A stretch of DNA of 64,000 nucleotides, taken from contig JAEUSP010000118.1 in NCBI GenBank assembly GCA_016788565.1, positions 1 through 64,000 of the forward strand, written 5' to 3'. Below are positions 1-64,000 of the stretch, piece by piece. Each line of letters starts with the position of its first letter. The stretch's first letter is position 1. The DNA comes from Chlorobiota bacterium (GTDB taxonomy: Bacteria; Bacteroidota; Ignavibacteria; OLB7). Made by a program: the position numbers and the translations under genes. Below the pieces are notes generated by a model, which made no database searches, was not told the origin of the DNA, and saw only the letters and a program-made list of their open reading frames with translations.

Positions 1-26
1 GGATTGTTGCCGCGCTGAAGCAGTGA
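1..26 (+). CDS. 3' end of an upstream gene (partial)
   Basis: Only the last codons are inside the window: reading the frame that ends in TGA at 24-26 gives IVAALKQ and a stop. The stop overlaps the GTG start of the following glycosyltransferase by four bases (GTGA), a common sign of translational coupling, so the missing gene probably belongs to the same operon. Function cannot be told from seven residues. Confidence 0.4.
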
Positions 27-1237
27 AAAAAGGCGTGAGAAGAGCGGTAAAAAAAAGAGTAAAACCAGCACCCGGCGCGGGGGAATCGGGCGGGACAATC
101 ATGCAGCGAATCGGCGCGTTTCTGAAGCCGGTGGAACGCGCGAACCGAGCATTTCTGCGGAAGGCAAGCGGCTGGCTTTGGCGGAATCGCCCGCTGGAAC
201 ACCGGCTGAATCCGGCAACGGTGCGCCGTGTGCTGTTCCTTCGCCACGACGTGCTTGGCGATATGCTGACCACCATGCCGATGTTCCGGCTGCTGAAGCA
301 GATGAACCCAAATATCCAGATTCATGTGGTGGCTTCGCCAAGCAATCAAGTGCTGCTGCAACTGGACCCAAACGTGGATCGGGTAATCGTGATGCCGCAC
401 GGTTTTCTGCCGATGCTGCGGGCCGTTCACCAAGCCAGAAAACACCGCTACGATGCGGTGCTGGCTTGCATTTTTGGGAAAGGGACCAACACCGGAATGC
501 TGGCAAATTTCATGGGTGGAAAACGTGCCGTGAAAGCCACCGTCAACCGCGACCCACGCTACCACGCTTACTTCAACGTGCAGTCGCGCAGGGCGGCGGA
601 GATACGGAGCACGTGGGAGAAAATGCTGATGCTGGTGGCCGACACGTTCGATGTTCCCGACTCGGTTGATGCGATTCAGCCCTACGTTATCATCCCCGAT
701 GCTTCCGCGCTGGCTGCCGAACAACGGCTTGCCCAGCTTGGGTTGAACGGTGAGCAGATACTCTCGGTGAATCTTTCGGCACGGTCGCGGAATAATTGGC
801 CGATTGAGAAATTCCATGAGCTTCTGCAGGAAGTGCTGCGCCGCTACCCGGCACTGCGGTTGCTGCTGATTGCCACGCCGGATGACCGCCCGATTGCTCA
901 ACAACTCCACCGCCTTCTTTCCGACAACAGGGTCGCCCTCTATCCTTCCACCAAGGACCCGCTGGAGGTGATCGCCGTCATCAAACAAAGCTGGATGGCA
1001 CTCACCCCCGACACCGGAATCATCCACATGGCTTCGGCGGTTGGAACACCGGTTGTTGGGCTGTACGTTGGCGGCCAAGCTGCCGCCGAATGGAGGCCGT
1101 TCGGCGTTCCGTACCGTGTGGTGACTTCCGCCACCGGGATACCTGTTGCCACAATCCCGCCAGCCGAGGTGATGCAGGCATTGGATGACTTGGCGGCGGA
1201 AGTATCCCGCACAGAATGCGCTGCGGCCAGCGGCTAA
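23..1237 (+). CDS. Glycosyltransferase family 9 (ADP-heptose:LPS heptosyltransferase-like)
   Basis: A GT-B fold enzyme of the family that adds heptose or related sugars to the LPS core at the inner face of the cytoplasmic membrane. Near residue 74 is the family's N-terminal nucleotide-fold motif (RHDVLGDML), and near residue 330 the C-terminal donor-binding motif TPDTGIIHMASAVGTPVVG. The length (404 aa) is slightly long for the family because of a basic, low-complexity N-terminus of about 26 residues; an ATG at 101 is a plausible alternative start. The GTG start at 23 is kept because it overlaps the upstream stop as GTGA. The 3' end overlaps the convergent dehydrogenase gene by four bases, leaving no room for a terminator. 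The exact sugar is unknown. Confidence 0.85.
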   Translation: MKKGVRRAVKKRVKPAPGAGESGGTIMQRIGAFLKPVERANRAFLRKASGWLWRNRPLEHRLNPATVRRVLFLRHDVLGDMLTTMPMFRLLKQMNPNIQIHVVASPSNQVLLQLDPNVDRVIVMPHGFLPMLRAVHQARKHRYDAVLACIFGKGTNTGMLANFMGGKRAVKATVNRDPRYHAYFNVQSRRAAEIRSTWEKMLMLVADTFDVPDSVDAIQPYVIIPDASALAAEQRLAQLGLNGEQILSVNLSARSRNNWPIEKFHELLQEVLRRYPALRLLLIATPDDRPIAQQLHRLLSDNRVALYPSTKDPLEVIAVIKQSWMALTPDTGIIHMASAVGTPVVGLYVGGQAAAEWRPFGVPYRVVTSATGIPVATIPPAEVMQALDDLAAEVSRTECAAASG

Positions 1238-3213
1238 TACTCCAACACCTCCATCACTTTGCTTCGCAGCTGGTGGTTTGCAAAAAACATTTCTTCCAGC
1301 CCGCGATTGAACGGAACCGGAGTATCCATCGAGCCAACCCGCACCACTGGCGCGTCTAACCAACGGAACATTTTCTCCGCAATCGTTGCCGCAATCTCAC
1401 CGCCGAAGCCACCGGTCAGTGTGTCCTCATGCAGCACCAAGCACCGCCCGGTTTTCTGCACCGATTGGAACACCGTCTCCTGATCCCACGGGATCAACGT
1501 CCGCAGGTCAATAATTTCAAGGTCGGCATCTGGAAGTTGGGCGGCCAATGCGGTTGCCCAATGAACCCCCAAACCGTAGGTGACAACCGTCAGGCGGGAC
1601 CCCACACGCACCACTCGCGCTTGGCCAAACGGCAGTGAGTAATAATCGTCGGGGACCATCCCTTTGATGCTTCGGTAGAGCAGTTTGTGCTCGAAAAACA
1701 TCACCGGGTTGGGATCAACCAGGGCGGCGGTTAGCAACCCTTTTGCATCGAACGGCGTGGCCGGATAGGCCACCTTCAGGCCAGGGACATGGGCAAACCA
1801 CGCCTCGGTGCTTTGCGAGTGGAACGGCCCGGCACCAACCCCCGCGCCGGTTGGCATCCGCACGGTGACGTTCACCGATTGCCCCCAGCGGTAGTGGGTT
1901 TTTGCAAGATTGTTGACGATCTGATTGAACCCGCAGGAGACGAAGTCGGAGAACTGCATCTCCACCACCGAAGCTCTTCCGGCAATGGAAAGCCCAAGCC
2001 CCGCGCCCACGATTGCTGACTCGCAGAGCGGAGTGTTCCGCACGCGCCCGGCACCGAACTTCTCCAGAAATCCTTCCGTCACCTTAAACACCCCGCCGTA
2101 CTCGGCAATATCTTGCCCCATGATTACCAGTTTTGGATCATGCTCCATCCCCTGGCGCAGCGCGTCGCTGACGGCATCCACCAACCGTTTTTCGCTGAAT
2201 GTTTTGTGCTCTGGGTCCACCGGTGCGGGGATGCCGGGGGCATAGACATCGGCAAGCTCGGTGGCGGCGTTGGGGATTGGATCCGGCGCGCTCAGCATCG
2301 AATCAACACCGGCCTCAATTTCCGTTTTCAGCCGCGCACGGATTTCGTGGATTCGTTCTTCGGTGAGTAAGCCGCTGGCAAGCAGGAATGCTTCGTAGTT
2401 TTTCACCGGGTCCTTCACTTCCCACTCCTGGAACAACTCCTTCGGGACGTAGGCAGTGCCGGATGCTTCCTCGTGGCCGCGCATCCGGAAGGTCATTGCT
2501 TCAAGGATTACCGGCTTGCGGTCGGCGCGCATCTTGGCGGCAATGGCGGTGACGGCATCGAACACCTCCAACACATTGTTCCCATCCACCTGCACCCCTT
2601 CAATGCCGTAGCCGATCGCCTTATCAATGAACTGCTTGAACCGGAACTGGTCGCGCGAAGGGGTGCTGAGGCCGTAGCCGTTGTTCTCAATCAGAAAGAT
2701 TACGGGAAGCTCCCAAACCGCAGCAACGTTAATCGCTTCATGGAAGTCCCCTTCGCTTGCGCCGCCATCGCCGCTGAACACCACGGCGATGGTTTCTTCT
2801 TTATCCAAGTTGCTGGCAAGGGCGATTCCATCGGCCACGCCAAGCATCGCGCCTAAGTGCGAGATCATCCCGATGACGCGGTGTTCCGGCGCGCCAAAAT
2901 GGAAGCTGCGGTCGCGTCCGTTGGTGTAGCCGTCGGCCTTCCCTTGCCACTGGCGGAACAGGCGGTCCAGCGGCATTTCGCGCCCGGTGAACACGCCAAG
3001 ATTGCGGTGCAGCGGAAGGATGTAATCGCCCGTGCGGATAGCTTGTGTCATCCCAACGGAAATCCCCTCCTGCCCAATCCCCGAAAACCATTTGCTGATC
3101 CGCCCTTGCCGCAGAAGGATCAGCATCTTCTCCTCAATCATGCGTGGCAGCAGGATTGCTTTGTACAGCTTCAGCAGGGACTCATCGGAATGGTTGCTGC
3201 GGTCGAATTTCAT
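1234..3213 (-). CDS. 2-oxoacid dehydrogenase E1, alpha and beta subunits fused
   Basis: A thiamine-diphosphate enzyme that decarboxylates pyruvate or a branched-chain 2-oxoacid and passes the acyl group to the E2 lipoyl domain. About 659 aa, the sum of separate E1 alpha and beta chains. The alpha half (about 10-330) carries the ThDP motif GDGGASEG at 148-155 followed by ENN at 176-178; the beta half (about 340-655) has the E1-beta core (ESAIVGAGLGLSIAG, then MQFSDFV). I start at ATG 3213, where family similarity begins; an upstream in-frame ATG at 3357 would add 48 residues with no family character. No E2 or E3 gene lies nearby. The substrate (pyruvate or branched chain) cannot be told from motifs alone. 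Confidence 0.9.
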   Translation of the reverse strand: MKFDRSNHSDESLLKLYKAILLPRMIEEKMLILLRQGRISKWFSGIGQEGISVGMTQAIRTGDYILPLHRNLGVFTGREMPLDRLFRQWQGKADGYTNGRDRSFHFGAPEHRVIGMISHLGAMLGVADGIALASNLDKEETIAVVFSGDGGASEGDFHEAINVAAVWELPVIFLIENNGYGLSTPSRDQFRFKQFIDKAIGYGIEGVQVDGNNVLEVFDAVTAIAAKMRADRKPVILEAMTFRMRGHEEASGTAYVPKELFQEWEVKDPVKNYEAFLLASGLLTEERIHEIRARLKTEIEAGVDSMLSAPDPIPNAATELADVYAPGIPAPVDPEHKTFSEKRLVDAVSDALRQGMEHDPKLVIMGQDIAEYGGVFKVTEGFLEKFGAGRVRNTPLCESAIVGAGLGLSIAGRASVVEMQFSDFVSCGFNQIVNNLAKTHYRWGQSVNVTVRMPTGAGVGAGPFHSQSTEAWFAHVPGLKVAYPATPFDAKGLLTAALVDPNPVMFFEHKLLYRSIKGMVPDDYYSLPFGQARVVRVGSRLTVVTYGLGVHWATALAAQLPDADLEIIDLRTLIPWDQETVFQSVQKTGRCLVLHEDTLTGGFGGEIAATIAEKMFRWLDAPVVRVGSMDTPVPFNRGLEEMFFANHQLRSKVMEVLEY

Positions 3214-3438
3214 AAATATCAGCGGTTGCCGTGTGTGGGAAAAAACGTGCTGCGAAAATAGGAAACGGGGGAAGGGAAGCCTGCATGAATTACGAATTAT
3301 GAAGGGTGAAAAACTTGCCCCGCCCTCCCCTTCCCCCGCTGATGTTTTCATCAGCATGAACGGAGGAAAGAAGGGCGGGGCAGCAAGGATTGCAAACTAC
3401 GCCATGCGTGCGGGGGGGTGAGTGAGTGAGTAGGCCAG

Positions 3439-5628
3439 CTACTTCACCACCACCGGCAAGCGGATTGTTTTTTTCTGGTCGGAGACCACCAGCGTATAAA
3501 CCCCTGGCGGCAGGTTAGCTGCGTTGAACCGGAAGATGCGCCCGCCGCGGAAGGCTTCGGTTTGCACCACCCTGCCCGCCATACCGATCACCTCCACACG
3601 CCCTTCGCCGAACTCCCTTCCCAGCCCAACCACCGCTTCGGTTTCCACCGGGTGCGGCTCGATACTGATCCCTTGCTCCGAACGAAATTGCTGCGGCGCG
3701 CCGGTGACAATCATCTGCACCATTTCCGACACGCCAACGCACCCCACCGAGTCCACCGTTTGCACGCTGTACCGCCCGTTCACCGTGACCGTGATGGATT
3801 GACCGGTTTCCCCTTGCAAGGCTTGGTTGTTGCGGAACCATTGGTAGGAGCGCGCTTCGGATGAGGTGAGCACCGAGTCGGCAACGGCAATTGTTGGCTG
3901 CACGGGCGACTGCACTTTTACCGTGGCGCGGGCGGTGTCGGTACAGCCGCCAACATCGGTGTAGATCAAGGTGTAGGTGCCGGCCAGCCGGACAACAATG
4001 GAGCGTTCGGTTGGGCCATGCAGCCAGCGATAACTTCCGGCTTGATCGGGCGCGAACAACAGAACGCTATCCCCCTGGCACAGCGTAATTGTCCCCGAGG
4101 GCGACAGCGTCACTTGCTGCTTGGGAGCAACGGTGAACGAGTCGCTGGCTTGGCTGATTGCTGGCGGGTTTGTTGTGCTGACACGAATCCGATACGTGCC
4201 AGCCGGAAGGTCGCACGGAAGCGAAACGTTCAGCGTACTGGTTCCGCCAACGCTTTTGCGACGGGTCAGGGTTCGTTTCCAGAAGAAGCGTTCTTGCTCA
4301 TCGGAAATTTCAACGTTCAGCGTGTTGTCGGGCGTAAAAACTCCGTTCAGCGTCACCGCCGAGTGCAGGGTGTTGCCCGCGCGGTAGTCAGCGCGATCTA
4401 CCGTTGGGGTGCTGATGCTTGCGCCAGTTTCCTTTGCTGGCCACAGCTCAATAATCCGGTCGTCCTGGGCGCGGGGGAATCCTAAATCGCTGCGGGCGCG
4501 GTCGTCGCGGTTGGAGGTTGAGATAAAAATGCGGCCATCAGGAGCCACGCAGATACCGCGCAGCCGCCCCAACGTCTGCTCGCCGAATCGCTCGGCAAAC
4601 AGGCGTGTGCTATCTACAATGCGGGTTCCATCCTCGCTGAGCTTGAACTGGTACATCCCATCCTTGTGGGTAACGACCAACAAGCTGTTTTGCCATTCAG
4701 GAATCAGGGGGTGGTTGTAGTACACAACATCACCCGGGGCCGCAGTTAGTTGTTGGCCAGCATACCAGGTATGAATAGGATCAGCCATGTTGGAGTCTTG
4801 GCAGTGCTGCTTCTCATTAAACAACCAATCATCGCAGTAGCCGTGGACTAATGGCCAGCCGTAGTTGCGTCCGCGCTGGATGATATTGAGTTCATCATCC
4901 TCAGCCGGGCCATGCTCGCTGGAATAGACGATTCCCCCTTTGCCCACGGTTAGCCCTTGAGGATTCCGGTGCCCTGTGGTCCACAACAGGCTTGCCGGCC
5001 AGGGGTTGTTTGGCCACGGATTATCCGCCGGGACAGTTCCATCGGGGTTAATCCGCAAAACTTTACCATTGATCAGGTTCTGGTTTTGCGCATCCATTTG
5101 CGTTTCGTAGGCCCCTTGCTCGCCGGTGGTCATCAGGATTGTCCCGTCATCCAGTGTCACCAGCCGGCTTCCGCTGTGGTAGTATCCGGCGTGGATGGTG
5201 TCAAGCAAAGCGCGTGGCTCCACCAGGGTGTCGCGTGCGGCATCGTAGCGGAAACGAACTAATTTTTCGGCAATCCAAATCACCCCTTTTTGCAGGTAGG
5301 TATAGACCACAAAAACGTAGGGGCTGTCGGGGAAATCGCGGTGCAGTGTCATCCCCAACATTCCCGACTCGGCTCCTTCCCAAACTTCCTCCACCCGGGC
5401 CAGAACGTGAAGCTCGCCAGTGGCCGGATTGACCCGGCTGATACGGCCATAATGCTCGGTGAACCAGATGTGGTTATCCTTCCCCCATAAAATTTCCCAG
5501 GGAGTGTCAAGGTTGCCGACAACATCACGCATGTACAGCGGCGGTTGCGCCTGAACAGCGGTGTTCGGAAGAAGCCAGCAGCAGAAAAGCAGAGCAACAG
5601 ACAGCGAGAAGTGCAGACGAGGACGCAT
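3439..5628 (-). CDS. Secreted PQQ-type sugar (glucose/sorbosone) dehydrogenase with T9SS sorting domain
   Basis: 729 aa. A signal peptide (hydrophobic stretch, cleavage after VQAQ near residue 28) is followed by a six-bladed propeller of the soluble aldose-sugar dehydrogenase family (about 30-395; conserved GHRNPQGL and SEHGPAEDDELN near the middle). These enzymes oxidise aldose sugars outside the cytoplasm with PQQ or similar quinone cofactors. Next come Ig-like/gliding-motility-type modules (about 420-640), and the last 75 residues form a Por/T9SS type A sorting domain (SIEPHPVETEAVVG to LPPGVYTLVV). It should cross the outer membrane by type IX secretion and be released or attached to the surface. 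No PQQ biosynthesis gene is visible here, so the cofactor is unproven. Confidence 0.85.
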   Translation of the reverse strand: MRPRLHFSLSVALLFCCWLLPNTAVQAQPPLYMRDVVGNLDTPWEILWGKDNHIWFTEHYGRISRVNPATGELHVLARVEEVWEGAESGMLGMTLHRDFPDSPYVFVVYTYLQKGVIWIAEKLVRFRYDAARDTLVEPRALLDTIHAGYYHSGSRLVTLDDGTILMTTGEQGAYETQMDAQNQNLINGKVLRINPDGTVPADNPWPNNPWPASLLWTTGHRNPQGLTVGKGGIVYSSEHGPAEDDELNIIQRGRNYGWPLVHGYCDDWLFNEKQHCQDSNMADPIHTWYAGQQLTAAPGDVVYYNHPLIPEWQNSLLVVTHKDGMYQFKLSEDGTRIVDSTRLFAERFGEQTLGRLRGICVAPDGRIFISTSNRDDRARSDLGFPRAQDDRIIELWPAKETGASISTPTVDRADYRAGNTLHSAVTLNGVFTPDNTLNVEISDEQERFFWKRTLTRRKSVGGTSTLNVSLPCDLPAGTYRIRVSTTNPPAISQASDSFTVAPKQQVTLSPSGTITLCQGDSVLLFAPDQAGSYRWLHGPTERSIVVRLAGTYTLIYTDVGGCTDTARATVKVQSPVQPTIAVADSVLTSSEARSYQWFRNNQALQGETGQSITVTVNGRYSVQTVDSVGCVGVSEMVQMIVTGAPQQFRSEQGISIEPHPVETEAVVGLGREFGEGRVEVIGMAGRVVQTEAFRGGRIFRFNAANLPPGVYTLVVSDQKKTIRLPVVVK

Positions 5629-5891
5629 GATTCGCAGGTGTTTAGTGAACGGAGAGAGTGTGTGTGCGCGAAGCAGTAGCGTAGAGAAGCAGTGATGCGA
5701 ATATCACCTTTGGTACGTAGGCTCCACAAGGGGGCATTTTATGCACCTACTCTATCGGCCAGCTTGGCGCAGTGTTGGATGAGGTTGTGTTCAGTTGCGA
5801 GAAGGCTTTGCCGTAGCGAACCCGTTTCGCCACGGCAAAGCCTTCTTTTGCATGATTGATGACTTGGAAGAAACTGGCATCGGCAGCGGGG
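5629..5891. other. Intergenic stretch upstream of the sugar dehydrogenase
   Basis: Apart from the long hairpin at 5801-5845 I see no coding potential. The left part should hold the promoter of the leftward sugar dehydrogenase gene, but no consensus is convincing by eye. Confidence 0.5.
5801..5845. terminator. Long perfect hairpin, likely terminator
   Basis: GAAGGCTTTGCCGT (5801-5814) is exactly inverted at 5832-5845, and GCGAA/TTCGC inside extends the stem. A T-run (TTTT) follows on the + strand; there is none on the - strand side, although the gene ending nearby (gltX) is on the - strand. It may be a terminator of leftward transcripts without a U-tract or a REP-like element. Confidence 0.6.
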
Positions 5892-7343
5892 CTACCTTGC
5901 GGCGGCTTGGGCTTGCAGCCGTTGCAGCGACTCCGCTTTCCCCAGCACCTCCATCGTCTCGAACATCCCCGCGCCAACGCGCTTGCCAGTGATGGCGTAG
6001 CGTAGTGGGTGGATCAGCTTTCCCGCCGAAGCGCCAAGTTCTTCGGCGTAGGCCCTGATCACCGCTTCAATGCTGGTGGTGTTCCAATCGGCATCGCTTA
6101 CCCCTTCCAGCCGGTTTGCAATCTCGGCAATCTGCCCTGTGGTTTCCGGCTTCCAGTGCTTTTCGGCATACTCCTGATCGAAGTTTTTCACCGGGCCAAA
6201 CATGTAGTTGGCAAACGTTGGGAGATCGCTCACGAAGTTGATCCGTTCTTTCACCAAGTTCAGCACTGCCGTGGCGTATGCACGCTCTACTCCATCGAAC
6301 CCAGCTTGCTGAAGCAGTGGCATCAGTTCATCGCCAAGTCGTTCGGCGGGAAGCTGGCGAAGGTACATTCCGTTCATCCAGTTCAGTTTGTCCACATCGA
6401 AAATTGCCCCGGCTTTGTTCACTTTTTCCAAGTCGAACATGGCCACCATCTCCTCCATCGTAAAAATCTCACGGTCGGCAGTGGGGTTCCAGCCAAGCAG
6501 TGCCACAAAGTTCACCAGCGCTTCGGGGAGGTAGCCCTTGTCTTTGTAATCCAGCACCGAAACATCGCCGTCGCGTTTGGAGAGTTTTTTCCGTTCGCGG
6601 CTCAACAGCAGCGGAAGGTGTGCGAACTGCGGTTTTTCCCAACCGAAGGCATCGTACAGCATCACGTGTTTGGGGAGCGACGGAAGCCATTCTTCGGCGC
6701 GGATCACGTGGGTGATGCCCATCAAGTGGTCATCCACAATGTTGGCCAGGTGGTAGGTTGGGAAGCCATCGGACTTCAGCAGAATCTGGTCATCAATGGT
6801 GCGGTTGGCAAAGACGCTTTCGCCCCGCACGATGTCGGTGGTGCGGGTTTCGCCGGTGAGCGGGATGAACAGGCGGATGGTGTGTTCGGCACCTTCGGCC
6901 AGCAGCCGTTGGGTTTCTTCTGGCCCCAGCGTGAACTGGTTCCGCATGGAGGTGCGGTCGTACTTGGGGGCAATGCCCGCTTTCTGCTGGCGTTCACGCA
7001 TCCGCTCAATTTCTTCGGATGTGTCGAATGCGTAGTAGGCGGTTCCGCGCTCAATCAGCACCTGGGCATGGTGGCGGTACAACTCCGTCCGCTCCGACTG
7101 GCGATATGGGCCAAACGAGCCACCAACGTGAGGTCCTTCATCGAACTCAATCCCGGCCCAGCGGAACATTTCGATGATATTTTGCTCGGCCCCTTCAACG
7201 TAGCGTGTTTGGTCGGTATCCTCGATGCGGAGGATACACTGGCCGCCGTGGTGGCGGGCAAACAGGTAGTTGTACAACGCAGACCGAAGGCCGCCAACAT
7301 GCAGCAGCCCGGTTGGCGACGGAGCAAAGCGAACGCGGACCAT
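5892..7343 (-). CDS. gltX: Glutamyl-tRNA synthetase
   Basis: Class I aminoacyl-tRNA synthetase that charges tRNA-Glu (and possibly tRNA-Gln in organisms lacking GlnRS). 483 aa, the usual size. The N-terminus has FAPSPTGLLHVGGLRSALYN with the HIGH-type signature as HVGG at 15-18, IEDTD at 40-44, and the KMSKS loop as KLSKR at 253-257; the anticodon-binding helical domain follows. Start is ATG 7343, since family homology begins at MVRVRFAPSPTG; the in-frame extension upstream runs into the tRNA-His gene and is spurious. It lies 105 bp downstream of tRNA-His on the same strand, separated by a hairpin. Confidence 0.97.
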   Translation of the reverse strand: MVRVRFAPSPTGLLHVGGLRSALYNYLFARHHGGQCILRIEDTDQTRYVEGAEQNIIEMFRWAGIEFDEGPHVGGSFGPYRQSERTELYRHHAQVLIERGTAYYAFDTSEEIERMRERQQKAGIAPKYDRTSMRNQFTLGPEETQRLLAEGAEHTIRLFIPLTGETRTTDIVRGESVFANRTIDDQILLKSDGFPTYHLANIVDDHLMGITHVIRAEEWLPSLPKHVMLYDAFGWEKPQFAHLPLLLSRERKKLSKRDGDVSVLDYKDKGYLPEALVNFVALLGWNPTADREIFTMEEMVAMFDLEKVNKAGAIFDVDKLNWMNGMYLRQLPAERLGDELMPLLQQAGFDGVERAYATAVLNLVKERINFVSDLPTFANYMFGPVKNFDQEYAEKHWKPETTGQIAEIANRLEGVSDADWNTTSIEAVIRAYAEELGASAGKLIHPLRYAITGKRVGAGMFETMEVLGKAESLQRLQAQAAAR

Positions 7344-7417
7344 AACGGGACTTGGTAAAAAAATGGAGGCGAGCCATGCAAGCCGCTGGCGCGCAGGCCC
7401 ACCGATGAACCACAAAC

Positions 7418-7448
7418 AAAAAAAGCACCGACGGAAGCAGTGCTTTTT
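7418..7448 (-). terminator. Terminator after tRNA-His
   Basis: AAAAAAAGCAC at 7418-7428 pairs with GTGCTTTTTT at 7440-7449. Read on the - strand this is a short GC stem followed by a U-run immediately after the tRNA 3' CCA, and it separates the tRNA from gltX. Confidence 0.7.
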
Positions 7449-7526
7449 TGGGGCGAGTGATGGGACTTGAACCCACGACCTCCTGGGCCACAACCAGGCG
7501 CTCTAACCACCTGAGCTACACCCGCC
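7449..7526 (-). tRNA. tRNA-His (anticodon GTG)
   Basis: On the - strand the gene folds as a cloverleaf: acceptor GCGGGTG/CACTCGC, D arm around GCTCAGGTGGTTAGAGC, anticodon stem-loop CTGG-TTGTGGC-CCAG with anticodon GTG, T arm GTGGG-TTCAAGT-CCCAC. An extra 5' G (position 7526) pairs with C73, giving the 8-bp acceptor with G-1 that identifies tRNA-His. The 3' CCA is encoded (7449-7451). Reading frames running through it are artefacts. Confidence 0.97.
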
Positions 7527-7679
7527 ATATCTGGGACTAAAAATCAGGGGTGGCAAACTTAGCGGATTCCAAGCGGCGGAGCAACCGTGGAATGTAAAAT
7601 TGAGTTTGGATGCTGCGATTGCGTGGCTGCCAGCTGCGGACATCCACGGCCTGAAGTAATGTTACGCGAAGCGGAGTGC

Positions 7680-8450
7680 TTATCCGATATCGTTGTTGGT
7701 TGGGGCATTGATTTCAGCATTCACTTCCGCGGCGATTGCGGCCCAATCGGTGTGCGGGGCAAGCGCGGCGGGGTCCAGGTGGGTGGCCAACGAAGGGATG
7801 GGGCTAATCAGCCGCGACTTGGGGAATTTCCAGAAGAAGTAGGTAAGGCCCTGGGCGCATCGCCAGATGTGACGGTCGCGCGGGGTTCGCGGGATTGTGA
7901 ACAAGCGGTGAATCCAAGCATCACGTTTCAGCGCGCCAACACGCGCCCCAAACGTCATGCAGGTGGATTCCACCGTGCGCCAATGCCGATCGCCAGCCAA
8001 CATCACCTTGCTGCGTCCGCCGCCGGCATCGTCGGTGCGGGTGTAGCGGTCTAAGTGATCGAACAGGGTGATGTACTCCACCTTCGGCAATCCCGCAAAC
8101 GCATTCAGCATCTGGCTGAACGCTTCTGGCTTGTAGAGGTAATCGTCTTCCGCGAAATAGACCAAATCGGTGCTTGGCAGCGCGGTTGCCATTCCCAGCA
8201 CTTGCCGATACGACGGGCTGTTCCCCAAGCCGGGGAAGGCGACGATCTTCCCCCAGTTGGACATCACCTGCAATCGGTCATCGGGCATGGGACCATCGTT
8301 GATAAACGTCAGCGTTGCGCCCAGGCGGATCGGCTGCCAAGCGCGAAGGAAGCTCCGCAAGCAGAGCATTTTTGAATGGAACGCCGGGCGGTCTTTGCCA
8401 TTATCCCCCCCAGTGGAGCGGTAGAAAAAATGGATGGTTTGTTGCGACAT
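7680..8450 (-). CDS. Glycosyltransferase-like protein, GT-A fold (putative)
   Basis: 256 aa with no signal peptide. The sequence has GT-A features: an N-terminal beta strand then STGGDNGKDRP, and YFAEDDYLYKPEAF near residue 110, where EDD matches the acidic metal/nucleotide-sugar motif of family 2 and related transferases. It probably transfers a sugar to a cell-surface glycan. I start at ATG 8450 (MSQQTIHFFYRS), where similarity to the fold begins; the ORF remains open for 40 more codons but overlaps the divergent promoter region. It stands alone and is divergent from the lipoprotein gene at 8701. Family number and acceptor are not recognised. Confidence 0.6.
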   Translation of the reverse strand: MSQQTIHFFYRSTGGDNGKDRPAFHSKMLCLRSFLRAWQPIRLGATLTFINDGPMPDDRLQVMSNWGKIVAFPGLGNSPSYRQVLGMATALPSTDLVYFAEDDYLYKPEAFSQMLNAFAGLPKVEYITLFDHLDRYTRTDDAGGGRSKVMLAGDRHWRTVESTCMTFGARVGALKRDAWIHRLFTIPRTPRDRHIWRCAQGLTYFFWKFPKSRLISPIPSLATHLDPAALAPHTDWAAIAAEVNAEINAPTNNDIG

Positions 8451-8700
8451 CAAGAGTGGAGCTAAAAGCGGAATAGCAAACAACTGCTGGGCAGAAATCG
8501 GGAACTGCTCCAGGTTTGGGAACAAAATACGGATTGCCCATGCCCCACCGGAACCGCCCGAGTGTTGCAATGTTCGCCATGTTTTTTACCTGCTTCCCGT
8601 AACCTTCTCATTTTTTTTGGTTCTGTTGCTGTATCAATTCCTTTTCTTCAGTAGTTTTGCCACCGGTTTTGGGGTGGCTTGCTGCGCTCTGTTTTCTTCC

Positions 8701-9372
8701 ATGTTTGCTTCCGTTGGCAGAACCCGATTGCGTGCGTTGAGGAACAATCAACACCATAGTACAGCATTGTTGATGACGCTGGGCTTGCTTGGCATCATCT
8801 GGCTTTCTGCGTGCCGCGACCCGCTGTCGGTTGCGCCGGTTGTCACCCAGGTCAACCCGCACGATGCGGCAATCCTGCGGGACTCCGTTTTTCTTCGCAG
8901 TCCGGGCGATAGCATCTACGCCACCATCAACCTGAATAGCAAAACCGAGCAAGTGGTATTTGCCACCCAGGTTCTGCGTCCAGATGTCTATAACGATCAA
9001 GTCAACGGAGGCTACTACCTCACCATCCAAGCTACCCGCGACGGGTTGGGGGGGGATTATGAGATCATCTCTCTTCGGCTGGATGGCATTCGCGACACCG
9101 GGGTGTACGTTATCAATGGCCCCTACATCGCGCCAAAAAATGGCATTGACACCTCGCTCCCGGCCTACTACGGGGCCACCTACGAACGGAAATTGCAGGG
9201 GGGATTCCCCGACACCTACAACACAACTATTGTCCGGGGCGAAGTCCACATCCTGAAGATTGATGAGGAGCTGGGGGTGATTATCGGCAGCTTCTGGTTT
9301 GTTGCCCGCAACTCCAACGGCGATGAAGTTGCTGTTGATGGCGGAACCTTCCGCATCACCCTTAGAAAGTAG
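8701..9372 (+). CDS. Putative lipoprotein of unknown function
   Basis: About 223 aa. A hydrophobic segment (TALLMTLGLLGIIWL) ends in the lipobox LSAC, predicting lipid attachment at Cys 38. The rest is a soluble, beta-rich sequence with no family I recognise. Start chosen at ATG 8701; ATG 8773 is an alternative but would leave a signal peptide with almost no n-region. The frame stays open upstream to 8434 through AT-rich DNA that lacks codon character. A T9SS cargo gene follows 132 bp downstream and both are likely envelope proteins. Confidence 0.6.
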   Translation: MFASVGRTRLRALRNNQHHSTALLMTLGLLGIIWLSACRDPLSVAPVVTQVNPHDAAILRDSVFLRSPGDSIYATINLNSKTEQVVFATQVLRPDVYNDQVNGGYYLTIQATRDGLGGDYEIISLRLDGIRDTGVYVINGPYIAPKNGIDTSLPAYYGATYERKLQGGFPDTYNTTIVRGEVHILKIDEELGVIIGSFWFVARNSNGDEVAVDGGTFRITLRK

Positions 9373-9504
9373 CCGATGCCCGGCACACCCACTACCTACC
9401 AAATTTTTGCACTACCCACAGGTGAGAACTTTTGCAGGTTTCGTTGTCTTTACCGTAGCACTACGGCAACGACGCTCAGCAATTGGCTTTTCCAGCACAG
9501 CAGA

Positions 9505-11103
9505 ATGAAGCACCCTATCCCCTCCATTTTCCGTTCTTTCATCCTCCCCTGCATTGTTGTGGCAATGCTTCTTTTCACCGCGGCCCATGCGCAGCCGATT
9601 GATTCGGTTGGGAACAGCACACTGAGCAATATCGAGTTTGCCGTGACGAACAACGGGATGATTGCCTACAACCCATCGGCCCGCACCGGAAAATTTATTG
9701 CCCCACGCGGGGGCAAGTCGCAATATCTGTTTGGCGGGGGGCTGTGGTTTGCGGCGCAACGGATGGTTGGCGATACGCTGCAACGCTTGGTGTTCTCCAC
9801 CTACAACCCCGTCACCAACCGAAGCGCGGCAACGCCCGGCGATGCCTTCACCAACGACACCGCCGCCCCACCAATCGTCTATCACTCCACCAAGTACGAC
9901 CGCTGGAGCGGGAAGCCATCCGCCGGCAATGCTGGCCCGAACTGGCCACTGTGGCTGATGCCCACTCAGCCCGTTGCTACCGCACTGCTGCCCGGGCAGT
10001 TCGAGCCGGAAAACAGCAAAAGAACAAAAGGGCAATACAGCCAACCGGCATTTGTTGGAATTGCCGACGAACAGTTCACCGTCCGCTACCACGACCGTGA
10101 TCTTTCACGGTATGAGATCAGCACCGCCGCCGCAACCGAGCGTGGCTATCCGATTGGATTGCAGGTTCAGCAGAACGTCTATTCCTGGCAATCGGGACCG
10201 CTACGGCATACGGTGGTGGTGCAGTACGCCGTCACCAACATCAGCGGCCTTACACTTTCGGAGTGTGTGGTTGCGCAGATTTCCGACCCCGACATCGGCC
10301 AACACCGTGGCAACGACCACGCTGTTTTCTACACGCGCGACCCTTCGCTGCGCGCCTGTTATGCTTGGAGCGATACCGAGTCTGGTGAGAGTTTAGGGGC
10401 GTTGGCAATGGCGATTCTGGAGGCCCCGACCGTCCAGCCTGGCGATGTGATTGGCACAAGCAGCCGCGCCGACTACCGACGTTTCGGAAAGGTCGGTTGC
10501 TTCGCTACGTGGCGGCGTTCCGACTCCATCCCCTACCCCATCACCGATCTTGAGCGCGCCAGCTTGCTGCAGAAGCAATCGTTCGATCCCGACACCACTG
10601 CCGGCGATCAAGTGGTGGTGCTTGGCTCCCATCCATTCACCATGAAGCCGGGCGATGTTGCCCATTTTGCCGTTGCCTACGTAGTGCTGGATAGTGTCCC
10701 AGACCGCACCGCAACCGGCACCCCCAACGGCACGGCGGCAATGGGGGCGATGCCTGAGTTAGAGGAGCTTGTGCGCGAAGCGGAGGATGCCTACTACCTG
10801 CCAACCACAGTAAGTTCGGCCACGCCTTCCGCTCAGTCTTCAACGGTAGCGTTGCCAACCATGCAGCTTTTCCCGAACCCAACCGCTGGCTTGGCTACCC
10901 TCCAACTATCCCTCCCTTCGGCATCGGCAGTGGAGTTGCGGGTGTTTGACAATTTGGGCCAGCAAGTGATCCAGCACCAGCTTGGCCAGTTTGCTGCCGG
11001 CCCGCACAGCCTGCCGCTGGTGATGAACCTTCCGCCTGGGGCGTACCGGGTTGAACTTGCCGCCGGAGCCGAACAGAGCAGTTGCCCGCTTGTGATCCAG
11101 TAG
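9505..11103 (+). CDS. Secreted protein with T9SS type A sorting domain, function unknown
   Basis: 532 aa. Signal peptide at the N-terminus (FILPCIVVAMLLFTAAHAQ, cleavage after HAQ). The body (about 30-440) has no enzyme motif I recognise. The last 75 residues (MQLFPNPTAGLATLQLSL through LGQFAAGPHSLPLVM to LPPGAYRVEL) are a typical Por secretion tail that directs the protein through type IX secretion and is removed or sorted at the outer membrane. Start is ATG 9505, directly before the signal peptide; the upstream in-frame codons are not signal-like. Confidence 0.7.
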   Translation: MKHPIPSIFRSFILPCIVVAMLLFTAAHAQPIDSVGNSTLSNIEFAVTNNGMIAYNPSARTGKFIAPRGGKSQYLFGGGLWFAAQRMVGDTLQRLVFSTYNPVTNRSAATPGDAFTNDTAAPPIVYHSTKYDRWSGKPSAGNAGPNWPLWLMPTQPVATALLPGQFEPENSKRTKGQYSQPAFVGIADEQFTVRYHDRDLSRYEISTAAATERGYPIGLQVQQNVYSWQSGPLRHTVVVQYAVTNISGLTLSECVVAQISDPDIGQHRGNDHAVFYTRDPSLRACYAWSDTESGESLGALAMAILEAPTVQPGDVIGTSSRADYRRFGKVGCFATWRRSDSIPYPITDLERASLLQKQSFDPDTTAGDQVVVLGSHPFTMKPGDVAHFAVAYVVLDSVPDRTATGTPNGTAAMGAMPELEELVREAEDAYYLPTTVSSATPSAQSSTVALPTMQLFPNPTAGLATLQLSLPSASAVELRVFDNLGQQVIQHQLGQFAAGPHSLPLVMNLPPGAYRVELAAGAEQSSCPLVIQ

Positions 11104-11231
11104 CCGCTGGGGAACGCCGAATGCTGAGTTGAGATATTCGCCGGCATTTCTTTTCAGGGCGATGTTTGCCGAAGCCGCAGAACCGGACGTATCTTTCTTT
11201 CAGTTATCCCTTCTCGCTCGCTCTTTCAACC

Positions 11232-11921
11232 ATGAATCAACGACGGGCAATCATACTCTTCCTTCGGGATGAGCAGGAAGAAGCGCTGCTGAAGCCGCTT
11301 CCGCAGGGGTGTGTTGCTGGCGGTTATCGGCAGTTGAACCGCAGGGTTGCCGAACGGCTATCGGAGGCCGCCACTTCCAACGCCGATTTGGTTGTGGTGG
11401 GGACCGAGCGGATTGGCGGCCTTACCACGATTCCGCAACGTGGCGTTGGTTTTGGGGAACGAATTACTAACGCCTTGTGTGACGTGTTCGCGCTGGGCTA
11501 CGGCCACGCGGTGGTGGTTGGAAACGATTGTCCCGCGCTGGCCCCGAACGAAATTGCCGATGCCTTTGCCGCGCTTCAGCAAGGGGCCGCCATTACCGCA
11601 GCCCCAGCGCACGACGGAGGCGCGTACCTTGTTGGCGCGGCAGCCGATAGCTTTACCCCCACCACCTTTGTTAGCCTGCCGTGGCAGACTGAGTCTCTGT
11701 TTGCCGCATTGCTGGCACTTCCCGCAGCGGCATCGGTTGGCCCAATCCGGGCTGATTTCGACACGTGGGCAAGCGCGGCTGCCCGCCACGCACTGCGGCA
11801 ACTGATCGGCTTCACTATCCGAACATTTCTCCCGTTCCGTATCCAACCACGCTCGCTCCAGTGGCACTCCATCTGGCGGGCCATTGCCCGCCCGCATCTT
11901 CCCGCACCGCCCAGTATCTGA
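11232..11921 (+). CDS. DUF2064 family glycosyltransferase-like protein (rSAM/selenodomain-associated transferase 1 type)
   Basis: 229 aa, GT-A-like fold. Conserved family blocks are visible: VVVGNDCPALAPNEIADAF near residue 100 and AAPAHDGGAYLVGAA near 130, the latter shared with nucleotidyl/sugar transferases. Members often sit next to the ArsS-type radical SAM proteins, one of which lies 11 kb downstream (23366). Start is ATG 11232 (MNQRRAIILFLR), the first residue of the fold. The C-terminus runs about 30 residues past the domain and ends shortly before the TonB receptor's leader region. Its exact substrate is not known for the family. Confidence 0.75.
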   Translation: MNQRRAIILFLRDEQEEALLKPLPQGCVAGGYRQLNRRVAERLSEAATSNADLVVVGTERIGGLTTIPQRGVGFGERITNALCDVFALGYGHAVVVGNDCPALAPNEIADAFAALQQGAAITAAPAHDGGAYLVGAAADSFTPTTFVSLPWQTESLFAALLALPAAASVGPIRADFDTWASAAARHALRQLIGFTIRTFLPFRIQPRSLQWHSIWRAIARPHLPAPPSI

Positions 11922-12104
11922 CGTTCCCATTCAAGTACCACGCCGTGGCATAGCCTTGCTGTGATAGCCTTGCTATGCCGCTACTCCATGGTGCGTTCGC
12001 CGTTTGGCGGGCGCGCTGTGGGCATTGCTTTTTGAACCCATGTGCTTGCATCCATTCGCCGTGGCGGCAAGCCTTCACGTCAGTTGCAACAACACTAACA
12101 ACGC

Positions 12105-15092
12105 ATGAAACATAGCCTACTATCATTCAGCATTTTCACGAAGCGAGCCGGGCTGCTTGCTTCGGCCATTATCGCGCTAACCGCTACGGCCGCCGCCGAA
12201 GATATTGAGGTGGCAATCAGCAATGGCGCAACCCGCCAACCGGTTGCCGGAATTATGGTGACGCTGGAGAACGCCGGAATTGGATTCCGCGCAACCGCGG
12301 CCACCAACGAACAAGGGAAGGTCCGGTTCTCCGGCCTAACAACATCCGGCGCGTACTCCGTTTCCACCGATGACTCCGAAGAATACTTGCCCGGGCGCGT
12401 CACCAACATCACCCTGCGGGCCAACGCCCCACGCAGCATCAACCTGGTGCTGATCCCAAAACGGACTACGGAGTCGCGCACGATTACCGTGATTGGCAAA
12501 GGGGAAGCCGAGCTAAACAGCATCAACGCCGAGGTCTCCTCCACAATTAGCACACGCCAGATTGAGGGACTACCAGTGGAAGGGCGCGACCTTACCCGCG
12601 TGCTGTTCCGGCTTCCGAACGTCACCCAAGCCACCGGCTTTTTCACCGAGGCTCCAAACGTCAGCATCAACGGCGTGAACGGCTTGTATGCCAACTACTT
12701 GGTGGATGGAATGGACAACAACGAGAACTTCCTGGGGGGGCAGAAATTTGCCATGCCCAGCGGCTTCGCCCAAAGCGTTACGGTGCTGGCCAACAACTAC
12801 TCCACCGAGTTCGGACGGACCGGAAGCGGCATCTTTAACATCACCACCCGTTCGGGAAGCAACACCATGTCGGGGGAGGTATTCTACCTTGTTCGCCCGG
12901 GACCTTCGATTGATGCTGGCAACCCGTACGCCCAGCGTGACCTTTCCGGAAACCAGGTGAAAGATGGATTCCAACGCCACCAAGCTGGTGTTGCCGTTGG
13001 CGGCGCAATCGTGCCCGATAAAACCTTCTTCTATGCCAACTTCGAGCAAACGTTCGACCTGAAGGATAACCTGCTTTCCGTTCCACAACTGAACGTGAGC
13101 CAGACCGTTCGCGGGACCAACAACTTCAGCTTTGCTTCGTTCAAGATCAATCATTTCTGGAGCGAGCGGTTCAGTTCATCGCTGCGGGCCAACGTGGGGC
13201 TGGTGGGGATTGAACGGCAAGGGGGTGGTTTGGAAGGGGGCATCGGCTTCCCGTCGTCGGCCAACACGCAGGATCGGAACTCGGTGTTGATCGGTTCGCA
13301 GAACATCTACACGGGGGAGAATTTCACTTACGAAGGGAACCTCCAATTCAGCCGGTTCCGCTGGAACTATGCCAACCCAGCAAACCCCACCAGCCCGCAA
13401 GTCTTTGTGCTGGATTCCAGCGGCAACAACGCGCTGGCGGTGTTGGGCCACCCGGGCTACGTTTTCGATGACGTTGAGAACACCATCAACGTCCAACAGA
13501 AAATCAGCATGAACATGGGGAACCACCGCTTGAAATTCGGTGCCGAACTTCTTTCGGCTGACTTTGCTTTAACCGGCGGCGGCAACCCGAACGGCAACTA
13601 CACGGTGCGGTTGAACGGCCAACAACAGCGCGACCTTGCCGCGCGCCAGCTGGGGTCGGGGTTTGGCATCAACGACATTCCTTCGGATGTGGCAGTGCTG
13701 AATTACAGCATCGAGTTGCAGCCCACATCGTTCGGCAAGCGCCAGAATATCATCAGCGTTTATGCCGAGGATTTGTTCTCCGTCAGCAGCAATCTGAACC
13801 TGACAATTGGGCTGCGCTACGACTACGACAACCTATCGGTTGGCGGCGGCGATGCTGGCGACCTTGACAACATTGCGCCCCGCCTTAGCTTCAACTACAA
13901 GCTGGATGAGCAAAGCGTGATTCGGGGTGGATACGGAATTTTTTATGATAAAATCTTGTACGCCATCTACAGCGACGCGCTTCAGCAGAACTCCACTTCG
14001 GCCGGATACCGCCAGCAGCTTCAGCAGCTGATTGACCGTGGGTTGCTTCCCGCCGACACGGACCTTGATAACATCACCAACGACGGCAACGTCACTGCCG
14101 ATGTCGCCAACGGTGTCACCTATCTGCAAGGGCCTTCCTCCGAATCGCAGCAAAACGCCCGCGCACTTGCCACCAGCAACGAGCGGCGCATCCTGAACCC
14201 GAACGGCTACCAAAACCCGATGACCCACCAGGTTTCGCTTGGCTACCAATACCAAGCCAGCGACAACACCCTGTTCTATGCCGACTTGATGTACACGCAA
14301 TCGCGCAACCTGCCGCGGCTGTACAACCTGAACGCACCGGCGCTCTATCCAATCAACGCGCAAAATGTGGTGGTCCGCACCGACTCGGCTGCCGATGCCA
14401 CGCGCCCAATTGCGGTGATACCAGGCGGAGCCAAAAACATTGTGATGACAGAGATGGGGGGGAAAGGGGAATACATGGCAGCATCGCTGAATGTGGTGAA
14501 GGAGAAAGGGGGCGACGATTACGCTTATCGGCTTAGCTACACGCTGTCGCGGTCGTACAACAACACCGAGGATATCAACTTCAAGGCACAGGATGGGAAC
14601 AACTTCCAGGCAGAGTGGGGGCCATCGGTGAACGACCGAACACACGTCGTCAGCGGCATCTTCTACTACTACCCCATCGCCGATCTTGGCGTGACGGTGG
14701 CGGCATTGCTGCAAAGCGGGCAACCAATCAACCGCGTTGCCGACGGCACCAAGTTCGGCACCACCGACCTGAACGGCGACGGGACCAGCTACGGCGACCA
14801 GTACGTGGCCAATGTGGATCGCACCCCGGGCGTGGAGCGGAACGCCGACCGATTGCCCTGGTCAAAAACTGTTGATTTGGGAATCCAATACAGCATCCCC
14901 GTTAGCAGTGCCATGAAGGTGGAGGTCCGCGCCGACATCTTCAACGCCTTCAACATTGTGAACCTTAGCGGCTACCCCAACAACGCCACGCAAAGCAACC
15001 AGATTCAGGTTGGTGAGGTTGGCGATCCGGTGGTGCAGCGGAACATTGCGCCGCTACGCCAATTCCAATTTGGAGCGCGGCTGCTGTTCTGA
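12105..15092 (+). CDS. TonB-dependent outer-membrane receptor with N-terminal carboxypeptidase-regulatory-like domain
   Basis: 995 aa. A signal peptide (cleavage near TATAAA-ED) leads to a CarboxypepD_reg-like Ig domain (about 28-120), a plug domain (about 135-240, with VDGMDN and FGRTGSGIFNITTRSG) and a 22-strand-type barrel ending in the aromatic terminal motif QFGARLLF. It would import a large or scarce ligand across the outer membrane using TonB energy; the ligand cannot be read. It is the closest outer-membrane receptor to the ABC importer operon that starts 237 bp further on, but a strong terminator lies between them, so any functional link is inference. Confidence 0.85.
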   Translation: MKHSLLSFSIFTKRAGLLASAIIALTATAAAEDIEVAISNGATRQPVAGIMVTLENAGIGFRATAATNEQGKVRFSGLTTSGAYSVSTDDSEEYLPGRVTNITLRANAPRSINLVLIPKRTTESRTITVIGKGEAELNSINAEVSSTISTRQIEGLPVEGRDLTRVLFRLPNVTQATGFFTEAPNVSINGVNGLYANYLVDGMDNNENFLGGQKFAMPSGFAQSVTVLANNYSTEFGRTGSGIFNITTRSGSNTMSGEVFYLVRPGPSIDAGNPYAQRDLSGNQVKDGFQRHQAGVAVGGAIVPDKTFFYANFEQTFDLKDNLLSVPQLNVSQTVRGTNNFSFASFKINHFWSERFSSSLRANVGLVGIERQGGGLEGGIGFPSSANTQDRNSVLIGSQNIYTGENFTYEGNLQFSRFRWNYANPANPTSPQVFVLDSSGNNALAVLGHPGYVFDDVENTINVQQKISMNMGNHRLKFGAELLSADFALTGGGNPNGNYTVRLNGQQQRDLAARQLGSGFGINDIPSDVAVLNYSIELQPTSFGKRQNIISVYAEDLFSVSSNLNLTIGLRYDYDNLSVGGGDAGDLDNIAPRLSFNYKLDEQSVIRGGYGIFYDKILYAIYSDALQQNSTSAGYRQQLQQLIDRGLLPADTDLDNITNDGNVTADVANGVTYLQGPSSESQQNARALATSNERRILNPNGYQNPMTHQVSLGYQYQASDNTLFYADLMYTQSRNLPRLYNLNAPALYPINAQNVVVRTDSAADATRPIAVIPGGAKNIVMTEMGGKGEYMAASLNVVKEKGGDDYAYRLSYTLSRSYNNTEDINFKAQDGNNFQAEWGPSVNDRTHVVSGIFYYYPIADLGVTVAALLQSGQPINRVADGTKFGTTDLNGDGTSYGDQYVANVDRTPGVERNADRLPWSKTVDLGIQYSIPVSSAMKVEVRADIFNAFNIVNLSGYPNNATQSNQIQVGEVGDPVVQRNIAPLRQFQFGARLLF

Positions 15093-15100
15093 TCGGCGGC

Positions 15101-15140
15101 GGGAAGGGGTGGATGTTGCCACCCCTTCCCCCCCTTTTTT
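15101..15140 (+). terminator. Rho-independent terminator after the TonB receptor
   Basis: GGGAAGGGGTGG (15101-15112) and CCACCCCTTCCC (15119-15130) form a perfect 12-bp stem with a 6-nt loop, followed by CCCC and TTTTTT. It begins 8 bp after the receptor stop and isolates the receptor transcript from the importer operon. Confidence 0.9.
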
Positions 15141-15182
15141 CTACTGCTCAATCACACCAACCGTTTGCTTGCAACGGCCAAC

Positions 15183-15321
15183 CTTACTCAGTTAATCTTA
15201 CTCAGTCAATCTTACTCAGCCAATCTTACTCAGCCAATCTTACTCAGTCAATCTTACTCAGTCAATCTTACTCAGTCAATCTTACTCAGTCAACCTTACT
15301 CAGTCAACCTTACTCAGTCAC
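15183..15321 (+). repeat. Ten tandem copies of a 14-bp repeat in the importer operon leader
   Basis: The unit CTTACTCAGTCAAT is repeated ten times with only T/C changes at three positions; the last copy is 13 bp and ends 7 bp before the ATG of the substrate-binding protein. Fourteen is twice seven, matching the heptamer period of other repeats in the window. The array is free of stops in every + frame, so the reading frame of the next gene is artificially extended through it. Confidence 0.97.
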
Positions 15322-15328
15322 TGTTCGC

Positions 15329-16558
15329 ATGAAATTTTTCGCACTGCTCTTTGCCCCACTCTGCTTGCTGCTGGTGAGCTGCGGCAGAAGCACCCCCGAC
15401 AAGCCGCAGCCGGTGAATCTGGCCACAGCATCGTGGGAGCAGATAGCGGCCGAAGCACGTGGCCAAACCGTCACACTTGCCATGTGGCAAGGCGACCCGC
15501 TGATTAACGACTACATGAAAAACTACGTGGCCCCGGCGCTGAAACAGCAGCACGATGTCACGCTAAACATTGTGGGAAACCAGGGGAACGACATCGTTTC
15601 CACCTTGATGACCGAAGCCGAAGCAGGAAAAGAAGAAAGCAGCTACGACCTGATGTGGATTAACGGCGAAACCTTCTACCAACTGCGCCAGGTGCAGGCT
15701 CTGCACGGCCCGTTTGTTGCGAAGCTGCCCAACGCCGCAATGATTGATTTCGGCAACCGATTTATCAACACCGATTTCCAGCAACCTGTGGATGGCTACG
15801 AATGCCCCTGGGGGAACGTGCAGCTGGCGATTATCTACGACACCGTTCGCGTTCCCAATCCGCCACGAACCCGCCAGCAGCTGGAGGACTACGTGAAGGC
15901 CCACCCAGGAACCTTCACCTTCGATAACTCCTTCACCGGCATGACGTTTTTGAAATCGCTGCTGATTGACATTGCTGGCGGCGAGCAGCAACTTGCCGGC
16001 CCGTTCGATTCGGCCAAATACGCGGCCTACTCGGCCCAGCTTTGGGAATACATCAACCGCCTGAAACCATACTTCTGGAAAGGAGGGAAAACGTATCCAA
16101 CGGCGGTGGCTCCGCTTCACCAAATGTTTGCCAACGGCGAAGTGAATTTCACCATGAGCAACAACGATGGCGAAGTGGATAACAAGGTGCTGCAAGGCAT
16201 CTTCCCCGGCACGGCCCGCGCTTACGTGTTGCAGCGGGGAACAATCCAGAACAGCCACTACATGGGGATTCCCAAAAGGTCCCCCCACAAAGCTGGGGCA
16301 ATGGTGGTGTGCAACTTCCTGATTTCGCCGGAAGCACAGCTGCGCAAATTGGACCCAACCGTTTGGGGCGATGGAACCGTGCTGGATATCAACCGGCTGC
16401 CAGCCCAGTGGCAACAAAAATTCCGCAACCTGCCGGGGCGGAAGTACGCCCCCCCACGAGAAACAATCCAAGCCCAAGCCCTGATGGAGCTTGCGCCGGA
16501 GTACATGATCCGTTTGTTCGATGACTTCAGGAAATATGTTATCCAGAAGCAATCTTGA
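15329..16558 (+). CDS. ABC importer substrate-binding lipoprotein (YnjB-like)
   Basis: 409 aa. Signal peptide with lipobox LVSC (Cys 18), so it should be a lipoprotein in the periplasm. The mature part is a two-lobed class II binding protein like YnjB (COG4134): DLMWINGETFYQLR near residue 110, GYECPWGNVQLAIIYD near 155 and the C-terminal MGIPKRSPHKAGAM. YnjB-type proteins belong to the spermidine/thiamine/iron-binding superfamily but their ligand is unknown. Start ATG 15329 immediately precedes the signal peptide and follows the 14-bp repeat array. First gene of a run in which nearly every start overlaps the preceding stop. Confidence 0.85.
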   Translation: MKFFALLFAPLCLLLVSCGRSTPDKPQPVNLATASWEQIAAEARGQTVTLAMWQGDPLINDYMKNYVAPALKQQHDVTLNIVGNQGNDIVSTLMTEAEAGKEESSYDLMWINGETFYQLRQVQALHGPFVAKLPNAAMIDFGNRFINTDFQQPVDGYECPWGNVQLAIIYDTVRVPNPPRTRQQLEDYVKAHPGTFTFDNSFTGMTFLKSLLIDIAGGEQQLAGPFDSAKYAAYSAQLWEYINRLKPYFWKGGKTYPTAVAPLHQMFANGEVNFTMSNNDGEVDNKVLQGIFPGTARAYVLQRGTIQNSHYMGIPKRSPHKAGAMVVCNFLISPEAQLRKLDPTVWGDGTVLDINRLPAQWQQKFRNLPGRKYAPPRETIQAQALMELAPEYMIRLFDDFRKYVIQKQS

Positions 16559-17399
16559 CCGTGCGGGATTTCTGCTGTTTCTGATCCTGGCAATCCTGCC
16601 GATGGCCGCAAGTTTGGCCTACGCCGCTGGCTACAGCGTGGGGCTTGTGGGGTTGCTGTCGGAAGGGTTTACGTGGCAGTATTGGGCGCGTCCGTTCCAG
16701 GAAGGGAACCAGATTTTTGCATCGTTTGTTTTTAGCCTTCTGGTTGCTGGCGCGGCAACGGCAATCACTCTGGCGATTGCGTTGTTGTTGGTGTTGGCGG
16801 CGCGGCGTTCGCTGGATAACGGGTTGTTGGCGCACCTATCCACCATTCCGCTGGCGCTGCCGGGGACGGTGCTGGCGTTCCTTGTGCTTCAGTGGTTCTC
16901 CGGGTCGGGAATTGCTGCGCGCATTGCCTACGCGCTGGGGCTGCTGCAAACCCCCGCCCAGTTTCCCGGCATCGTGCACGACCAGTATGGAGTTGGGATT
17001 ATCATTGCCCAGGTGATTGTTGGGGTCCCGTTTTTTGCGTTGCTGTTTGCGCAACTGTGGCACAACCAACGGATACGCCAGCTGATGGAGCTTGCGCAAA
17101 CAATCGGTGCAGGCCGCCGCCAACGGGTGGCCTGGGTTGCGATTCCACTGCTGCTGCATGGTGCGTTCCCCACGGTGATACTCCATTTAGTGGCGGTGAT
17201 TGGGGTCTATGAAGTCCCGCTTCTGCTGGGGGCGCAATCCCCACAAATGATCTCCGTTCTGACCATGCAGAAGTACGGCATGTTCGATCTTCAGCAAAAA
17301 CCGGAAGCCTTTATCTGCGCAATTCTTTATACCCTTCTTTCACTTTCGCTGATCGCCGTTGCGTGGCGCAGAATGAAGCATGAGCAATCGCCCCGCTAA
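16536..17399 (+). CDS. ABC importer permease 1 (YnjC N-half-like)
   Basis: 287 aa with six or so hydrophobic helices. The EAA-type loop that docks the ATPase is seen as MELAQTIGAGRRQRVAWVAI near residue 190. It overlaps the end of the binding-protein gene by 23 bp. The start ATG 16536 has AGGA just upstream; ATG 16521 in the same frame would add five residues. Together with the next gene it replaces the single long YnjC permease of enteric bacteria by two half-size subunits. Cytoplasmic membrane. Confidence 0.85.
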   Translation: MLSRSNLDRAGFLLFLILAILPMAASLAYAAGYSVGLVGLLSEGFTWQYWARPFQEGNQIFASFVFSLLVAGAATAITLAIALLLVLAARRSLDNGLLAHLSTIPLALPGTVLAFLVLQWFSGSGIAARIAYALGLLQTPAQFPGIVHDQYGVGIIIAQVIVGVPFFALLFAQLWHNQRIRQLMELAQTIGAGRRQRVAWVAIPLLLHGAFPTVILHLVAVIGVYEVPLLLGAQSPQMISVLTMQKYGMFDLQQKPEAFICAILYTLLSLSLIAVAWRRMKHEQSPR

Positions 17400-18162
17400 C
17401 CTTGCCCGGATAGTTGTTGTGGCCACAATGGGGCTGCTGTTTGCTGCGCCCGTTGCATATCTGGTGCTGGTGTCGTTTGCCAAACACTGGACGTTTCCGC
17501 ACCTGTTCCCGCCGCAAGTCTCGGCGGAGTTGTGGCAAACAATCTGGGGGCGCGAGCAAGGGTTGGCAAGCAGTGTGGCCGCCTCCATCTTCCTTTCGGT
17601 GGTGGTGGCTGTGGGGTCCACATTGGTGGGGTTTGTTGCGGCGCGGTACGTTAGCTACCACCGGTGGCGGCGCGGGTTGCTGTTCCTGTCGTACATCCCG
17701 TTTGTGATGTCGCCGGTGGTGTTGGGGGCGTGTGTCCATGTGATTTTTCTTCGCTTGGGATTGGTTGGCAGCACGGCCGGGGTAATCGTTGCCCAGATGA
17801 TGTTTGCGCTCGGTTTTGCGGTGATCTTCTTTGCCAGCTTCTGGAATGCCGAACGGAAAGCGTTGGGGGAAGCTGCGCGGATGTTGGGGGCAACAACACT
17901 CCAAACATACCGCCGGGTGTTGCTCCCAATTTCGCGCCAGCCGTTGCTGCTCTGTTTCCTGCAGACGTTTCTTTTTTCCTGGTTCCAGTACGGGCTAACG
18001 GTGCTGATTGGCGGGGGAACCGTGAAAACGCTTCCGGTGCTGGTCTATCTTTATACCGGCGAAGCCAACATCTACTACGCTGCTGCGGCCAGCCTTCTGC
18101 TGATGATTCCCCCGTTGGTGCTGCTGTGGGGGAACCGCGCAATAACCCTACGATTTGGATAA
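17380..18162 (+). CDS. ABC importer permease 2
   Basis: 260 aa, predominantly hydrophobic, with an EAA loop GEAARMLGATTLQTYRRVLL near residue 168. It overlaps permease 1 by 20 bp, so the two are translated together and should form a heterodimeric channel. The family is the binding-protein-dependent permeases (BPD_transp_1) that go with YnjB/thiamine/iron-type importers. The C-terminus ends in a further helix pair. Confidence 0.85.
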   Translation: MSNRPANLARIVVVATMGLLFAAPVAYLVLVSFAKHWTFPHLFPPQVSAELWQTIWGREQGLASSVAASIFLSVVVAVGSTLVGFVAARYVSYHRWRRGLLFLSYIPFVMSPVVLGACVHVIFLRLGLVGSTAGVIVAQMMFALGFAVIFFASFWNAERKALGEAARMLGATTLQTYRRVLLPISRQPLLLCFLQTFLFSWFQYGLTVLIGGGTVKTLPVLVYLYTGEANIYYAAAASLLLMIPPLVLLWGNRAITLRFG

Positions 18163-18190
18163 CGCCTTGCTCACGCATGGCCAAAAATTT

Positions 18191-18946
18191 ATGATCCTAA
18201 CCGTCCAAGACATCTGCAAACGCTTTGGCCAGCAAACCGTGCTGCAAGGGGTGACGCTCTCGGTTGCCGAGCGCCGCACGCTCAGCATCTTGGGGCGTTC
18301 CGGTTGCGGCAAAACCACACTGCTGAAAATTATTGCCGGGCTGGTGAAGCCCGATAGCGGCGCGGTGCGGCTGCACGGAACGGAGATTGGCCAACAACTT
18401 CCGGAGGCGCGGAACGTGGTGTATCTGTACCAGGAACCACTCCTGTTTCCGCATCTGACGGTGTTGGAAAACGTGGCGTTCGGGCTGCGGGTGCGCCGCG
18501 CTTCCGCCAGCGAAATTGCCAGCCGCACCGGACGGATGCTGGAGCATCTGGGGATGGAGTCTCACGCAAAAAAATTCCCCCACCAACTTAGTGGCGGCCA
18601 GAAGCAGCGCGTGGCTTTTGGCAGGGCAATCATCATCACCCCCAACGTGCTGTTGCTGGATGAACCCTTCAGCAGCTTGGACCCAGAAACACGCGCAACA
18701 ATGCAGCAGCTGTTCAAGCAATTAGCACAGGAATATGGGATTGCATCGCTGTTTGTCACCCACGACCTGAAGGAAGCAATTCTGATGGGGGATAGCATCG
18801 GATACATGGCCGACGGAACGCTGACAACCTTTGCCAACCGGCAGGAGTTTATCAATCATCCTGATTACGGCGCAACAAAGGAAATGGAGTTCTGGAGTTC
18901 GCTACGCCAGCAGACCACAACCGAAGAATATGCAGCAAGCGTTTGA
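18191..18946 (+). CDS. ABC importer ATP-binding protein (YnjD-like)
   Basis: 251 aa nucleotide-binding subunit. Walker A GRSGCGKT at 35-42, Q-loop at YLYQEP near 80, signature LSGGQ at 133-137, Walker B LLLDEP at 154-159, and H-loop VTHD near 192. Start ATG 18191 (MILTVQDI) is chosen because the ABC fold begins there; ATG 18155, overlapping the permease stop, would add a 12-residue tail without homology. It overlaps the radical SAM gene downstream by 17 bp. No regulatory extension domain is present. Confidence 0.9.
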   Translation: MILTVQDICKRFGQQTVLQGVTLSVAERRTLSILGRSGCGKTTLLKIIAGLVKPDSGAVRLHGTEIGQQLPEARNVVYLYQEPLLFPHLTVLENVAFGLRVRRASASEIASRTGRMLEHLGMESHAKKFPHQLSGGQKQRVAFGRAIIITPNVLLLDEPFSSLDPETRATMQQLFKQLAQEYGIASLFVTHDLKEAILMGDSIGYMADGTLTTFANRQEFINHPDYGATKEMEFWSSLRQQTTTEEYAASV

Positions 18947-19940
18947 CCATATCGAATCCATCTACTGGGTGTTCACGCAGCTTTGCAACGACCAGTGCGA
19001 CCATTGCTACAACAACTCCGGTCCACGCGGCGAACGCATCACCCTGGAAGAATGTTTGGCAATCGTTGGCAATCTTCCTAACCGTGCCGATCGTATCATC
19101 CTTTCCGGCGGCGAGCCGCTTGCCGAGCGCGCGCTGCTCTACTCCATTCTGGACGCGCTACGTGCCAAATACGGGACCGCAACCCAGATCATGCTGCAAA
19201 CCAACGGCGACCTTCTGACAGAAAAGATCCTTGACGAACTGCTTGCCCGTGGCGTAACCCGCGTTGACATTGCCAGCATTGACCGCTATCACAAACACGC
19301 CGGCACACGCCGCCAGATGTTGGAGGAATTGTTCCGCTCGCGCGGGATGAACGGCGACGACACCGACCCGTTAATCGAGAAAGAAACCTACCTGAAGCAA
19401 GGCACCGCCAGCTATGGTTTTTGGGGAGCCACCGAGGAGATGTGGCTGGGGGGAAATTGGGCGCGGGGGAGGGCAATGGAAAAAGATATTTGGCTGAACG
19501 ATCACACCCACAATTTTTGCGCAATCCTTTCCGGCGGGCGGGGTTTTTTGGGGGGAACGGAGCTTCCGCAAGAAATCTCCATCCAACTCTGGAAAATCAA
19601 TCCCTGCTGCCCCGGGACGCTTCACCCAATGGGGGATGCGCGGGTTGAGAAAGTATCGGAGGTGCTTGGGCGCGTTGCTGGTTCGGCAGTGCTGCAAGCC
19701 ATCAATCAGGGGGATCCGTACGGCATGGGGGAATCAATCGGGATTAGCCGCGCCCAGGCAATGGAGGTCGGGGCCAGGCTTGGCAATATCTGCCTGTGGT
19801 GTGATCATTTTTTTGAGCATCACTTCGACATCAAACAGCTTCGCGCCAGCAACTCCAACGTGATTCCGATTGTGATTCCGGTGCTGGTGGGACAATCATC
19901 AAATCCCGCAACGCAACACAACCCAAAACCTTCATGCTGA
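18930..19940 (+). CDS. Radical SAM enzyme of unassigned family
   Basis: 336 aa. The 4Fe-4S motif CNDQCDHC (Cys 19, 23, 26; CX3CX2C) is followed by the SAM-binding ILSGGEPL near residue 68 and MLQTNGDLL near 92. Further cysteines (NFCAIL, NPCCPG, NICLWCDHFFEHHF) could bind an auxiliary cluster, though no clear SPASM spacing is seen. It starts inside the ABC ATPase gene (17-bp overlap) and ends inside the next gene (7-bp overlap), so it is co-translated with an importer. It may modify the imported compound or make the compound that is imported. The N-terminal 33 codons of the longer open frame lie within the ATPase gene and are discarded. Confidence 0.85.
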   Translation: MQQAFDHIESIYWVFTQLCNDQCDHCYNNSGPRGERITLEECLAIVGNLPNRADRIILSGGEPLAERALLYSILDALRAKYGTATQIMLQTNGDLLTEKILDELLARGVTRVDIASIDRYHKHAGTRRQMLEELFRSRGMNGDDTDPLIEKETYLKQGTASYGFWGATEEMWLGGNWARGRAMEKDIWLNDHTHNFCAILSGGRGFLGGTELPQEISIQLWKINPCCPGTLHPMGDARVEKVSEVLGRVAGSAVLQAINQGDPYGMGESIGISRAQAMEVGARLGNICLWCDHFFEHHFDIKQLRASNSNVIPIVIPVLVGQSSNPATQHNPKPSC

Positions 19941-20557
19941 ACATAGTTGTGATCCACAATGGCATCCATGAGTTGGAGCTGATGTTCCAACCGACGGCGG
20001 AAGCCAGCTACACCTTTGTGCGAACCGGCCCTGGCTTCCCCGAACGGCTTGCGGCCACGCTTGCCACTGCCGACGCGCTGCTTGTTCCGAACGGTTCGGA
20101 CCACGTTGCAATGCTGGATGCCAGCAATGTTGTGGTGGAATTTCTTCAGGCCGGCAAAACGCTGTTTTGTTTCGATGGCTGGTTCACTGCATGGATTCCC
20201 GGGAACCATTGGCAGATGGATAACAGCCGCCGAACCATTGAAATACGCTACCAGATTGGAACCGACCAGCACAACATCTTGGATGGCGTAGCCATTGATG
20301 AGCTGATCTTCAATCATGGTATTTCCGGCTGGTGGGCTTGCGGATTTATCACCCCCGCCGCCAACGCCGAAGTTCTGCTAACCGACACATGGGGCAGGGC
20401 AATGGTGGTGCTGGACGAAGCCACAACGCCAGGGCGAATGATCCTAACTTCCAGCGGACCGCTGGCCGATTTCAGGTACGATGGCAGCAACAGCAACGCC
20501 CTATCGCACCTCTACCGGAACCTCCTTGAATACTCATCACAAAAAATCCAACCATGA
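19934..20557 (+). CDS. GATase/ThuA-like protein, first tandem paralogue
   Basis: 207 aa, no signal peptide. The alternating strand/helix pattern (LNIVVIHNG, DALLVPNGSDH, FLQAGKTLFCFDGWFTAW) suggests a class I glutamine-amidotransferase-like or ThuA-like flavodoxin fold. The strand after AGKT carries a Cys at the position where class I GATases have their nucleophile, but the flanking glycines of a true nucleophile elbow are lacking. It overlaps the radical SAM gene by 7 bp and the next gene by 4 bp. It aligns along much of its length with the next gene (FLQAGKTLF / FLAAGNTVF; closing segment NLLEY / NLTEW). Function unknown; family assignment is tentative. Confidence 0.6.
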   Translation: MLNIVVIHNGIHELELMFQPTAEASYTFVRTGPGFPERLAATLATADALLVPNGSDHVAMLDASNVVVEFLQAGKTLFCFDGWFTAWIPGNHWQMDNSRRTIEIRYQIGTDQHNILDGVAIDELIFNHGISGWWACGFITPAANAEVLLTDTWGRAMVVLDEATTPGRMILTSSGPLADFRYDGSNSNALSHLYRNLLEYSSQKIQP

Positions 20558-21210
20558 ACAACGTAGCATTGCTGTTTAACGGTGTCTGGTCCCACTACGT
20601 GTTTGCAACCGCGCCGAAATACCGCGACATCTACCAGCTGGTGTATGTCCACGACCTAACCGATGCTCGACTTGCCACCATGCGGGCATTGGTGATTCCG
20701 TTCCAATCCAACCAAGATGCCATAGCCGAACGGAAGGGGGTGATCTACCGTTTTTTGGCGGCGGGAAACACCGTGTTTGTGGAAGGGGACAGCCGCCCCG
20801 ATTGGTTGGACGCACAGTGGGAGGATCGCCCAGTGAACAACTACTGGTGGGTGGAACATCCCAACAATCCGCCGGTGGCCGATACCAATGTTCAGCATCC
20901 ATTATTCCGTGGCTTGCAGCCGCGCCACGCCTGCTGGCACACGCACGGGGCCTACACCCGAATCCCTTCCGAAGCTCGCGTTGTGCAACGCAACGGCGAT
21001 GGTGAAATCGTCTCCTGGGAAACCAACCAGTACGGCGGATGCCTGTTTGCAACAACCCTGGATGGGATAGTGGAGCAAGGGGTGCAGCAGATTACCCACC
21101 TTGATAACTTCTGCGATAACCTCACCGAATGGCTTAGCGGAGTTCGTCCATCCCGCGAACGGATGACGATTGACCCCGCAGCCTACGGCATCACAACAAT
21201 CAGCCGATAA
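20554..21210 (+). CDS. GATase/ThuA-like protein, second tandem paralogue
   Basis: 218 aa, starting in an ATGA overlap with the preceding gene. The same layout is visible: VALLFNGVW, ALVIPFQSNQD, FLAAGNTVFVEGDSRPDW, and then a His/Trp-rich stretch (HACWHTHGAY). At the place where the first paralogue has FCFDGW it has FVEGDSRPDW, so the Cys is lost. The two proteins may form a heterodimer with one degenerate partner. It is the last tightly coupled gene of the importer operon; the next start is 54 bp away. Not recognised as a named family. Confidence 0.6.
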   Translation: MNNVALLFNGVWSHYVFATAPKYRDIYQLVYVHDLTDARLATMRALVIPFQSNQDAIAERKGVIYRFLAAGNTVFVEGDSRPDWLDAQWEDRPVNNYWWVEHPNNPPVADTNVQHPLFRGLQPRHACWHTHGAYTRIPSEARVVQRNGDGEIVSWETNQYGGCLFATTLDGIVEQGVQQITHLDNFCDNLTEWLSGVRPSRERMTIDPAAYGITTISR

Positions 21211-21264
21211 CAGACCTGTATCAATCAACCTTCAACCATTCATCAACACTTCATCAACAAACCT

Positions 21265-21600
21265 ATGCCAACCTACTACGAATCGAACGACCTTGCCCGC
21301 TTTGCCGATGTTGGAACCCACCAACGTCCGCTGATAGACAAGTTCTTTGAATACTACGGCATGGCCACCGGAACCGACGGAGCCTTGACCAAACGCGAAA
21401 AACAACTGATCGGCCTTGCCGTTGCTCACACCATCCAATGCCCCTACTGCATTGATGCCTACACCACCGGCTGCCTTGAATCGGGTGCCGACCCTGAGCA
21501 GATGACCGAGGCACTGCACGTTGCCGCCGCCGTCCGTGGCGGAGCCTCGCTGGTGCACGGTGTGCAGATGCTGAACGGGCTGGAGAAAGTTGGGGCGTGA
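21265..21600 (+). CDS. Arsenosugar biosynthesis-associated peroxidase-like protein (carboxymuconolactone decarboxylase fold)
   Basis: 111 aa, AhpD/CMD fold. The redox CxxC is CPYC at 59-62, preceded by AHTIQ and followed by IDAYTTGC, and the helix LTKREKQLIGLAVAH typical of the family comes before it. This length and sequence fit the small CMD proteins that accompany ArsS-type radical SAM genes. It would act as a thiol-dependent reductase or peroxidase in the cytoplasm; its exact role in that pathway is not established. It follows the GATase-like gene after 54 bp, so it may be the last gene of that transcript; repeats separate it from the dipeptidase. Confidence 0.8.
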   Translation: MPTYYESNDLARFADVGTHQRPLIDKFFEYYGMATGTDGALTKREKQLIGLAVAHTIQCPYCIDAYTTGCLESGADPEQMTEALHVAAAVRGGASLVHGVQMLNGLEKVGA

Positions 21601-21705
21601 GCGGGGAATCGGGGGGCGGGGATCGGAAATCGGGGGGCGGGGATCAGGTTTCCGACTAATGACTAATGACCAATGACTAATGACTTTTGTCGGGAATCGG
21701 GGATC
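21601..21705 (+). repeat. Degenerate heptamer repeats (GGGGATC and TGACTAA types)
   Basis: First a G-rich run of GGGAATCG / GGGGCGG / GGATCGG words (about 21603-21652), then four or five TGACTAA / TGACCAA words (21655-21685), then G-rich words again. All step by about 7 bp. No coding potential. Confidence 0.75.
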
Positions 21706-21888
21706 GGAAATCGGTGAGTAATTCTTTGATTTCATTGCCCCGTGCTTCAGCGCGAGGGGGGATTGCGCGCCCCCCCACCTTTTTCCCCAAAACTTGGGGG
21801 GACGCGAAGCTCGCCAGAGCGAAGCAGGGGGGCGCGCCGTTCGGTGGCTCCACTCATACTTCGACGGGCTCAGCATGAGCGGAGGGCG
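21706..21888 (+). repeat. 180-bp direct repeat, left copy, flanking the dipeptidase-ArsS module
   Basis: Nearly identical to 24422-24602 in the same orientation. Landmarks in order: GGAAATCGGTGAG, TTTGATTTCATTGCCCCGTG, the palindrome CCCCAAAACTTGGGG, GCGAAGCTCGCCAGAGCGAAGC, and the dispersed element CTCATACTTCGACGG...CAGCATGAGCGGAGGGCG. Differences are small indels and a few substitutions. Confidence 0.9.
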
Positions 21889-21935
21889 GGGTTCGGTGGT
21901 GGCTCTGATATTTCCCACTCTCTCTTTCCCTTTCC

Positions 21936-22050
21936 CCCCAAACTTGGGGGGACGCGAAGCTCGCCAGAGCGAAGCAGGGGGGCGCGAGTTCGGTGGCTTC
22001 GCTCATACTTCGACGGAGCTTCAGCATAAGCGGAGGGCGTGGTTCGGTGG
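21936..22050 (+). repeat. Second, shorter copy of the same dispersed element
   Basis: Begins at CCCCAAACTTGGGGGGACGC and repeats the GCTCGCCAGAGCGAAGCAGG and TTCGACGGAGCTTCAGCATAAGCGG parts of the preceding unit, without its left half. Between here and the dipeptidase start (22235) I see only pyrimidine-rich heptamer-like DNA and an unremarkable leader. Confidence 0.85.
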
Positions 22051-22234
22051 TATCCGCTCTTGCTTCTATTTCCTACTCCCTATTTCCTTCCCCCGGCATT
22101 GGCTCCCACTCTCCCAGCTGGCGAATGCGGGGCAATCCGTAGCTTCATCAACTTGGCAGCGCGCGCGCGGGGTGAGGGCAGGTAGCGAAGCGGAACCAGA
22201 ACAAACATTCCAACATCAACGAACCAAAACAACC

Positions 22235-23275
22235 ATGCTCATCTTCGACGGACACAACGACCTGTTGTCGCGGCTGCACGCCATTGGCGACCACAGCGGC
22301 GCAAGTTTTTTTCGGCGAAACTCCGAAGGCCACCTTGATTTGCCACGGATGCAGGAAGGGGGTTTTGGCGGTGGATTTTTTGCCGTCTGGTTGCCGCCCC
22401 AGGGGAAGGGAAGCGGGTTCCAGCCGATGCCCGGCGGGTACATGATTCCCCTTCCGCCGCCATTGGATTTGCCAGCATCGCAACGCCTTGCCTTTGCGAT
22501 GTCGGCAACGTTGTTCAAGATTGAGGCGGCCTCCGACGGCAAAGTACAAGTGATCCGCACAGCCGACCAGATCAGCCACTGCTTGGCATCGGGCGTTGTG
22601 GCAGCAATCCTTCACTTCGAAGGTGCCGAGGCGATTGATACCGACCTGAACGCGCTCCATGTTTTCCACCAAGCTGGCTTGCGTTCGCTGGGGATTGTCT
22701 GGAGCCGCCCGAATGCGTTTGGCCACGGCGTTCCCATCGCATTCCCGGCAACGCCAAACACCGGCCCGGGGCTAACCGAAGCGGGGAAACAGCTGGTGCG
22801 GGAGTGCAACCAGCTTGGCATTCTGATTGACCTTTCGCACCTGAACGAACAAGGCTTCCGCGACGTTGCGGCGCGAAGCCAGGCCCCATTGGTTGCAACT
22901 CACTCCAACGCTTGGGCGCTCTGCAAATCGGCCCGCAACCTGACCGATTACCAGTTGGATGCAATCCGCGACAGCGATGGGATGGTGGGGCTGAACTTCG
23001 CCACAATCTTCCTGCGAAGCGATGGCGGCCAAACCACCGATACCCCAATCGAAACGATGATCCGCCACATTGACTACTTGGTGAAACGGCTTGGCCCAAC
23101 ACGGGTGGGATTCGGAAGCGATTTCGACGGGGCCGCCGTGCCGCAAGCCATTGGCGACGCTGCCGGGCTACCCAACTTGATCGAAGCGCTTCGCCAACAC
23201 GGCTACAACGACGAACTACTTCAGAACCTTGCTCACAAAAACTGGGTGCGGGTGATGCAGCTAACAATGGAATGA
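22235..23275 (+). CDS. Membrane dipeptidase, peptidase family M19
   Basis: 346 aa. Zinc ligands of the renal dipeptidase family can be placed: FDGHNDLL (His 7, Asp 9), HFEGAEAI (Glu, near 130), IDLSHLNEQGF (His, near 200), PLVATHSNAW (His, near 221) and GFGSDFDG (Asp, near 293). These enzymes hydrolyse dipeptides, including D-residue-containing and glutathione-derived Cys-Gly. No signal peptide, so it is likely cytoplasmic. Start ATG 22235 puts HxD at the expected N-terminal position; the longer open frame runs back through repeats and is spurious. It lies 90 bp before the ArsS-type gene; both sit between direct repeats. A link to arsenic or thiol chemistry is inference. Confidence 0.9.
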   Translation: MLIFDGHNDLLSRLHAIGDHSGASFFRRNSEGHLDLPRMQEGGFGGGFFAVWLPPQGKGSGFQPMPGGYMIPLPPPLDLPASQRLAFAMSATLFKIEAASDGKVQVIRTADQISHCLASGVVAAILHFEGAEAIDTDLNALHVFHQAGLRSLGIVWSRPNAFGHGVPIAFPATPNTGPGLTEAGKQLVRECNQLGILIDLSHLNEQGFRDVAARSQAPLVATHSNAWALCKSARNLTDYQLDAIRDSDGMVGLNFATIFLRSDGGQTTDTPIETMIRHIDYLVKRLGPTRVGFGSDFDGAAVPQAIGDAAGLPNLIEALRQHGYNDELLQNLAHKNWVRVMQLTME

Positions 23276-23317
23276 AAAGGCAATCTGCCAGTCGCCAGAA
23301 ATACCCCCCCCTCTCTT

Positions 23318-23365
23318 TCAACCGATCCCCGACAACCAACTCCCGACAACCGATCCCCGACTCCC
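23318..23365 (+). repeat. Heptamer repeats in the ArsS leader
   Basis: CGATCCC-CGACAAC-CAACTCC-CGACAAC-CGATCCC-CGACTCC: seven-base words, the reverse complement of the G-rich family seen at 21603 and 24341. They run up to the ArsS start codon. Confidence 0.75.
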
Positions 23366-24340
23366 ATGATAGATTTCCACGACAAACTCAGCCAACACCA
23401 CCTGGAACTTCCGCCAACCGGGCTTGCCACGTTGCAGGTGAACGTTGGGAAGCTGTGCAACCAAGCCTGCTTGCATTGCCACGTTGATGCCTCGCCAAAA
23501 CGAACCGAGGCAATGGATACGCGAACCGCACAACGGGTGATGGAAGTGCTTGCCGCCCACCCGCAGATCACCACGCTGGACATCACCGGCGGCGCGCCGG
23601 AACTGAACCCACACTTTGATTGGATGGTGGCCGAAGCCAAAAAATTGGGGAAGCACGTGATGGTGCGCCACAACCTTACCGTGCAGTTCGACGGCAACCC
23701 CATCACCGGCGAAAGCAAGGAGTATCTGCCAGATTTTTTTGCCGAACACCGCTGCGAGGTGGTCAGCTCGCTCCCCTACTACTCGCAGTATTTCACCGAC
23801 AAACAACGGGGGCGCGGGGTGTTCAATAAATCCATGGAGGGGATGAAGCGGCTGAACGATGTTGGCTACGGGAAGGAGGGAACTGGGCTGGTGCTGAACC
23901 TGGTCTATAATCCGGTGGGGGCGTTTCTTCCGGCATCGCAAGCCGGGCTGGAAGCCGACTACAAGCGGGAGCTATCGGCCAAGTTTGGATTGCATTTCAA
24001 CAGTCTTTTCACCATTACGAATATGCCAATCCACCGGTTCAAATCGGACTTGGTGCGGCATGGCGGCTACGATGCCTACATGGAGAAATTGCTGAATGCC
24101 TTCAACCCCGCCGCCGCCGAAGGGGTGATGTGCCGCTCGCAAATCAGTGTCAACTACGATGGCCGTTTAAGCGACTGCGACTTCAACCAGATGCTGGATT
24201 TGCCGGTGGAATCCGCCGCGCCGCAAACAATTTTCGATTGGGATTTCGATGCACTGCTGCACCGACGCATTGTGTTTGCCGACCACTGCTTCGGCTGCAC
24301 CGCCGGCGCGGGAAGCTCGTGCGGCGGGGCAACCGCGTAG
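23366..24340 (+). CDS. arsS: ArsS-type radical SAM protein (arsenosugar biosynthesis family)
   Basis: 324 aa. Radical SAM motif CNQACLHC (Cys 31, 35, 38), SAM-binding DITGGAPELN near 75 and the C-terminal Cys-rich tail FGCTAGAGSSCGGATA, which is the hallmark of the ArsS / radical SAM-Cys-rich family (DUF3641 C-terminal domain). ArsS proteins act after ArsM methylation and attach the adenosyl-derived ribose to dimethylarsenic to form arsenosugar precursors. No ArsM gene is visible in this window. Start ATG 23366 follows a heptamer array. Several members of this broader family contain selenocysteine in the tail; here the positions are plain Cys codons. Confidence 0.85.
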   Translation: MIDFHDKLSQHHLELPPTGLATLQVNVGKLCNQACLHCHVDASPKRTEAMDTRTAQRVMEVLAAHPQITTLDITGGAPELNPHFDWMVAEAKKLGKHVMVRHNLTVQFDGNPITGESKEYLPDFFAEHRCEVVSSLPYYSQYFTDKQRGRGVFNKSMEGMKRLNDVGYGKEGTGLVLNLVYNPVGAFLPASQAGLEADYKRELSAKFGLHFNSLFTITNMPIHRFKSDLVRHGGYDAYMEKLLNAFNPAAAEGVMCRSQISVNYDGRLSDCDFNQMLDLPVESAAPQTIFDWDFDALLHRRIVFADHCFGCTAGAGSSCGGATA

Positions 24341-24421
24341 GGGTGGGGGATCGGGAATCGGGGGCGGAGGTCGGGGATCGGGGAGCCGGGATCGGGAGTC
24401 GGGGGTCGGGGGGCGGTCGTT
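24341..24421 (+). repeat. G-rich degenerate heptamer array
   Basis: About ten words such as GGGATCG, GGAATCG, GGGGCGG, AGGTCGG, GGATCGG, GAGTCGG, each seven bases apart, starting directly after the ArsS stop codon. Confidence 0.8.
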
Positions 24422-24602
24422 GGAAATCGGTGAGTGCTTTGATTTCATTGCCCCGTGCTTCAGCGCGGGGGGATTGCGTGCTCCACCCACCCTTTTCCCC
24501 CAAAACTTGGGGGGACGCGAAGCTCGCCAGAGCGAAGCAGGGGGGCGCGATGTTCGGTGGCTCGGCTCATACTTCGACGGGGCTCAGCATGAGCGGAGGG
24601 CG
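24422..24602 (+). repeat. 180-bp direct repeat, right copy
   Basis: Mate of 21706-21888 with the same order of landmarks and same orientation. Together they bracket 22235-24340 (M19 dipeptidase and ArsS). From 24603 to 24871 I see a fragment of the dispersed element (24669-24692), GACATTC/GGCATTC heptamers (24640-24668), and nothing coding. Confidence 0.9.
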
Positions 24603-24871
24603 ACATCCGGCGGAAACTTCATCACCCTCCTTCTATTCGGCATTCGACATTTGGCATTCGACATTCCAGTGGCTCAGCATGAGCGGCAGGTGAGTTTCGC
24701 AGGCGAGCGCAGAGGGGGTGATGTGGCGCGCAAAAAAATGAGCGAAGCAACCCGACGTGTGTGGCGTACCCGAAGTACGCCGGGCTGCTTCCGCTCTGGT
24801 TGAGATGGCTGAACCAAGAGTACCACGTCGGTTCCGGTCTGCGAAGCCCCTATGCTGAAGCCCACCGCCAC

Positions 24872-26971
24872 TTATCGGATGAGCATCAACGGAGCCGCAG
24901 CCACGTTGGCGTTGGTTGCCACGCAACAAACGTACATCCCCGCTGGCAGTTTTGGAAGCATTATTCTTGCGCTTCCCACCCTTCCAACAATTTCTTGCCG
25001 ATACCACTCCCTTCCAAAAAGATCAACCACCCGCAGTTCCCCCAGCGGCGCGCCGATGCTCCACTGCACCATTGCTGCCGACTTGCCTTCCAGCAAATTC
25101 GGTTGAACTGTGAGGTAGAGGTTTGGGGGTTCCGATACTGCCGGGGCATCCAAGCTCCCTTCTTGGTAATAGGCTTGCAATCCACCCGCCTCCATTCCCA
25201 AAATCAGCCACGCCCCTTTGCGGTCGCGGAAGATCATTGGTGTTGGGTTGGAGCGGTCGGGAAGGTCCATATCAGGGAAGCTGGGCCGTTTCTGGAAATC
25301 CCCTTCGCCGGTGTTGAAGTAGAATTGGATGCCATCGCGCTGCCGCCCGTTTCCGGCACCAAACCCGGCGGCGTTCCCCACCAGAAGGTCAATTTTGCCG
25401 TCGCTGTCAATATCGAACAATCGCGGGGCCGAATCGCGCCCGGCATTCAGCGCGTCCAGCGGCGGCGGCGGCGATGCCCGCTCGAACGCTGGTGTTGTTG
25501 CGGTGCCGATATTTTGGAAATAGAATGCCTGGCCATTTTGCGCCCCCAACAGAAGGTCCAAATCGCCATCGCCGTCCAGATCACCCAGCGAGGGGGAGAC
25601 GTTGGTGTTAATGCCGCTGACATCGGCCAGCGATTCGGAGAAGACCAACCGGCTCCCCTGGAATTTCCAGATGGAGATCATCTTTGTGGGGTCGTCCACT
25701 ACCCCACCAATCACCACCTCGGCTACTCCATCGCCGTCCAGATCGCCCGTTGCAGGGGCGGTGCGTTGCCACCCGGGGACCCCGAACGTTTCCTTTTTCC
25801 GCCAGATTGTTTGCCCTTGTTCTTGCCTTGTTTCGTAGTAGCTCAGCGTCCCTTCCAGCGATCCGATCAGCACGCCGTTCCGCCGCGAATCGTTGATGAT
25901 TGTTGGGGCCGCATACTCGCCAACATCAATCTCATCGGTTGGGTCTTTCTGTTGATTCCGCATCACCGGCGCGCTGTTGGTTCCGGTGTTGCGGAACAAC
26001 TGCAACGGAGGGAACAGGCTGTTGGGAAGAAGCGAGGATATCAGGACATCCTGGCGGCCATCGGCATCGATATCCCCCGCTTCGGCTTGGTTAAATCCAC
26101 CGCTGGCCACATCGTCGCCAATCCCACGGAAGGCGGTGTCCAGGCGGTTCATTCCGAACTTTGCCTGCTGTGGCGTTCCGTCGTTGTGGAACAACAGCAG
26201 CCGCTCGGTGAAGAAATCGCCGAACAGAATATCCAGATCAGCATCGCCGTTCATATCGGCAAATCCCAGGACGCTTGCGCCATGCCGCTCCTGTTGTTCA
26301 CGCTGTGTTGCGGCCCCTTCGTCCGGCTTTGCCAGCCCCGAAATCACCAAGATATTCATGTACGTATCGGTGCGGAACGTCAGGGTGGGGGATTGCGCTG
26401 TTCCGGTGTTTTCGTAGAAGATGATGGAGCCATCAACCTTGCCGTAGAACAGGTCCAAATCGCCATCGGCATCAATATCCACGAACGAAGGGACCGTTTC
26501 CTGCTGGGTAAAAACGGTGCTGCCATCAGCCCCCTTCATTGTGTCGGCATTGCGGGCGAACTGCGGATCAGCTTGGGTTCCGGTGTTGCGGAACAGCATC
26601 ACTTCCGAAAGATTGCCACTGCTGAACAGGTCGTCGTCGCCATCGGCATCAATATCGGCAAAGCGGAACCAGCGACGCACAGGAAGCGAATCATAAACGG
26701 AAGGGAACACGCGGCGGAAAATGAAATCGCCGTAGTTGTGATACATCCGCAAAACGTTATCGGGATTGAGCAAGAACAGATCGGGGATGCGGTCGGCACT
26801 CACATCGCGCAACCCAATGCGTGGCTGGTACAGGCCGCCAGAAAAAGGGTTGCCCATCACCGCCCCCTGTTCCGATTCAACAACGAACGGAGCCAGGTGC
26901 CGCTGGAACGGTTGCGCAGGCAGGCTTGCCGCCGGAAGCAACAGCCACAGCGGCAAGCAGCCCAACAACAT
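24872..26971 (-). CDS. Secreted FG-GAP/VCBS repeat protein with T9SS-like C-terminal domain
   Basis: 699 aa. Signal peptide LLGCLPLWLLLPAASLPAQ, then a beta-propeller of repeated calcium-loop units of the type DxDxDGDxDL (for example DIDADGDDDLF, DIDADGDLDLF, DLDGDGVAEV, DLDGDGDLDLL), about eight to ten copies. The last 80 residues (LRVVDLFGREWYRQEI to LPAGMYVCCVAT) are a sorting-domain-like tail. Such proteins bind ligands at the cell surface; no enzyme motif is seen. I start at ATG 26971; the frame stays open upstream to 27121 but that extension is encoded by an inserted repeat element and lacks signal-peptide logic. A long antisense frame on the other strand is a shadow. Confidence 0.85.
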   Translation of the reverse strand: MLLGCLPLWLLLPAASLPAQPFQRHLAPFVVESEQGAVMGNPFSGGLYQPRIGLRDVSADRIPDLFLLNPDNVLRMYHNYGDFIFRRVFPSVYDSLPVRRWFRFADIDADGDDDLFSSGNLSEVMLFRNTGTQADPQFARNADTMKGADGSTVFTQQETVPSFVDIDADGDLDLFYGKVDGSIIFYENTGTAQSPTLTFRTDTYMNILVISGLAKPDEGAATQREQQERHGASVLGFADMNGDADLDILFGDFFTERLLLFHNDGTPQQAKFGMNRLDTAFRGIGDDVASGGFNQAEAGDIDADGRQDVLISSLLPNSLFPPLQLFRNTGTNSAPVMRNQQKDPTDEIDVGEYAAPTIINDSRRNGVLIGSLEGTLSYYETRQEQGQTIWRKKETFGVPGWQRTAPATGDLDGDGVAEVVIGGVVDDPTKMISIWKFQGSRLVFSESLADVSGINTNVSPSLGDLDGDGDLDLLLGAQNGQAFYFQNIGTATTPAFERASPPPPLDALNAGRDSAPRLFDIDSDGKIDLLVGNAAGFGAGNGRQRDGIQFYFNTGEGDFQKRPSFPDMDLPDRSNPTPMIFRDRKGAWLILGMEAGGLQAYYQEGSLDAPAVSEPPNLYLTVQPNLLEGKSAAMVQWSIGAPLGELRVVDLFGREWYRQEIVGRVGSARIMLPKLPAGMYVCCVATNANVAAAPLMLIR

Positions 26972-26983
26972 CAATTGCAGAAT

Positions 26984-27099
26984 TATACTCGGCGCAAATT
27001 GGTTTGCGAAACTCTGCTCAGCTAGGTGCGCTATGGATTCCCGCTTTCGCGGGAATGACAGTGATTGAGTTTTTCGCAAACCACTCTGTTTGGAGTATA
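26984..27099 (-). mobile_element. MITE-like palindromic element, copy 1
   Basis: 116 bp bounded by TATACTC and GAGTATA. Inside are GGTTTGCGAAA on the left, TTTCGCAAACCACT on the right (long imperfect terminal inverted repeat), and the central hairpin ATTCCCGCTTTCGCGGGAAT. It matches 49411-49545 read in the opposite direction. It sits 12 bp upstream of the FG-GAP gene start, so it probably carries or replaces part of that promoter. Confidence 0.8.
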
Positions 27100-27147
27100 G
27101 AGCCTTGTTCACGGTAGCCACGGTAACGCCTGAATTGATGTTGGAGT

Positions 27148-28155
27148 TTAGCGATTGACCGTGATCTGCATCGTCGGGAATGTTGTGTTCACCGATAGCG
27201 GAAGGCTTTGATAGCGTGCGGCCGTGGTCGGGATTGGGCCGGAAGTTTGCAGCAACGTCAGCAGCGGGCGGCGCAGCGGAACATCGCTGGGTTGCAACGA
27301 GACCACCACCCGATAGCTGCCATCGTTCAACGTGCGCTGGGCGCTGGCGGCCACAAAATCTTCGCCGGGGATGCTGTACGCCTCGGCAGAAGTAGGCCCA
27401 GCACCCGCGCCGGGGCCGGTGCTGTCGGGCGTGTCAATGTTATCGAACCGGCCAAGCGAGATGTAGGAATCCACCGTGGCCCCCTGCCGCTGCACCAACC
27501 AGGACTCGTAGGTCCACCGCTTGTTTTGGCTGTTGAGTGGTTGCGGGCTAAGCGATAGGCCCGGGCGTACCGCTGTTCCGTTCACAGCACCGAACCAGAT
27601 TCCTTGCATAAAATCATCAATCGGCAGGCTGGTTGGGGCATCCAGAAAGTAGGTGCGTAGCACAGTGGAATCCAGCTGAATGATCGCCCCAAAAGCATCG
27701 TTGGATTGCACCGTAAGCGTGCAACGCGCAACGGTGGCCGTGCCGGTGAATACACCGCCAATAACCCGCGAGCCGGGCGTTGTTGGTGTTGCGTCCGCAT
27801 TTTCAACAGTCAGGATTGCATCCTCAATCAAGTTAGGATTGTAGCCGTCCGGGATTGCGAACGCCGCCGCCCCGCTGCCAGCCGCAGAAACCAGCGAGCC
27901 ATCGGCGGCAACGCGGAAAGCACCGATGCTGAGATACTCCTTATCGCCATGCTGCGCTTTATCGAACGGCGCGCCGGCATTGTTGGCGCGGTCCTCGGGA
28001 TAGCTGAACCAGAGGTGATACTGGGCTTGGTCATCAAGCGGGGGAAGGTTGGTAACGGCAACTTGCACCGATTTTTCCGGGAACTCGGGGTCGGTGGTGC
28101 AGCCTGCGGCAAGGCAAGCAATTAACAAAGCGGGAACGACTGCGCGAAGTGACAT
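27148..28155 (-). CDS. Putative lipoprotein of unknown function
   Basis: 335 aa. Signal peptide with lipobox LAAGC (Cys 19) predicts an outer-membrane or periplasmic lipoprotein. The mature region begins with an Ig-like segment (VQVAVTNLPPLDDQAQYHLWF) and continues with a beta-rich sequence lacking recognisable motifs. It follows the divergent-looking element and lies in the same direction as the FG-GAP gene, 176 bp upstream of it. The start ATG 28155 directly precedes the signal peptide. No annotation beyond lipoprotein is justified. Confidence 0.7.
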   Translation of the reverse strand: MSLRAVVPALLIACLAAGCTTDPEFPEKSVQVAVTNLPPLDDQAQYHLWFSYPEDRANNAGAPFDKAQHGDKEYLSIGAFRVAADGSLVSAAGSGAAAFAIPDGYNPNLIEDAILTVENADATPTTPGSRVIGGVFTGTATVARCTLTVQSNDAFGAIIQLDSTVLRTYFLDAPTSLPIDDFMQGIWFGAVNGTAVRPGLSLSPQPLNSQNKRWTYESWLVQRQGATVDSYISLGRFDNIDTPDSTGPGAGAGPTSAEAYSIPGEDFVAASAQRTLNDGSYRVVVSLQPSDVPLRRPLLTLLQTSGPIPTTAARYQSLPLSVNTTFPTMQITVNR

Positions 28156-28343
28156 CGTGTTGGTTGTGAGTTAATCTTGTGAGCTGATCGTGTGAGTTGA
28201 TGTTGAGTGAGCGAAGAAGTAGAGTTCTGCTTCCTGCGCCAGTAAACCCGCACAAGAATACGAGGTTACGGGGGGGATTCCAATACAAGGTTGTGATGAA
28301 TCGCCCAGATTCCCCAAAGCCTGCCCACCACAACTCTGAGTTC

Positions 28344-28751
28344 TCAATGATCACTTCCCCGTTCATACATCTCCGCAATTTTCTGCTTCAGCCTTGCCTT
28401 GTTCACTACGCGTTGGGTTTGGGTTCCGGTTGCCAGGGGTTGGCCGCCGTTGGTGACGGTGAACCGGCAGACGATTGTTCGGCCATCAACTTCGGCGATG
28501 ATTGCGGCCACGGTCACAACATCGCCAACGATTGCCGGGGCAGAATGCTCCACCGTCACCGCCGCGCCAACCGCATCATCTTCTGGATCAAGAAACGGCA
28601 GGATTGCTTGGCGCGAGGCGTACTCGGCGTGCTCAATCAACGCAAAGGTGGCATAGACGCGATGGATGGTGGAACCGAAAAACGTTGCGGTCATTGCATC
28701 GGTAACGCGCACCCGCATGGTAAACTGATGTCCCAAAAGAATTTCACGCAT
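28344..28751 (-). CDS. Hot-dog thioesterase-like protein (FlK-like)
   Basis: 135 aa, no signal peptide. The pattern fits the hot-dog fold: a central helix (FFGSTIHRVYATFALIEHAEYASRQ), VTVEHSAPAIVGDVVTVAAII and a last strand block GRTIVCRFTVTNGGQPLATG followed by TQTQRVVN. This arrangement is typical of the single-domain acyl-CoA thioesterases related to fluoroacetyl-CoA thioesterase FlK. Substrate unknown. It is divergent from upp, with an 86-bp gap that should hold both promoters. Confidence 0.65.
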   Translation of the reverse strand: MREILLGHQFTMRVRVTDAMTATFFGSTIHRVYATFALIEHAEYASRQAILPFLDPEDDAVGAAVTVEHSAPAIVGDVVTVAAIIAEVDGRTIVCRFTVTNGGQPLATGTQTQRVVNKARLKQKIAEMYERGSDH

Positions 28752-28837
28752 GGGGGCGAAGATACGGGGAGGATAGAGTACAGGGAGCAGATGATTAGCG
28801 TAAGTTTAGATCATATTTCATTGCAGCTACCGTTCCC

Positions 28838-29464
28838 ATGCATCCAAACATCCATCTTCTTGACCACAGCCTTATCGCCCGCTCCGTTACGGTGCTGCGC
28901 GATAGGGATACGTCCGTGGTTGAGTTCCGCGCCCACGCCCGCATTATTGCGCGCGGGCTGGCGTTCCAAGCAACGCAGTGGCTGCCACTGATTCCCGTGC
29001 AGGTGCAAACCCCGTTGGCAACCACCACCGGGGCGCAACTGCGCAATCCGGTGATTGCCGCGCCAATCCTTCGTGCAGGGCTGGGAATGTTGGATGGATT
29101 TCTGGATGTTCTTCCCGATGCCATCACCGGGTTCATCGGGATGAAACGGGATGAGGAGACGCTGGAACCGTACGAGTACTACCGCAACGTTAGCGACCTT
29201 GCCAACGCTCACCTGTTTCTGCTGGACCCGATGTTGGCCACCGGCGGAAGCGTGCGCGCCGCAATGCGCGCACTGCCGCTGGAACGGGCGGCATCGTACT
29301 CACTTCTTTCCATCATCGCCGCGCCCGAAGGGATTGCGGCAACGTTGGCAGAGTTCCCAAACCTGCAGATCCACGTTGCTGTGGTGGACCAGCGGCTGAA
29401 CGAAATCGGCTACATCGTCCCCGGGCTTGGCGATGCAGGAGACCGCCTGTGCCACACACTTTGA
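28838..29464 (+). CDS. upp: Uracil phosphoribosyltransferase
   Basis: 208 aa, the usual length. It makes UMP from uracil and PRPP in pyrimidine salvage. The PRPP loop is LLDPMLATGGS near residue 128, with the uracil-binding segment NEIGYIVPGLGDAGDR near the C-terminus, and APILRAGLGMLDG near 80. Its stop overlaps the next gene by 16 bp, so they are co-transcribed. Confidence 0.95.
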   Translation: MHPNIHLLDHSLIARSVTVLRDRDTSVVEFRAHARIIARGLAFQATQWLPLIPVQVQTPLATTTGAQLRNPVIAAPILRAGLGMLDGFLDVLPDAITGFIGMKRDEETLEPYEYYRNVSDLANAHLFLLDPMLATGGSVRAAMRALPLERAASYSLLSIIAAPEGIAATLAEFPNLQIHVAVVDQRLNEIGYIVPGLGDAGDRLCHTL

Positions 29465-29922
29465 TTGCCGCAACGCTGGTGGATAGTTTGGCAACGCAAC
29501 TTGCGCTGCCCCCCAACGCCGTGCCGATTCTGTTCGGCGGCCTCCCCCTTGATTTCCCGATTCTCTTCCGCCCCACGCTTCCGTTTGGGGTTCACCGGCA
29601 AGGGATGGTGGGGATTACGCTTTTCCAAAAAGTCTATCTGCAGGAAGCGATGGCAACGGCAACCCCGCAATCGCTGCTGCTATTGATTCTGCACGAAGCC
29701 GTCCACATCCGCCAGCAACGGAACCAGCGGTTGTTCTACGCTTGCTACGGGTTGGCGTATCTGTGGGGAATGCTCCGGTTTGGATTTGGACGCAGCGGCG
29801 GCAGCTGGCAGCAGCGGCTGCATCGGGCATATCGCCAAATCCCAGCCGAACGCCAGGCGTACGCTGCCGAAGGGCGGGCGCGGTTACGGCTGCGGAAGAT
29901 GCTCATGCGACCACCAGTCTAA
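29449..29922 (+). CDS. Small protein with HExxH motif, possible zinc metalloprotease-like
   Basis: 157 aa, starting inside upp (16-bp overlap). In the middle is LILHEAVHIRQQRN, where HEAVH fits the HExxH zinc motif and the flank resembles the DUF4157-like family; an Arg-rich C-terminal half follows. One hydrophobic segment (FYACYGLAYLWGMLRFGF) could be a membrane helix just after the motif. No third zinc ligand can be assigned with certainty. Function unknown; the overlap with upp looks like coupling rather than shared function. Confidence 0.6.
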   Translation: MPHTLIAATLVDSLATQLALPPNAVPILFGGLPLDFPILFRPTLPFGVHRQGMVGITLFQKVYLQEAMATATPQSLLLLILHEAVHIRQQRNQRLFYACYGLAYLWGMLRFGFGRSGGSWQQRLHRAYRQIPAERQAYAAEGRARLRLRKMLMRPPV

Positions 29923-30134
29923 CATCAGTTCATCTATTTGCCATTTTACTGCCAAAAACTTGGCGTTCATTTGCGCACCTTTGGCAACAGGATGCACAAA
30001 AGTTGTGCAAAAGAAATTCCCTGCTTGGAAAGCCCTTTTGTATTGGCCATATTTGCGGCGCATTCGGCAGCGATTCCCACTAAAAAACGGGAATCGCTTG
30101 CTTCTTTTCCCAACTTCTGATTGAATCCCCTTCC
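29923..30134 (+). promoter_or_regulatory. mreB leader with palindrome
   Basis: Two inverted repeats lie here: GCCAA-AAAC-TTGGC around 29951-29964 and TGCACAA-AAG-TTGTGCA at 29993-30009. Either could be a terminator for the upp pair or a regulator site for mreB; there is no T-run to decide. Confidence 0.4.
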
Positions 30135-31154
30135 GTGTTTGGCGTTTTATCCAACGACATTGCAATAGATTTAGGCACTGCCAATACCCTTATCTGGATG
30201 AAAGGGAAAGGCATTGTCCTAAACGAACCTTCCATTGTGGCGTTCGACCGCACCACCAAGAAAATCGTGGCCATTGGCCGCGAGGCTCAGGCGATGATTG
30301 GCAAGACCCACAAGGATATCAAAACCATCCGTCCGCTGAAGGACGGTGTGATTGCCGACTTCGAAATTGCCGAAGGGATGCTGCGCGCGTTCATTCGCAA
30401 AATTTCGCCGTCGTGGCAGCCGGCGCGCCGGATTGTTGTTTGCGTTCCATCGGGCATTACCGAGGTGGAGAAGCGCGCCGTCCGCGACAGTGCCGAACAC
30501 GCTGGCGCAAAGGAGGTCCACCTGATTGCCGAGCCAATGGCCGCGGCAATCGGCATCGGGCTGGATGTTGAGGCTCCGGTTGGCAACATGATTATTGACA
30601 TCGGCGGCGGCACCACCGAGATTGCGGTGATTGCCCTGAGCGGCATCGTCAACGATGAATCCATCCGCATTGCCGGCGATGAAATGACCAACGCCATCGT
30701 CCACTTCTTCAAGAAGAACCACAACATTTTGATTGGCGAACGGACTGCCGAAGCAATCAAACATGAGGTTGGGACTGCCATGCCGATGGAGGAAGAGATT
30801 CAGATTGAGGTAAAAGGCCGCGACCTTGTGGCGGGTGTCCCACGGATGACGACCGTCACCAGTGCCGAAATCCGCGAAGCACTGAGCGAGCCGATCATGG
30901 CGATTGTGGATGCCGTCAAGCTATCGCTGGAGCACACCCCGCCCGAACTTTCTGCCGACATTCTGGATCGTGGGATTATGCTGACCGGCGGCGGTGCGCT
31001 GCTTCGGGGCCTGGACGAACGCCTTCGCCGCGAAACCTCACTTCCGGTGTTCGTTGCCGACGACCCACTAACCGCCGTTGTTCGCGGCACGGGGAAGGTG
31101 TTGGAAAGCTTGAACCACTACTCGCAAGTGTTAATCAAAAGCCGCCGCTACTAA
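30135..31154 (+). CDS. mreB: Rod shape-determining protein MreB
   Basis: 339 aa actin-like ATPase that forms membrane-associated filaments guiding lateral wall synthesis. Phosphate-1 loop DLGTANTLIW near residue 12, phosphate-2 IDIGGGTTEIAV near 155, and GIMLTGGGALLRGLD near 285. The start is GTG at 30135, giving FGVLSNDIAIDLGTANT at the N-terminus as expected. mreC and mreD follow on the same strand. Confidence 0.97.
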   Translation: MFGVLSNDIAIDLGTANTLIWMKGKGIVLNEPSIVAFDRTTKKIVAIGREAQAMIGKTHKDIKTIRPLKDGVIADFEIAEGMLRAFIRKISPSWQPARRIVVCVPSGITEVEKRAVRDSAEHAGAKEVHLIAEPMAAAIGIGLDVEAPVGNMIIDIGGGTTEIAVIALSGIVNDESIRIAGDEMTNAIVHFFKKNHNILIGERTAEAIKHEVGTAMPMEEEIQIEVKGRDLVAGVPRMTTVTSAEIREALSEPIMAIVDAVKLSLEHTPPELSADILDRGIMLTGGGALLRGLDERLRRETSLPVFVADDPLTAVVRGTGKVLESLNHYSQVLIKSRRY

Positions 31155-31331
31155 CAAAGCGGGGCAATCTCTTCCCTTCGTTTTGCCCGGAGCATTCGGC
31201 ATCGGAGCGATTTGCGGAGGTTGGCGTTGTGGAGTGTGAGGTATCTCTGCTTCTGCCTTCTCTGCTTCTGTCTTCTCTGGTTCCGTGTCATCGTCACACG
31301 CACACAATCACGTCACCGTTGAACAGCACTC

Positions 31332-32195
31332 ATGCGGCGCTTGGCTGACCTACTTCTTCGCTACAAGGAATACGCGCTGACCCTGCTGCTTATCTCCATC
31401 TCCCTGATCCTGATCTCCACCAGCAACAACCAGCAACTCCGTTCTTTCCGCACCATCTCGGTGGGGATTGTGGCTTCGGTGCAGGAAGCCTTCAGTTGGG
31501 TCCCCAACCCGTTCGCGCTGGAAAGCGAAAACCACGCACTCCGCCAACTCAACAAGGACCTCTCCACCCAAGCAATGCAGCTTCGCGAGGAAGCGGTGAA
31601 GGCCGAGAAATACAAGGCGATGTTGGGGTTCAAGGAAAAAACACCGATGAAATTGCTGGCCGCAGAAGTGGTTGGCAAAACCATCATCCAGCTTCGCAAC
31701 ACCGCAACGCTGAACGTTGGAAGCCGCGACGGAGTAAAAGAAGGAATGCCCGTGATGACCGAGCGGGGATTAGTGGGAAGGGTTGTTGGATTGAACGACC
31801 GCTACTCCATCGTGCAACTGCTGGTGAACGTAGATACCAAAGTTCCGGCGCGGATGCTGGGAAGCCGCAACGAGGGGATCGTGACGTGGGAGCCAGACGG
31901 AGTGATGGTGATGAAATACGTCCCGACCGCGCTGAAGCAAAAAAAGGGGGACACGGCAGTCACCTCCAGCCAATCCATTTTCTTCCCGGAAAATATCCCC
32001 ATTGGGGTTATCGCTGATGTTCAGGAGGAGCAAGGGACATTATTCGACCGAATTATTATCGAGCCAGCCACCAACTTTGCAACCTTCGAGGAAGCGTTTG
32101 TGGTGCTGCACAACCCAGACGAAGCGCGGCTAAAATTGGAGCAATCGTTGATTGAAGGGGAATCGCGGCGGAACGGGGGAGGAAGGAACCGATAA
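31332..32195 (+). CDS. mreC: Rod shape-determining protein MreC
   Basis: 287 aa bitopic membrane protein: an N-terminal transmembrane helix (ALTLLLISISLILI), a coiled coil (about 60-100; ESENHALRQLNKDLSTQ), then the two beta-barrel core domains (GSRDGVKEGMPVMTERGLVG). It bridges MreB filaments to the periplasmic wall-synthesis enzymes. A 177-bp gap separates it from mreB, with pyrimidine-rich short repeats, so an extra promoter is possible; mreD follows after 2 bp. Confidence 0.95.
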   Translation: MRRLADLLLRYKEYALTLLLISISLILISTSNNQQLRSFRTISVGIVASVQEAFSWVPNPFALESENHALRQLNKDLSTQAMQLREEAVKAEKYKAMLGFKEKTPMKLLAAEVVGKTIIQLRNTATLNVGSRDGVKEGMPVMTERGLVGRVVGLNDRYSIVQLLVNVDTKVPARMLGSRNEGIVTWEPDGVMVMKYVPTALKQKKGDTAVTSSQSIFFPENIPIGVIADVQEEQGTLFDRIIIEPATNFATFEEAFVVLHNPDEARLKLEQSLIEGESRRNGGGRNR

Positions 32196-32197
32196 CC

Positions 32198-32698
32198 ATG
32201 CCCACCACCTACTCCAACTTAATCTGGTACACCATCAGTGGGCTGCTGCTGCTGTTGGTGCAATTAAATCTTGGCTACATCACCATCGAAGGGGTTGCCC
32301 CCGATCTTCTGGTGATTTTGATTGCCGTCATTGCTCTTCGGGAAGGGCAATTTATTGGGATTATTGTTGGCTTCGTGCTCGGCTTGGCGTTCGATATTAT
32401 CAGCAGCAACATCCCCGGAACCAACGCGCTGGCAAAAGTGGTGGCGGGGTTTGTGATCGGCTATTTCTACAACGAGCAATTAAGTCTGCAGCAATCCATC
32501 GGCGCGTTCCGGTTTCTTCTGATTGTGGCGTTCGGCACAGCCATCCACAACCTCATCTTCGATTTCTTCTACGTTGAGCCAACCGACCTCTCACTCTGGT
32601 CCTTCTTCCTCCGCAGCGGCATTGCCGGAACGCTCTACACCGTAGTAGTAGCAAGCATGGTAATGCTGGTTGCAGCGCGGAAAAAAGGGGAGAGATAA
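32198..32698 (+). CDS. mreD: Rod shape-determining protein MreD
   Basis: 166 aa, almost wholly hydrophobic with five or so membrane helices, as in the family, and the conserved pattern GVAPDLLVILIAVIALREG near residue 30. It starts two bases after mreC. The next usual gene (a transpeptidase and rodA) is absent; the operon instead ends in a repeat-filled gap, which suggests a rearrangement point. Confidence 0.9.
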   Translation: MPTTYSNLIWYTISGLLLLLVQLNLGYITIEGVAPDLLVILIAVIALREGQFIGIIVGFVLGLAFDIISSNIPGTNALAKVVAGFVIGYFYNEQLSLQQSIGAFRFLLIVAFGTAIHNLIFDFFYVEPTDLSLWSFFLRSGIAGTLYTVVVASMVMLVAARKKGER

Positions 32699-32770
32699 CT
32701 CACCCCCCGCCCTCTCCCAATCAAGTGAGGCTGCTGGTTACCTCACATTCGTCGGGTGGGAGAAGGAGCA

Positions 32771-33240
32771 AAGCGAAGAGTGAAGAGTGAGATGGGAAGA
32801 GTGAAATGAAGCCAAAACCAAAAACTCACTCTTGACTACTGACTACTGACTACTGACCACTGACCACTGACCACTGACCACCCCCCACCGAACCCAGCCC
32901 TCCGAAGCGAAGAGTGAAAAGTGAGATGGGAAGAGTGAAATGAAGCCAAAACCAAAAACTCACTCTTGACCACTGACCACTGACTACTGCCCCCCCCCAC
33001 CGAACCCAGCCCTCCGAAGCGAAGAGTGAAAAGTGAGATGAGAAGAGTGAAATGAAGCCAAAGTCAAAAACTCACTCTTGACTACTGACCACTGACTACT
33101 GCCCCCCCCACCGAACCCAGCCCTCCGAAGCGAAGAGTGAAGAGTGAGATGGGAAGAGTGAAATGAAGCCAAAGCCGGGAACTCACTCTTGACTACTGAC
33201 CACTGACTACTGACCACTGACCACCCCCACCGAACCCAGC
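32771..33240 (+). repeat. Four tandem ~112-bp units built from heptamers
   Basis: Units start near 32771, 32905, 33017 and 33128 at the word AAGCGAAGAGTGAA and each contains GAAGAGT/GAGATGG words, AAATGAAGCCAAA, AACTCACTCTTGAC, runs of TGACTAC/TGACCAC, then poly-C and CACCGAACCCAGCCCTCC. The inner composition steps by 7 bp. No spacer-like unique sequence, so it is not a CRISPR. From 32699 to 32770 there is only low-complexity DNA. Confidence 0.9.
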
Positions 33241-33287
33241 CCTCCGCTCATGCTGAAGCCTCATCGAAGTATGAAGTGGAGCCACTG
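33241..33287 (-). repeat. Dispersed palindromic element copy (reverse orientation)
   Basis: CCTCCGCTCATGCTGAAGCCTC through TCGAAGTATGAAGTGGAGCCAC is the reverse complement of the CTTCGACGG...CAGCATGAGCGGAGG element at 21850, 24570, 38470, 55880 and 60765. It stands at the left edge of the low-G+C island. Confidence 0.8.
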
Positions 33288-33379
33288 AATGGTCTATTTT
33301 TCCCCTAAAACATCTGCTTTTTCACTTAAGTTTGTCTCATTAGCTTCATACCATTATCTCATCCAAACCACCTGGTGCC

Positions 33380-34633
33380 ATGAGAAATACTACCCTTCAC
33401 ATTGCAGAATCTCTTGAGACGTTAGCGGAGTTAGAGCAGCGTTACACCGAAGCCCCATTCCAATTGCGCCGATTGAAAATGCTACGGCAGCTTGCCGACT
33501 CACCCCCACGCACAATACAGCAACATGCAGAACTGTTAGGATGTAGCCGACGCCTATTGCATCGGTGGTTACAGCTATACCGCAAAGGTGGGATTACTGC
33601 ATTGCTGAATAGTGCTAACAGCACCAACAGTGCCAAGCCCAAAATTACCGTTAAGGTGTCCAATCAACTGGCAGAACTACGTGCTGCTGGGAACTTGCCG
33701 CGCATAGAAGATGTTCGGGATTGGTTGCTACAAGAACATCGTCTATCCTATAGTGTGAGTGGAGTATGGAAGTTATTACGGAGGATGGATAGTAAGAAGC
33801 GGACGGAGCAACCACCGCGGTCAGCATCTGTGCAACAGCTAATTGCTGAAGGGATGCAATCGTTAGCCATGGCATTAGATGCGGTTCCAGTAGAAGACAA
33901 TGGGAGCACATTCGTTGCACAGGTAGTAAAAGATACCCTTGAACGATTGCTGCCAGATATTGATCGTGTATCGGTCTTAACACGGACTTCAAGCAATCCT
34001 GATGGGGAAGGCAACCCTGAGCATACCGATAAAGGCTTAGCCAAATCAACGATTGTTGCTAATGATCTGAATCGTTCACCACAAGTGGTTTTGCAGGAAG
34101 TTACTGGGATGAAACCTCATCAGTGGCTGATAGCAATGCTTCGGCATCAAAAATTTCCGCTACATCAGTATCACCCTCCATTGTGCTATGATTATCATAT
34201 CAGACGGCATATCTACGTTGGCTCAGTCTTTTTCTGGCGGCGTAAGGAATTACCACCGATTCCTCCGGACACCATTGCCGTGATAGAAGGCTTGAAGGAT
34301 GGCATCGCCGCCACATTGCTCAGTTTAATCATGCGCCATCAGCAGCTACACCCTATAGCAATGCAAACAAAGCATGCGCTTTCTCAGTTTGCAGAGGAAT
34401 ACCAGCTTTCTTACCGTGAAGGCCAAGTGCTCACATTGATGTTTTCTGGCCTGCCTTATAAACAGATTGCAGAAACACTAGAGATTTCCGAACAGACCGT
34501 AAAGGTTCATACCCGCAATATCCGTAAACGGACAGGCACCCGTAGCAGCTTTGAGCTGATCAGTCTGGTCTTGTCAGCCATTGATCGTCTGGCCCGCCCG
34601 CCAATAGATCTTAAGTCGCAAGAGCTACCATGA
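33380..34633 (+). CDS. Regulator joining a transposase-like HTH to a LuxR-type HTH
   Basis: 417 aa. Residues about 30-75 look like the first HTH of IS630-type transposases (RTIQQHAELLGCSRRLLHRWLQLYRKGG), followed by a second winged-helix-like part (about 85-135; LPRIEDVRDWLLQEHRLSYSVSGVWKLLRRM). There is no DDE catalytic domain. The middle (150-330) is unrecognised. The C-terminus (about 345-405) is a clear LuxR/GerE HTH: LSYREGQVLTLMFSGLPYKQIAETLEISEQTVKVHTRNIRKRTG. It could therefore be a transcription factor built from a domesticated transposase N-terminus. Lower G+C than the backbone; upstream of two small secreted proteins it may control. Confidence 0.7.
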   Translation: MRNTTLHIAESLETLAELEQRYTEAPFQLRRLKMLRQLADSPPRTIQQHAELLGCSRRLLHRWLQLYRKGGITALLNSANSTNSAKPKITVKVSNQLAELRAAGNLPRIEDVRDWLLQEHRLSYSVSGVWKLLRRMDSKKRTEQPPRSASVQQLIAEGMQSLAMALDAVPVEDNGSTFVAQVVKDTLERLLPDIDRVSVLTRTSSNPDGEGNPEHTDKGLAKSTIVANDLNRSPQVVLQEVTGMKPHQWLIAMLRHQKFPLHQYHPPLCYDYHIRRHIYVGSVFFWRRKELPPIPPDTIAVIEGLKDGIAATLLSLIMRHQQLHPIAMQTKHALSQFAEEYQLSYREGQVLTLMFSGLPYKQIAETLEISEQTVKVHTRNIRKRTGTRSSFELISLVLSAIDRLARPPIDLKSQELP

Positions 34634-34761
34634 AATAGGTGTTTTGACTACCACTAAAAGGGTATTGAACCAGCAGAAGATCGCAAGGTAGTTTTGCCAC
34701 CGTGGTAGAACCAGAATATGGTTCTCAACGGTGGCAACAACCTCAAACCTCCTGCAACCCT

Positions 34762-35322
34762 ATGTTCGGCAACACCTGTTTTTTATGCGTGGTCATCCTT
34801 TCATGGTTATGCCCCGGTGCTGTTGTAGCAACAACACCTACACACCCGGATGATCCTACGGCTCAGTATCTCGGTTCATTCAAAATCGCCATTGTGGGCA
34901 CTGAAAATGGCACAACCTGCTCCGATCAAGTGATTGTCTGGCAACTCAGTTCGGGTAGAACCGATTACGTGCTTGATCCCAACGCTATCAGCATTAGCGC
35001 GCCTTGCACGGGGATAGATGGCCTTTCCACCTCCGCATTGTTCTCAATGCTTGCGCAGGCGGCAGTAACGCAGGGGGTAGCGGCTGGCTTTAGTCTCTGT
35101 CCTGCAAATTGCTCGGATGGTTCTCTGGTTCGGGTCTATTTCCCTGCCTGTGTCAATCGAACCGGAAGTGGATGCAGCACATCGTTCCCCCCCTGCGGAA
35201 GCAACTACAGTACCCGTGATTATACGGTGTGTTGTCCAACAAGTGGGGCAACGCTTCTGACCCTACTCTCCAGTTTTTGCCCGTCGTGTACTGGGGTGGG
35301 GTGCAACTCAACGTGTCAGTAA
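34762..35322 (+). CDS. Small Cys-rich secreted protein
   Basis: About 186 aa. Signal peptide (FLCVVILSWLCPGAVVA) and then a Thr/Ser-rich domain with about fifteen cysteines, many in the C-terminal 80 residues (SLCPANCSDGS, CVNRTGSGCSTSFPPCG, SFCPSCTGVGCNSTCQ), suggesting disulfide stabilisation outside the cytoplasm. Start ATG 34762; a GTG at 34702 would extend the n-region by 20 residues. No family recognised. It lies 128 bp downstream of the regulator and shares its lower-G+C composition. Confidence 0.6.
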   Translation: MFGNTCFLCVVILSWLCPGAVVATTPTHPDDPTAQYLGSFKIAIVGTENGTTCSDQVIVWQLSSGRTDYVLDPNAISISAPCTGIDGLSTSALFSMLAQAAVTQGVAAGFSLCPANCSDGSLVRVYFPACVNRTGSGCSTSFPPCGSNYSTRDYTVCCPTSGATLLTLLSSFCPSCTGVGCNSTCQ

Positions 35323-35464
35323 CTGCGCATTCATTATGTCGGTGTGGGAAATCGGTTAGTGCATTTCTACTGCATTAGAAGGTGGCCACATAGACTGTAG
35401 AAAATGAGTGGGCATGGCTGAGATAGAACAAACAAAACATACCTAATCAAAAGGAAGATCAGCA

Positions 35465-35929
35465 ATGAGACGAGCAATCTTTGCCAGTCTGGCAATCATG
35501 GTACTTGCTCTATCAGGGGCATTTGCGCAAAGTCAAACACCGGTAGGCCATTTACAAGGCGGCAGCCCTGTGCTTGATATCGCACAAAGCACCTTAGAGC
35601 AGGCGTTTGAGTCTGAGCTAAACGATGGAACGGATATATCTGCCTCTACTGTGCAAATTCAGCAAGCTGCAGGTATATGGTGGTTAACAGCGTATGGCAC
35701 AAAATCAGGAGATGGTGCAACGTATGGTGTCTCGCTATCATCAAACAATGGGTCCTTACTCATTAGTGCTTCTGCTATGCGTCTTTGTGGGATTTTGAAT
35801 TGCGGTGATCCTTTCCCTTGTAGTTGGGCTAGCTGTAACGAGGCCTGCCCAAGCAACTCATCTTCGGTGTGCCAAGCTAGTAATAGTAAGGCTTTAGCTC
35901 AGGTAAACCATCTGGGTAATTTTTATTGA
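35465..35929 (+). CDS. Small Cys-rich secreted protein, second
   Basis: 154 aa. Signal peptide with ALSGAFAQ cleavage, a middle domain (about 35-105) that looks like a compact beta fold (IQQAAGIWWLTAYGTKSG), and a C-terminal Cys-rich tail (CGILNCGDPFPCSW, CNEACPSNSSSVCQ). Like the preceding gene it is exported and disulfide-rich but the two are not clearly homologous. A strong terminator follows at 35941. Unknown function. Confidence 0.6.
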   Translation: MRRAIFASLAIMVLALSGAFAQSQTPVGHLQGGSPVLDIAQSTLEQAFESELNDGTDISASTVQIQQAAGIWWLTAYGTKSGDGATYGVSLSSNNGSLLISASAMRLCGILNCGDPFPCSWASCNEACPSNSSSVCQASNSKALAQVNHLGNFY

Positions 35930-35940
35930 TGTTCGGTTAG

Positions 35941-35988
35941 ATAGCACAGTGGCTCTATGATCAAAACAAGAGCCGCTGTGCTATTTTA
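35941..35988 (+). terminator. Rho-independent terminator after the Cys-rich pair
   Basis: ATAGCACAGTGGCTCT (35941-35956) pairs with AGAGCCGCTGTGCTAT (35969-35984) with one G-T wobble, followed by TTTT. It closes the regulator/Cys-rich protein transcript. Confidence 0.88.
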
Positions 35989-36056
35989 AGATGAAATCAC
36001 ACGAATAGCTCAGGCGTAGTCCAAGTCAGATAGAATCTGTCAATAAACAAAAAACA

Positions 36057-37463
36057 ATGATAAACAAGATCATAATTGCTGCAATTCTGATAATCGCGAA
36101 TGTTGGGAATGGAAAAATTTATTCTCAAAATCAATCGCGATTTTCACGAATCAATGTCCATTGTTCTTGTATAAAAAAAGATGAATCTGTTTACATTCGG
36201 CCAATAAAAAATGCCATTCTTTTTTTAGAAGAAGAGCCAATGAAATTACAAAAAAATAAAGATGAATATGTTATAGACATTCCTATTGATAAAATTGGAT
36301 TTTATGCTTTATATGCTGAAGAAGACGAAAAATATAAATTTTTCGACCCTATGTTAATCATCAAGCCTAATGATACGATTTATTTATCATACCAATGTGA
36401 CACCAATAATCATTTTGTAAATTACAAAGATATTAATTCAAATTATATACTTCAAAATTTTTGGAAAGAAAAAAACGATTTCATTAATAAAATATTTAAT
36501 AATAAATTTGAAAATTATGATTTACAAAAAATCGATTTATTATCTAATTCTTTAAAAAAAGAATATTCAATGCTGAAGTTCAAACATAAAGATAATGTAA
36601 ATGTATTTATTTATAATTCTCTATTGTACATGAAAATATATATTCAAATTCAATATGTGCTACAAAATCAAAACAGTGACATGTCCGATATTGAAAGATT
36701 GTCAAAAGAATTAATGAACGCATCTATTGATGATAGCTATTACTACCACAGGTCATCTGTTACATCCGCAATTGTAAATGCATTAACCAATTTATATGAT
36801 TTTAATAATCCTTTGGATTGGAATGCATGTTATAGAAAGATCATACATTTAACATACGGTATAGACCGTGATTATGCGGTTATGATGCTTGTTCAGCAGA
36901 TGGCGATGATGATACCATCAACAGACACAGTTGCAATGGAAGTCTTTAGCAAGATAGTTCTGGATTATAAAGCGCAATGTTTTAATGCTAATAATTATAA
37001 AGTCATCGAATCTTTGTTTGATCGAAAAATCAATATAGGATTAAATAAATTAGCACCCGATTTTTCCCTTCCATCAATTGATGGAGACACAATCCGATTG
37101 TCATCTTTCTTTGGTAAAGTCATCTATATTAACTTTTGGGGTACATGGTGTCCTCCATGTGTCGAAGATATTCCATATCTAAATTCTTTACAAAGTTATT
37201 TTCCCGATACTTCGATAGTATTTCTGAACGTTGCATTCGATCGTAATGTAGAGAAATGGAAATCTTTAATAAAAAAAGATAGTATTAAAGGCTATCATGT
37301 AATAGCTTCATCAAGAGAGATTTTTCAAGATATAGAAAAAAAATATCAAATATATGGATTCCCTCGCCATATCCTAATAAATAGATATGGCTTAATTGTC
37401 AACGATCAAGCCTCTGGGCCTCAAGATGGTGCGAAAGAAGAAATTGAGAAATTATTTGAATAA
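36057..37463 (+). CDS. Thioredoxin-like TlpA-family protein, exported, very AT-rich
   Basis: 468 aa. N-terminal signal peptide or anchor (IIIAAILIIANVGNGKIYSQ), a long helical/beta region of unknown type (about 30-320), and a C-terminal thioredoxin-like domain (about 335-465) with WGTWCPPCVEDIP, CxxC redox pair, preceded by APDFSLPSIDGDTIRLSSFFGK. It fits the Bacteroidota thiol-disulfide oxidoreductases of the periplasm. Codon use and base composition are strongly AT-rich (roughly 30% G+C by eye) compared with every other gene, indicating recent transfer from a low-G+C bacteroidete. Confidence 0.85.
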   Translation: MINKIIIAAILIIANVGNGKIYSQNQSRFSRINVHCSCIKKDESVYIRPIKNAILFLEEEPMKLQKNKDEYVIDIPIDKIGFYALYAEEDEKYKFFDPMLIIKPNDTIYLSYQCDTNNHFVNYKDINSNYILQNFWKEKNDFINKIFNNKFENYDLQKIDLLSNSLKKEYSMLKFKHKDNVNVFIYNSLLYMKIYIQIQYVLQNQNSDMSDIERLSKELMNASIDDSYYYHRSSVTSAIVNALTNLYDFNNPLDWNACYRKIIHLTYGIDRDYAVMMLVQQMAMMIPSTDTVAMEVFSKIVLDYKAQCFNANNYKVIESLFDRKINIGLNKLAPDFSLPSIDGDTIRLSSFFGKVIYINFWGTWCPPCVEDIPYLNSLQSYFPDTSIVFLNVAFDRNVEKWKSLIKKDSIKGYHVIASSREIFQDIEKKYQIYGFPRHILINRYGLIVNDQASGPQDGAKEEIEKLFE

Positions 37464-37481
37464 TAATAAAGATGATTACTT

Positions 37482-38378
37482 ATGCATTGCCGCAGTAAGC
37501 ATATTCGGGTTTGCTGGTTGTCTATGCGTCTGGTTGGAATTATGGCGTTTCATATTCAAACATCATCGGCGCAAACTGGGTCGGCTCCTAATTCTTTATC
37601 CTTCCCATCAACCACCAACCTCAACTTCTCAATCGTCCAATCCGCCTCATGGAACACCACACAGGGGGATGAGCTTCTTCTATCGGCGCGGTTTGCAACC
37701 CGAAGCAATTACCAGTGGGTTGTTCAGCCGTTTCAACTTCGGGGCAACCTCACCATCACTCTCGGCGGCAGCTACCGCGATGACTCCATCCCACAAAATG
37801 CTTTCCGCCTTGCCGAAAACGAGGCCTTTGCCGAAGGAGTGCTGACCCTCCCTCTCGGCTGGCGGGTTGATCCCTACTTCAGTGCCAACGCCCGCACACC
37901 CATCACAGAATCCTTTGCCGTTGCCGGGCCGCTGCGAACCCGCACAGCAAAACTTTGGGACCCGGTGACTTCCCAACAAGCACTTGGCTGCACCTACTTT
38001 CTTGGAGATCACACTGCCGGATGGAGTACCCGATTGGGTTTGACGCTGCAACAGATTCGCGCCCGCCACCACACCCAACAAACCAACGACACGCGAACGC
38101 CGGAAGTGGAGGCGTACCGGGCGCAATCGGGAGTGGAGTGGGTGAACGAGATGAACGCACAGCTGGATTCTTCGATCAGCTACACAGGGCGATTCGGGAT
38201 GCTGGGGACGTTCGATGCGTTGGGAGTGTGGACGGTGCGTTCGGAGAACGAGCTACGGATGAACGTGTGGAAGTCGTTGGGGATCACGTGGAATTTCACG
38301 CTGGTGCATGATGTGAAGCAATCGCTACGAACGCAGATTCGGCAATCGCTGATGGTGGGGGTTGTGCAGGATATTTGA
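37482..38378 (+). CDS. Outer-membrane beta-barrel-like protein (DUF3078-like)
   Basis: 298 aa with a signal peptide (cleavage near SSAQ). The body shows alternating hydrophobic strands and the pattern FSIVQSASWNTTQGDELLLSARF seen in DUF3078-type outer-membrane proteins; the family call is tentative. Base composition is back to the backbone level from about 37560, while the first 80 bp are transitional, so the island may have been inserted just upstream or into the original leader. ATG 37524 is a possible alternative start. Confidence 0.55.
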   Translation: MHCRSKHIRVCWLSMRLVGIMAFHIQTSSAQTGSAPNSLSFPSTTNLNFSIVQSASWNTTQGDELLLSARFATRSNYQWVVQPFQLRGNLTITLGGSYRDDSIPQNAFRLAENEAFAEGVLTLPLGWRVDPYFSANARTPITESFAVAGPLRTRTAKLWDPVTSQQALGCTYFLGDHTAGWSTRLGLTLQQIRARHHTQQTNDTRTPEVEAYRAQSGVEWVNEMNAQLDSSISYTGRFGMLGTFDALGVWTVRSENELRMNVWKSLGITWNFTLVHDVKQSLRTQIRQSLMVGVVQDI

Positions 38379-38384
38379 GAAGCC

Positions 38385-38740
38385 ACCGGAATGTCGAATG
38401 CCAAATGTCGAATGCCAAATTGAAGAGTGAGGAATGGGAGATTGAGAATGCTGGAACCTCCTGCGAACGTCGCCCTCCGCTCATGCTGAGCTACGTCGAA
38501 GTATGAGCGGAGCCACTGGAATGTCGAATGCCAAATAGAAGAGTGAGGAATGGGAAGCTGGGAATACTGGAACCTCTTCCGAACGTCGCCCTCCGCTCAT
38601 GCTGAGCACCGTCGAAGTATGAGGCGGAGCCACCGAACCGAGCCGCAACCAATCTCCGCGCTGAAGCACGAAGCAATGAGGAACCGACATTTCCCACCGC
38701 CCACTGCCCACTGACTACTGACCACTGACCACTGATTTTC
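38385..38740. repeat. Heptamers and two dispersed palindromic elements
   Basis: AATGTCG/AATGCCA words at 38388-38420, then two reverse-orientation copies of the dispersed element (about 38467-38513 and 38588-38634), and TGACTAC/TGACCAC words at 38702-38732. From 38741 to 38865 there is a C-rich leader with no clear promoter. No coding. Confidence 0.85.
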
Positions 38741-38865
38741 TCCCCCCTCCCCCCAATCTTGGCATCCTTCCCCCAAAATCTTGGCCTTCGGCGTGTAGAT
38801 TGATTGGTGTGGAGAAAGGCTCACGGCCTCTCCGTTCGGCATCAATCTTCCTTTCGGCTCAGTTT

Positions 38866-41178
38866 ATGAACACCATTCTGACAGGTTTACGGCAATCACG
38901 CACCTTCTTTCTGGCATTGCTGTTCGCGCTGCTATCGGTTGCTTCGGCACAGGCGCAGCGTGGCACGCCAACCAAGCCGCCAAGCAAACCTCCAACCAAA
39001 CCAACCGAACCGATCCTCAACGACAAGGCAATGGAGGTTCCGCCGGGGATTGACTCCATTGTGCAGTCCATCCGAAAAATGAAGGAGGACAGCGCCAACC
39101 CACGCGCCGCCGCAATCGTCCTGACCACGCGCGGCTACAAGGACTCCATCGTCCTGCGGTGGGGAATCACCAAACCCGGCGGCTGGGTGATTGCCAACAA
39201 GGATGGCTTCTTTGTTGAACGTGCCGAGCTGGATGACAGCCTGAACATTGACTCCACAAAAGGGTTTACGCCAATCACCCCCGAACCAATCTTCCCCTGG
39301 CCGCTGGCCGAATGGGAGAAACGGGACGCGGCAAACATCACCATGCGGGCGGTGGCAGCCCACGCCTTGTACGGCGAATCGTTCCAGCCTTCGCAGCAGG
39401 GGAACGTGGCCGCGCTCCGCAACCGCGCCGATGAGCTTACCAACCGCTGGAGCTTTGCTCACCTTGCCGCCGATGTGGACCCCGTGGCCGCCGAAGGCTT
39501 GGCGCTTCGCATTGTGGATCGCACCGTGAAGCCTGGCCAGAAATATCTTTACCGCGTGGTGAAAGCATTTTTCGACAGCACCTACACCGTCTCCTCGGCA
39601 TACATGATGGCCGCCGCCGTTGATGAACAACCGCAGCCAGCACCAACCAACGTTGCAAGCCAGGATAAGCAAGGGCGGGTACTGATTACCTGGGATGCCC
39701 AAACCCCGAACGCCCCCCCCTACTCAGCCTTCATCGTTGAACGCGCCGAGCCAGGAAGCAACCAGTTTCGGGCGGTCAGCAGCCAGCCGATTGTGGGGTT
39801 CCAGAACGAAGGGGCGCAGGATAGCATCCCGGTGGAGATGCGCGGCAAGGTGGCGTTTGGCGATAGCATCCCGATGTACCAACAGTACCGCTATCGGGTG
39901 CGGGGGCTAACTCCATTTGGCGAACAAACCGAGCCTTCCGCCCAAGTTGCCGTGATGATCCGCGACCACGAAGCGCCAACCCCGCCGGTGGTGTTGGGTG
40001 CGCAGGAATCGGGGCCGGGGGAGCTTACCGTGACGTGGCGCGCCGGGGATATTCCCACCGATTTCAAAGGATTTATTGTGACCCGCAGCACCTCCTACGA
40101 CGGCCAGTACAAACCTCTCCACACGGGAGTGCTGCCGGCCACGGTGAACGCCTTTGTTGACAAATCACCACGCGGCGACACCACCAATTTCTACATGATT
40201 CAGGCCTGGGACACGGCGGGGAATGTTTCGTCGTCGGTGGCCACCTACGGCTACCGGGTGGACTCAATCCCCCCAGCAAGGCCACTTGGATTGAAGGGAA
40301 CGATTGACACGAACGGGATCGTACAACTGAGTTGGGCCAAGGGGAAGGAGCGCGACCTGCTGGGATACCGTGTTTACCGAACGAACTCAACAGTGAAGGG
40401 ATATGAGTTTATCCAAATCACCAAGGAGCCGATTGGCCAAACAACGTTTGTGGATACCGTTGTGGTGCGGACGCTCACCACCGAAGTGTTCTACAAAGTG
40501 GTGGCGGTGGACCGGAACTACAACAACTCCGAATTCTCGGATCAGCTTCGGCTGGAACGCCCCGACCTGCTTCCGCCGGTTGCGCCGATGTTCAGCGATG
40601 TGCTTGTCACCGATACCGCCGTCTATCTGTCGTGGATCCCCAGCAGCAGCCGCGATGTGAAATCGCATCTCCTCTACCGCCGCATCGCCGCCAGCCGCGA
40701 CACTGCCTGGAAGCAAATCGGCAAAACAATGGGGGCAACCGATAGCGTTTTTGCCGACCGTGATGTGAAGAAACGAGTGGTCTATGAATACACCGTGGCC
40801 GCAGTGGACAGCACCGGATTCCGTTCGCCGGAAGCAGTCTCCTTCACCGCCCGGCCTTACGATGATGGAGTTCGCCCGCCGGTGACGAAGGTGACGGTGA
40901 AAGGGGACACCGCCGCCCGCACCGCAACGCTAACGTGGGAATATCCGAAGCCGGCGGCAGGGGTGAAACTGCGGTTTATCATCTATCGGTCGGTTGGGAT
41001 TGAGCCGTTGAAGCAGTACCGTGCAATCCCCGGCGATAAGCGCGTGTTTGTTGACACCGAAACCGAAATGGGGGGCCGCCACCAGTACGCCATCCGCGCC
41101 CTGTTCGACGACGACGGAGCCGAATCGGAACTAAGCCAGCGCGCCGAAACCAACATGGGAACGCCACGGCTGCGGTAG
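38866..41178 (+). CDS. Secreted protein with fibronectin type III repeats
   Basis: 770 aa. Signal peptide (FLALLFALLSVASAQAQ) and a Pro/Lys-rich linker precede several FN3 modules (about 60-770); FN3 signatures such as RVLITWDAQTPNAPPYSAFIVER, PPARPLGLKGTIDTNGIVQLSW and YEYTVAAVDSTGFRSPEAV recur at about 95-110-residue spacing. No sorting tail or enzyme domain is visible. Start ATG 38866 directly precedes the signal peptide. It is likely a large extracellular or periplasmic structural protein. Confidence 0.8.
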   Translation: MNTILTGLRQSRTFFLALLFALLSVASAQAQRGTPTKPPSKPPTKPTEPILNDKAMEVPPGIDSIVQSIRKMKEDSANPRAAAIVLTTRGYKDSIVLRWGITKPGGWVIANKDGFFVERAELDDSLNIDSTKGFTPITPEPIFPWPLAEWEKRDAANITMRAVAAHALYGESFQPSQQGNVAALRNRADELTNRWSFAHLAADVDPVAAEGLALRIVDRTVKPGQKYLYRVVKAFFDSTYTVSSAYMMAAAVDEQPQPAPTNVASQDKQGRVLITWDAQTPNAPPYSAFIVERAEPGSNQFRAVSSQPIVGFQNEGAQDSIPVEMRGKVAFGDSIPMYQQYRYRVRGLTPFGEQTEPSAQVAVMIRDHEAPTPPVVLGAQESGPGELTVTWRAGDIPTDFKGFIVTRSTSYDGQYKPLHTGVLPATVNAFVDKSPRGDTTNFYMIQAWDTAGNVSSSVATYGYRVDSIPPARPLGLKGTIDTNGIVQLSWAKGKERDLLGYRVYRTNSTVKGYEFIQITKEPIGQTTFVDTVVVRTLTTEVFYKVVAVDRNYNNSEFSDQLRLERPDLLPPVAPMFSDVLVTDTAVYLSWIPSSSRDVKSHLLYRRIAASRDTAWKQIGKTMGATDSVFADRDVKKRVVYEYTVAAVDSTGFRSPEAVSFTARPYDDGVRPPVTKVTVKGDTAARTATLTWEYPKPAAGVKLRFIIYRSVGIEPLKQYRAIPGDKRVFVDTETEMGGRHQYAIRALFDDDGAESELSQRAETNMGTPRLR

Positions 41179-41214
41179 GGTGTGGCCGCAAATCGGATGA
41201 TTGCCTGACCTAGC

Positions 41215-41292
41215 GAAGAGTGAAGAGTGAAATGTGAAGAGTGAAATGAAGCCAAAACCAGAAACTCACTCTTGACTAATGACCACTGACCA
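41215..41292 (+). repeat. Heptamers of the GAAGAGT / TGACCAC type
   Basis: The same words as in 32771-33240 (GAAGAGTGAA, AAATGAAGCCAAA, ACTCACTCTTGAC, TGACCAC) occur once here between two convergent genes. Confidence 0.85.
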
Positions 41293-41305
41293 CCGCTCCC
41301 ACTAC

Positions 41306-42169
41306 TCACTCATGCGCGGCCAGCATCGCGCGAATGCGTTCGGCGGGGAATTGGGAGTGCGTCAGAAGCTCATACGACTGAGCAACTTGGCGGATCAGGA
41401 TTTCGGCACCGCTGATAATGGTGGAGCCGTTGTCGGCGGCTTCGGCCAACATTCGGGTGATAGCTGGGCCGAAGTTCACATCCATCACCAGTTGGCGATT
41501 GTGAAAAATATCCGGCACCGTAATCGGGGATTGGTCTATGCTGGTGATGGTTCCAATCGGCGTGGCGTTCACAATCAAGCGTGCCTCGGCCAGAAGCTGC
41601 GCAATATCGGGGGGGAACAACTCATGGGCTTCGATTCGCGCACTGGGATTGGCCATCTCGCTAAACATCTGCCGCAGCAACTGTGCCTGCTGCAAGGTGC
41701 GGTCGGCAATGGCGATATTTTTCATGCGGAAATGGCGCACCAAAGCATACAGCACCGAGCGGGCCATTGCCCCCCCGCCCAGCACCACCGCGCTTCCGCG
41801 AGCGAAGATATGCTGGTACGGTTCCAGCACCGAAATAATCGCGCTTGCTTCGGTGTTGTGTCCGGTGGTGCGGTCTTGGTCGAACGTGATGGTGTTGATA
41901 ACCCCGGTGCCATGTGCTTCATCGGAGAGGTAATCGGCAATGCCAGCCGCAGAGGTTCGCAATCGCCCTGTTAGATACACCCCGGTAGCTTTCAACGCAT
42001 GAAGCCCAGCAATCACCCCGCGCATATCCTTGGCTTGGGCATCGAACTGCAAGCAAGCGGCATCGGCATCGGTGATCTCCACACCCCACGAGAATATCTC
42101 ATGGATTAACTCTTCGGCAACGGGGTGGCACAGAATCCCAACTAATCTGGTGTTGTGTGTTGTACGCAT
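41306..42169 (-). CDS. Divergent shikimate dehydrogenase-like protein (AroE family)
   Basis: 287 aa, Rossmann NADP fold in the C-terminal half with AVVLGGGAMARSVLYALV near residue 130 and INATPIGTITS near 205. The substrate half is altered: the Ser pair of the shikimate pocket (usually HSLSP) is LCHPVAEE, the usual NVTxPxK stretch reads GVYLTGRL, so the catalytic Lys is absent, and NTDG reads NTEA, so the catalytic Asp is Glu. It may be a shikimate/quinate-like paralogue with a different substrate or an inactive form. Monocistronic. Confidence 0.75.
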   Translation of the reverse strand: MRTTHNTRLVGILCHPVAEELIHEIFSWGVEITDADAACLQFDAQAKDMRGVIAGLHALKATGVYLTGRLRTSAAGIADYLSDEAHGTGVINTITFDQDRTTGHNTEASAIISVLEPYQHIFARGSAVVLGGGAMARSVLYALVRHFRMKNIAIADRTLQQAQLLRQMFSEMANPSARIEAHELFPPDIAQLLAEARLIVNATPIGTITSIDQSPITVPDIFHNRQLVMDVNFGPAITRMLAEAADNGSTIISGAEILIRQVAQSYELLTHSQFPAERIRAMLAAHE

Positions 42170-42335
42170 GAACAGCTTTGGTCGTAAGAATCAGGGGCTG
42201 GATAGACGATTTCTTCCTGGCTTATTCGCTTGCCAGCCAACCCGATAGCAAGTGTTGCAACGGCTGCAAAAGTACATAGGTTTATGGTTTGGCCAGCAGT
42301 ACACCGCCGTTGTGCAATAATGAATGCTCGAGCCA

Positions 42336-42383
42336 GAAAAAAACCGTAGCCATTCCTGGTGAAACCAAAGAACAGCTACGGTT
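42336..42383 (-). terminator. Terminator of the leftward nirK-SUMF1-SCO1 operon
   Basis: AACCGTAGC (42342-42350) and GCTACGGTT (42375-42383) form a stem; on the - strand a run of seven T residues follows. It lies 30 bp after the SCO1 stop. Confidence 0.8.
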
Positions 42384-42412
42384 CAATATCACAAGCCAAC
42401 AGCAGCAGCGAT

Positions 42413-43060
42413 TTACGCCGCCGGGCGCAGCAACCGCTGAAGTGCCACCACCGTCTCGGCCGGATCAACCGACAACCCCTGTTGCTGGTGGACGACGATC
42501 CCGGCCGGGTTGATGACGTGAATAACGTTCGAGTGGTCGAATCCACCATCGGAAAGTTTTTTCACCCGCACCCCCAAAATATTTGCCATTTCCATTGTGG
42601 CATCCTCTGTGCTGGAGATCAACGTCCACTGTGTGTTCAACTGGAATTGCCCGGCAAATTCTTGCATTCGTTCCGGCGTGTCGCGCTCTGGGTCCATGCT
42701 GATAAGCAAAAATTGCACCTGCTTCTGCTCCTCGGGCGATAATGCTTTCTCAATTCTTTGAATATCGGCAACAATTCGCGGGCAAGCAGAAGCGCAGTGC
42801 GTAAAAACCATCGCCGCCACCGTTACCTTCCCCTGGAAATGATTAAACGGAACCGACTCACCACGCTGGGTTTTCCAAGTTGAGTTCAGGTTATACACCG
42901 ACTCATCGGGAATTTTCGCGGACGCTGATCCTTTATCGGTTGATGTTGTGCAGCATTCTTTCGATTGCTTTTCACCCACTTTTTCGCTAACACTGCTTTC
43001 GCAGGAAAGAAGTGCAATGCAGAGCAGCAATGCTGCTGCTGATAGTATTCTGTTTTTCAT
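42413..43060 (-). CDS. SCO1/SenC copper-chaperone lipoprotein
   Basis: 215 aa. Lipobox LLSC (Cys 20), then the thioredoxin-like SCO domain with CASAC (Cys 89 and 93) and FDHSNVIHV near residue 180, the ligands for Cu. SCO proteins deliver copper or reduce cysteines at CuA or other Cu sites. Starting at ATG 43060 overlaps the upstream stop as ATGA, which settles the start. Being in the nirK operon, it may help load the nitrite reductase with copper. Confidence 0.92.
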   Translation of the reverse strand: MKNRILSAAALLLCIALLSCESSVSEKVGEKQSKECCTTSTDKGSASAKIPDESVYNLNSTWKTQRGESVPFNHFQGKVTVAAMVFTHCASACPRIVADIQRIEKALSPEEQKQVQFLLISMDPERDTPERMQEFAGQFQLNTQWTLISSTEDATMEMANILGVRVKKLSDGGFDHSNVIHVINPAGIVVHQQQGLSVDPAETVVALQRLLRPAA

Positions 43061-43824
43061 CGAGACCTCACGCATCTAAATCCTAAGTTTGGCACACAGT
43101 AACGCGCCTTCACGCTAGAGCGAATTGCAAACCGCATAAATGCCGGATAATTCTCCACATCTTTTGATGCGAACGACCCACCGCCACAAAACAGAGTATT
43201 ATCCAAACTGCTGTTCCCTCTTGATTCGCCGGTTGTTAGCGCGCTGTTAAAATCGTACGTCCACTCCCACACCAGCCCATGCAGGTCATAGACACCATAG
43301 TAGTTCCGTGGTGTTTGGCCGATTGATGGAGTAGTGCTTCCGCTTGGCTTCGACAATGCCGCCACTATCCACTTACGGAAAGCAGTATCGCGGCTTCCAT
43401 CTTTATTCGTGGGGCTGGCTTTTGCGGCTAATTCCCATTCGGCTGTTGTTGCCAGCCGCTTCCCTTCGCACTCGCAGTATTTTTTTGCCGCAAACCAAGA
43501 GACATTCACCACAGGGCTGTTAGACAGGTATTGTGGAAACCCTGTATCGCTTGCCCAATGGCGTAAATAGCTGGAGTCCGCATAGAGTCGTTTTATGGAA
43601 GTTTTTTTCCAGTCAGGGTATTTTTTAACGAACGCTAAAAAATCGGTATTCGTGACCGGATAAGCATCCATCAGAAATGGTTGTACTTTAACTTCTTGGC
43701 TGTCAAGGGAGTACAGGGGGGTGTAGGTTCCCCCCTGTATTTCCACCATTGTTCTTGTTGCCGGCCCTTGATGTGCGGTGCCGGCAGCAAAGCCAAACAT
43801 TAGAATGAACCAGATCATAGCCAT
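43057..43824 (-). CDS. Formylglycine-generating-enzyme-like (SUMF1-domain) exported protein
   Basis: 255 aa. Signal sequence (MIWFILMFGFAAGTAH), then the FGE-sulfatase domain: VTNTDFLAFVKKYPDW, PVVNVSWFAAKKYCECEGKRLATTAEWE, GLVWEWTYD, and the terminal GFRCVRSR. True FGE oxidises a Cys to formylglycine and uses two Cys of its own; here CEC in the centre and one near the end are present but equivalence is uncertain. SUMF1-like proteins adjacent to nirK recur in Bacteroidota and may assist enzyme maturation. The stop overlaps SCO1. Confidence 0.85.
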   Translation of the reverse strand: MAMIWFILMFGFAAGTAHQGPATRTMVEIQGGTYTPLYSLDSQEVKVQPFLMDAYPVTNTDFLAFVKKYPDWKKTSIKRLYADSSYLRHWASDTGFPQYLSNSPVVNVSWFAAKKYCECEGKRLATTAEWELAAKASPTNKDGSRDTAFRKWIVAALSKPSGSTTPSIGQTPRNYYGVYDLHGLVWEWTYDFNSALTTGESRGNSSLDNTLFCGGGSFASKDVENYPAFMRFAIRSSVKARYCVPNLGFRCVRSR

Positions 43825-43849
43825 ATCCTTACCGTTGGGTTATCCCCCG

Positions 43850-45289
43850 TTATTTCCGCAGCTTCGTCACATCCTCAGGGTTTACCTCGCCACCTTTATT
43901 TCCAAAGTTATTGAGGACGTAGGTGATTACTGCGGCTGTTTGGGCATCGCTCAAATTTTGTTTGGGCATCACGCCATCAAACTGTTTTCCGTTTACCGTG
44001 ATTTTTCCGCTTAACCCATGCGAGACTGCCATAATTGCCTTTGAAGGGTCGTTGGCGAAATAATCCGAGCCAGCCAGCGGCGGGAACGCATTGGGAATCC
44101 CTTTGCCATCGGCCTGGTGGCAGGCTTGGCAGTTGCTGGCGTAGATATTCTTGCCTTGCGTCAATTTTTCCTCTTTTGTCATCGGCTTTGCCTCTGGGGC
44201 TGGCTCAGTTGGCATTGACTGAATTGCACCGCCCTCTGGTTGGTAAATGCGGTCATCCTGCTGCCCAGAGAAAAGCAACTTGTTTGGGTCTCCTTCTGTA
44301 CTTAATATCCCCAGCGCGCCTTTGTTGAACGCTCTGAAAATTGAGTGATCCACAAGAATAAATTCCCCAGGAACATTCAATGTGAACTCGGTGATTGATG
44401 CCCCCCCAGCAGGAATTAACGTCGTTTGGATATTATGATCCGGTACGCTTCCAGCTTCACGGTAAACATTGTCGAAAATCTCGCCAATAACATGGAAGCT
44501 GGAGACTAAGTTGGGTCCGCCATTGCCAACAAACAGTCGAATTTTCTCCCCAACTTTTGCTTTTAACGCATTCGCCCCAGTAAGCGCGCCAACCTTTCCG
44601 TTGAACACCACATAATCAGGCTCTTCACGTACTGCTTTGGCCATATCGAACGGCTGCAATCCTGCATCACCGTAGTTTCCTGTTGTGTAGAAATCGCCCT
44701 GGCAGACATAAAATTCGCGATCAACTTTTGGCAATCCCTCTTTTGGCTCCACTAAAATCAGTCCGTACATGCCGTTGCCGATGTGCATACCCACTGGGGC
44801 TGTTGCGCAGTGGTAGATGTACAGCCCTGGATTTAATGCCGTGAAAGAAAATTGGGTTTCGTGGCCAGGTGCAGTAAATGTTGCTGCCGCGCCGCCACCT
44901 TGCCCGGTTACGGCATGAAGGTCAATGTTGTGCGGCAATTTATTGTCCGGATGATTTTTCAGGTGAAATTCCACAAAATCACCTTGCCGAACGCGGATAA
45001 ATTTTCCCGGGACAGTTCCGCCAAATGTCCAGAAGACATAGCTAACGCCATCCATCATCTGCATCTCTTTTTCAATCACCTCCAAATTCACAATAACCTT
45101 TGTTGCGTGCTTCCGAGTAATCGGCGGCGGAACGCTTGGCGGGTCGGTCAGGACTGCAATCTCCTGGCCTTGAATTTCCTCTACTTCATTTTGTGGCTCT
45201 GCTTGCTTCTGATCGTCGCAAGCCGTAATCAGAAGGCTAAGACCCAATGCCCAGAGCAGGCGTTTTCCGTGTTGTGTGAAAAATCTCAT
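43850..45289 (-). CDS. nirK: Copper nitrite reductase NirK with C-terminal cytochrome c
   Basis: 479 aa. Reduces nitrite to NO. Lipobox ITAC (Cys 24) anchors it. Two cupredoxin domains (about 60-370) with the type 1 Cu set ([24 protein letters not shown], Cys and His-Met) and the second-domain His in ILVDHSIF. The C-terminus (about 395-470) is a cytochrome c with CQACH haem motif followed by [15 protein letters not shown], an in-cis electron donor. This NirK-cyt c layout is known from Bacteroidota and some others. First gene of a leftward operon with SUMF1 and SCO1. Confidence 0.96.
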
Positions 45290-45394
45290 GATGTTATCGG
45301 TTTAGCGGTTATTCGATTCCCCTTCACTCCCTTCCCCCCTCTACCCAGTATTATTTTCACGGCTGCAAACTATGCGAAAGGTTCTGGGTGATCT

Positions 45395-45408
45395 ATGACG
45401 TGAATCAT
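45395..45408. promoter_or_regulatory. FNR/DNR-like box between nirK and the porin gene
   Basis: ATGAC-GTGA-ATCAT is a 4-bp-spaced inverted repeat close to TTGAT-N4-ATCAA. It lies 105 bp before the nirK start and 121 bp before the divergent porin start, so one site could serve both. No footprint; by-eye match with altered outer bases. Confidence 0.5.
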
Positions 45409-45529
45409 ATTTCGCGCCAGATAAGTGAGTTACGTTCGTAGCAGAGGGTGGGGCTTAGAAATTTTCACCATTCCCTCTGTCTTGCGCGCTGCACCAACGG
45501 AACTACTACTTAAATGGAGCAACACCATC

Positions 45530-46774
45530 ATGAAGGCTTTCACAACACCTGGTTTTCTCGCGCTGCTTGGCCTGTTACTGCTTAGCCAAACGATTCAGGG
45601 ACAGACTGTAAAAATCATCGGACAAGTACGTGAGCGGACGGAACTGGATAACCGCTCGTTCGCCCCAAATCCGCACCTTGATCCGTTTCACCTGCTACGA
45701 AGCAGGTTGGGCGGGGCGATTACTTTCAACGACAATTTGGGAGCAATGATTGAGCTGCAAGATGCGCGAACCTTTGGCGCAAGCCGCTCGGTGCTGAACA
45801 GCGGAGCGGCCGCCTTGGACCTACGGCAAGGATGGATTGAGCTTCGCGGCCTGTTTGATAGCACGCTGACGGTGCGGCTTGGAAGGCAGCTGCTAATCTA
45901 CGGCAACGAACGGTTGGTTGGTGCTTCCGATTGGGGAAATTTTGGGCAGTCGTTCGATGGGCTGACGGCAAAAGCACGGTTGGGCCAGGTGACGGTTGAC
46001 GGAATCGCCGCAGCGATAGCGCGGAACCCCGCATCCCCCACCTACACGCGCGATGTTATCCTTGCCGGGCTGTGGGCAGGGTGGAAAACCGCTGGCAAAC
46101 CAGCCGACCCAACCGCCACAATCCAAGGGTTTTTCCTGTTCGACAACCCACGCAGCGACTCCACGCGCCAAAATCGCCACACCGCCGGCATCCACTCGGC
46201 CGGGGCATTCAGCGGGGTTGATTATGAGGTTGATGGCGCGTATCAGTTCGGCGATTATTATGCTGGCGCAACCAAGCAAGCGATTGCTGCCACGTTGGTT
46301 GGATTGCGTGTGGGCTACACCATGAAGGAGGCAATGGGCTTACGGCTTGGCATCGGCATGGATATGCTTTCCGGCAGGGGGAGCGACTCGACGAAGTACC
46401 AGGTGTTCAACACGTTGTACGCCACCAACCATAAATTTTACGGCCAGATGGATATTCTGGATAACCCTTCGCCGCGTGCTGGTTTTGGGTTGCAGGATAT
46501 TATTGTTCAGGCTTCGGTTCCAACGTCGGCGACCACAAAACTTGCTGCCGATTTTCATCTATTCAGCCTTGCCAGCAACCCTGCCGATCTTGGCATTACC
46601 GGGGGAACAGCAACGGTTGGGAAGGAGCTGGATATCACTTTTACGGCCAAGTTGTTCGATGCATTAGCGTTGCAAATGGGGTGGTCGTTGTTCGATGGCG
46701 ACCCGGAACGCTTAGTTCTGCGCGGAAGAAAAACAGTGTCGTGGGGGTTTGTGAGCGGCACTGTGAATTTTTAA
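45530..46774 (+). CDS. Alginate-export-like outer-membrane porin
   Basis: 414 aa. Signal peptide (ALLGLLLLSQTIQGQ) and a beta-barrel body: QVRERTELDNRSF, ELQDARTFG, FDSTLTVRLGRQLLIYGNERLVGASDWGNFG, typical of Alginate_exp / nitrogen-oxide-associated porins. It ends WGFVSGTVNF with a terminal Phe. Transcribed divergently from nirK and may aid diffusion of nitrite across the outer membrane, but this is inference. Confidence 0.75.
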   Translation: MKAFTTPGFLALLGLLLLSQTIQGQTVKIIGQVRERTELDNRSFAPNPHLDPFHLLRSRLGGAITFNDNLGAMIELQDARTFGASRSVLNSGAAALDLRQGWIELRGLFDSTLTVRLGRQLLIYGNERLVGASDWGNFGQSFDGLTAKARLGQVTVDGIAAAIARNPASPTYTRDVILAGLWAGWKTAGKPADPTATIQGFFLFDNPRSDSTRQNRHTAGIHSAGAFSGVDYEVDGAYQFGDYYAGATKQAIAATLVGLRVGYTMKEAMGLRLGIGMDMLSGRGSDSTKYQVFNTLYATNHKFYGQMDILDNPSPRAGFGLQDIIVQASVPTSATTKLAADFHLFSLASNPADLGITGGTATVGKELDITFTAKLFDALALQMGWSLFDGDPERLVLRGRKTVSWGFVSGTVNF

Positions 46775-46792
46775 TCCCTTTTTCCCCATCTT

Positions 46793-46806
46793 CTGATCTA
46801 CATCAT
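46793..46806 (+). promoter_or_regulatory. FNR-like box upstream of the Crp/Fnr regulator
   Basis: CTGAT-CTAC-ATCAT is a near-perfect TGAT-N4-ATCA palindrome, 50 bp before the start codon of the regulator, hinting at autoregulation. Confidence 0.55.
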
Positions 46807-46856
46807 AAAGCCTCCGCTTGTGGAGGGGATAAGTTTGCATCAACAAGGTTCACACG

Positions 46857-47480
46857 ATGATCCCGGAAGAAATCCTTCGGCAGTACCAGCCGCGCATTGT
46901 TCAGCTTGGGCGCGATGAAATGTTGTTCCAGCAAGGGGAAACCGCAACCCACTTTCACGTGGTGAAAAGTGGGCGGATAAAAATGGCCACGTGGAATGAC
47001 CAGGGAAGGGAATTTGTGCAGGGGTATTTCACCGAAGGGGAGAGCTTTGGCGAGCCGCCATTGTTCAACCACCTCCCCTATCCAGCATCGGCACTTGCAG
47101 TGGTATCCAGCGAAGTCTGGAAACTTCCCTACGATCGGTTTGTGCAGCTGCTTCGCGAGAACTTCGATGTTCACTTGAAGCTGACGCAGGTGCTAAGTGG
47201 GCGGCTGATCTACAAATCAATGATGCTGACGGAAATTGCTGTTGAGGAAGCGGAACACCGGCTATCAACGCTGATCGAGTACTTCCACCGGAACGACCCC
47301 GCTGCCCAGCAGGAAAGCGTGTGGAAAGTTCCCTTCACGCGGCAGCAACTTGCCGACATGACAGGATTGCGGGTGGAGACGGTGATCCGCTCGATTAAGG
47401 GGATGGAGGGGAAAGGGGCACTGCGGATTGACGACGGGAAAATCATCTGGACAAAGCAACAGAATCATCGAACTATCTAA
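46857..47480 (+). CDS. Crp/Fnr-family transcriptional regulator
   Basis: 207 aa. N-terminal cyclic-nucleotide-type beta barrel (about 20-110) with GESFGEPPLFNHLPYPASA, dimer helix, and C-terminal HTH (PFTRQQLADMTGLRVETVIRSI). The N-terminal Cys cluster of oxygen-sensing FNR is absent, so NO or haem sensing (DNR/NNR-like) is more likely. It sits 13 bp before the RIC gene with an FNR-like box upstream and next to nirK. Confidence 0.9.
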   Translation: MIPEEILRQYQPRIVQLGRDEMLFQQGETATHFHVVKSGRIKMATWNDQGREFVQGYFTEGESFGEPPLFNHLPYPASALAVVSSEVWKLPYDRFVQLLRENFDVHLKLTQVLSGRLIYKSMMLTEIAVEEAEHRLSTLIEYFHRNDPAAQQESVWKVPFTRQQLADMTGLRVETVIRSIKGMEGKGALRIDDGKIIWTKQQNHRTI

Positions 47481-47492
47481 ACACTAAACGCT

Positions 47493-48224
47493 ATGATGGA
47501 CCCAACACAAACCACCGTCCGCGACGTCGTGGCCGGGGATTTCCGCGCCGCTGCAATTTTCCAACAACATGGCCTTGATTTCTGCTGTGGCGGCGGGCGA
47601 ACCATTGCTGATGCTTGCCAAGCCAAAGGGGTTGCCGTAGATGAACTATCGAAGCAATTGGAGGAGCTTGCGGCCACTCCTGCGGCTGGCGTTCCACAGT
47701 TCAACCGCTGGTCGCCCGATCTGTTGGTTGATTACATTGTGGGGAACCACCACCGCTACGTCCGCGAAACAGGGCCAACAATTTTGGCACACGCCAAAAA
47801 AGTTGCCCGCGTCCATGGCGACCACCACCCCGAAACGGTGCGGATTGCCGAACTGTTTGAAGGCATTGCCCGCGACCTTGACCAACACATGCAGAAGGAA
47901 GAAGGGATTCTCTTCCCAGCCATCAAAGGGCTTGCCGGGGTTGCGCCAGCCGGAAGCCGCCCGTTCATGCCGTTCGGCTCGGTGCGCAACCCGATTCGGA
48001 TGATGGAGATGGAGCACCAAGATGCAGGGGACGAAATGGCAGAAATCCGCCAACTGAGCAGCGGCTTTACTCCGCCAGAAGATGCCTGCATGACCTACCG
48101 CGTGCTCTACCAAGAACTCCATGCGTTCGAGCAAGACCTGCACCAGCATGTGCATCTGGAAAACAACATCCTGTTCCCAAAAGCTGTGGAGTTGGAGCAG
48201 CAGCGGGCAACAGCAGTAGCCTAA
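47493..48224 (+). CDS. Iron-sulfur cluster repair di-iron protein (RIC / YtfE / ScdA)
   Basis: 243 aa. N-terminal ScdA domain with HGLDFCCGGGRTIADAC near residue 30, then a hemerythrin-like domain with di-iron His/Glu ligands spread over HRYVRE, HAKKVARVHGDHH, HMQKEEGILFP, EHQDAGDEM and HVHLENNILFPKA. Repairs Fe-S clusters damaged by NO and oxidative stress. Second gene of the regulator operon, supporting a nitric-oxide response role. Confidence 0.95.
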   Translation: MMDPTQTTVRDVVAGDFRAAAIFQQHGLDFCCGGGRTIADACQAKGVAVDELSKQLEELAATPAAGVPQFNRWSPDLLVDYIVGNHHRYVRETGPTILAHAKKVARVHGDHHPETVRIAELFEGIARDLDQHMQKEEGILFPAIKGLAGVAPAGSRPFMPFGSVRNPIRMMEMEHQDAGDEMAEIRQLSSGFTPPEDACMTYRVLYQELHAFEQDLHQHVHLENNILFPKAVELEQQRATAVA

Positions 48225-48268
48225 TCGTTGAGTTTCTGAACATCGGCTTCCTCTCTCTCTCTCTCTAT

Positions 48269-48319
48269 CCCCCGCCACTCTCCATGAAAACTGGCAGCAG
48301 TGGCGGGGGAGCTTTTTTT
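48269..48319 (+). terminator. Terminator after the RIC gene
   Basis: CCCCCGCCACT (48269-48279) and AGTGGCGGGGG (48299-48309), then AGC and a run of seven T. A CT dinucleotide run lies just before. Confidence 0.9.
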
Positions 48320-48381
48320 ACCGAGTTGGTCATCAGCCAATGAACGTGATTTGCCAGAACCTCATTCTTTTCTCCCAACAC

Positions 48382-48436
48382 AAAACATTCCCCCGCCATT
48401 GCTTTTGAAACAGCAACAACGGGGGAATGTTTTTTT
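48382..48436. terminator. Bidirectional terminator between convergent genes
   Basis: ACATTCCCCC (48385-48394) pairs with GGGGGAATGT (48421-48430), followed by Ts on the + side and by AAAA on the left (Ts on the - strand). It serves the leftward DUF4249 gene that ends at 48468. Confidence 0.85.
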
Positions 48437-48467
48437 GTGAGGCTTGGGGTGGTTTGGGGAAAGCGAT

Positions 48468-49355
48468 TTACGGCTGATTTTTCACCACAAACGATTGGGC
48501 TTCGATAACCGATGCAGCAGCGAAAACCCCCAACCCGCCGCTGACGTTGGAGTAGAGGGGATCGAACGTTGGGTTTGCGCCAAAGTGGGTCAGCTTGAAC
48601 CACGCCGACATGGTGTTATCGGTGGCATATACCGCCACGGTGTTGCGCCCAAACCACTTGAATGCCGACCAGACAGTGGCCACCTCGGTGTTCGGAATAA
48701 ATCCCCAACGGCTAACATCATTGTACAGCGGCACGTGCTGTTCGTAGCTCCGTTCAATCCGGCGGTTACGCTCGCTGGTGGAGGATTCCAGATATTTCCC
48801 ATACTCCAACGTGTCGTCGCAGCGGACGCTGATAAGGTACTCCACAACGCCCGGCGCGGCGGTCCAGCGTAGCTTCAGCGAGTCGGGCGATGGCAGTGTA
48901 AGCGTGTCGGTTGGATAGTACAACAACGGTTTTGGCGCATTCACCCAGGCAATGCGGCTTGGGGTTGTGGCCTGGGCGGTTAGCATCGTCCCATCGGCCG
49001 TGCGGACCTCAATCTTGTAGGTGGTGTTTGGCTGCACCGTGATTGTGGTGTCGGGGTAGAAATACTCACCCGAACGATTGTTCCCCCGGTACTGAAGCTG
49101 ATAGAAGTTGCCGCCGGCGATGATCTTCACATCGGCGTTTGGCACAACTCCATTTTCAAACTTGAAGGTGTCCGTCACCGATTGCGAGCGGGTAAGGCGG
49201 ATGCCGGCCATTGGCTTATCCACCAGCATGTAGCCCTCAAGCACATACTGCGGGATGTAGGAATCTGGCGGCGTGTCCTCGCATCCGGTTGCGGTGAACA
49301 GCATAGCAGCAACAAGGGCCGCAAGGGAAAGGCGGTTGATGAAAGATGTATTCAT
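48468..49355 (-). CDS. DUF4249-like lipoprotein paired with a TonB receptor
   Basis: 295 aa. Signal peptide with lipobox ATGC (Cys near 25), then the DUF4249 domain: YVLEGYMLVDKPMAGIRLTRSQ and later FKWFGRNTVAVYATDNTM. These lipoproteins are usually encoded directly downstream of a TonB receptor, as here (receptor start at 51924, 242 bp upstream of this gene). Presumed outer-leaflet or periplasmic partner in uptake. The start ATG 49355 begins MNTSFINRLSL; longer frame to 49403 has no signal logic. Confidence 0.75.
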   Translation of the reverse strand: MNTSFINRLSLAALVAAMLFTATGCEDTPPDSYIPQYVLEGYMLVDKPMAGIRLTRSQSVTDTFKFENGVVPNADVKIIAGGNFYQLQYRGNNRSGEYFYPDTTITVQPNTTYKIEVRTADGTMLTAQATTPSRIAWVNAPKPLLYYPTDTLTLPSPDSLKLRWTAAPGVVEYLISVRCDDTLEYGKYLESSTSERNRRIERSYEQHVPLYNDVSRWGFIPNTEVATVWSAFKWFGRNTVAVYATDNTMSAWFKLTHFGANPTFDPLYSNVSGGLGVFAAASVIEAQSFVVKNQP

Positions 49356-49410
49356 AGTAGGGTCAGTTGTCAGTTGTTTGTGGTCAGTTGCAAAGAGAGT
49401 CATTAGTCAT

Positions 49411-49545
49411 TATACTCCCACGAAAGTGGTTTGCGACAAAACCCGCGCTGTCATTCCCGCGAAAGCGGGAGCCGAAGGCCTGCGAAGCGCATCCATACCA
49501 CACCTAGCTGAGTAGAATTTCGCAAACCAATTTGCGCCGAGTATA
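49411..49545 (+). mobile_element. MITE-like palindromic element, copy 2
   Basis: 135 bp bounded by TATACTC and GAGTATA, containing GGTTTGCGACAAAA, the hairpin TCATTCCCGCGAAAGCGGGA and TTTCGCAAACCAATTTGCG on the right. It is the inverted counterpart of 26984-27099. GTCAT is found directly on both sides (49406-49410 and 49546-49550), which may be a 5-bp target duplication. It separates the DUF4249 gene from its receptor gene. Confidence 0.8.
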
Positions 49546-49596
49546 GTCATTAGCGAAGATCCGATTCTCCACTCGACATTCGACATTCGACATTTT

Positions 49597-51924
49597 TTAG
49601 AACTTCACCTCCAACGCTACCGTCGGAAGTATTGGAAGCAAGCGGACATCGGTTACTTCGGTGACTTCTTTGGTGGTGTCGTAGTAGCGGAACCAGATGT
49701 CGCGGCGGGAATAGACGTTGTAGATGTCAATCAGCAGCCGCGCCGGAAGCCCGAACAACGTGGTGTTGTAGTTGGCGTTGATGTTCAACTGGTGCGATGC
49801 CGGAAGCCGCAGCGCGTAGCGGTCGGCGGGAACCGTGATCGGAACGCCAGGGTCCTCGCCGGGCAGATTGCTGTTGAACCGCGAGGTTGCTCCGGTGTAG
49901 GATTGCCCGCTTTGTAAGCTGAAGGATGCGCCAATTTCCCAACGCTCGTTCAGCTTGTACTGGGCCACGATTTTCAGGTCGTGGCGGCGGTCATATTTGG
50001 GGCGGAACTCCTTGCCGTAATTGATGCTGTCGAACTTGGCGTTGATGTACCCCAGCGCGTAGCCAACCCACCCGGTTAGGTCCCCCGTCTTTTTCTGAAG
50101 CAGAATTTCGGCACCATAGGCCGTGCCGTTTCCGCTGAACAGAAGGTCGTTCACGTTCTTGCCGTTGGTTTCGTACTGGTCAATCTCGTTGATGTTGTAC
50201 AGCTTCTTGTAGTAGCCCTCCACATTCAATCCGTAGCCTTCCAGCGGTGTGGTTTCCACGCTGAAGATGTACTGCTCCGAACGCCCCGGCAGAACAGTGG
50301 AATCGGTTGGCAACCAGGTGTCGAAAAAGCTGAAATCGGGGAGCGAAGCAAGGTGGAGATATTGGTGATAGATTCCCCACGCAGCTTTGAACGCAATGTC
50401 TTCCTGCCACTGGTAACGAAGCGCGGCGCGTGGGTCGAACACCACGGTATCGGCAAGCTGAACGTAGCTGGCCCGCAGCCCGGCTTGCAACGATAGCAGG
50501 TCGGTAATCTGGTAGTTGATCTGGCCGTAGCCGGCGTGCATCCAATCATCAACCGTAAGGTTTGTTGCCGCCCCGCCAAGCTGTCCCGACTGCCCGACGG
50601 AGTCTTTCCCGGTAAAATTCTGCAGATAGTCGAACCGGTATTTTGTCCCTTCGTAGCCGGCCTTCACCGTCAGGTCGTTGCTGGCAAACCACTCCACGGT
50701 GGCTTTGGCGGTGTAGTCGTTAATCACGTTCTCCATCTTCGTCTTGAACCCCGATTGCTCGCCACTGAAACCGTTGTGGTAGCGGCTGGCGCTAAGGTTC
50801 AGCACGGTGAACAGGTTGTCGCCAAAGATGTGGGTCCAGCGAAGCGCGCCGGTGCGGTTCCCCATTCCGATGTTGAAATCGAACCCTGCCCCGGAAAGCC
50901 CCAACTTATCCTCGCTGGTAAATCCGCTCAGGGAGATGCGGTCGTTGTCGCTGACATCCTGCGTCACCTTTGCGTTCAGGTCGTAGAAGTTGAAGGTGGG
51001 GAATGGGTTGGCTTTGTCTTCGGGGAACAAGCCCATCAGCAAATCAAGGTAGGTGCGGCGGCCCCCCACAAAGTACGATCCCTTGCCAAGCGGCCCCTGC
51101 AACGACAACCGCGACGACACCGCCCCGATGGACCCAACCCCTTCGAACTCATTCCGGTTGCCATCCTTCTGCGTCAGGTTCAGCACCGCCGACATCCGCC
51201 CGCCAAACTCGGACGGGAATCCCCCTTTAATCAGATCAACATCCTTGATGGCATCGGGGTTGAATGCCGAGAAAAAGCCGAGCAAGTGTGAGGGATTATA
51301 GACGGTGCTGCCATCAATCAACACAAGGTTTTGGTCCGGCGAGCCGCCACGGATATACAGGCCGCTGGAGATTTGCGACGAGGTGAGAATCCCCGGCATG
51401 TATTGCAGCGAACGGAAGATGTCCGACTCGCCACCAATTCGGATTTGGCGCAACTGCTCCACCGGGATGTTCACACGGCTAACATCAATCTGCCGCTTCT
51501 CCACTTCCTTGTCGGCCGTGACGGTGATCTGCTGTTTGGCAACAGCTTTTGGAGTAAGCGCAAAGGTGAGTTTTTTCGATTCGCTTGGCCCAACCTCAAT
51601 CTCCTCCTCCTTCCGTTCGTACCCCACCGAACTGATGGAAACGGTGTGGCGGCCTGGGGGGATATTGGGGATGGAGAAGTAACCGCTTTTGTTGGTGTAG
51701 GCCCCCAGCTTGGTCCCTTTGATTGCTACCGTTGCGCCAATCAACGTCTCCTGCGTTTCGGTATCGGTGACGTAGCCGTTCAGGGTGGCACCGGCAGCGG
51801 TTTGTTGCTGGGCGTGGGCCGGCGCGCCAGCAACCAGAACAGCGGCCAGCATCATCCATGCTGCCGCTGTTCGGGTCCAAGCTGCTCTCAATGTTCCGTT
51901 CGTTGTGTGGTGTACCGTGGTCAT
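49597..51924 (-). CDS. TonB-dependent outer-membrane receptor
   Basis: 775 aa. Signal peptide ending APAHAQ, a CarboxypepD_reg-like domain (about 45-120; GYVTDTETQETLIGATVAIK), plug (about 130-230; SGLYIRGGSPDQNLVLIDG, then VDLIKGGFPSEFGGRMSAVLNL) and a barrel that ends TVALEVKF with a terminal Phe. Paired with the DUF4249 gene downstream. Ligand unknown. Confidence 0.9.
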   Translation of the reverse strand: MTTVHHTTNGTLRAAWTRTAAAWMMLAAVLVAGAPAHAQQQTAAGATLNGYVTDTETQETLIGATVAIKGTKLGAYTNKSGYFSIPNIPPGRHTVSISSVGYERKEEEIEVGPSESKKLTFALTPKAVAKQQITVTADKEVEKRQIDVSRVNIPVEQLRQIRIGGESDIFRSLQYMPGILTSSQISSGLYIRGGSPDQNLVLIDGSTVYNPSHLLGFFSAFNPDAIKDVDLIKGGFPSEFGGRMSAVLNLTQKDGNRNEFEGVGSIGAVSSRLSLQGPLGKGSYFVGGRRTYLDLLMGLFPEDKANPFPTFNFYDLNAKVTQDVSDNDRISLSGFTSEDKLGLSGAGFDFNIGMGNRTGALRWTHIFGDNLFTVLNLSASRYHNGFSGEQSGFKTKMENVINDYTAKATVEWFASNDLTVKAGYEGTKYRFDYLQNFTGKDSVGQSGQLGGAATNLTVDDWMHAGYGQINYQITDLLSLQAGLRASYVQLADTVVFDPRAALRYQWQEDIAFKAAWGIYHQYLHLASLPDFSFFDTWLPTDSTVLPGRSEQYIFSVETTPLEGYGLNVEGYYKKLYNINEIDQYETNGKNVNDLLFSGNGTAYGAEILLQKKTGDLTGWVGYALGYINAKFDSINYGKEFRPKYDRRHDLKIVAQYKLNERWEIGASFSLQSGQSYTGATSRFNSNLPGEDPGVPITVPADRYALRLPASHQLNINANYNTTLFGLPARLLIDIYNVYSRRDIWFRYYDTTKEVTEVTDVRLLPILPTVALEVKF

Positions 51925-52132
51925 AATTGTTCTTGTGTTCGTACTGAACTAATGAATGGTGAGCCGTTGCAAAAGTAGGTGGAGCAATCGCCTGCATCAT
52001 GTGCCGAAGGATACATCGGCGGGTTGATTTTTTTGCAGGCCATGCAAGCATCGGGGCGGCGAATACCGAGCAATGGGTGCGGGGTTGCGCGGGGAGATGT
52101 TAGAAGATGTGGCCAGATGCAGAACACTTCCG

Positions 52133-54031
52133 TTAGTAGCGTTGGCTGATGGTGATCTCCACAGCAGCAGGGTCGGCCAGCGGCGGCTCAACTGCCACGG
52201 CTTGCAATGCCACTTGCCGTTTCCCCTGCTTGCGAAAACTTTCGGCAAGGGTGTCGCGGATGGATTGCAGGCTGCTCCCCGGCGTGGCCGCAACCGTCAC
52301 CGTCGCGCTGTCGCGGACCTGGGCGGCAATCCGCTCAAGCTCCGTTGCCGATACCGCCAGCAGAATATGCCTGCGGAACAGACGTTGCGCCAACGCTTCC
52401 CCCACCGTTCCCGAAGCAACCGTCAGCGCGTCGCGGGCAATGGTGGTGGCCCCGGCGGAGTCCTCCACAACTAACTCCGCTTGCAGCCGTGGCATCGCGC
52501 CGCCGGCGGCGGCATCGCCAAGCAACAACCCAGCATCCAAGCCTCCGGTTCCTCCGTCGGTATCACGCAGCGTGGCGATTTCTTTGCCGTTCCGCATCAC
52601 CGTCACGCGCCACCCTTTCACCCCATGCTCCGCAGCAATCTTCGGCTCGATTCCCACCGCGCCAGCAACTGTTTCTTGCTCAATCCATTCCACGTTCACC
52701 GGCTGCAAAATTTCAGGACTGGTGGCGGCAAGTTTCACCGCAGCTTCGCCCCCTCCCGACTTTGCGGCGGCAACGGTGATGCGTGCTGGCGGAATCCCCC
52801 AAACCGTTGTGAGATACTCACGAACGGCTTCGGCACGGGCGCGGGAAAACCATGCTGGCTCGCTCCGCTGCTTCCCACCGGTGACGGTCAGCCGCGCAGA
52901 AGGTGAGGCCGCCATTCTGAAACCAACGATGTTCAGCGTCTGCCCGGCAAACTCGGCAGCATCTACTCCAGATAGCGAGTCAAGGGTGAAGGCTGCGGCG
53001 GCGGCCCTGTCCAATCGGCGATAACGATTCGGGAGCGATGCCGAGTTTGGGTCGAACCGAACAGCATCGGGCAACGCCGACTCAAGCTGGTGCAGCGTCC
53101 GCTCCGGTTGCAGCCAAAGCGTATCGGAGCGGCGGCCCGCAGCGGTTTGGGAGTAGAAATCCAACGTGGCCGTTAGCGAGGGCTTGGGCGGAGCTGGCGG
53201 CGCAACCGGGGTGGTGTCTGGCCTGGAGACCGACACTGGTTCCGGCTCGGATGAAACAAACTCGGATGGAACAACCTCCCCCTGTGTGTTGCCAAACAGC
53301 AGAGTGAACCCCGCGCCGATTGTTCCCGAGATCGCAGCATCAGCGGCTTTCTGGTCGGTTGGCATAACCCCGGCCACGCGGGCGTTGATGCTTGGAAGCA
53401 GCGCGCTGCCGAACAGGAACGGAATCTCGAACGAAGCCCGTATCGCCATGCCGAAGGTCCCAACACCTTCGCGTGTGGTGCGGCCAGCATCAATGGTTTG
53501 GTTGGTTTCTCCGTTGCTAAATCGTGCGTCGCTTGGTTGGGTAATCGTCTCGGTCTCGTTCCATTCAGGGAAGAACCCAATTCCCCCCCAGGGGCCAATC
53601 TCAAATCGCGCCACCTTCCCCATCTGGGCGTAGAACATAAAATCCCACTGGGCGGCTTGGCTGAAAAAATCGTAGCGATGCTCCACCGTGGCGGTGGCCG
53701 TTCCCCCGCCAGTGGTTTGCAGTGTGCGGCTTTGGGTGCTGGTGGCGTGAAGATTGTACTGGGCGTAGTTCATGCTGGTGGAGAGGCCAAGCCCTTCGCC
53801 AAATAATTTTGGGAAGATCATCGTGAAGCCAGCCCAGGGGGTTTGGGTGTAGTTGCTGTACGGGTCGTATTCCTGCGTTCCGTTGGCGGGGATCAGAATG
53901 CCGTGGTCGTAGCCGGCCCCAAGCCCCATCACCGCCCCCGGAAGCCGACGCACTTGCGCCGATGCCGGAACAAGCAGCAGCAACCCGAAAAGGCTGGCGG
54001 TGAGGACTATCTGGCGTAATGGCTGTATCAT
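52133..54031 (-). CDS. Outer-membrane protein with OmpA-like C-terminal region
   Basis: 632 aa. Signal peptide (LTASLFGLLLLVPASAQ), an N-terminal barrel region of about 230 residues, a linker, and a C-terminal region with an OmpA-like pattern (GGKQRSEPAWFSRARAEAV, then LTTVWGIPPARITV) that usually binds peptidoglycan. The typical NX2LSX2RA box is altered, so the family match is weak. It lies divergently from the ECF sigma factor, 195 bp away; an envelope-stress link is possible. Start ATG 54031; an upstream His/Gln-rich extension is not signal-like. Confidence 0.6.
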   Translation of the reverse strand: MIQPLRQIVLTASLFGLLLLVPASAQVRRLPGAVMGLGAGYDHGILIPANGTQEYDPYSNYTQTPWAGFTMIFPKLFGEGLGLSTSMNYAQYNLHATSTQSRTLQTTGGGTATATVEHRYDFFSQAAQWDFMFYAQMGKVARFEIGPWGGIGFFPEWNETETITQPSDARFSNGETNQTIDAGRTTREGVGTFGMAIRASFEIPFLFGSALLPSINARVAGVMPTDQKAADAAISGTIGAGFTLLFGNTQGEVVPSEFVSSEPEPVSVSRPDTTPVAPPAPPKPSLTATLDFYSQTAAGRRSDTLWLQPERTLHQLESALPDAVRFDPNSASLPNRYRRLDRAAAAAFTLDSLSGVDAAEFAGQTLNIVGFRMAASPSARLTVTGGKQRSEPAWFSRARAEAVREYLTTVWGIPPARITVAAAKSGGGEAAVKLAATSPEILQPVNVEWIEQETVAGAVGIEPKIAAEHGVKGWRVTVMRNGKEIATLRDTDGGTGGLDAGLLLGDAAAGGAMPRLQAELVVEDSAGATTIARDALTVASGTVGEALAQRLFRRHILLAVSATELERIAAQVRDSATVTVAATPGSSLQSIRDTLAESFRKQGKRQVALQAVAVEPPLADPAAVEITISQRY

Positions 54032-54226
54032 TGCTGGGCGTTGATGGTACTGTTGATGATGTTGTTGATGCAGATGCTTCTGCTGGATATTCACACGGCT
54101 CCGTTTCCCGAATCCTGTTTCGGCACTGGAACGCAACGGTGACAATCACCATCGCCAAAACCTGACAGAAGCAGGAAAGCCAAAGAAAAAAAAATCGGCT
54201 GTCAGGATTTGCTTACTCACGTTGTC

Positions 54227-54868
54227 ATGGAAAAAAAGCCAAACAATAACAACGAAGCCATGAGCCAACTGGCAATTGCCATTCCCCTGGCAACCAGCAC
54301 ACGCAGCGAACGCCACACCCCCACAGCCAACACCGCCGTGGGGCCCGACACGCTGCTTCTTTCGCGCCACTTGGAAGGGGACGATTCCGCATTTGTTGAG
54401 CTGTTCAACCGCCATAATAACCGACTGTTTGCATACTGCTTGAAGATGGTAGGTAGAAGTGAGGTGGCCGAGGACCTAACGCAAGAGTTGTGGGAGAAAG
54501 TGATCCGGCTACGGCAGCAACCAAAAAGCATCGAAAACCCCGTTGGCTTCTTCCTGACCATGGCGCGGAACCTTTCGCTGAACCACCTGAAAGCAAGCGC
54601 ACGCACCTCACGGTTCGATGACCTTCCAGAATCGGCCCACCCAACCGACGATTTGCGGGAACGGAGCGAGATGGAGGAGATCGTGGTTGCCGCCCTTGCC
54701 ACACTGCCAATGGACTACCGCGAAGTGCTGATCCTGAATATGTACAGCGGTTATGGTTTCGATGAAATTGCGGTCATGCTGGGAAAATCCCCGGAAGCAA
54801 TCTGGAAACGGGCATCGCGCGCCCGCGAAAAATTAAGAGCCGAGGTGGTGAAACGAATGGGGAAATAG
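54227..54868 (+). CDS. RNA polymerase ECF sigma factor
   Basis: 213 aa. Region 2 (DDSAFVELFNRHNNRLFAYCLKMVGRSEVAEDLTQELWEKV, split over the span about 50-95) and region 4 (ALATLPMDYREVLILN, then SPEAIWKRASRAREKLRAEV). Only the first N-terminal 35 residues are unusual and low complexity. I start at ATG 54227; a TTG at 54209 would add six residues. An anti-sigma-like membrane protein follows after 72 bp of AATTATCA-type heptamers. Confidence 0.92.
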   Translation: MEKKPNNNNEAMSQLAIAIPLATSTRSERHTPTANTAVGPDTLLLSRHLEGDDSAFVELFNRHNNRLFAYCLKMVGRSEVAEDLTQELWEKVIRLRQQPKSIENPVGFFLTMARNLSLNHLKASARTSRFDDLPESAHPTDDLRERSEMEEIVVAALATLPMDYREVLILNMYSGYGFDEIAVMLGKSPEAIWKRASRAREKLRAEVVKRMGK

Positions 54869-54892
54869 AAATCCTTCTGCATCCATTGCAGC

Positions 54893-54938
54893 ACACTCTC
54901 ATTATCAATTATCAATTTCTCAACTCTCAATTTCCCAA
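54893..54938 (+). repeat. Heptamer words between sigma factor and anti-sigma gene
   Basis: ATTATCA-ATTATCA-ATTTCTC-AACTCTC-AATTTCC in seven-base steps, ending just before the start codon of the next gene. Confidence 0.75.
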
Positions 54939-54940
54939 AC

Positions 54941-55690
54941 ATGAAGCATACTCCATCAGCAATTGACCGCTACCTGAACGGCACGATGAGCGTGCAGGAG
55001 CAAACGCAGTTTGCGGCCCAAGTTGCTGCCGACCCCGCGCTGCGGGCAACGCTGGAAGCCGAGCAGTTAATCCGCAGCACCGTGCGGGGTGACCTTGCCG
55101 CCTTCCCCGCCGAGCACGCCCTGACGCGCTCGCGGTTGATGGAGTCGCTGGCCGCAGTGAAAGCCCCGGCGGGGATTGCCGCAGCTGGTGGCGGTGCCGC
55201 GGCGTGGTACGCTTCCGGAGGATTGCTGAAAGGATTGTTGGGGGCGGTTGTTGTGGCGGGGTTAAGCGTTGGCGGATATTTTTTGGTGCAGCAACCCAGC
55301 AGCACCACTTCCCAGCCACCATCACCGGTTGCCGCGCCGGTGGTTGTTGCGCCACAAACCGCGCCCTCGGCAACCCCTGAATCAAGCTCGGTTGCTACGT
55401 CCGCAGCAACCGCACCCACACCGGACAACGCCGCGCCACTTGCCAAGCAAGCCAACACAACGGGAACCGAAGGAACCACCGAGCGCGCAACTGAAAAGGC
55501 AAGCCGGAGCAATCAACAATCCCGTTCCCAAAATCCAACGGCTGCAACCACGCAGCCAGCAACCCAAGCAACCGCCGTCACAGAAGAACGTGCCTTGCCA
55601 CAAACCACACATCCACCCGCTGGGGTGCGCCAACTTCGCGTTGTGAACAAGGACAGCGTGAAGCTGAAGGTACAGGTGAAGGTGAAGTAG
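54941..55690 (+). CDS. Putative membrane anti-sigma factor
   Basis: 249 aa. The N-terminus (DRYLNGTMSVQEQTQFAAQ, about 1-60) resembles the sigma-binding domain of Bacteroidota anti-sigma factors; a single transmembrane helix lies near residue 90 (GAVVVAGLSVGGYFLV), and the C-terminal half is a long Ala/Thr/Pro/Gln-rich disordered periplasmic stretch ending LKVQVKVK. No zinc motif is present, so it is a non-ZAS type. Position behind the ECF sigma gene supports the call. Confidence 0.65.
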   Translation: MKHTPSAIDRYLNGTMSVQEQTQFAAQVAADPALRATLEAEQLIRSTVRGDLAAFPAEHALTRSRLMESLAAVKAPAGIAAAGGGAAAWYASGGLLKGLLGAVVVAGLSVGGYFLVQQPSSTTSQPPSPVAAPVVVAPQTAPSATPESSSVATSAATAPTPDNAAPLAKQANTTGTEGTTERATEKASRSNQQSRSQNPTAATTQPATQATAVTEERALPQTTHPPAGVRQLRVVNKDSVKLKVQVKVK

Positions 55691-55697
55691 GTGCTTA

Positions 55698-56048
55698 TGG
55701 TCAGTGGTCAGTAGTGAGTTTCCGGCTTTGTCTTCATTTCACTCTTCCCACCTCACTCTTCACTCTTCGCTTTGGCTCCCTCTCCCACCTGACCAATGTG
55801 AGGCAACCAGCAGCTTCACAGGCTTGGGAGAGGGCGGGGGGTGAGGGCAGGCAGCGACGGGGCGCGGGTTTCGGTGGCTCACGCTCATACTTCGACGGGG
55901 CTCAGCATGAGCCGAGGGCGGGGTTCGGAGGTGTGGTGGTCAGTGGTCAGTAGTGAGTTTCCGGCTTTGGCCCCATTTCACTCTTCACTTTTCACTCTTC
56001 ACTCTTCACTTCGGCTCAGCATGAGCCGAGGGCTGGGTTCGGAGGTGT
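55698..56048 (+). repeat. Heptamers and two dispersed palindromic elements
   Basis: GGTCAGT/AGTGAG-type and ACTCTTC-type words surround a full copy of the CTTCGACGGGGCTCAGCATGAGC element (about 55873-55930) and a partial one (about 56012-56046) ending GGGTTCGGAGG. No gene in this gap. Confidence 0.85.
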
Positions 56049-56080
56049 GGTGGCGTAATCCAGACTTTGAAGAAAGCAAA

Positions 56081-56116
56081 ACGCCGGAACAAGGTTCGCT
56101 TGTTCCGGCGTTTTTA
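56081..56116 (-). terminator. Terminator of the FKBP gene
   Basis: ACGCCGGAACAA (56081-56092) and TTGTTCCGGCGT (56100-56111) form a perfect 12-bp stem; T-run on the + side and AAAA on the left make it bidirectional. It follows the leftward FKBP stop by 19 bp. Confidence 0.92.
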
Positions 56117-56134
56117 TTGTGCGGTATTTCCCGT

Positions 56135-56944
56135 TTACTGGTTAACCCCCAGCAGCTCAACATCAAACACCAATGTGGCGTTCGGGCCGATTGGCGAGCC
56201 TGGGTAGCCGCTCGGGCCGTAGGCAAGGTCGCTTGGGATGAACAGGCGATACTTGCTTCCGACTTTCATCAGTTGCAGGCCTTCGGTCCAGCCACGAATC
56301 ACACCGTTCAGCGGGAAGCTGATCGGCTCGCCACGTTGGACCGAGCTGTCGAACACGGTCCCATCCAGCAACATTCCGGTGTAGTGAACCTTCACGTTGT
56401 CGGTGGCTGTTGGCGACGCGCCGGTCCCTTCGGTCAGCACTTGGTATTGCAGCCCGCTGGCAGTGGTGGTTATCCCCTGCTGCGTTTTGTTCTGGGCAAG
56501 AAATGCTTCCCCTTGTGCTTTGTTCTGGGCGGCAAGTTGTTCTGGTGGCACTTGGTTTTGTCCTTGTTGTTGAGGTATTGTTTGCGCCCCGCCGCCACCA
56601 CCTTGTGCGGTGCCAGCTTGGTTGCCGCCACCCTGGGCGGCTTGGCGCGCGGCAAGCTCCTGCTGCAAAACAATCAGTACTTGCTGGATTTGTTCATCAG
56701 TCAGTTTTGGCGATCCCGCCAATCCATCGGCAATACCAACGGAAACCATTGCCGGGGCCACCGTGACACCGTTCTCCTTCAGGCTTTTCCCCAGGTTCAA
56801 CCCAATCGCGTAGCTGATGCTATCGTTGGAGGTCTTCATGGCTGGGGCCGCTGGTTGGGCTGCCGGCTTTTTCCCTTTCTGCGCCGAGGCCTCGGCACAC
56901 ACCAGCAGCAGAAGCGCCGCCGGTATCGTAATCCACTTGTTCAT
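56135..56944 (-). CDS. FKBP-type peptidyl-prolyl isomerase, exported
   Basis: 269 aa. Signal peptide ([16 protein letters not shown]), N-terminal FKBP_N dimerisation domain (about 40-120; [16 protein letters not shown] type), a Gln/Gly-rich linker near 130-165, and the FKBP domain (about 180-268) with [33 protein letters not shown] and VFDVELLGV. It folds envelope proteins, accelerating proline isomerisation. The start ATG 56944 precedes the signal peptide. A paralogue lies 144 bp upstream. Confidence 0.9.
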
Positions 56945-57088
56945 CGGTTCTTGTATCCTGGCTTTGTGGCCACTAAAATGTTGATGTGAGAATGGTTTGC
57001 GCTTACTCCAAATTTTATGCTTCGACTGCTTCGACTGCTTCGACAAGCTCAGCACTCGGCATGAACGGAGAGTTTAGCGTGGCCAATG

Positions 57089-57835
57089 TTATTTCATATC
57101 TGGCTTTGCTGCGGCCTCGCCAGCTTTCACCTCAAGAAGCTCAACGTCAAAAACCAACGTGGCGTTCGGGCCGATTTGTGGCGGCATTCCATGCTCGCCG
57201 TAGGCCAAGTTGCTTGGGACGAACAGTTTGAATTTTGCCCCTGGCTTCATCAACTGCACTGCTTCGGTCCAGCCGGGGATTACGCCACCAACGGCGAACT
57301 CTACCCCTTCCCCTTTGTCGAACTCAGTTCCGTCAATCAACGTGCCACGGTAGTTCACTTTCACCTTGTCGGTTGGCTTTGGTGAGTTCCCTTTCCCTTC
57401 GCTTACCACTTGGTATTGCAACCCGCTGGCAGTGGTGACGATCCCTGGCTTCCCTTTGTTCTCGGCAAGGAACTTCTCCCCTTCCGCTTTGTTTGCTCCG
57501 CCTTGCGCGCCTGTCTCCTGCTGCTGATGTTGTTGCTTGGCCATCTGCTTCTGCATCATGGTTTGCTGGAAGCTGGTCATCACGGCAACAAAAGCGGCTT
57601 GGTTCATCACGCTGGAATCCCCTTTCATTCCGGCGGCAATCCCTTTGGCCACCAGGTCGGGGTTGATGTTGATGGAGTCCTGGCGAACCGATTGCCCCAT
57701 TTGCAGACCGACGGCGTAGCTGACGCTATCCATCTGCCCGTTGAACGTTGGTTTGCTGCCGCTGGCGCTTCCGCCACCTTGCTCGCACGCGGCCAATCCC
57801 AGGCCCAGCGCAAGCATTGCAAATGCTTTCTTCAT
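57089..57835 (-). CDS. FKBP-type peptidyl-prolyl isomerase, lipoprotein
   Basis: 248 aa. Lipobox LAAC (Cys 17) predicts a lipoprotein. It has the same FKBP_N plus FKBP layout as its neighbour, with VNYRGTLIDGTEFD, PGWTEAVQLMKPGAKFKL and VFDVELLEV, but a shorter linker. The pair looks like a tandem duplication that has diverged in localisation (soluble versus lipid-anchored). Confidence 0.9.
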   Translation of the reverse strand: MKKAFAMLALGLGLAACEQGGGSASGSKPTFNGQMDSVSYAVGLQMGQSVRQDSININPDLVAKGIAAGMKGDSSVMNQAAFVAVMTSFQQTMMQKQMAKQQHQQQETGAQGGANKAEGEKFLAENKGKPGIVTTASGLQYQVVSEGKGNSPKPTDKVKVNYRGTLIDGTEFDKGEGVEFAVGGVIPGWTEAVQLMKPGAKFKLFVPSNLAYGEHGMPPQIGPNATLVFDVELLEVKAGEAAAKPDMK

Positions 57836-57984
57836 TGAGAGTCTTTCTCCTGATTGAGTTGTTGGACTTGCAGACTTTTTCCTGCTTCTATTTTTTTTGA
57901 ACCGGCAAAGATAGCGATTGCCCCACACCGAAAAAGGGGGCGGCGTGTGTAGGGTTGTGGCAAAATGGACCTTGCTGGCGGTGG

Positions 57985-59001
57985 CTATGTTGTGGCTTCC
58001 GCTGCGTAAATCGCCCTGATCACTTCCTCCATCGGTGGCTCGGTGATGGTGATGTCTTCAACGGCGCAACGCTCGGTCAGGAAGGTGATGGCATCGCGGG
58101 TGATGCCGGGGCGATTGATGGAAAGATGAAGCACGATGCGGAACGGCTCGGCGGCCAGAACCTGCCACGGGTGGCCGGCAACATCGGCATCAGCAAGCTG
58201 GCCGGTGAACGGCTCGGCCAGTGTTGCCTCAAGCCGCTTCCCCCGCAGAAACCGCTCGCGGAGGTCGTTCACGGGGCCGTCAAAAATTGCCTCCCCCTCG
58301 CTGATGACCACCACCCGCTCGGCCAACGTTTCAACATCGCCAGCATCGTGCGAGGTGATGAAAATGGTGGTTCCTTCGGTGGCGTTCACGCTGCGGATAT
58401 GTTCGCGCAGCAACCCTTTGGCCACCACATCCAGCCCAATCGAAGGCTCGTCCAACAGCAGCAACGACGGGTTGTGCAGCAGGCTTGCCACCACTTCGCA
58501 CCGCATCCGCTCACCCAACGAAAGTTTCCGAACCGGCGTGGTGAGGTAGTCGCCAATCCCAAACGATTCCACCAACATCCCCAACCGCTGGCGATAGAGT
58601 TGGGGATCAAGCTCGTAGATTTTTGAGAGGAGGTAGTAGGTCTCGGTTGGTGGAAGGTGAAACCAGAGTTGGGACTTCTGGCCGAAAACGGAGCCAAGCT
58701 GAAACGCCAACTGCTTCCGCTGCCGCCAGGGATTGAAGCCCAAAACTTCGGCATGGCCGCTGGTGGGGTGAAGGATGCCGGTCAGCATTTTTATGGTGGT
58801 GGATTTCCCCGATCCGTTCGGCCCGATAAACGCAATCCGCTCGCCACGTTCGGCCTGCAAGTTCAGCCCTTTCACCGCCACGGTTACTTCCTGCGGGCCA
58901 CGCCCGGCCAGCCCACGAAAAAAGCCCCCAATCCCCGGCTGTCGGTTGCGGCGGCGGAACTCCTTCCGCAAAAGCTCGGTGTGGATAGCAAGAGAAGGCA
59001 T
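57985..59001 (-). CDS. ABC transporter ATP-binding protein (ABC-2 / COG4586-like)
   Basis: 338 aa. Walker A GPNGSGKST near residue 55, LPPTETYYLLSKIYELD after it (a feature of COG4586), signature LSLGERMRCE near 150, Walker B LLLLDEPSIGLD near 175, H-loop TSHD. The start ATG 59001 is used because the ABC fold begins near it; the open frame continues upstream only through a stop-free heptamer array. No permease gene is adjacent on this strand. Likely exports a lipid or drug-like compound. Confidence 0.88.
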   Translation of the reverse strand: MPSLAIHTELLRKEFRRRNRQPGIGGFFRGLAGRGPQEVTVAVKGLNLQAERGERIAFIGPNGSGKSTTIKMLTGILHPTSGHAEVLGFNPWRQRKQLAFQLGSVFGQKSQLWFHLPPTETYYLLSKIYELDPQLYRQRLGMLVESFGIGDYLTTPVRKLSLGERMRCEVVASLLHNPSLLLLDEPSIGLDVVAKGLLREHIRSVNATEGTTIFITSHDAGDVETLAERVVVISEGEAIFDGPVNDLRERFLRGKRLEATLAEPFTGQLADADVAGHPWQVLAAEPFRIVLHLSINRPGITRDAITFLTERCAVEDITITEPPMEEVIRAIYAAEATT

Positions 59002-59006
59002 GGGGA

Positions 59007-59195
59007 AATGTCGAATGCCGAATGTCGAATGCCAAATGTCGAATGCCAAATGTCGAATGTCGAATGTCGAATGCCGAATGCCGAATGTCGAATGCCAAAT
59101 GTCGAATGCCAAATGTCGAATGCCAAATGTCGAATGCCGAATGTCGAATGCCGAATGTCGAATGCCGAATGCCGAATGCCAAATGCCGAATGTCG
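59007..59195 (+). repeat. 27 tandem copies of a 7-bp repeat upstream of the ABC ATPase gene
   Basis: AATGTCG / AATGCCG / AATGCCA words in uninterrupted register (189 bp). The array begins 5 bp upstream of the ATPase ATG and is free of stops in all six frames. It is the clearest single example of the heptamer habit. Confidence 0.97.
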
Positions 59196-59211
59196 AATTT
59201 ATTCTTGCAAC

Positions 59212-59255
59212 TGACCACTGACCACTGACCACTGACCACTAGCTACTGACCACCA
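59212..59255 (+). repeat. TGACCAC heptamer run
   Basis: Four TGACCAC words followed by an AGCTACTGACCACC variant. Together with the preceding array it fills the gap to the hydrolase gene. Confidence 0.85.
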
Positions 59256-59304
59256 GTGAGGGAAATACCAAATGCTGGAACCGCCACCGGATATGATTCT
59301 CCAC

Positions 59305-60636
59305 TCACTCCTTCTTCCCCACCCACCCCACAATCTCCGCAATCACTTCCGGCGCAACGTGGCTTGCAACTTCGTACTCGGCGGGGTTGCCGGGGCCGGT
59401 GCCTGGCATGAACAGGTGGTTCAGAGTGGGGAAGGTTTTGAACGTGACCTTCCCTTTTCCGGCAAGCGCGCTTTGCCAGTTTGCCAGGTCCGCTTTTGTC
59501 ACTTGGTAGTCGCGCTCGCCATGCAGAATCAGCATCCGCTGCGGAAGGGTTACGGCGGTTCGTGGGGCGTTGTAGGCGTTCAGGTCCAGCCAGTATGCAG
59601 CGGGGACTCCCATCAGCTCGGCAGGGCTTTTTGTGCTTCCGGGTTGCAGTGCATCAACTGCGGCGGACTGCTGTTTCAGCATCTCAATCTGCGATTGCTC
59701 GGCGGCATTGATGCTCCCATCTAAATTGGCAAGGTAGGTCATCTGCTCAACGATCACCTGGTTCAGCGGGCGGGTGGCTCCGGCAAGGATCACAAGCCCG
59801 GCAATCTGTGGGTCGGCAGCCGCGATTTTTGGAGCCAGCATTCCCCCCAAGCTGTGGCCCAGCACGTAGATTTGCTTTGCGTTCACCCCTGCGGTGGAAC
59901 GGAGCAACGCCACGGCAGCAACGGCATCATCCACCACTTCTTCTTTCACCGTCAGGTTGGTGAGCGCCGCCATTTTCATCTGGTGGGCCAGCGTCCGTTT
60001 GTCGTAGCGGAGCACGGCAATCCCTTGCGAGGCAAGCCCCCAAGCAAGGTCGCGAAACGGCTTGTTGGGGCCGATGGTCTCATCACGGTCGTTCGGGCCG
60101 GAGCCGTGAACAAGCACCACTGCGGGGAATGGGCCTTGCCCTTTGGGGAGCGTCAAGGTTCCGGGCAGTTTCCATTCGCCGCCGCCCACGGTTACTTCAT
60201 GCTCGGTGAATTTCCCCTGCTGCACGTAGCCCGGCAGCGCGCCCGATTGTGCCTTTGCCGGAAGGAAGAACAATCCCGCCACCGCTCCTTGCTGATTCAT
60301 CACCACTTTCACATCCAGGTGCTGGCTGGCGAACTGGCAGACCACGTAGCAGATGTTGTACTGCTGAACGTTCTCGGTACGGGTTTCCCCGGTGGGCTTC
60401 ACAAACTTGCCAAGCTGCTGCTGCAATCCTTCCCAAAGCTCTTTCAGCTTTGCTTCCGGCATTGCCGATTTCATGGTGGCATCCATCATCGCAACGGCAT
60501 CGGCGTAGCGGTTGGCCGATAGGTGGCCAACAAACTGCTGGGCGGTTGCAACGGGGTTGGAAGCGGGGGCCGGCTGGGCACAACCCGTCACGGAGGAAAG
60601 GAGGAACACGGCAAGGATTGGAAGCAGGCAACGCAT
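59305..60636 (-). CDS. Alpha/beta hydrolase lipoprotein with DUF3887-like domain
   Basis: 443 aa. Lipobox VTGC predicts a lipoprotein. Residues about 30-130 fit a DUF3887-like domain (ATAQQFVGHLSANRYADAVAMMDATM), then the alpha/beta hydrolase core (about 170-430): oxyanion VLVHGSGPNDRD, nucleophile elbow GHSLGG and a C-terminal His in PTLNHLFMPG. Related to secreted acyl hydrolases; substrate unknown. The start ATG 60636 precedes the signal peptide. Confidence 0.85.
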   Translation of the reverse strand: MRCLLPILAVFLLSSVTGCAQPAPASNPVATAQQFVGHLSANRYADAVAMMDATMKSAMPEAKLKELWEGLQQQLGKFVKPTGETRTENVQQYNICYVVCQFASQHLDVKVVMNQQGAVAGLFFLPAKAQSGALPGYVQQGKFTEHEVTVGGGEWKLPGTLTLPKGQGPFPAVVLVHGSGPNDRDETIGPNKPFRDLAWGLASQGIAVLRYDKRTLAHQMKMAALTNLTVKEEVVDDAVAAVALLRSTAGVNAKQIYVLGHSLGGMLAPKIAAADPQIAGLVILAGATRPLNQVIVEQMTYLANLDGSINAAEQSQIEMLKQQSAAVDALQPGSTKSPAELMGVPAAYWLDLNAYNAPRTAVTLPQRMLILHGERDYQVTKADLANWQSALAGKGKVTFKTFPTLNHLFMPGTGPGNPAEYEVASHVAPEVIAEIVGWVGKKE

Positions 60637-60756
60637 GGCGAATGATGATTGTGTGTGTGAGTTATCGGCAAGATGCGCGGCAAAATAGCACACCCATTTG
60701 ACTTCTTTTAGAGGGTGTGCGAAGGAACGAGGTAGAGGGGGCAACCGATGCTTCTC

Positions 60757-60815
60757 TCTTCGGTGGCTCCGCTCATACTTCGACGCGGCTCAGCATAAGC
60801 GGGGGCGGTGTTCGG
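60757..60815 (+). repeat. Dispersed palindromic element copy
   Basis: CGGTGGCTCCGCTCATACTTC then GACGCGGCTCAGCATAAGCGG, followed by GTTCGGTGG. Same element as at 21850 and 24560. Confidence 0.85.
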
Positions 60816-60863
60816 TGGATTGGAGCAGGCTTTGCACACTACGCCTATCTGATCCTTCCACGT

Positions 60864-62015
60864 TTACGGCAAGCAAGCCAACGCCTGCTCCAAATCGGCA
60901 ATCAGGTCGTCGGGATGTTCAAGGCCGATCGAGAGGCGCAGAAGCGATTCCGGGGTTCCGCTGTTGGGTGGCTCCACCGATGCGCGATGCTCAATCAAAC
61001 TTTCCACACCACCCAGGCTGGTTGCGCGGGTGAAGAGTTTGGTGTGGGCGGCAACCGCCATTGCTTCGGCGCGGTGGCCAGCAACTTGGAACGAGAGCAT
61101 CCCGCCAAACAACTCCATCTGGCTTGCGGCAATCTGGTGGCCCGGATGCGACGGCAGCCCGGGATAATGCACCGCTTCCACAGCAGGGTGATCCTGTAAA
61201 AAACCAGCCACCGCCGCCGCCCCAGCCGATTGCGCCCGCACCCGCAACGGCAGCGTTGGGATGCTGCGCAGCAGCAACCAGCAATCGAACGGGGAAGGGA
61301 CCGCGCCACCAACAACTTGGCACTGGCGGATTGATTCGGTGAGCCGGGAACCTTCATTGAGCTTGGGGGCGGCAACAATGCAGCCACCGGTCAGATCGCT
61401 GTGGCCGCCAAGATATTTGGTGGTGGAGTGAAGCACAAGATCAACACCAAGCTCAATCGGGCGTTGCAGAATTGGTGTGCCCCAGGTGTTGTCGCACAAC
61501 ACCAACGCGCCAGCCGCGTGGGCAATGCTTGCAACCTGGCGCAGGTCGGTGATGCGAAGCGTGGGGTTGGATGGAGTTTCGGTGATCACCAACCGCGTTG
61601 CCGGGGTGATGGCCGCGCGAACTTGCTCCAAGTCATCCATTGGGGCGAACGTTGTGTGCAGGCCCCATTGCTGGAAGATTGCGCCAAGCATTGTTCGGCT
61701 GCCGTAGTACATCGCCAGCGGGGCCAGAACGTGATCGCCCGGGCGGAGCGATTGCAACACCGCCATCATCGCCGCCGAGCCGGAAGCAAACGCGATGCCC
61801 TCACTTCCCCCTTCCAATCTGGCAATCGTGGATTCCAGCGCGGCGCGGTTGGGGTTGTTGATTTGGGAGTAGAGGTAACCGCCCGGGTAGCTGCCGTCGG
61901 CGTTCCGCTGGAAGGTGCTGGAAAGGACAATCGCCGGGGCAACCGGGTGGATGGGTTCTTCTGCCGCTGGCTCCGCTTGGTGGCCAGCATGAACGGCAAG
62001 CGTTTGGATATTCAT
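60864..62015 (-). CDS. Cys/Met metabolism PLP enzyme (cystathionine gamma-synthase/lyase-like)
   Basis: 383 aa, fold type I. PLP Lys in LHSTTKYLGGHSDLTGG near residue 200; substrate/cofactor blocks YLYSQINNPNRAALE and ETPSNPTLRITDLRQ. Could be cystathionine gamma-synthase, gamma-lyase or a related trans-sulfuration enzyme; motifs do not separate these. It precedes yraN on the same strand after 59 bp. Confidence 0.88.
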   Translation of the reverse strand: MNIQTLAVHAGHQAEPAAEEPIHPVAPAIVLSSTFQRNADGSYPGGYLYSQINNPNRAALESTIARLEGGSEGIAFASGSAAMMAVLQSLRPGDHVLAPLAMYYGSRTMLGAIFQQWGLHTTFAPMDDLEQVRAAITPATRLVITETPSNPTLRITDLRQVASIAHAAGALVLCDNTWGTPILQRPIELGVDLVLHSTTKYLGGHSDLTGGCIVAAPKLNEGSRLTESIRQCQVVGGAVPSPFDCWLLLRSIPTLPLRVRAQSAGAAAVAGFLQDHPAVEAVHYPGLPSHPGHQIAASQMELFGGMLSFQVAGHRAEAMAVAAHTKLFTRATSLGGVESLIEHRASVEPPNSGTPESLLRLSIGLEHPDDLIADLEQALACLP

Positions 62016-62074
62016 GGAGTGTGTGCGTGGGTTGTGTGTTCCGGAACAACGTGGTTTCGGGAGTCAGTCAATCC

Positions 62075-62449
62075 TCAGAACGCATCTTTGTGATGCCTGA
62101 TTTCCGGCTTCCCCTCCTTCCCCGTGGCGTAATCAATCGCCACCACATCGAACCGGGCTTCGTAGTCGCTCATCTTGTTGATGTGAATAAACCCTTCGGC
62201 CACCTTTCGGATTTGCCGACGCTTCCCCATGGTGACGGCATCTTCCGGCGTTCCGAACCCGTGGCTGCGGCGCGCTTTCACTTCAACAAACACGTAGGTT
62301 TCGCCGTCGCGCATCACCAAATCAATCTCCCCCACCTTCCCAAACTGGAAGTTTTTTTTCACCAGTCGGTAGCCCAAAGCCAGCAGGTATTCCAACGCAA
62401 GTTCTTCCTGCGTTGCGCCATCAGCACGGCGGTTGGTGGGGGGATTCAT
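62075..62449 (-). CDS. YraN/UPF0102 family protein
   Basis: 124 aa, within the usual length. The restriction-endonuclease-like core is seen as VGEIDLVMRDGETYVFVEVKARRSHGFG, with the predicted catalytic Asp, Glu and Lys. Family of unknown function, often linked to DNA processing. It is 17 bp downstream of tyrS. Confidence 0.9.
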   Translation of the reverse strand: MNPPTNRRADGATQEELALEYLLALGYRLVKKNFQFGKVGEIDLVMRDGETYVFVEVKARRSHGFGTPEDAVTMGKRRQIRKVAEGFIHINKMSDYEARFDVVAIDYATGKEGKPEIRHHKDAF

Positions 62450-62465
62450 GGCAATGATGATTGGA

Positions 62466-63692
62466 TTATTGTGCTTGGTTCACTAACCGTACAAACCTCC
62501 GTTTCCCAACTTTCAGCACGGCCTGGCCCGCGATAGTGCAGGCTGCGTTCTGGTCCTCCACTTTGGTGCCGTCAATCGAGACACCGCCGCCGTTGATTAG
62601 CCGCCGCGCCTCACTTTTGGACGGCGCAAGCCCGGCGGCCACCATCACATCCACCAGTGGCATCGCCTCGGTTAGGCCGAACGACTCCATCTGCTCCGGC
62701 GCGGCTTTCTGGATGAAAATTCGGTCGAATTCTTCTTCGGCTTTTTGGGCGGTTTTTTCGCTGGTGTAGCGGGCAACAACCTGGCGCGCAAGCTGGCGTT
62801 TGGTGTCGCGCGGGTGAAGCGTGCCATCGGCAAGGCCGGCGCGGATTTCCTCCACCTGCTGGTTGTTGCGGAACAGCGTGTGTTTGAAATAGGTGGCGAT
62901 CAGCTCATCGGGGATGGAAAGGATTTTCCCGTACATGTCGTTCGGGAAGTCGTTCAGGGCAATGTAGTTGTCGTAGGACTTGGACATTTTCTCCTTCCCA
63001 TCGGTCCCCACCAGCAAGGCGCAGGTGATGATGGATTGCGGCTCCACCCCGTAGGACCGCTGAATATCGCGCCCAACAAGCAGGTTGAATTTCTGGTCGG
63101 TCCCGCCAAGCTCAACATCGGATTTAATGGCCACCGAGTCCATTGCCTGGGCCAGCGGATAGAGGAACTCATGCAGGGAAATTGGGGCTTCGTCGTTAAA
63201 TCGCTTGTGGAAATCTTCCCGCTCCAGCATCTGGCTCACGGTGTATTTGGCCGATAGAGCAATCACCTCGGCAAAGCTCATCCCGCCAAGCCATTCGGAG
63301 TTATAAACCATCTGCAGGCGTTTGCCGGAAAGGACTTTTGTGGCTTGGTCGAAGTAGGTGCGGCCGTTGTGGCGGGTTTCCTCAAGGGTGAGCGCGGGGC
63401 GTGTTTTGCTGCGTCCGGAGGGGTCGCCAATCATGGCGGTGAAATCGCCGATAATCAGGATTGCCTGGTGGCCCAAGTCTTGGAAGTCGCGCATCTTCTG
63501 AAGCACCACAACGTGGCCAAGATGCAAGTCCGGGCGCGAAGGGTCGCAGCCCAATTTCACTTTCAGCGGCTTGTTCGTTTTGATTGCCCGCTCCACCTTT
63601 GTCGCAAGCTCTTCTTCGGGAATAATCTCTTCAACTCCGCGACGAATCAGGTCCATCTGTTCGTTCAGCGGTGGGAATGATGTATTTGACAT
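62466..63692 (-). CDS. tyrS: Tyrosyl-tRNA synthetase
   Basis: 408 aa class I synthetase. HIGH-like DLHLGHVV near residue 53, KEKMSKSYDNY near 230, and a C-terminal S4 RNA-binding domain (SEARRLINGGGVSIDGTKV). The alternative start ATG 63743 lies 17 codons upstream; ATG 63692 gives the conventional MSNTSFPPLNEQMD. The next gene upstream on this strand is smpB. Confidence 0.96.
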   Translation of the reverse strand: MSNTSFPPLNEQMDLIRRGVEEIIPEEELATKVERAIKTNKPLKVKLGCDPSRPDLHLGHVVVLQKMRDFQDLGHQAILIIGDFTAMIGDPSGRSKTRPALTLEETRHNGRTYFDQATKVLSGKRLQMVYNSEWLGGMSFAEVIALSAKYTVSQMLEREDFHKRFNDEAPISLHEFLYPLAQAMDSVAIKSDVELGGTDQKFNLLVGRDIQRSYGVEPQSIITCALLVGTDGKEKMSKSYDNYIALNDFPNDMYGKILSIPDELIATYFKHTLFRNNQQVEEIRAGLADGTLHPRDTKRQLARQVVARYTSEKTAQKAEEEFDRIFIQKAAPEQMESFGLTEAMPLVDVMVAAGLAPSKSEARRLINGGGVSIDGTKVEDQNAACTIAGQAVLKVGKRRFVRLVNQAQ

Positions 63693-63756
63693 GAAACAGT
63701 GTTGTCGTGTGTTGTGATTGTTCAATGTGTGTTCGTGGCCCACGCGATTCTCGGCC

Positions 63757-63802
63757 CCCTACTTCCTATTTCCTACTCCTACTTCCTACTTCCCATCTCC
63801 TA
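63757..63802 (+). repeat. TCCTACT-type heptamers between smpB and tyrS
   Basis: CCCTACT-TCCTATT-TCCTACT and further pyrimidine-rich words with the 7-bp step, reaching the smpB stop. Confidence 0.7.
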
Positions 63803-64000
63803 CTCCTCCCCGCGCCGCAAGCTCCGCTCAACATCCCGTTGTTTTGTTGTTTCCCGTTTGTCGAACAGCTTTTTGCCCCGCCCCAGGCCAAGCTCCACCT
63901 TCAGGTTGCTCCCCTTAAAATAGACCGATAGCGGGATCAGCGTCAGCCCTTTTTCGGCGGCGCGCTGTATCAGTTTCCGTAGCTCCTTGCGGTGCAGCAG
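63800..64000 (-). CDS. smpB: SsrA-binding protein SmpB, C-terminal part
   Basis: The open frame runs off the right edge; the stop is TAG at 63800-63802. The visible residues (ELRKLIQRAAEKGLTLIP, YFKGSNLKVELGLGRGKKLFD, then KRETTKQRDVERSL) are the C-terminal half of SmpB with its basic tail. SmpB brings tmRNA to stalled ribosomes. 5' end missing. Confidence 0.95.
   Translation of the reverse strand: MLHRKELRKLIQRAAEKGLTLIPLSVYFKGSNLKVELGLGRGKKLFDKRETTKQRDVERSLRRGEE

Follow-up and report, generated by a model that had tools for sequence, protein, structure and literature searches.

A TonB receptor, YnjB-type importer and radical SAM gene unit conserved across several phyla and its possible role in the uptake of a ribosyl- or nucleoside-like compound

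The window is a 64,000-nucleotide stretch of a Chlorobiota bacterium contig. The initial annotation placed seven genes of an importer operon at positions 15329-21210, and all seven open reading frames were indeed found there on the + strand. It had missed a TonB receptor gene and a DUF2064 gene upstream, as well as AhpD, M19 and ArsS genes downstream. The features of the region are the following.

11232..11921 (start ~11232), + strand: DUF2064 protein, divergent TIGR04282-like (GT-A/CofC-like), without the KTR motif (PF09837, 68.6 bits)
12105..15092, + strand: TonB-dependent receptor, Oar-like, with a CarboxypepD_reg domain (PF25183, PF07715, PF00593, PF13620)
15329..16558, + strand: YnjB-type substrate-binding lipoprotein, SBP (NF008633, 406 bits, cut-off 203; lipobox LVSC)
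16521/16536..17399, + strand: ABC permease 1, half of the E. coli YnjC arrangement (PF00528; conserved position)
17380..18162, + strand: ABC permease 2 (PF00528; conserved position)
18155/18191..18946, + strand: ABC ATPase, YnjD role, start TTG 18155 or ATG 18191 (PF00005, 119 bits)
18930..19940, + strand: radical SAM enzyme of an unnamed family, rSAM (PF04055, 55.3 bits, gathering score 29.5; C-N-D-Q-C-D-H-C)
19934..20557, + strand: G1, predicted class I GATase-like fold (AF2 model, Foldseek; Cys79 ends strand 76-80)
20554..21210, + strand: G2, G1 paralogue without the Cys (hhalign to G1, 96%; alignment A2)
21265..21600, + strand: AhpD-like arsenosugar biosynthesis-associated peroxidase-like protein (TIGR04169, 154.9 bits, cut-off 120)
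22235..23275, + strand: M19 dipeptidase-family protein (PF01244, 312.6 bits)
23366..24340, + strand: ArsS, arsenosugar biosynthesis radical SAM (TIGR04167, 422 bits, cut-off 300)

The gene junctions agreed exactly with those first described. The SBP gene overlaps permease 1 by 23 nt if the latter starts at 16536 and by 38 nt if its first ATG, at 16521, is used. The two permease genes overlap by 20 nt. An 8 nt overlap between permease 2 and the ATPase exists only with the TTG start at 18155; otherwise, a gap of 28 nt separates them. The ATPase and rSAM genes overlap by 17 nt, counted from the start at 18930, rSAM and G1 by 7 nt, and G1 and G2 by 4 nt.

Co-occurrence was counted in 65 GTDB loci holding rSAM. 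The ATPase is present in 60 of them, the permeases in 58 and 56, the YnjB-type SBP in 54, the TonB receptor, located 5′ of the SBP or rSAM gene, in 51, and the DUF2064 gene in 44. In 42 loci, the DUF2064 homologue lies upstream of the TonB receptor, and all 42 proteins lack the KTR motif. Because of these counts, receptor, importer and rSAM form a functional unit, as had been claimed for importer and rSAM. This unit is larger than seven genes, since the TonB receptor and the DUF2064 gene belong to it. The G1/G2 pair was found in only 17/65 loci, at several operon positions, and is not a constant member. Comparison of gene content shows the composition of the unit, with G1 and G2 as optional members. 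Adjacency of the unit genes recurs in ~60 loci from Bacteroidota, Chlorobiota, Verrucomicrobiota, Calditrichota and one gammaproteobacterium, far above chance. Hymenobacter, which has a homologue of the YnjB-type lipoprotein, and Aquimarina are cultured carriers. A chance neighbourhood of unrelated genes, for which no supporting point was found, is refuted by the identical order in dozens of divergent loci and can practically be dismissed. The open-licence literature searched, which dealt with YnjBCD, clusters with ArsS, DUF2064 proteins and the import of MTA by Bacteroidetes, did not yield a description of the unit, in line with the earlier statement that no described pathway of such composition was known.

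The SBP scores over the YnjB family cut-off. Its sequence retrieved nothing useful from the PDB. Its structure model (pLDDT 92) has the aminoethylphosphonate-binding protein 4r6y as top PDB match, followed by ferric-ion, polyamine and thiamin SBPs. The closest known system is E. coli ydjXYZ-ynjABCDE, where a homologous SBP and ATPase are found and where the AhpD-type YnjA and the rhodanese YnjE adjoin the importer. However, the E. coli locus lacks radical SAM, TonB receptor and DUF2064 genes, contains TVP38/DedA-type proteins instead, and encodes a single fused permease, YnjC. The window has two half-size permeases; fused YnjC-like permeases were observed in L084 and L165. Permease and ATPase profiles match PhnT2/PotA/ModB-like families. 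These matches, together with 4r6y, PotD, FbpA and the thiamin SBPs as structural relatives, are consistent with a unit that takes up and radically modifies a non-nucleoside, non-arsenic substrate (phosphonate, polyamine-like or vitamin-like), the neighbouring genes belonging to shared mobile or stress-related islands. We regard this reading as possible, if doubtful. It leaves unexplained the overlapping nucleoside modules of two sister YnjB groups and the PNP genes of rSAM loci, which are described below.

The rSAM protein belongs to the radical SAM superfamily, as shown by its PF04055 score and by a CX3CX2C motif present in 62/62 homologues. Nine cysteines are invariant in these 62 sequences, namely those of the motif plus Cys43, Cys198, Cys227, Cys228, Cys289 and Cys292 (numbering counted from the codon preceding the ATG). 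The C-terminal set could leave room for one auxiliary cluster. No NCBIfam model was above its cut-off among the matches listed. An assignment of the protein encoded at 18930 as ArsS was rejected, TIGR04167 not being among the best 25 of 55 families, whose top score was 43 bits (ArsS cut-off 300). Searching the PDB with the sequence returned generic core-domain matches only.

G1 and G2 are paralogues, as initially proposed (hhalign 96%, identity 22%). Neither has a significant Pfam or NCBIfam match, and sequence searches of the PDB gave nothing useful for either. The description of the pair as GATase/ThuA-like holds in its first half for G1, whose AF2 model (pLDDT 86, pTM 0.88) matched 3fij in Foldseek (E 2.7e-6) and the TrpG, PabA, PuuD and GuaA GATases with TM ~0.55 (range 0.5-0.6); no ThuA match was found in Pfam for G1 or G2 at E up to 1. 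The model suggests that G1 adopts a class I amidotransferase-like fold with Cys79 placed where the nucleophile would be. Compared with class I glutamine amidotransferases (TrpG, PuuD, lin1909/3fij), G1 shares the fold and the Cys79 position but only ~10-15% identity. Cys79 occurs in 17 of the 18 G1 sequences of alignment A1, being missing in the L003 homologue, and it is absent from G2, as had been noticed.

An earlier proposal was that the compound, once imported, undergoes an amide-transfer or sugar step catalysed by an active G1 with a degenerate G2. The fold of G1 and the position of Cys79 at a strand end agree with it. However, alignment A1 contains no conserved His-x-Glu, and therefore no Cys-His-Glu triad, so that glutaminase activity and an amide-transfer step are unsupported. 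G2 is moreover the better conserved protein, with 40-92% identity to the window copy as compared to 29-81% for G1, and a mean column identity of 69% as compared to 62%. It carries its own invariant His, Glu and Asp residues, with the invariant motifs WHxHGxYT and VExG..QI.HL, and is therefore not degenerate. Finally, although the pair was found only in genomes with rSAM, it is missing in 48/65 loci, and G2 is missing from 25/36 whole rSAM genomes. We consider this version very improbable.

To compare importers, we used nine Bacteroidota YnjB loci without rSAM, eight of which have readable flanks. In 8/8 of these, a nucleoside hydrolase or an MTAP-like phosphorylase gene adjoins the ATPase gene or lies at most two genes away. 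L091-L094 contain the hydrolase, with an MTR-kinase-like protein in L092-L094; L085 and L088-L090 contain the phosphorylase, with a kinase in L089 and L090; all these MTAP-like, MTRK-like and IUNH enzymes score below the NCBIfam equivalog cut-offs. Comparison shows that cytosolic modules are swapped between sister YnjB loci. Such enzymes of MTA and nucleoside salvage (MTAP, MTR kinase, nucleoside hydrolases) stand at sister importers but not at the window locus. PNP lies near rSAM in seven loci (L007, L027, L048, L049, L051, L052, L054); most rSAM loci, including that of the window, have no nearby nucleoside enzyme. Proteobacterial YnjBCD loci contain CDP-alcohol transferase, TVP38 and a MerA-like reductase and are not paired with nucleoside enzymes. 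CDP-alcohol transferase was again found in Metabacillus and Rhodobacteraceae loci, with TVP38 and an FAD-oxidoreductase in Metabacillus. Plasmid YnjB loci of Deinococcus and Sinorhizobium gave no clue to the substrate. The L085 importer is flanked by an M19 homologue 58% identical to that of the window.

Downstream of the unit, on the same strand, the window carries two markers of arsenosugar clusters (ArsM, ArsS, TIGR04169, TIGR04282, TIGR04283), ArsS (422 bits) and the AhpD-like protein (155 bits). The upstream DUF2064 protein scores 72 bits with TIGR04282, below the cut-off of 134. The window differs from these clusters in that the rSAM of the unit is not ArsS and that its genome, which has ArsS, lacks ArsM above cut-off (best 56 bits versus 263 for NF008823 and 38 versus 400 for NF038099). 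We know of no description of a transporter and a receptor as members of arsenosugar clusters. AhpD and ArsS genes lie directly 3′ of the unit in the window and L004 and directly 5′ in L049 and L051. In the Aquimarina locus L049, which has no G1/G2 pair, further genes encode a second DUF2064 protein, a rhodanese, PNP, DUF547, TIGR04283 and an ArsM that is a true arsenosugar enzyme (578 bits, cut-off 400). In L166, the order is DUF547-TIGR04283-second rSAM-rSAM-DUF2064. Comparison shows that arsenosugar-type genes adjoin the unit repeatedly, independently in several lineages. ArsS is not enriched at the genome level (12/30 rSAM genomes versus 104/247 across the phylum). Its joint occurrence with rSAM was therefore rejected as a demonstration that the unit deals with arsenic, and the counts agree with the non-arsenic reading above. 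In L022, L048 and L051, an ArsM-like methyltransferase gene separates G2 from rSAM; it was not counted for arsenic because its product has SNG, as compared to QNC in the true ArsM of L049.

In its narrow form, an arsenic role would have the unit import and process organoarsenicals (arsenosugars, 5-deoxyribosyl precursors), rSAM and a heteromeric GATase-like pair remodelling or cleaving the arsenic-ribose moiety; genomes without ArsM or ArsS would scavenge or detoxify the products of others. We hold this to be unlikely. If the arsenic link were true, no earlier bacterial importer for arsenosugar-type compounds is, to our knowledge, on record.

The explanation we tentatively prefer, somewhat short of an even chance, is that a 5-substituted molecule, ribosyl- or nucleoside-like (arsenosugar or methylthioadenosine type), is taken up through both membranes and then radically modified. 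The outer membrane would be crossed via the TonB receptor by this small and scarce solute, which the YnjB-type lipoprotein and ABC transporter would then carry into the cell. There, rSAM would modify it, perhaps by abstracting hydrogen from the sugar. The DUF2064 protein would act beside rSAM, as would the G1/G2 pair in the window lineage. The original idea of uptake plus radical modification is supported, the substrate class and radical chemistry being what we infer, along with the transport direction and a joint accessory role of G1 and G2. The substrate class is favoured by the nucleoside modules of sister YnjB loci and by PNP in rSAM loci, and the arsenosugar type by the AhpD and ArsS contacts and the full suite around the unit in L049. 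Against them stand the ArsS counts, the window genome without ArsM, the rSAM loci without nucleoside enzymes, the other partners of Proteobacterial YnjBCD, and an SBP fold that does not single out nucleosides; likewise, sequence alone does not reveal the reaction of rSAM.

The TonB receptor, an SBP fold also serving ferric ions and the adjoining arsenic-pathway genes could also fit a metallophore-like loop, in which a metal or metalloid binder made by rSAM is exported and its loaded form retaken via receptor and importer. This is distinctly improbable, as the shared neighbour families showed neither a recurrent exporter nor a recurrent precursor peptide, NRPS or synthetase, and catabolic nucleoside enzymes replace rSAM in sister loci.

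The preferred uptake of a ribosyl- or nucleoside-like compound recalls, by analogy only, the logic of queuine salvage, where a transporter works with a nucleosidase (QueK) and/or a dedicated lyase (QueL), itself a radical SAM enzyme. In the account of this salvage with QueK and QueL, the importers belong to other families and neither a TonB receptor nor a radical SAM importer unit is mentioned (PMC11130926).

The receptor-transporter-radical SAM unit may represent an undescribed nutrient or detoxification route in several phyla. Its genomic context gives a hint on the class of substrate handled by YnjB importers, an uncharacterised family to which E. coli YnjBCD belongs. The unit also provides a radical SAM enzyme as candidate for a step on a ribosyl or nucleoside compound, and it defines two protein families, G1 and G2, without Pfam or NCBIfam model. 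Some variants of the unit were also observed. L036, L045, L163 and L164 keep rSAM and the TonB receptor and have no ABC genes, the TonB receptor of L014 and L061 comes from another family, and a SemiSWEET gene lies 3′ of rSAM in L009 and L050.

The seven open reading frames (ORFs) described in the initial annotation and their overlaps were confirmed when the coordinates were re-read from the window. The locus is composed as follows.

From an ATG at about 11232 to 11921, same strand as the seven ORFs, upstream: DUF2064 protein
12105-15092, same strand as the seven ORFs, upstream: Oar-like TonB receptor
15329-16558: YnjB-type binding lipoprotein (SBP)
16536-17399 and 17380-18162: permeases
18155-18946: ATPase
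18930-19940: radical SAM enzyme (rSAM)
19934-20557: G1
20554-21210: G2
Downstream of the seven ORFs: AhpD-like protein (TIGR04169 over cut-off)
Downstream of the seven ORFs: M19 dipeptidase-family protein
Downstream of the seven ORFs: ArsS (TIGR04167 over cut-off)

A profile search assigned the SBP to the YnjB type (406 bits against a cut-off of 203). The rSAM protein matched PF04055 in the Pfam search, and no NCBIfam model exceeded its cut-off among the models shown. Pfam and NCBIfam searches gave no significant match for G1 or G2.

A GTDB scan using the window rSAM protein as query yielded 65 loci, the gene content of which was read from the flanks. The ATPase was found in 60, the permeases in 58 and 56, the SBP in 54, the TonB receptor in 51, DUF2064 in 44 and G1/G2 in 17, several absences being due to contig ends. 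The usual order is DUF2064, TonB receptor, SBP, two permeases, ATPase, rSAM. In two genomes the TonB receptor present belongs to another family: that of the gammaproteobacterium L014 lies downstream of rSAM, that of the verrucomicrobial genome L061 upstream of the SBP; four loci (L036, L045, L163, L164) retain receptor and rSAM without the ABC genes. L004 is a relative at 86% identity. Coinciding hit positions (G045/G469, G239/G663) assign the window to the phylum of Aquimarina. The rSAM family is rare: the 395 genomes searched in the window's phylum contain 7 close members and 2 divergent ones. The latter, at about 31% identity, adjoin YnjB and a fused YnjC, showing that the rSAM-YnjB pairing reaches beyond close relatives. 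Overall, the unit is larger and more conserved than was visible from the window alone, and the proposal of uptake coupled to radical modification is well supported by genomic context. In all 42 loci compared, the DUF2064 copy upstream of the receptor (window 11232-11921 and homologues) is without the KTR motif; this motif is present in canonical copies within Saprospiraceae operons (L040, L043, L062). A SemiSWEET gene follows rSAM in L009 and L050.

Nine rSAM cysteines (20, 24, 27, 43, 198, 227, 228, 289 and 292) are invariant across 62 sequences. The C-terminal set, which we liken to the auxiliary-cluster ligands of twitch- or SPASM-type enzymes, could accommodate one auxiliary cluster. In sequence searches against solved structures, rSAM matches were confined to the core domain.

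G1 and G2 are paralogues (hhalign 96%, 22% identity) and occur as a pair. Their presence switches at least 8 times on the rSAM tree; in 36 rSAM genomes, G2 gave a strong match in 10 and a weak one in an eleventh. The pair is found after rSAM, in the permease/ATPase, TonB receptor/SBP or ATPase/rSAM gaps, or between SBP and permease (L003/L095), and the other G1/G2 genome of the window's phylum, G280, has rSAM too. These presence changes, varied positions and co-occurrences mark G1/G2 as an optional accessory to the rSAM unit. The predicted structure of G1 (pLDDT 86) matches class I GATase-like folds with TM of about 0.55, including 3fij, PuuD, the GATase of GMP synthetase, and anthranilate and aminodeoxychorismate synthase subunits. 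In this model, Cys79 lies in strand 76-80, next after the strand running into VPNGSD, which we take to be the order expected for a class I GATase nucleophile elbow. Cys79 is missing from one G1 homologue. G2 is without this cysteine, yet is better conserved than G1, with invariant motifs WHxHGxYT and VExG..QI.HL. The suggested pairing of an active with a degenerate amidotransferase is not supported, given this stronger conservation of G2 and a G1 homologue alignment in which the glutaminase His-x-Glu is not conserved. G1 and G2 may share a composite active site.

Arsenosugar-type genes adjoin the unit independently in separate loci. AhpD and ArsS lie downstream of it in the window and L004, and upstream in L049 and L051/L152. 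The Aquimarina locus L049 carries the full arsenosugar suite, including a true arsenosugar ArsM. Flavobacterial rSAM loci contain a rhodanese, a second DUF2064 protein and a purine nucleoside phosphorylase, several also with DUF547 and TIGR04283. The order in L166 is DUF547, TIGR04283, another radical SAM, rSAM homologue, DUF2064; this second radical SAM (2131-3687, minus strand) is weakly TrsS- or Tes-like. TIGR04282/04283 homologues adjoin proteobacterial YnjBCD in L113 and L122, as does DUF547 in L126-L128. For two independent ArsS contacts among about 12 ArsS-positive lineages, we roughly estimate a chance probability of about 0.002, a figure that assumes about 25 kb searched per 4-5 Mb genome and is not a computed test. 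ArsM-like methyltransferases lie between G2 and rSAM in L022, L048 and L051; they read SNG where the true L049 ArsM has QNC.

Of 247 phylum genomes, 12 encode a YnjB-type importer, which in three of them accompanies an rSAM (two close, one divergent). Among the nine loci without rSAM, L087 is a short contig where no nucleoside enzyme was seen; in the remaining eight, nucleoside enzymes lie beside the ATPase or at most two genes away. L091-L094 have a nucleoside hydrolase, joined in L092-L094 by an MTR-kinase-like protein; L085, L088, L089 and L090 have an MTAP-like phosphorylase, accompanied in the last two by a kinase. SBPs of the hydrolase and phosphorylase groups share only 38-49% identity. 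Either route would lead from a 5-substituted nucleoside to a 5-substituted ribose 1-phosphate. Purine nucleoside phosphorylase is found near rSAM in L007, L027, L048, L049, L051, L052 and L054.

The E. coli MG1655 region ydjXYZ-ynjABCDE (L071, 1829000-1845000) brings together AhpD, YnjBCD, rhodanese and DedA/TVP38-type proteins, overlapping the arsenosugar-type companions of other loci. Proteobacterial YnjBCD surroundings differ (YnjF, TVP38, MerA-like reductase). ArsS occurs at the same frequency whether rSAM is present or not (12/30 versus 104/247), indicating that the need for the unit is not tied to a cell making arsenosugars. In the whole-genome search of the window's genome, ArsS and its AhpD partner were present and no arsenite methyltransferase (ArsM) exceeded the cut-off. 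The SBP model resembles binding proteins of many ligand classes. Taken with the differing proteobacterial contexts, these results make the substrate class, to which the nucleoside enzymes and arsenosugar-type genes nearby are the clues, a moderate inference.

At 15179-15320, between the TonB receptor and SBP genes, a 14 bp unit (CAATCTTACTCAGT) is repeated in ten tandem copies, which also prolong the SBP reading frame upstream. A 150 bp unit is present twice in the 21781-22063 gap, and GC-rich short repeats follow ArsS around 24340-24416. Similar stretches recur in frames near 24.4-24.7 kb, so this may be a dispersed repeat. Finally, the 9376-11103 protein has a C-terminal Por_Secre_tail (secretion-system sorting domain) match just under the cut-off.
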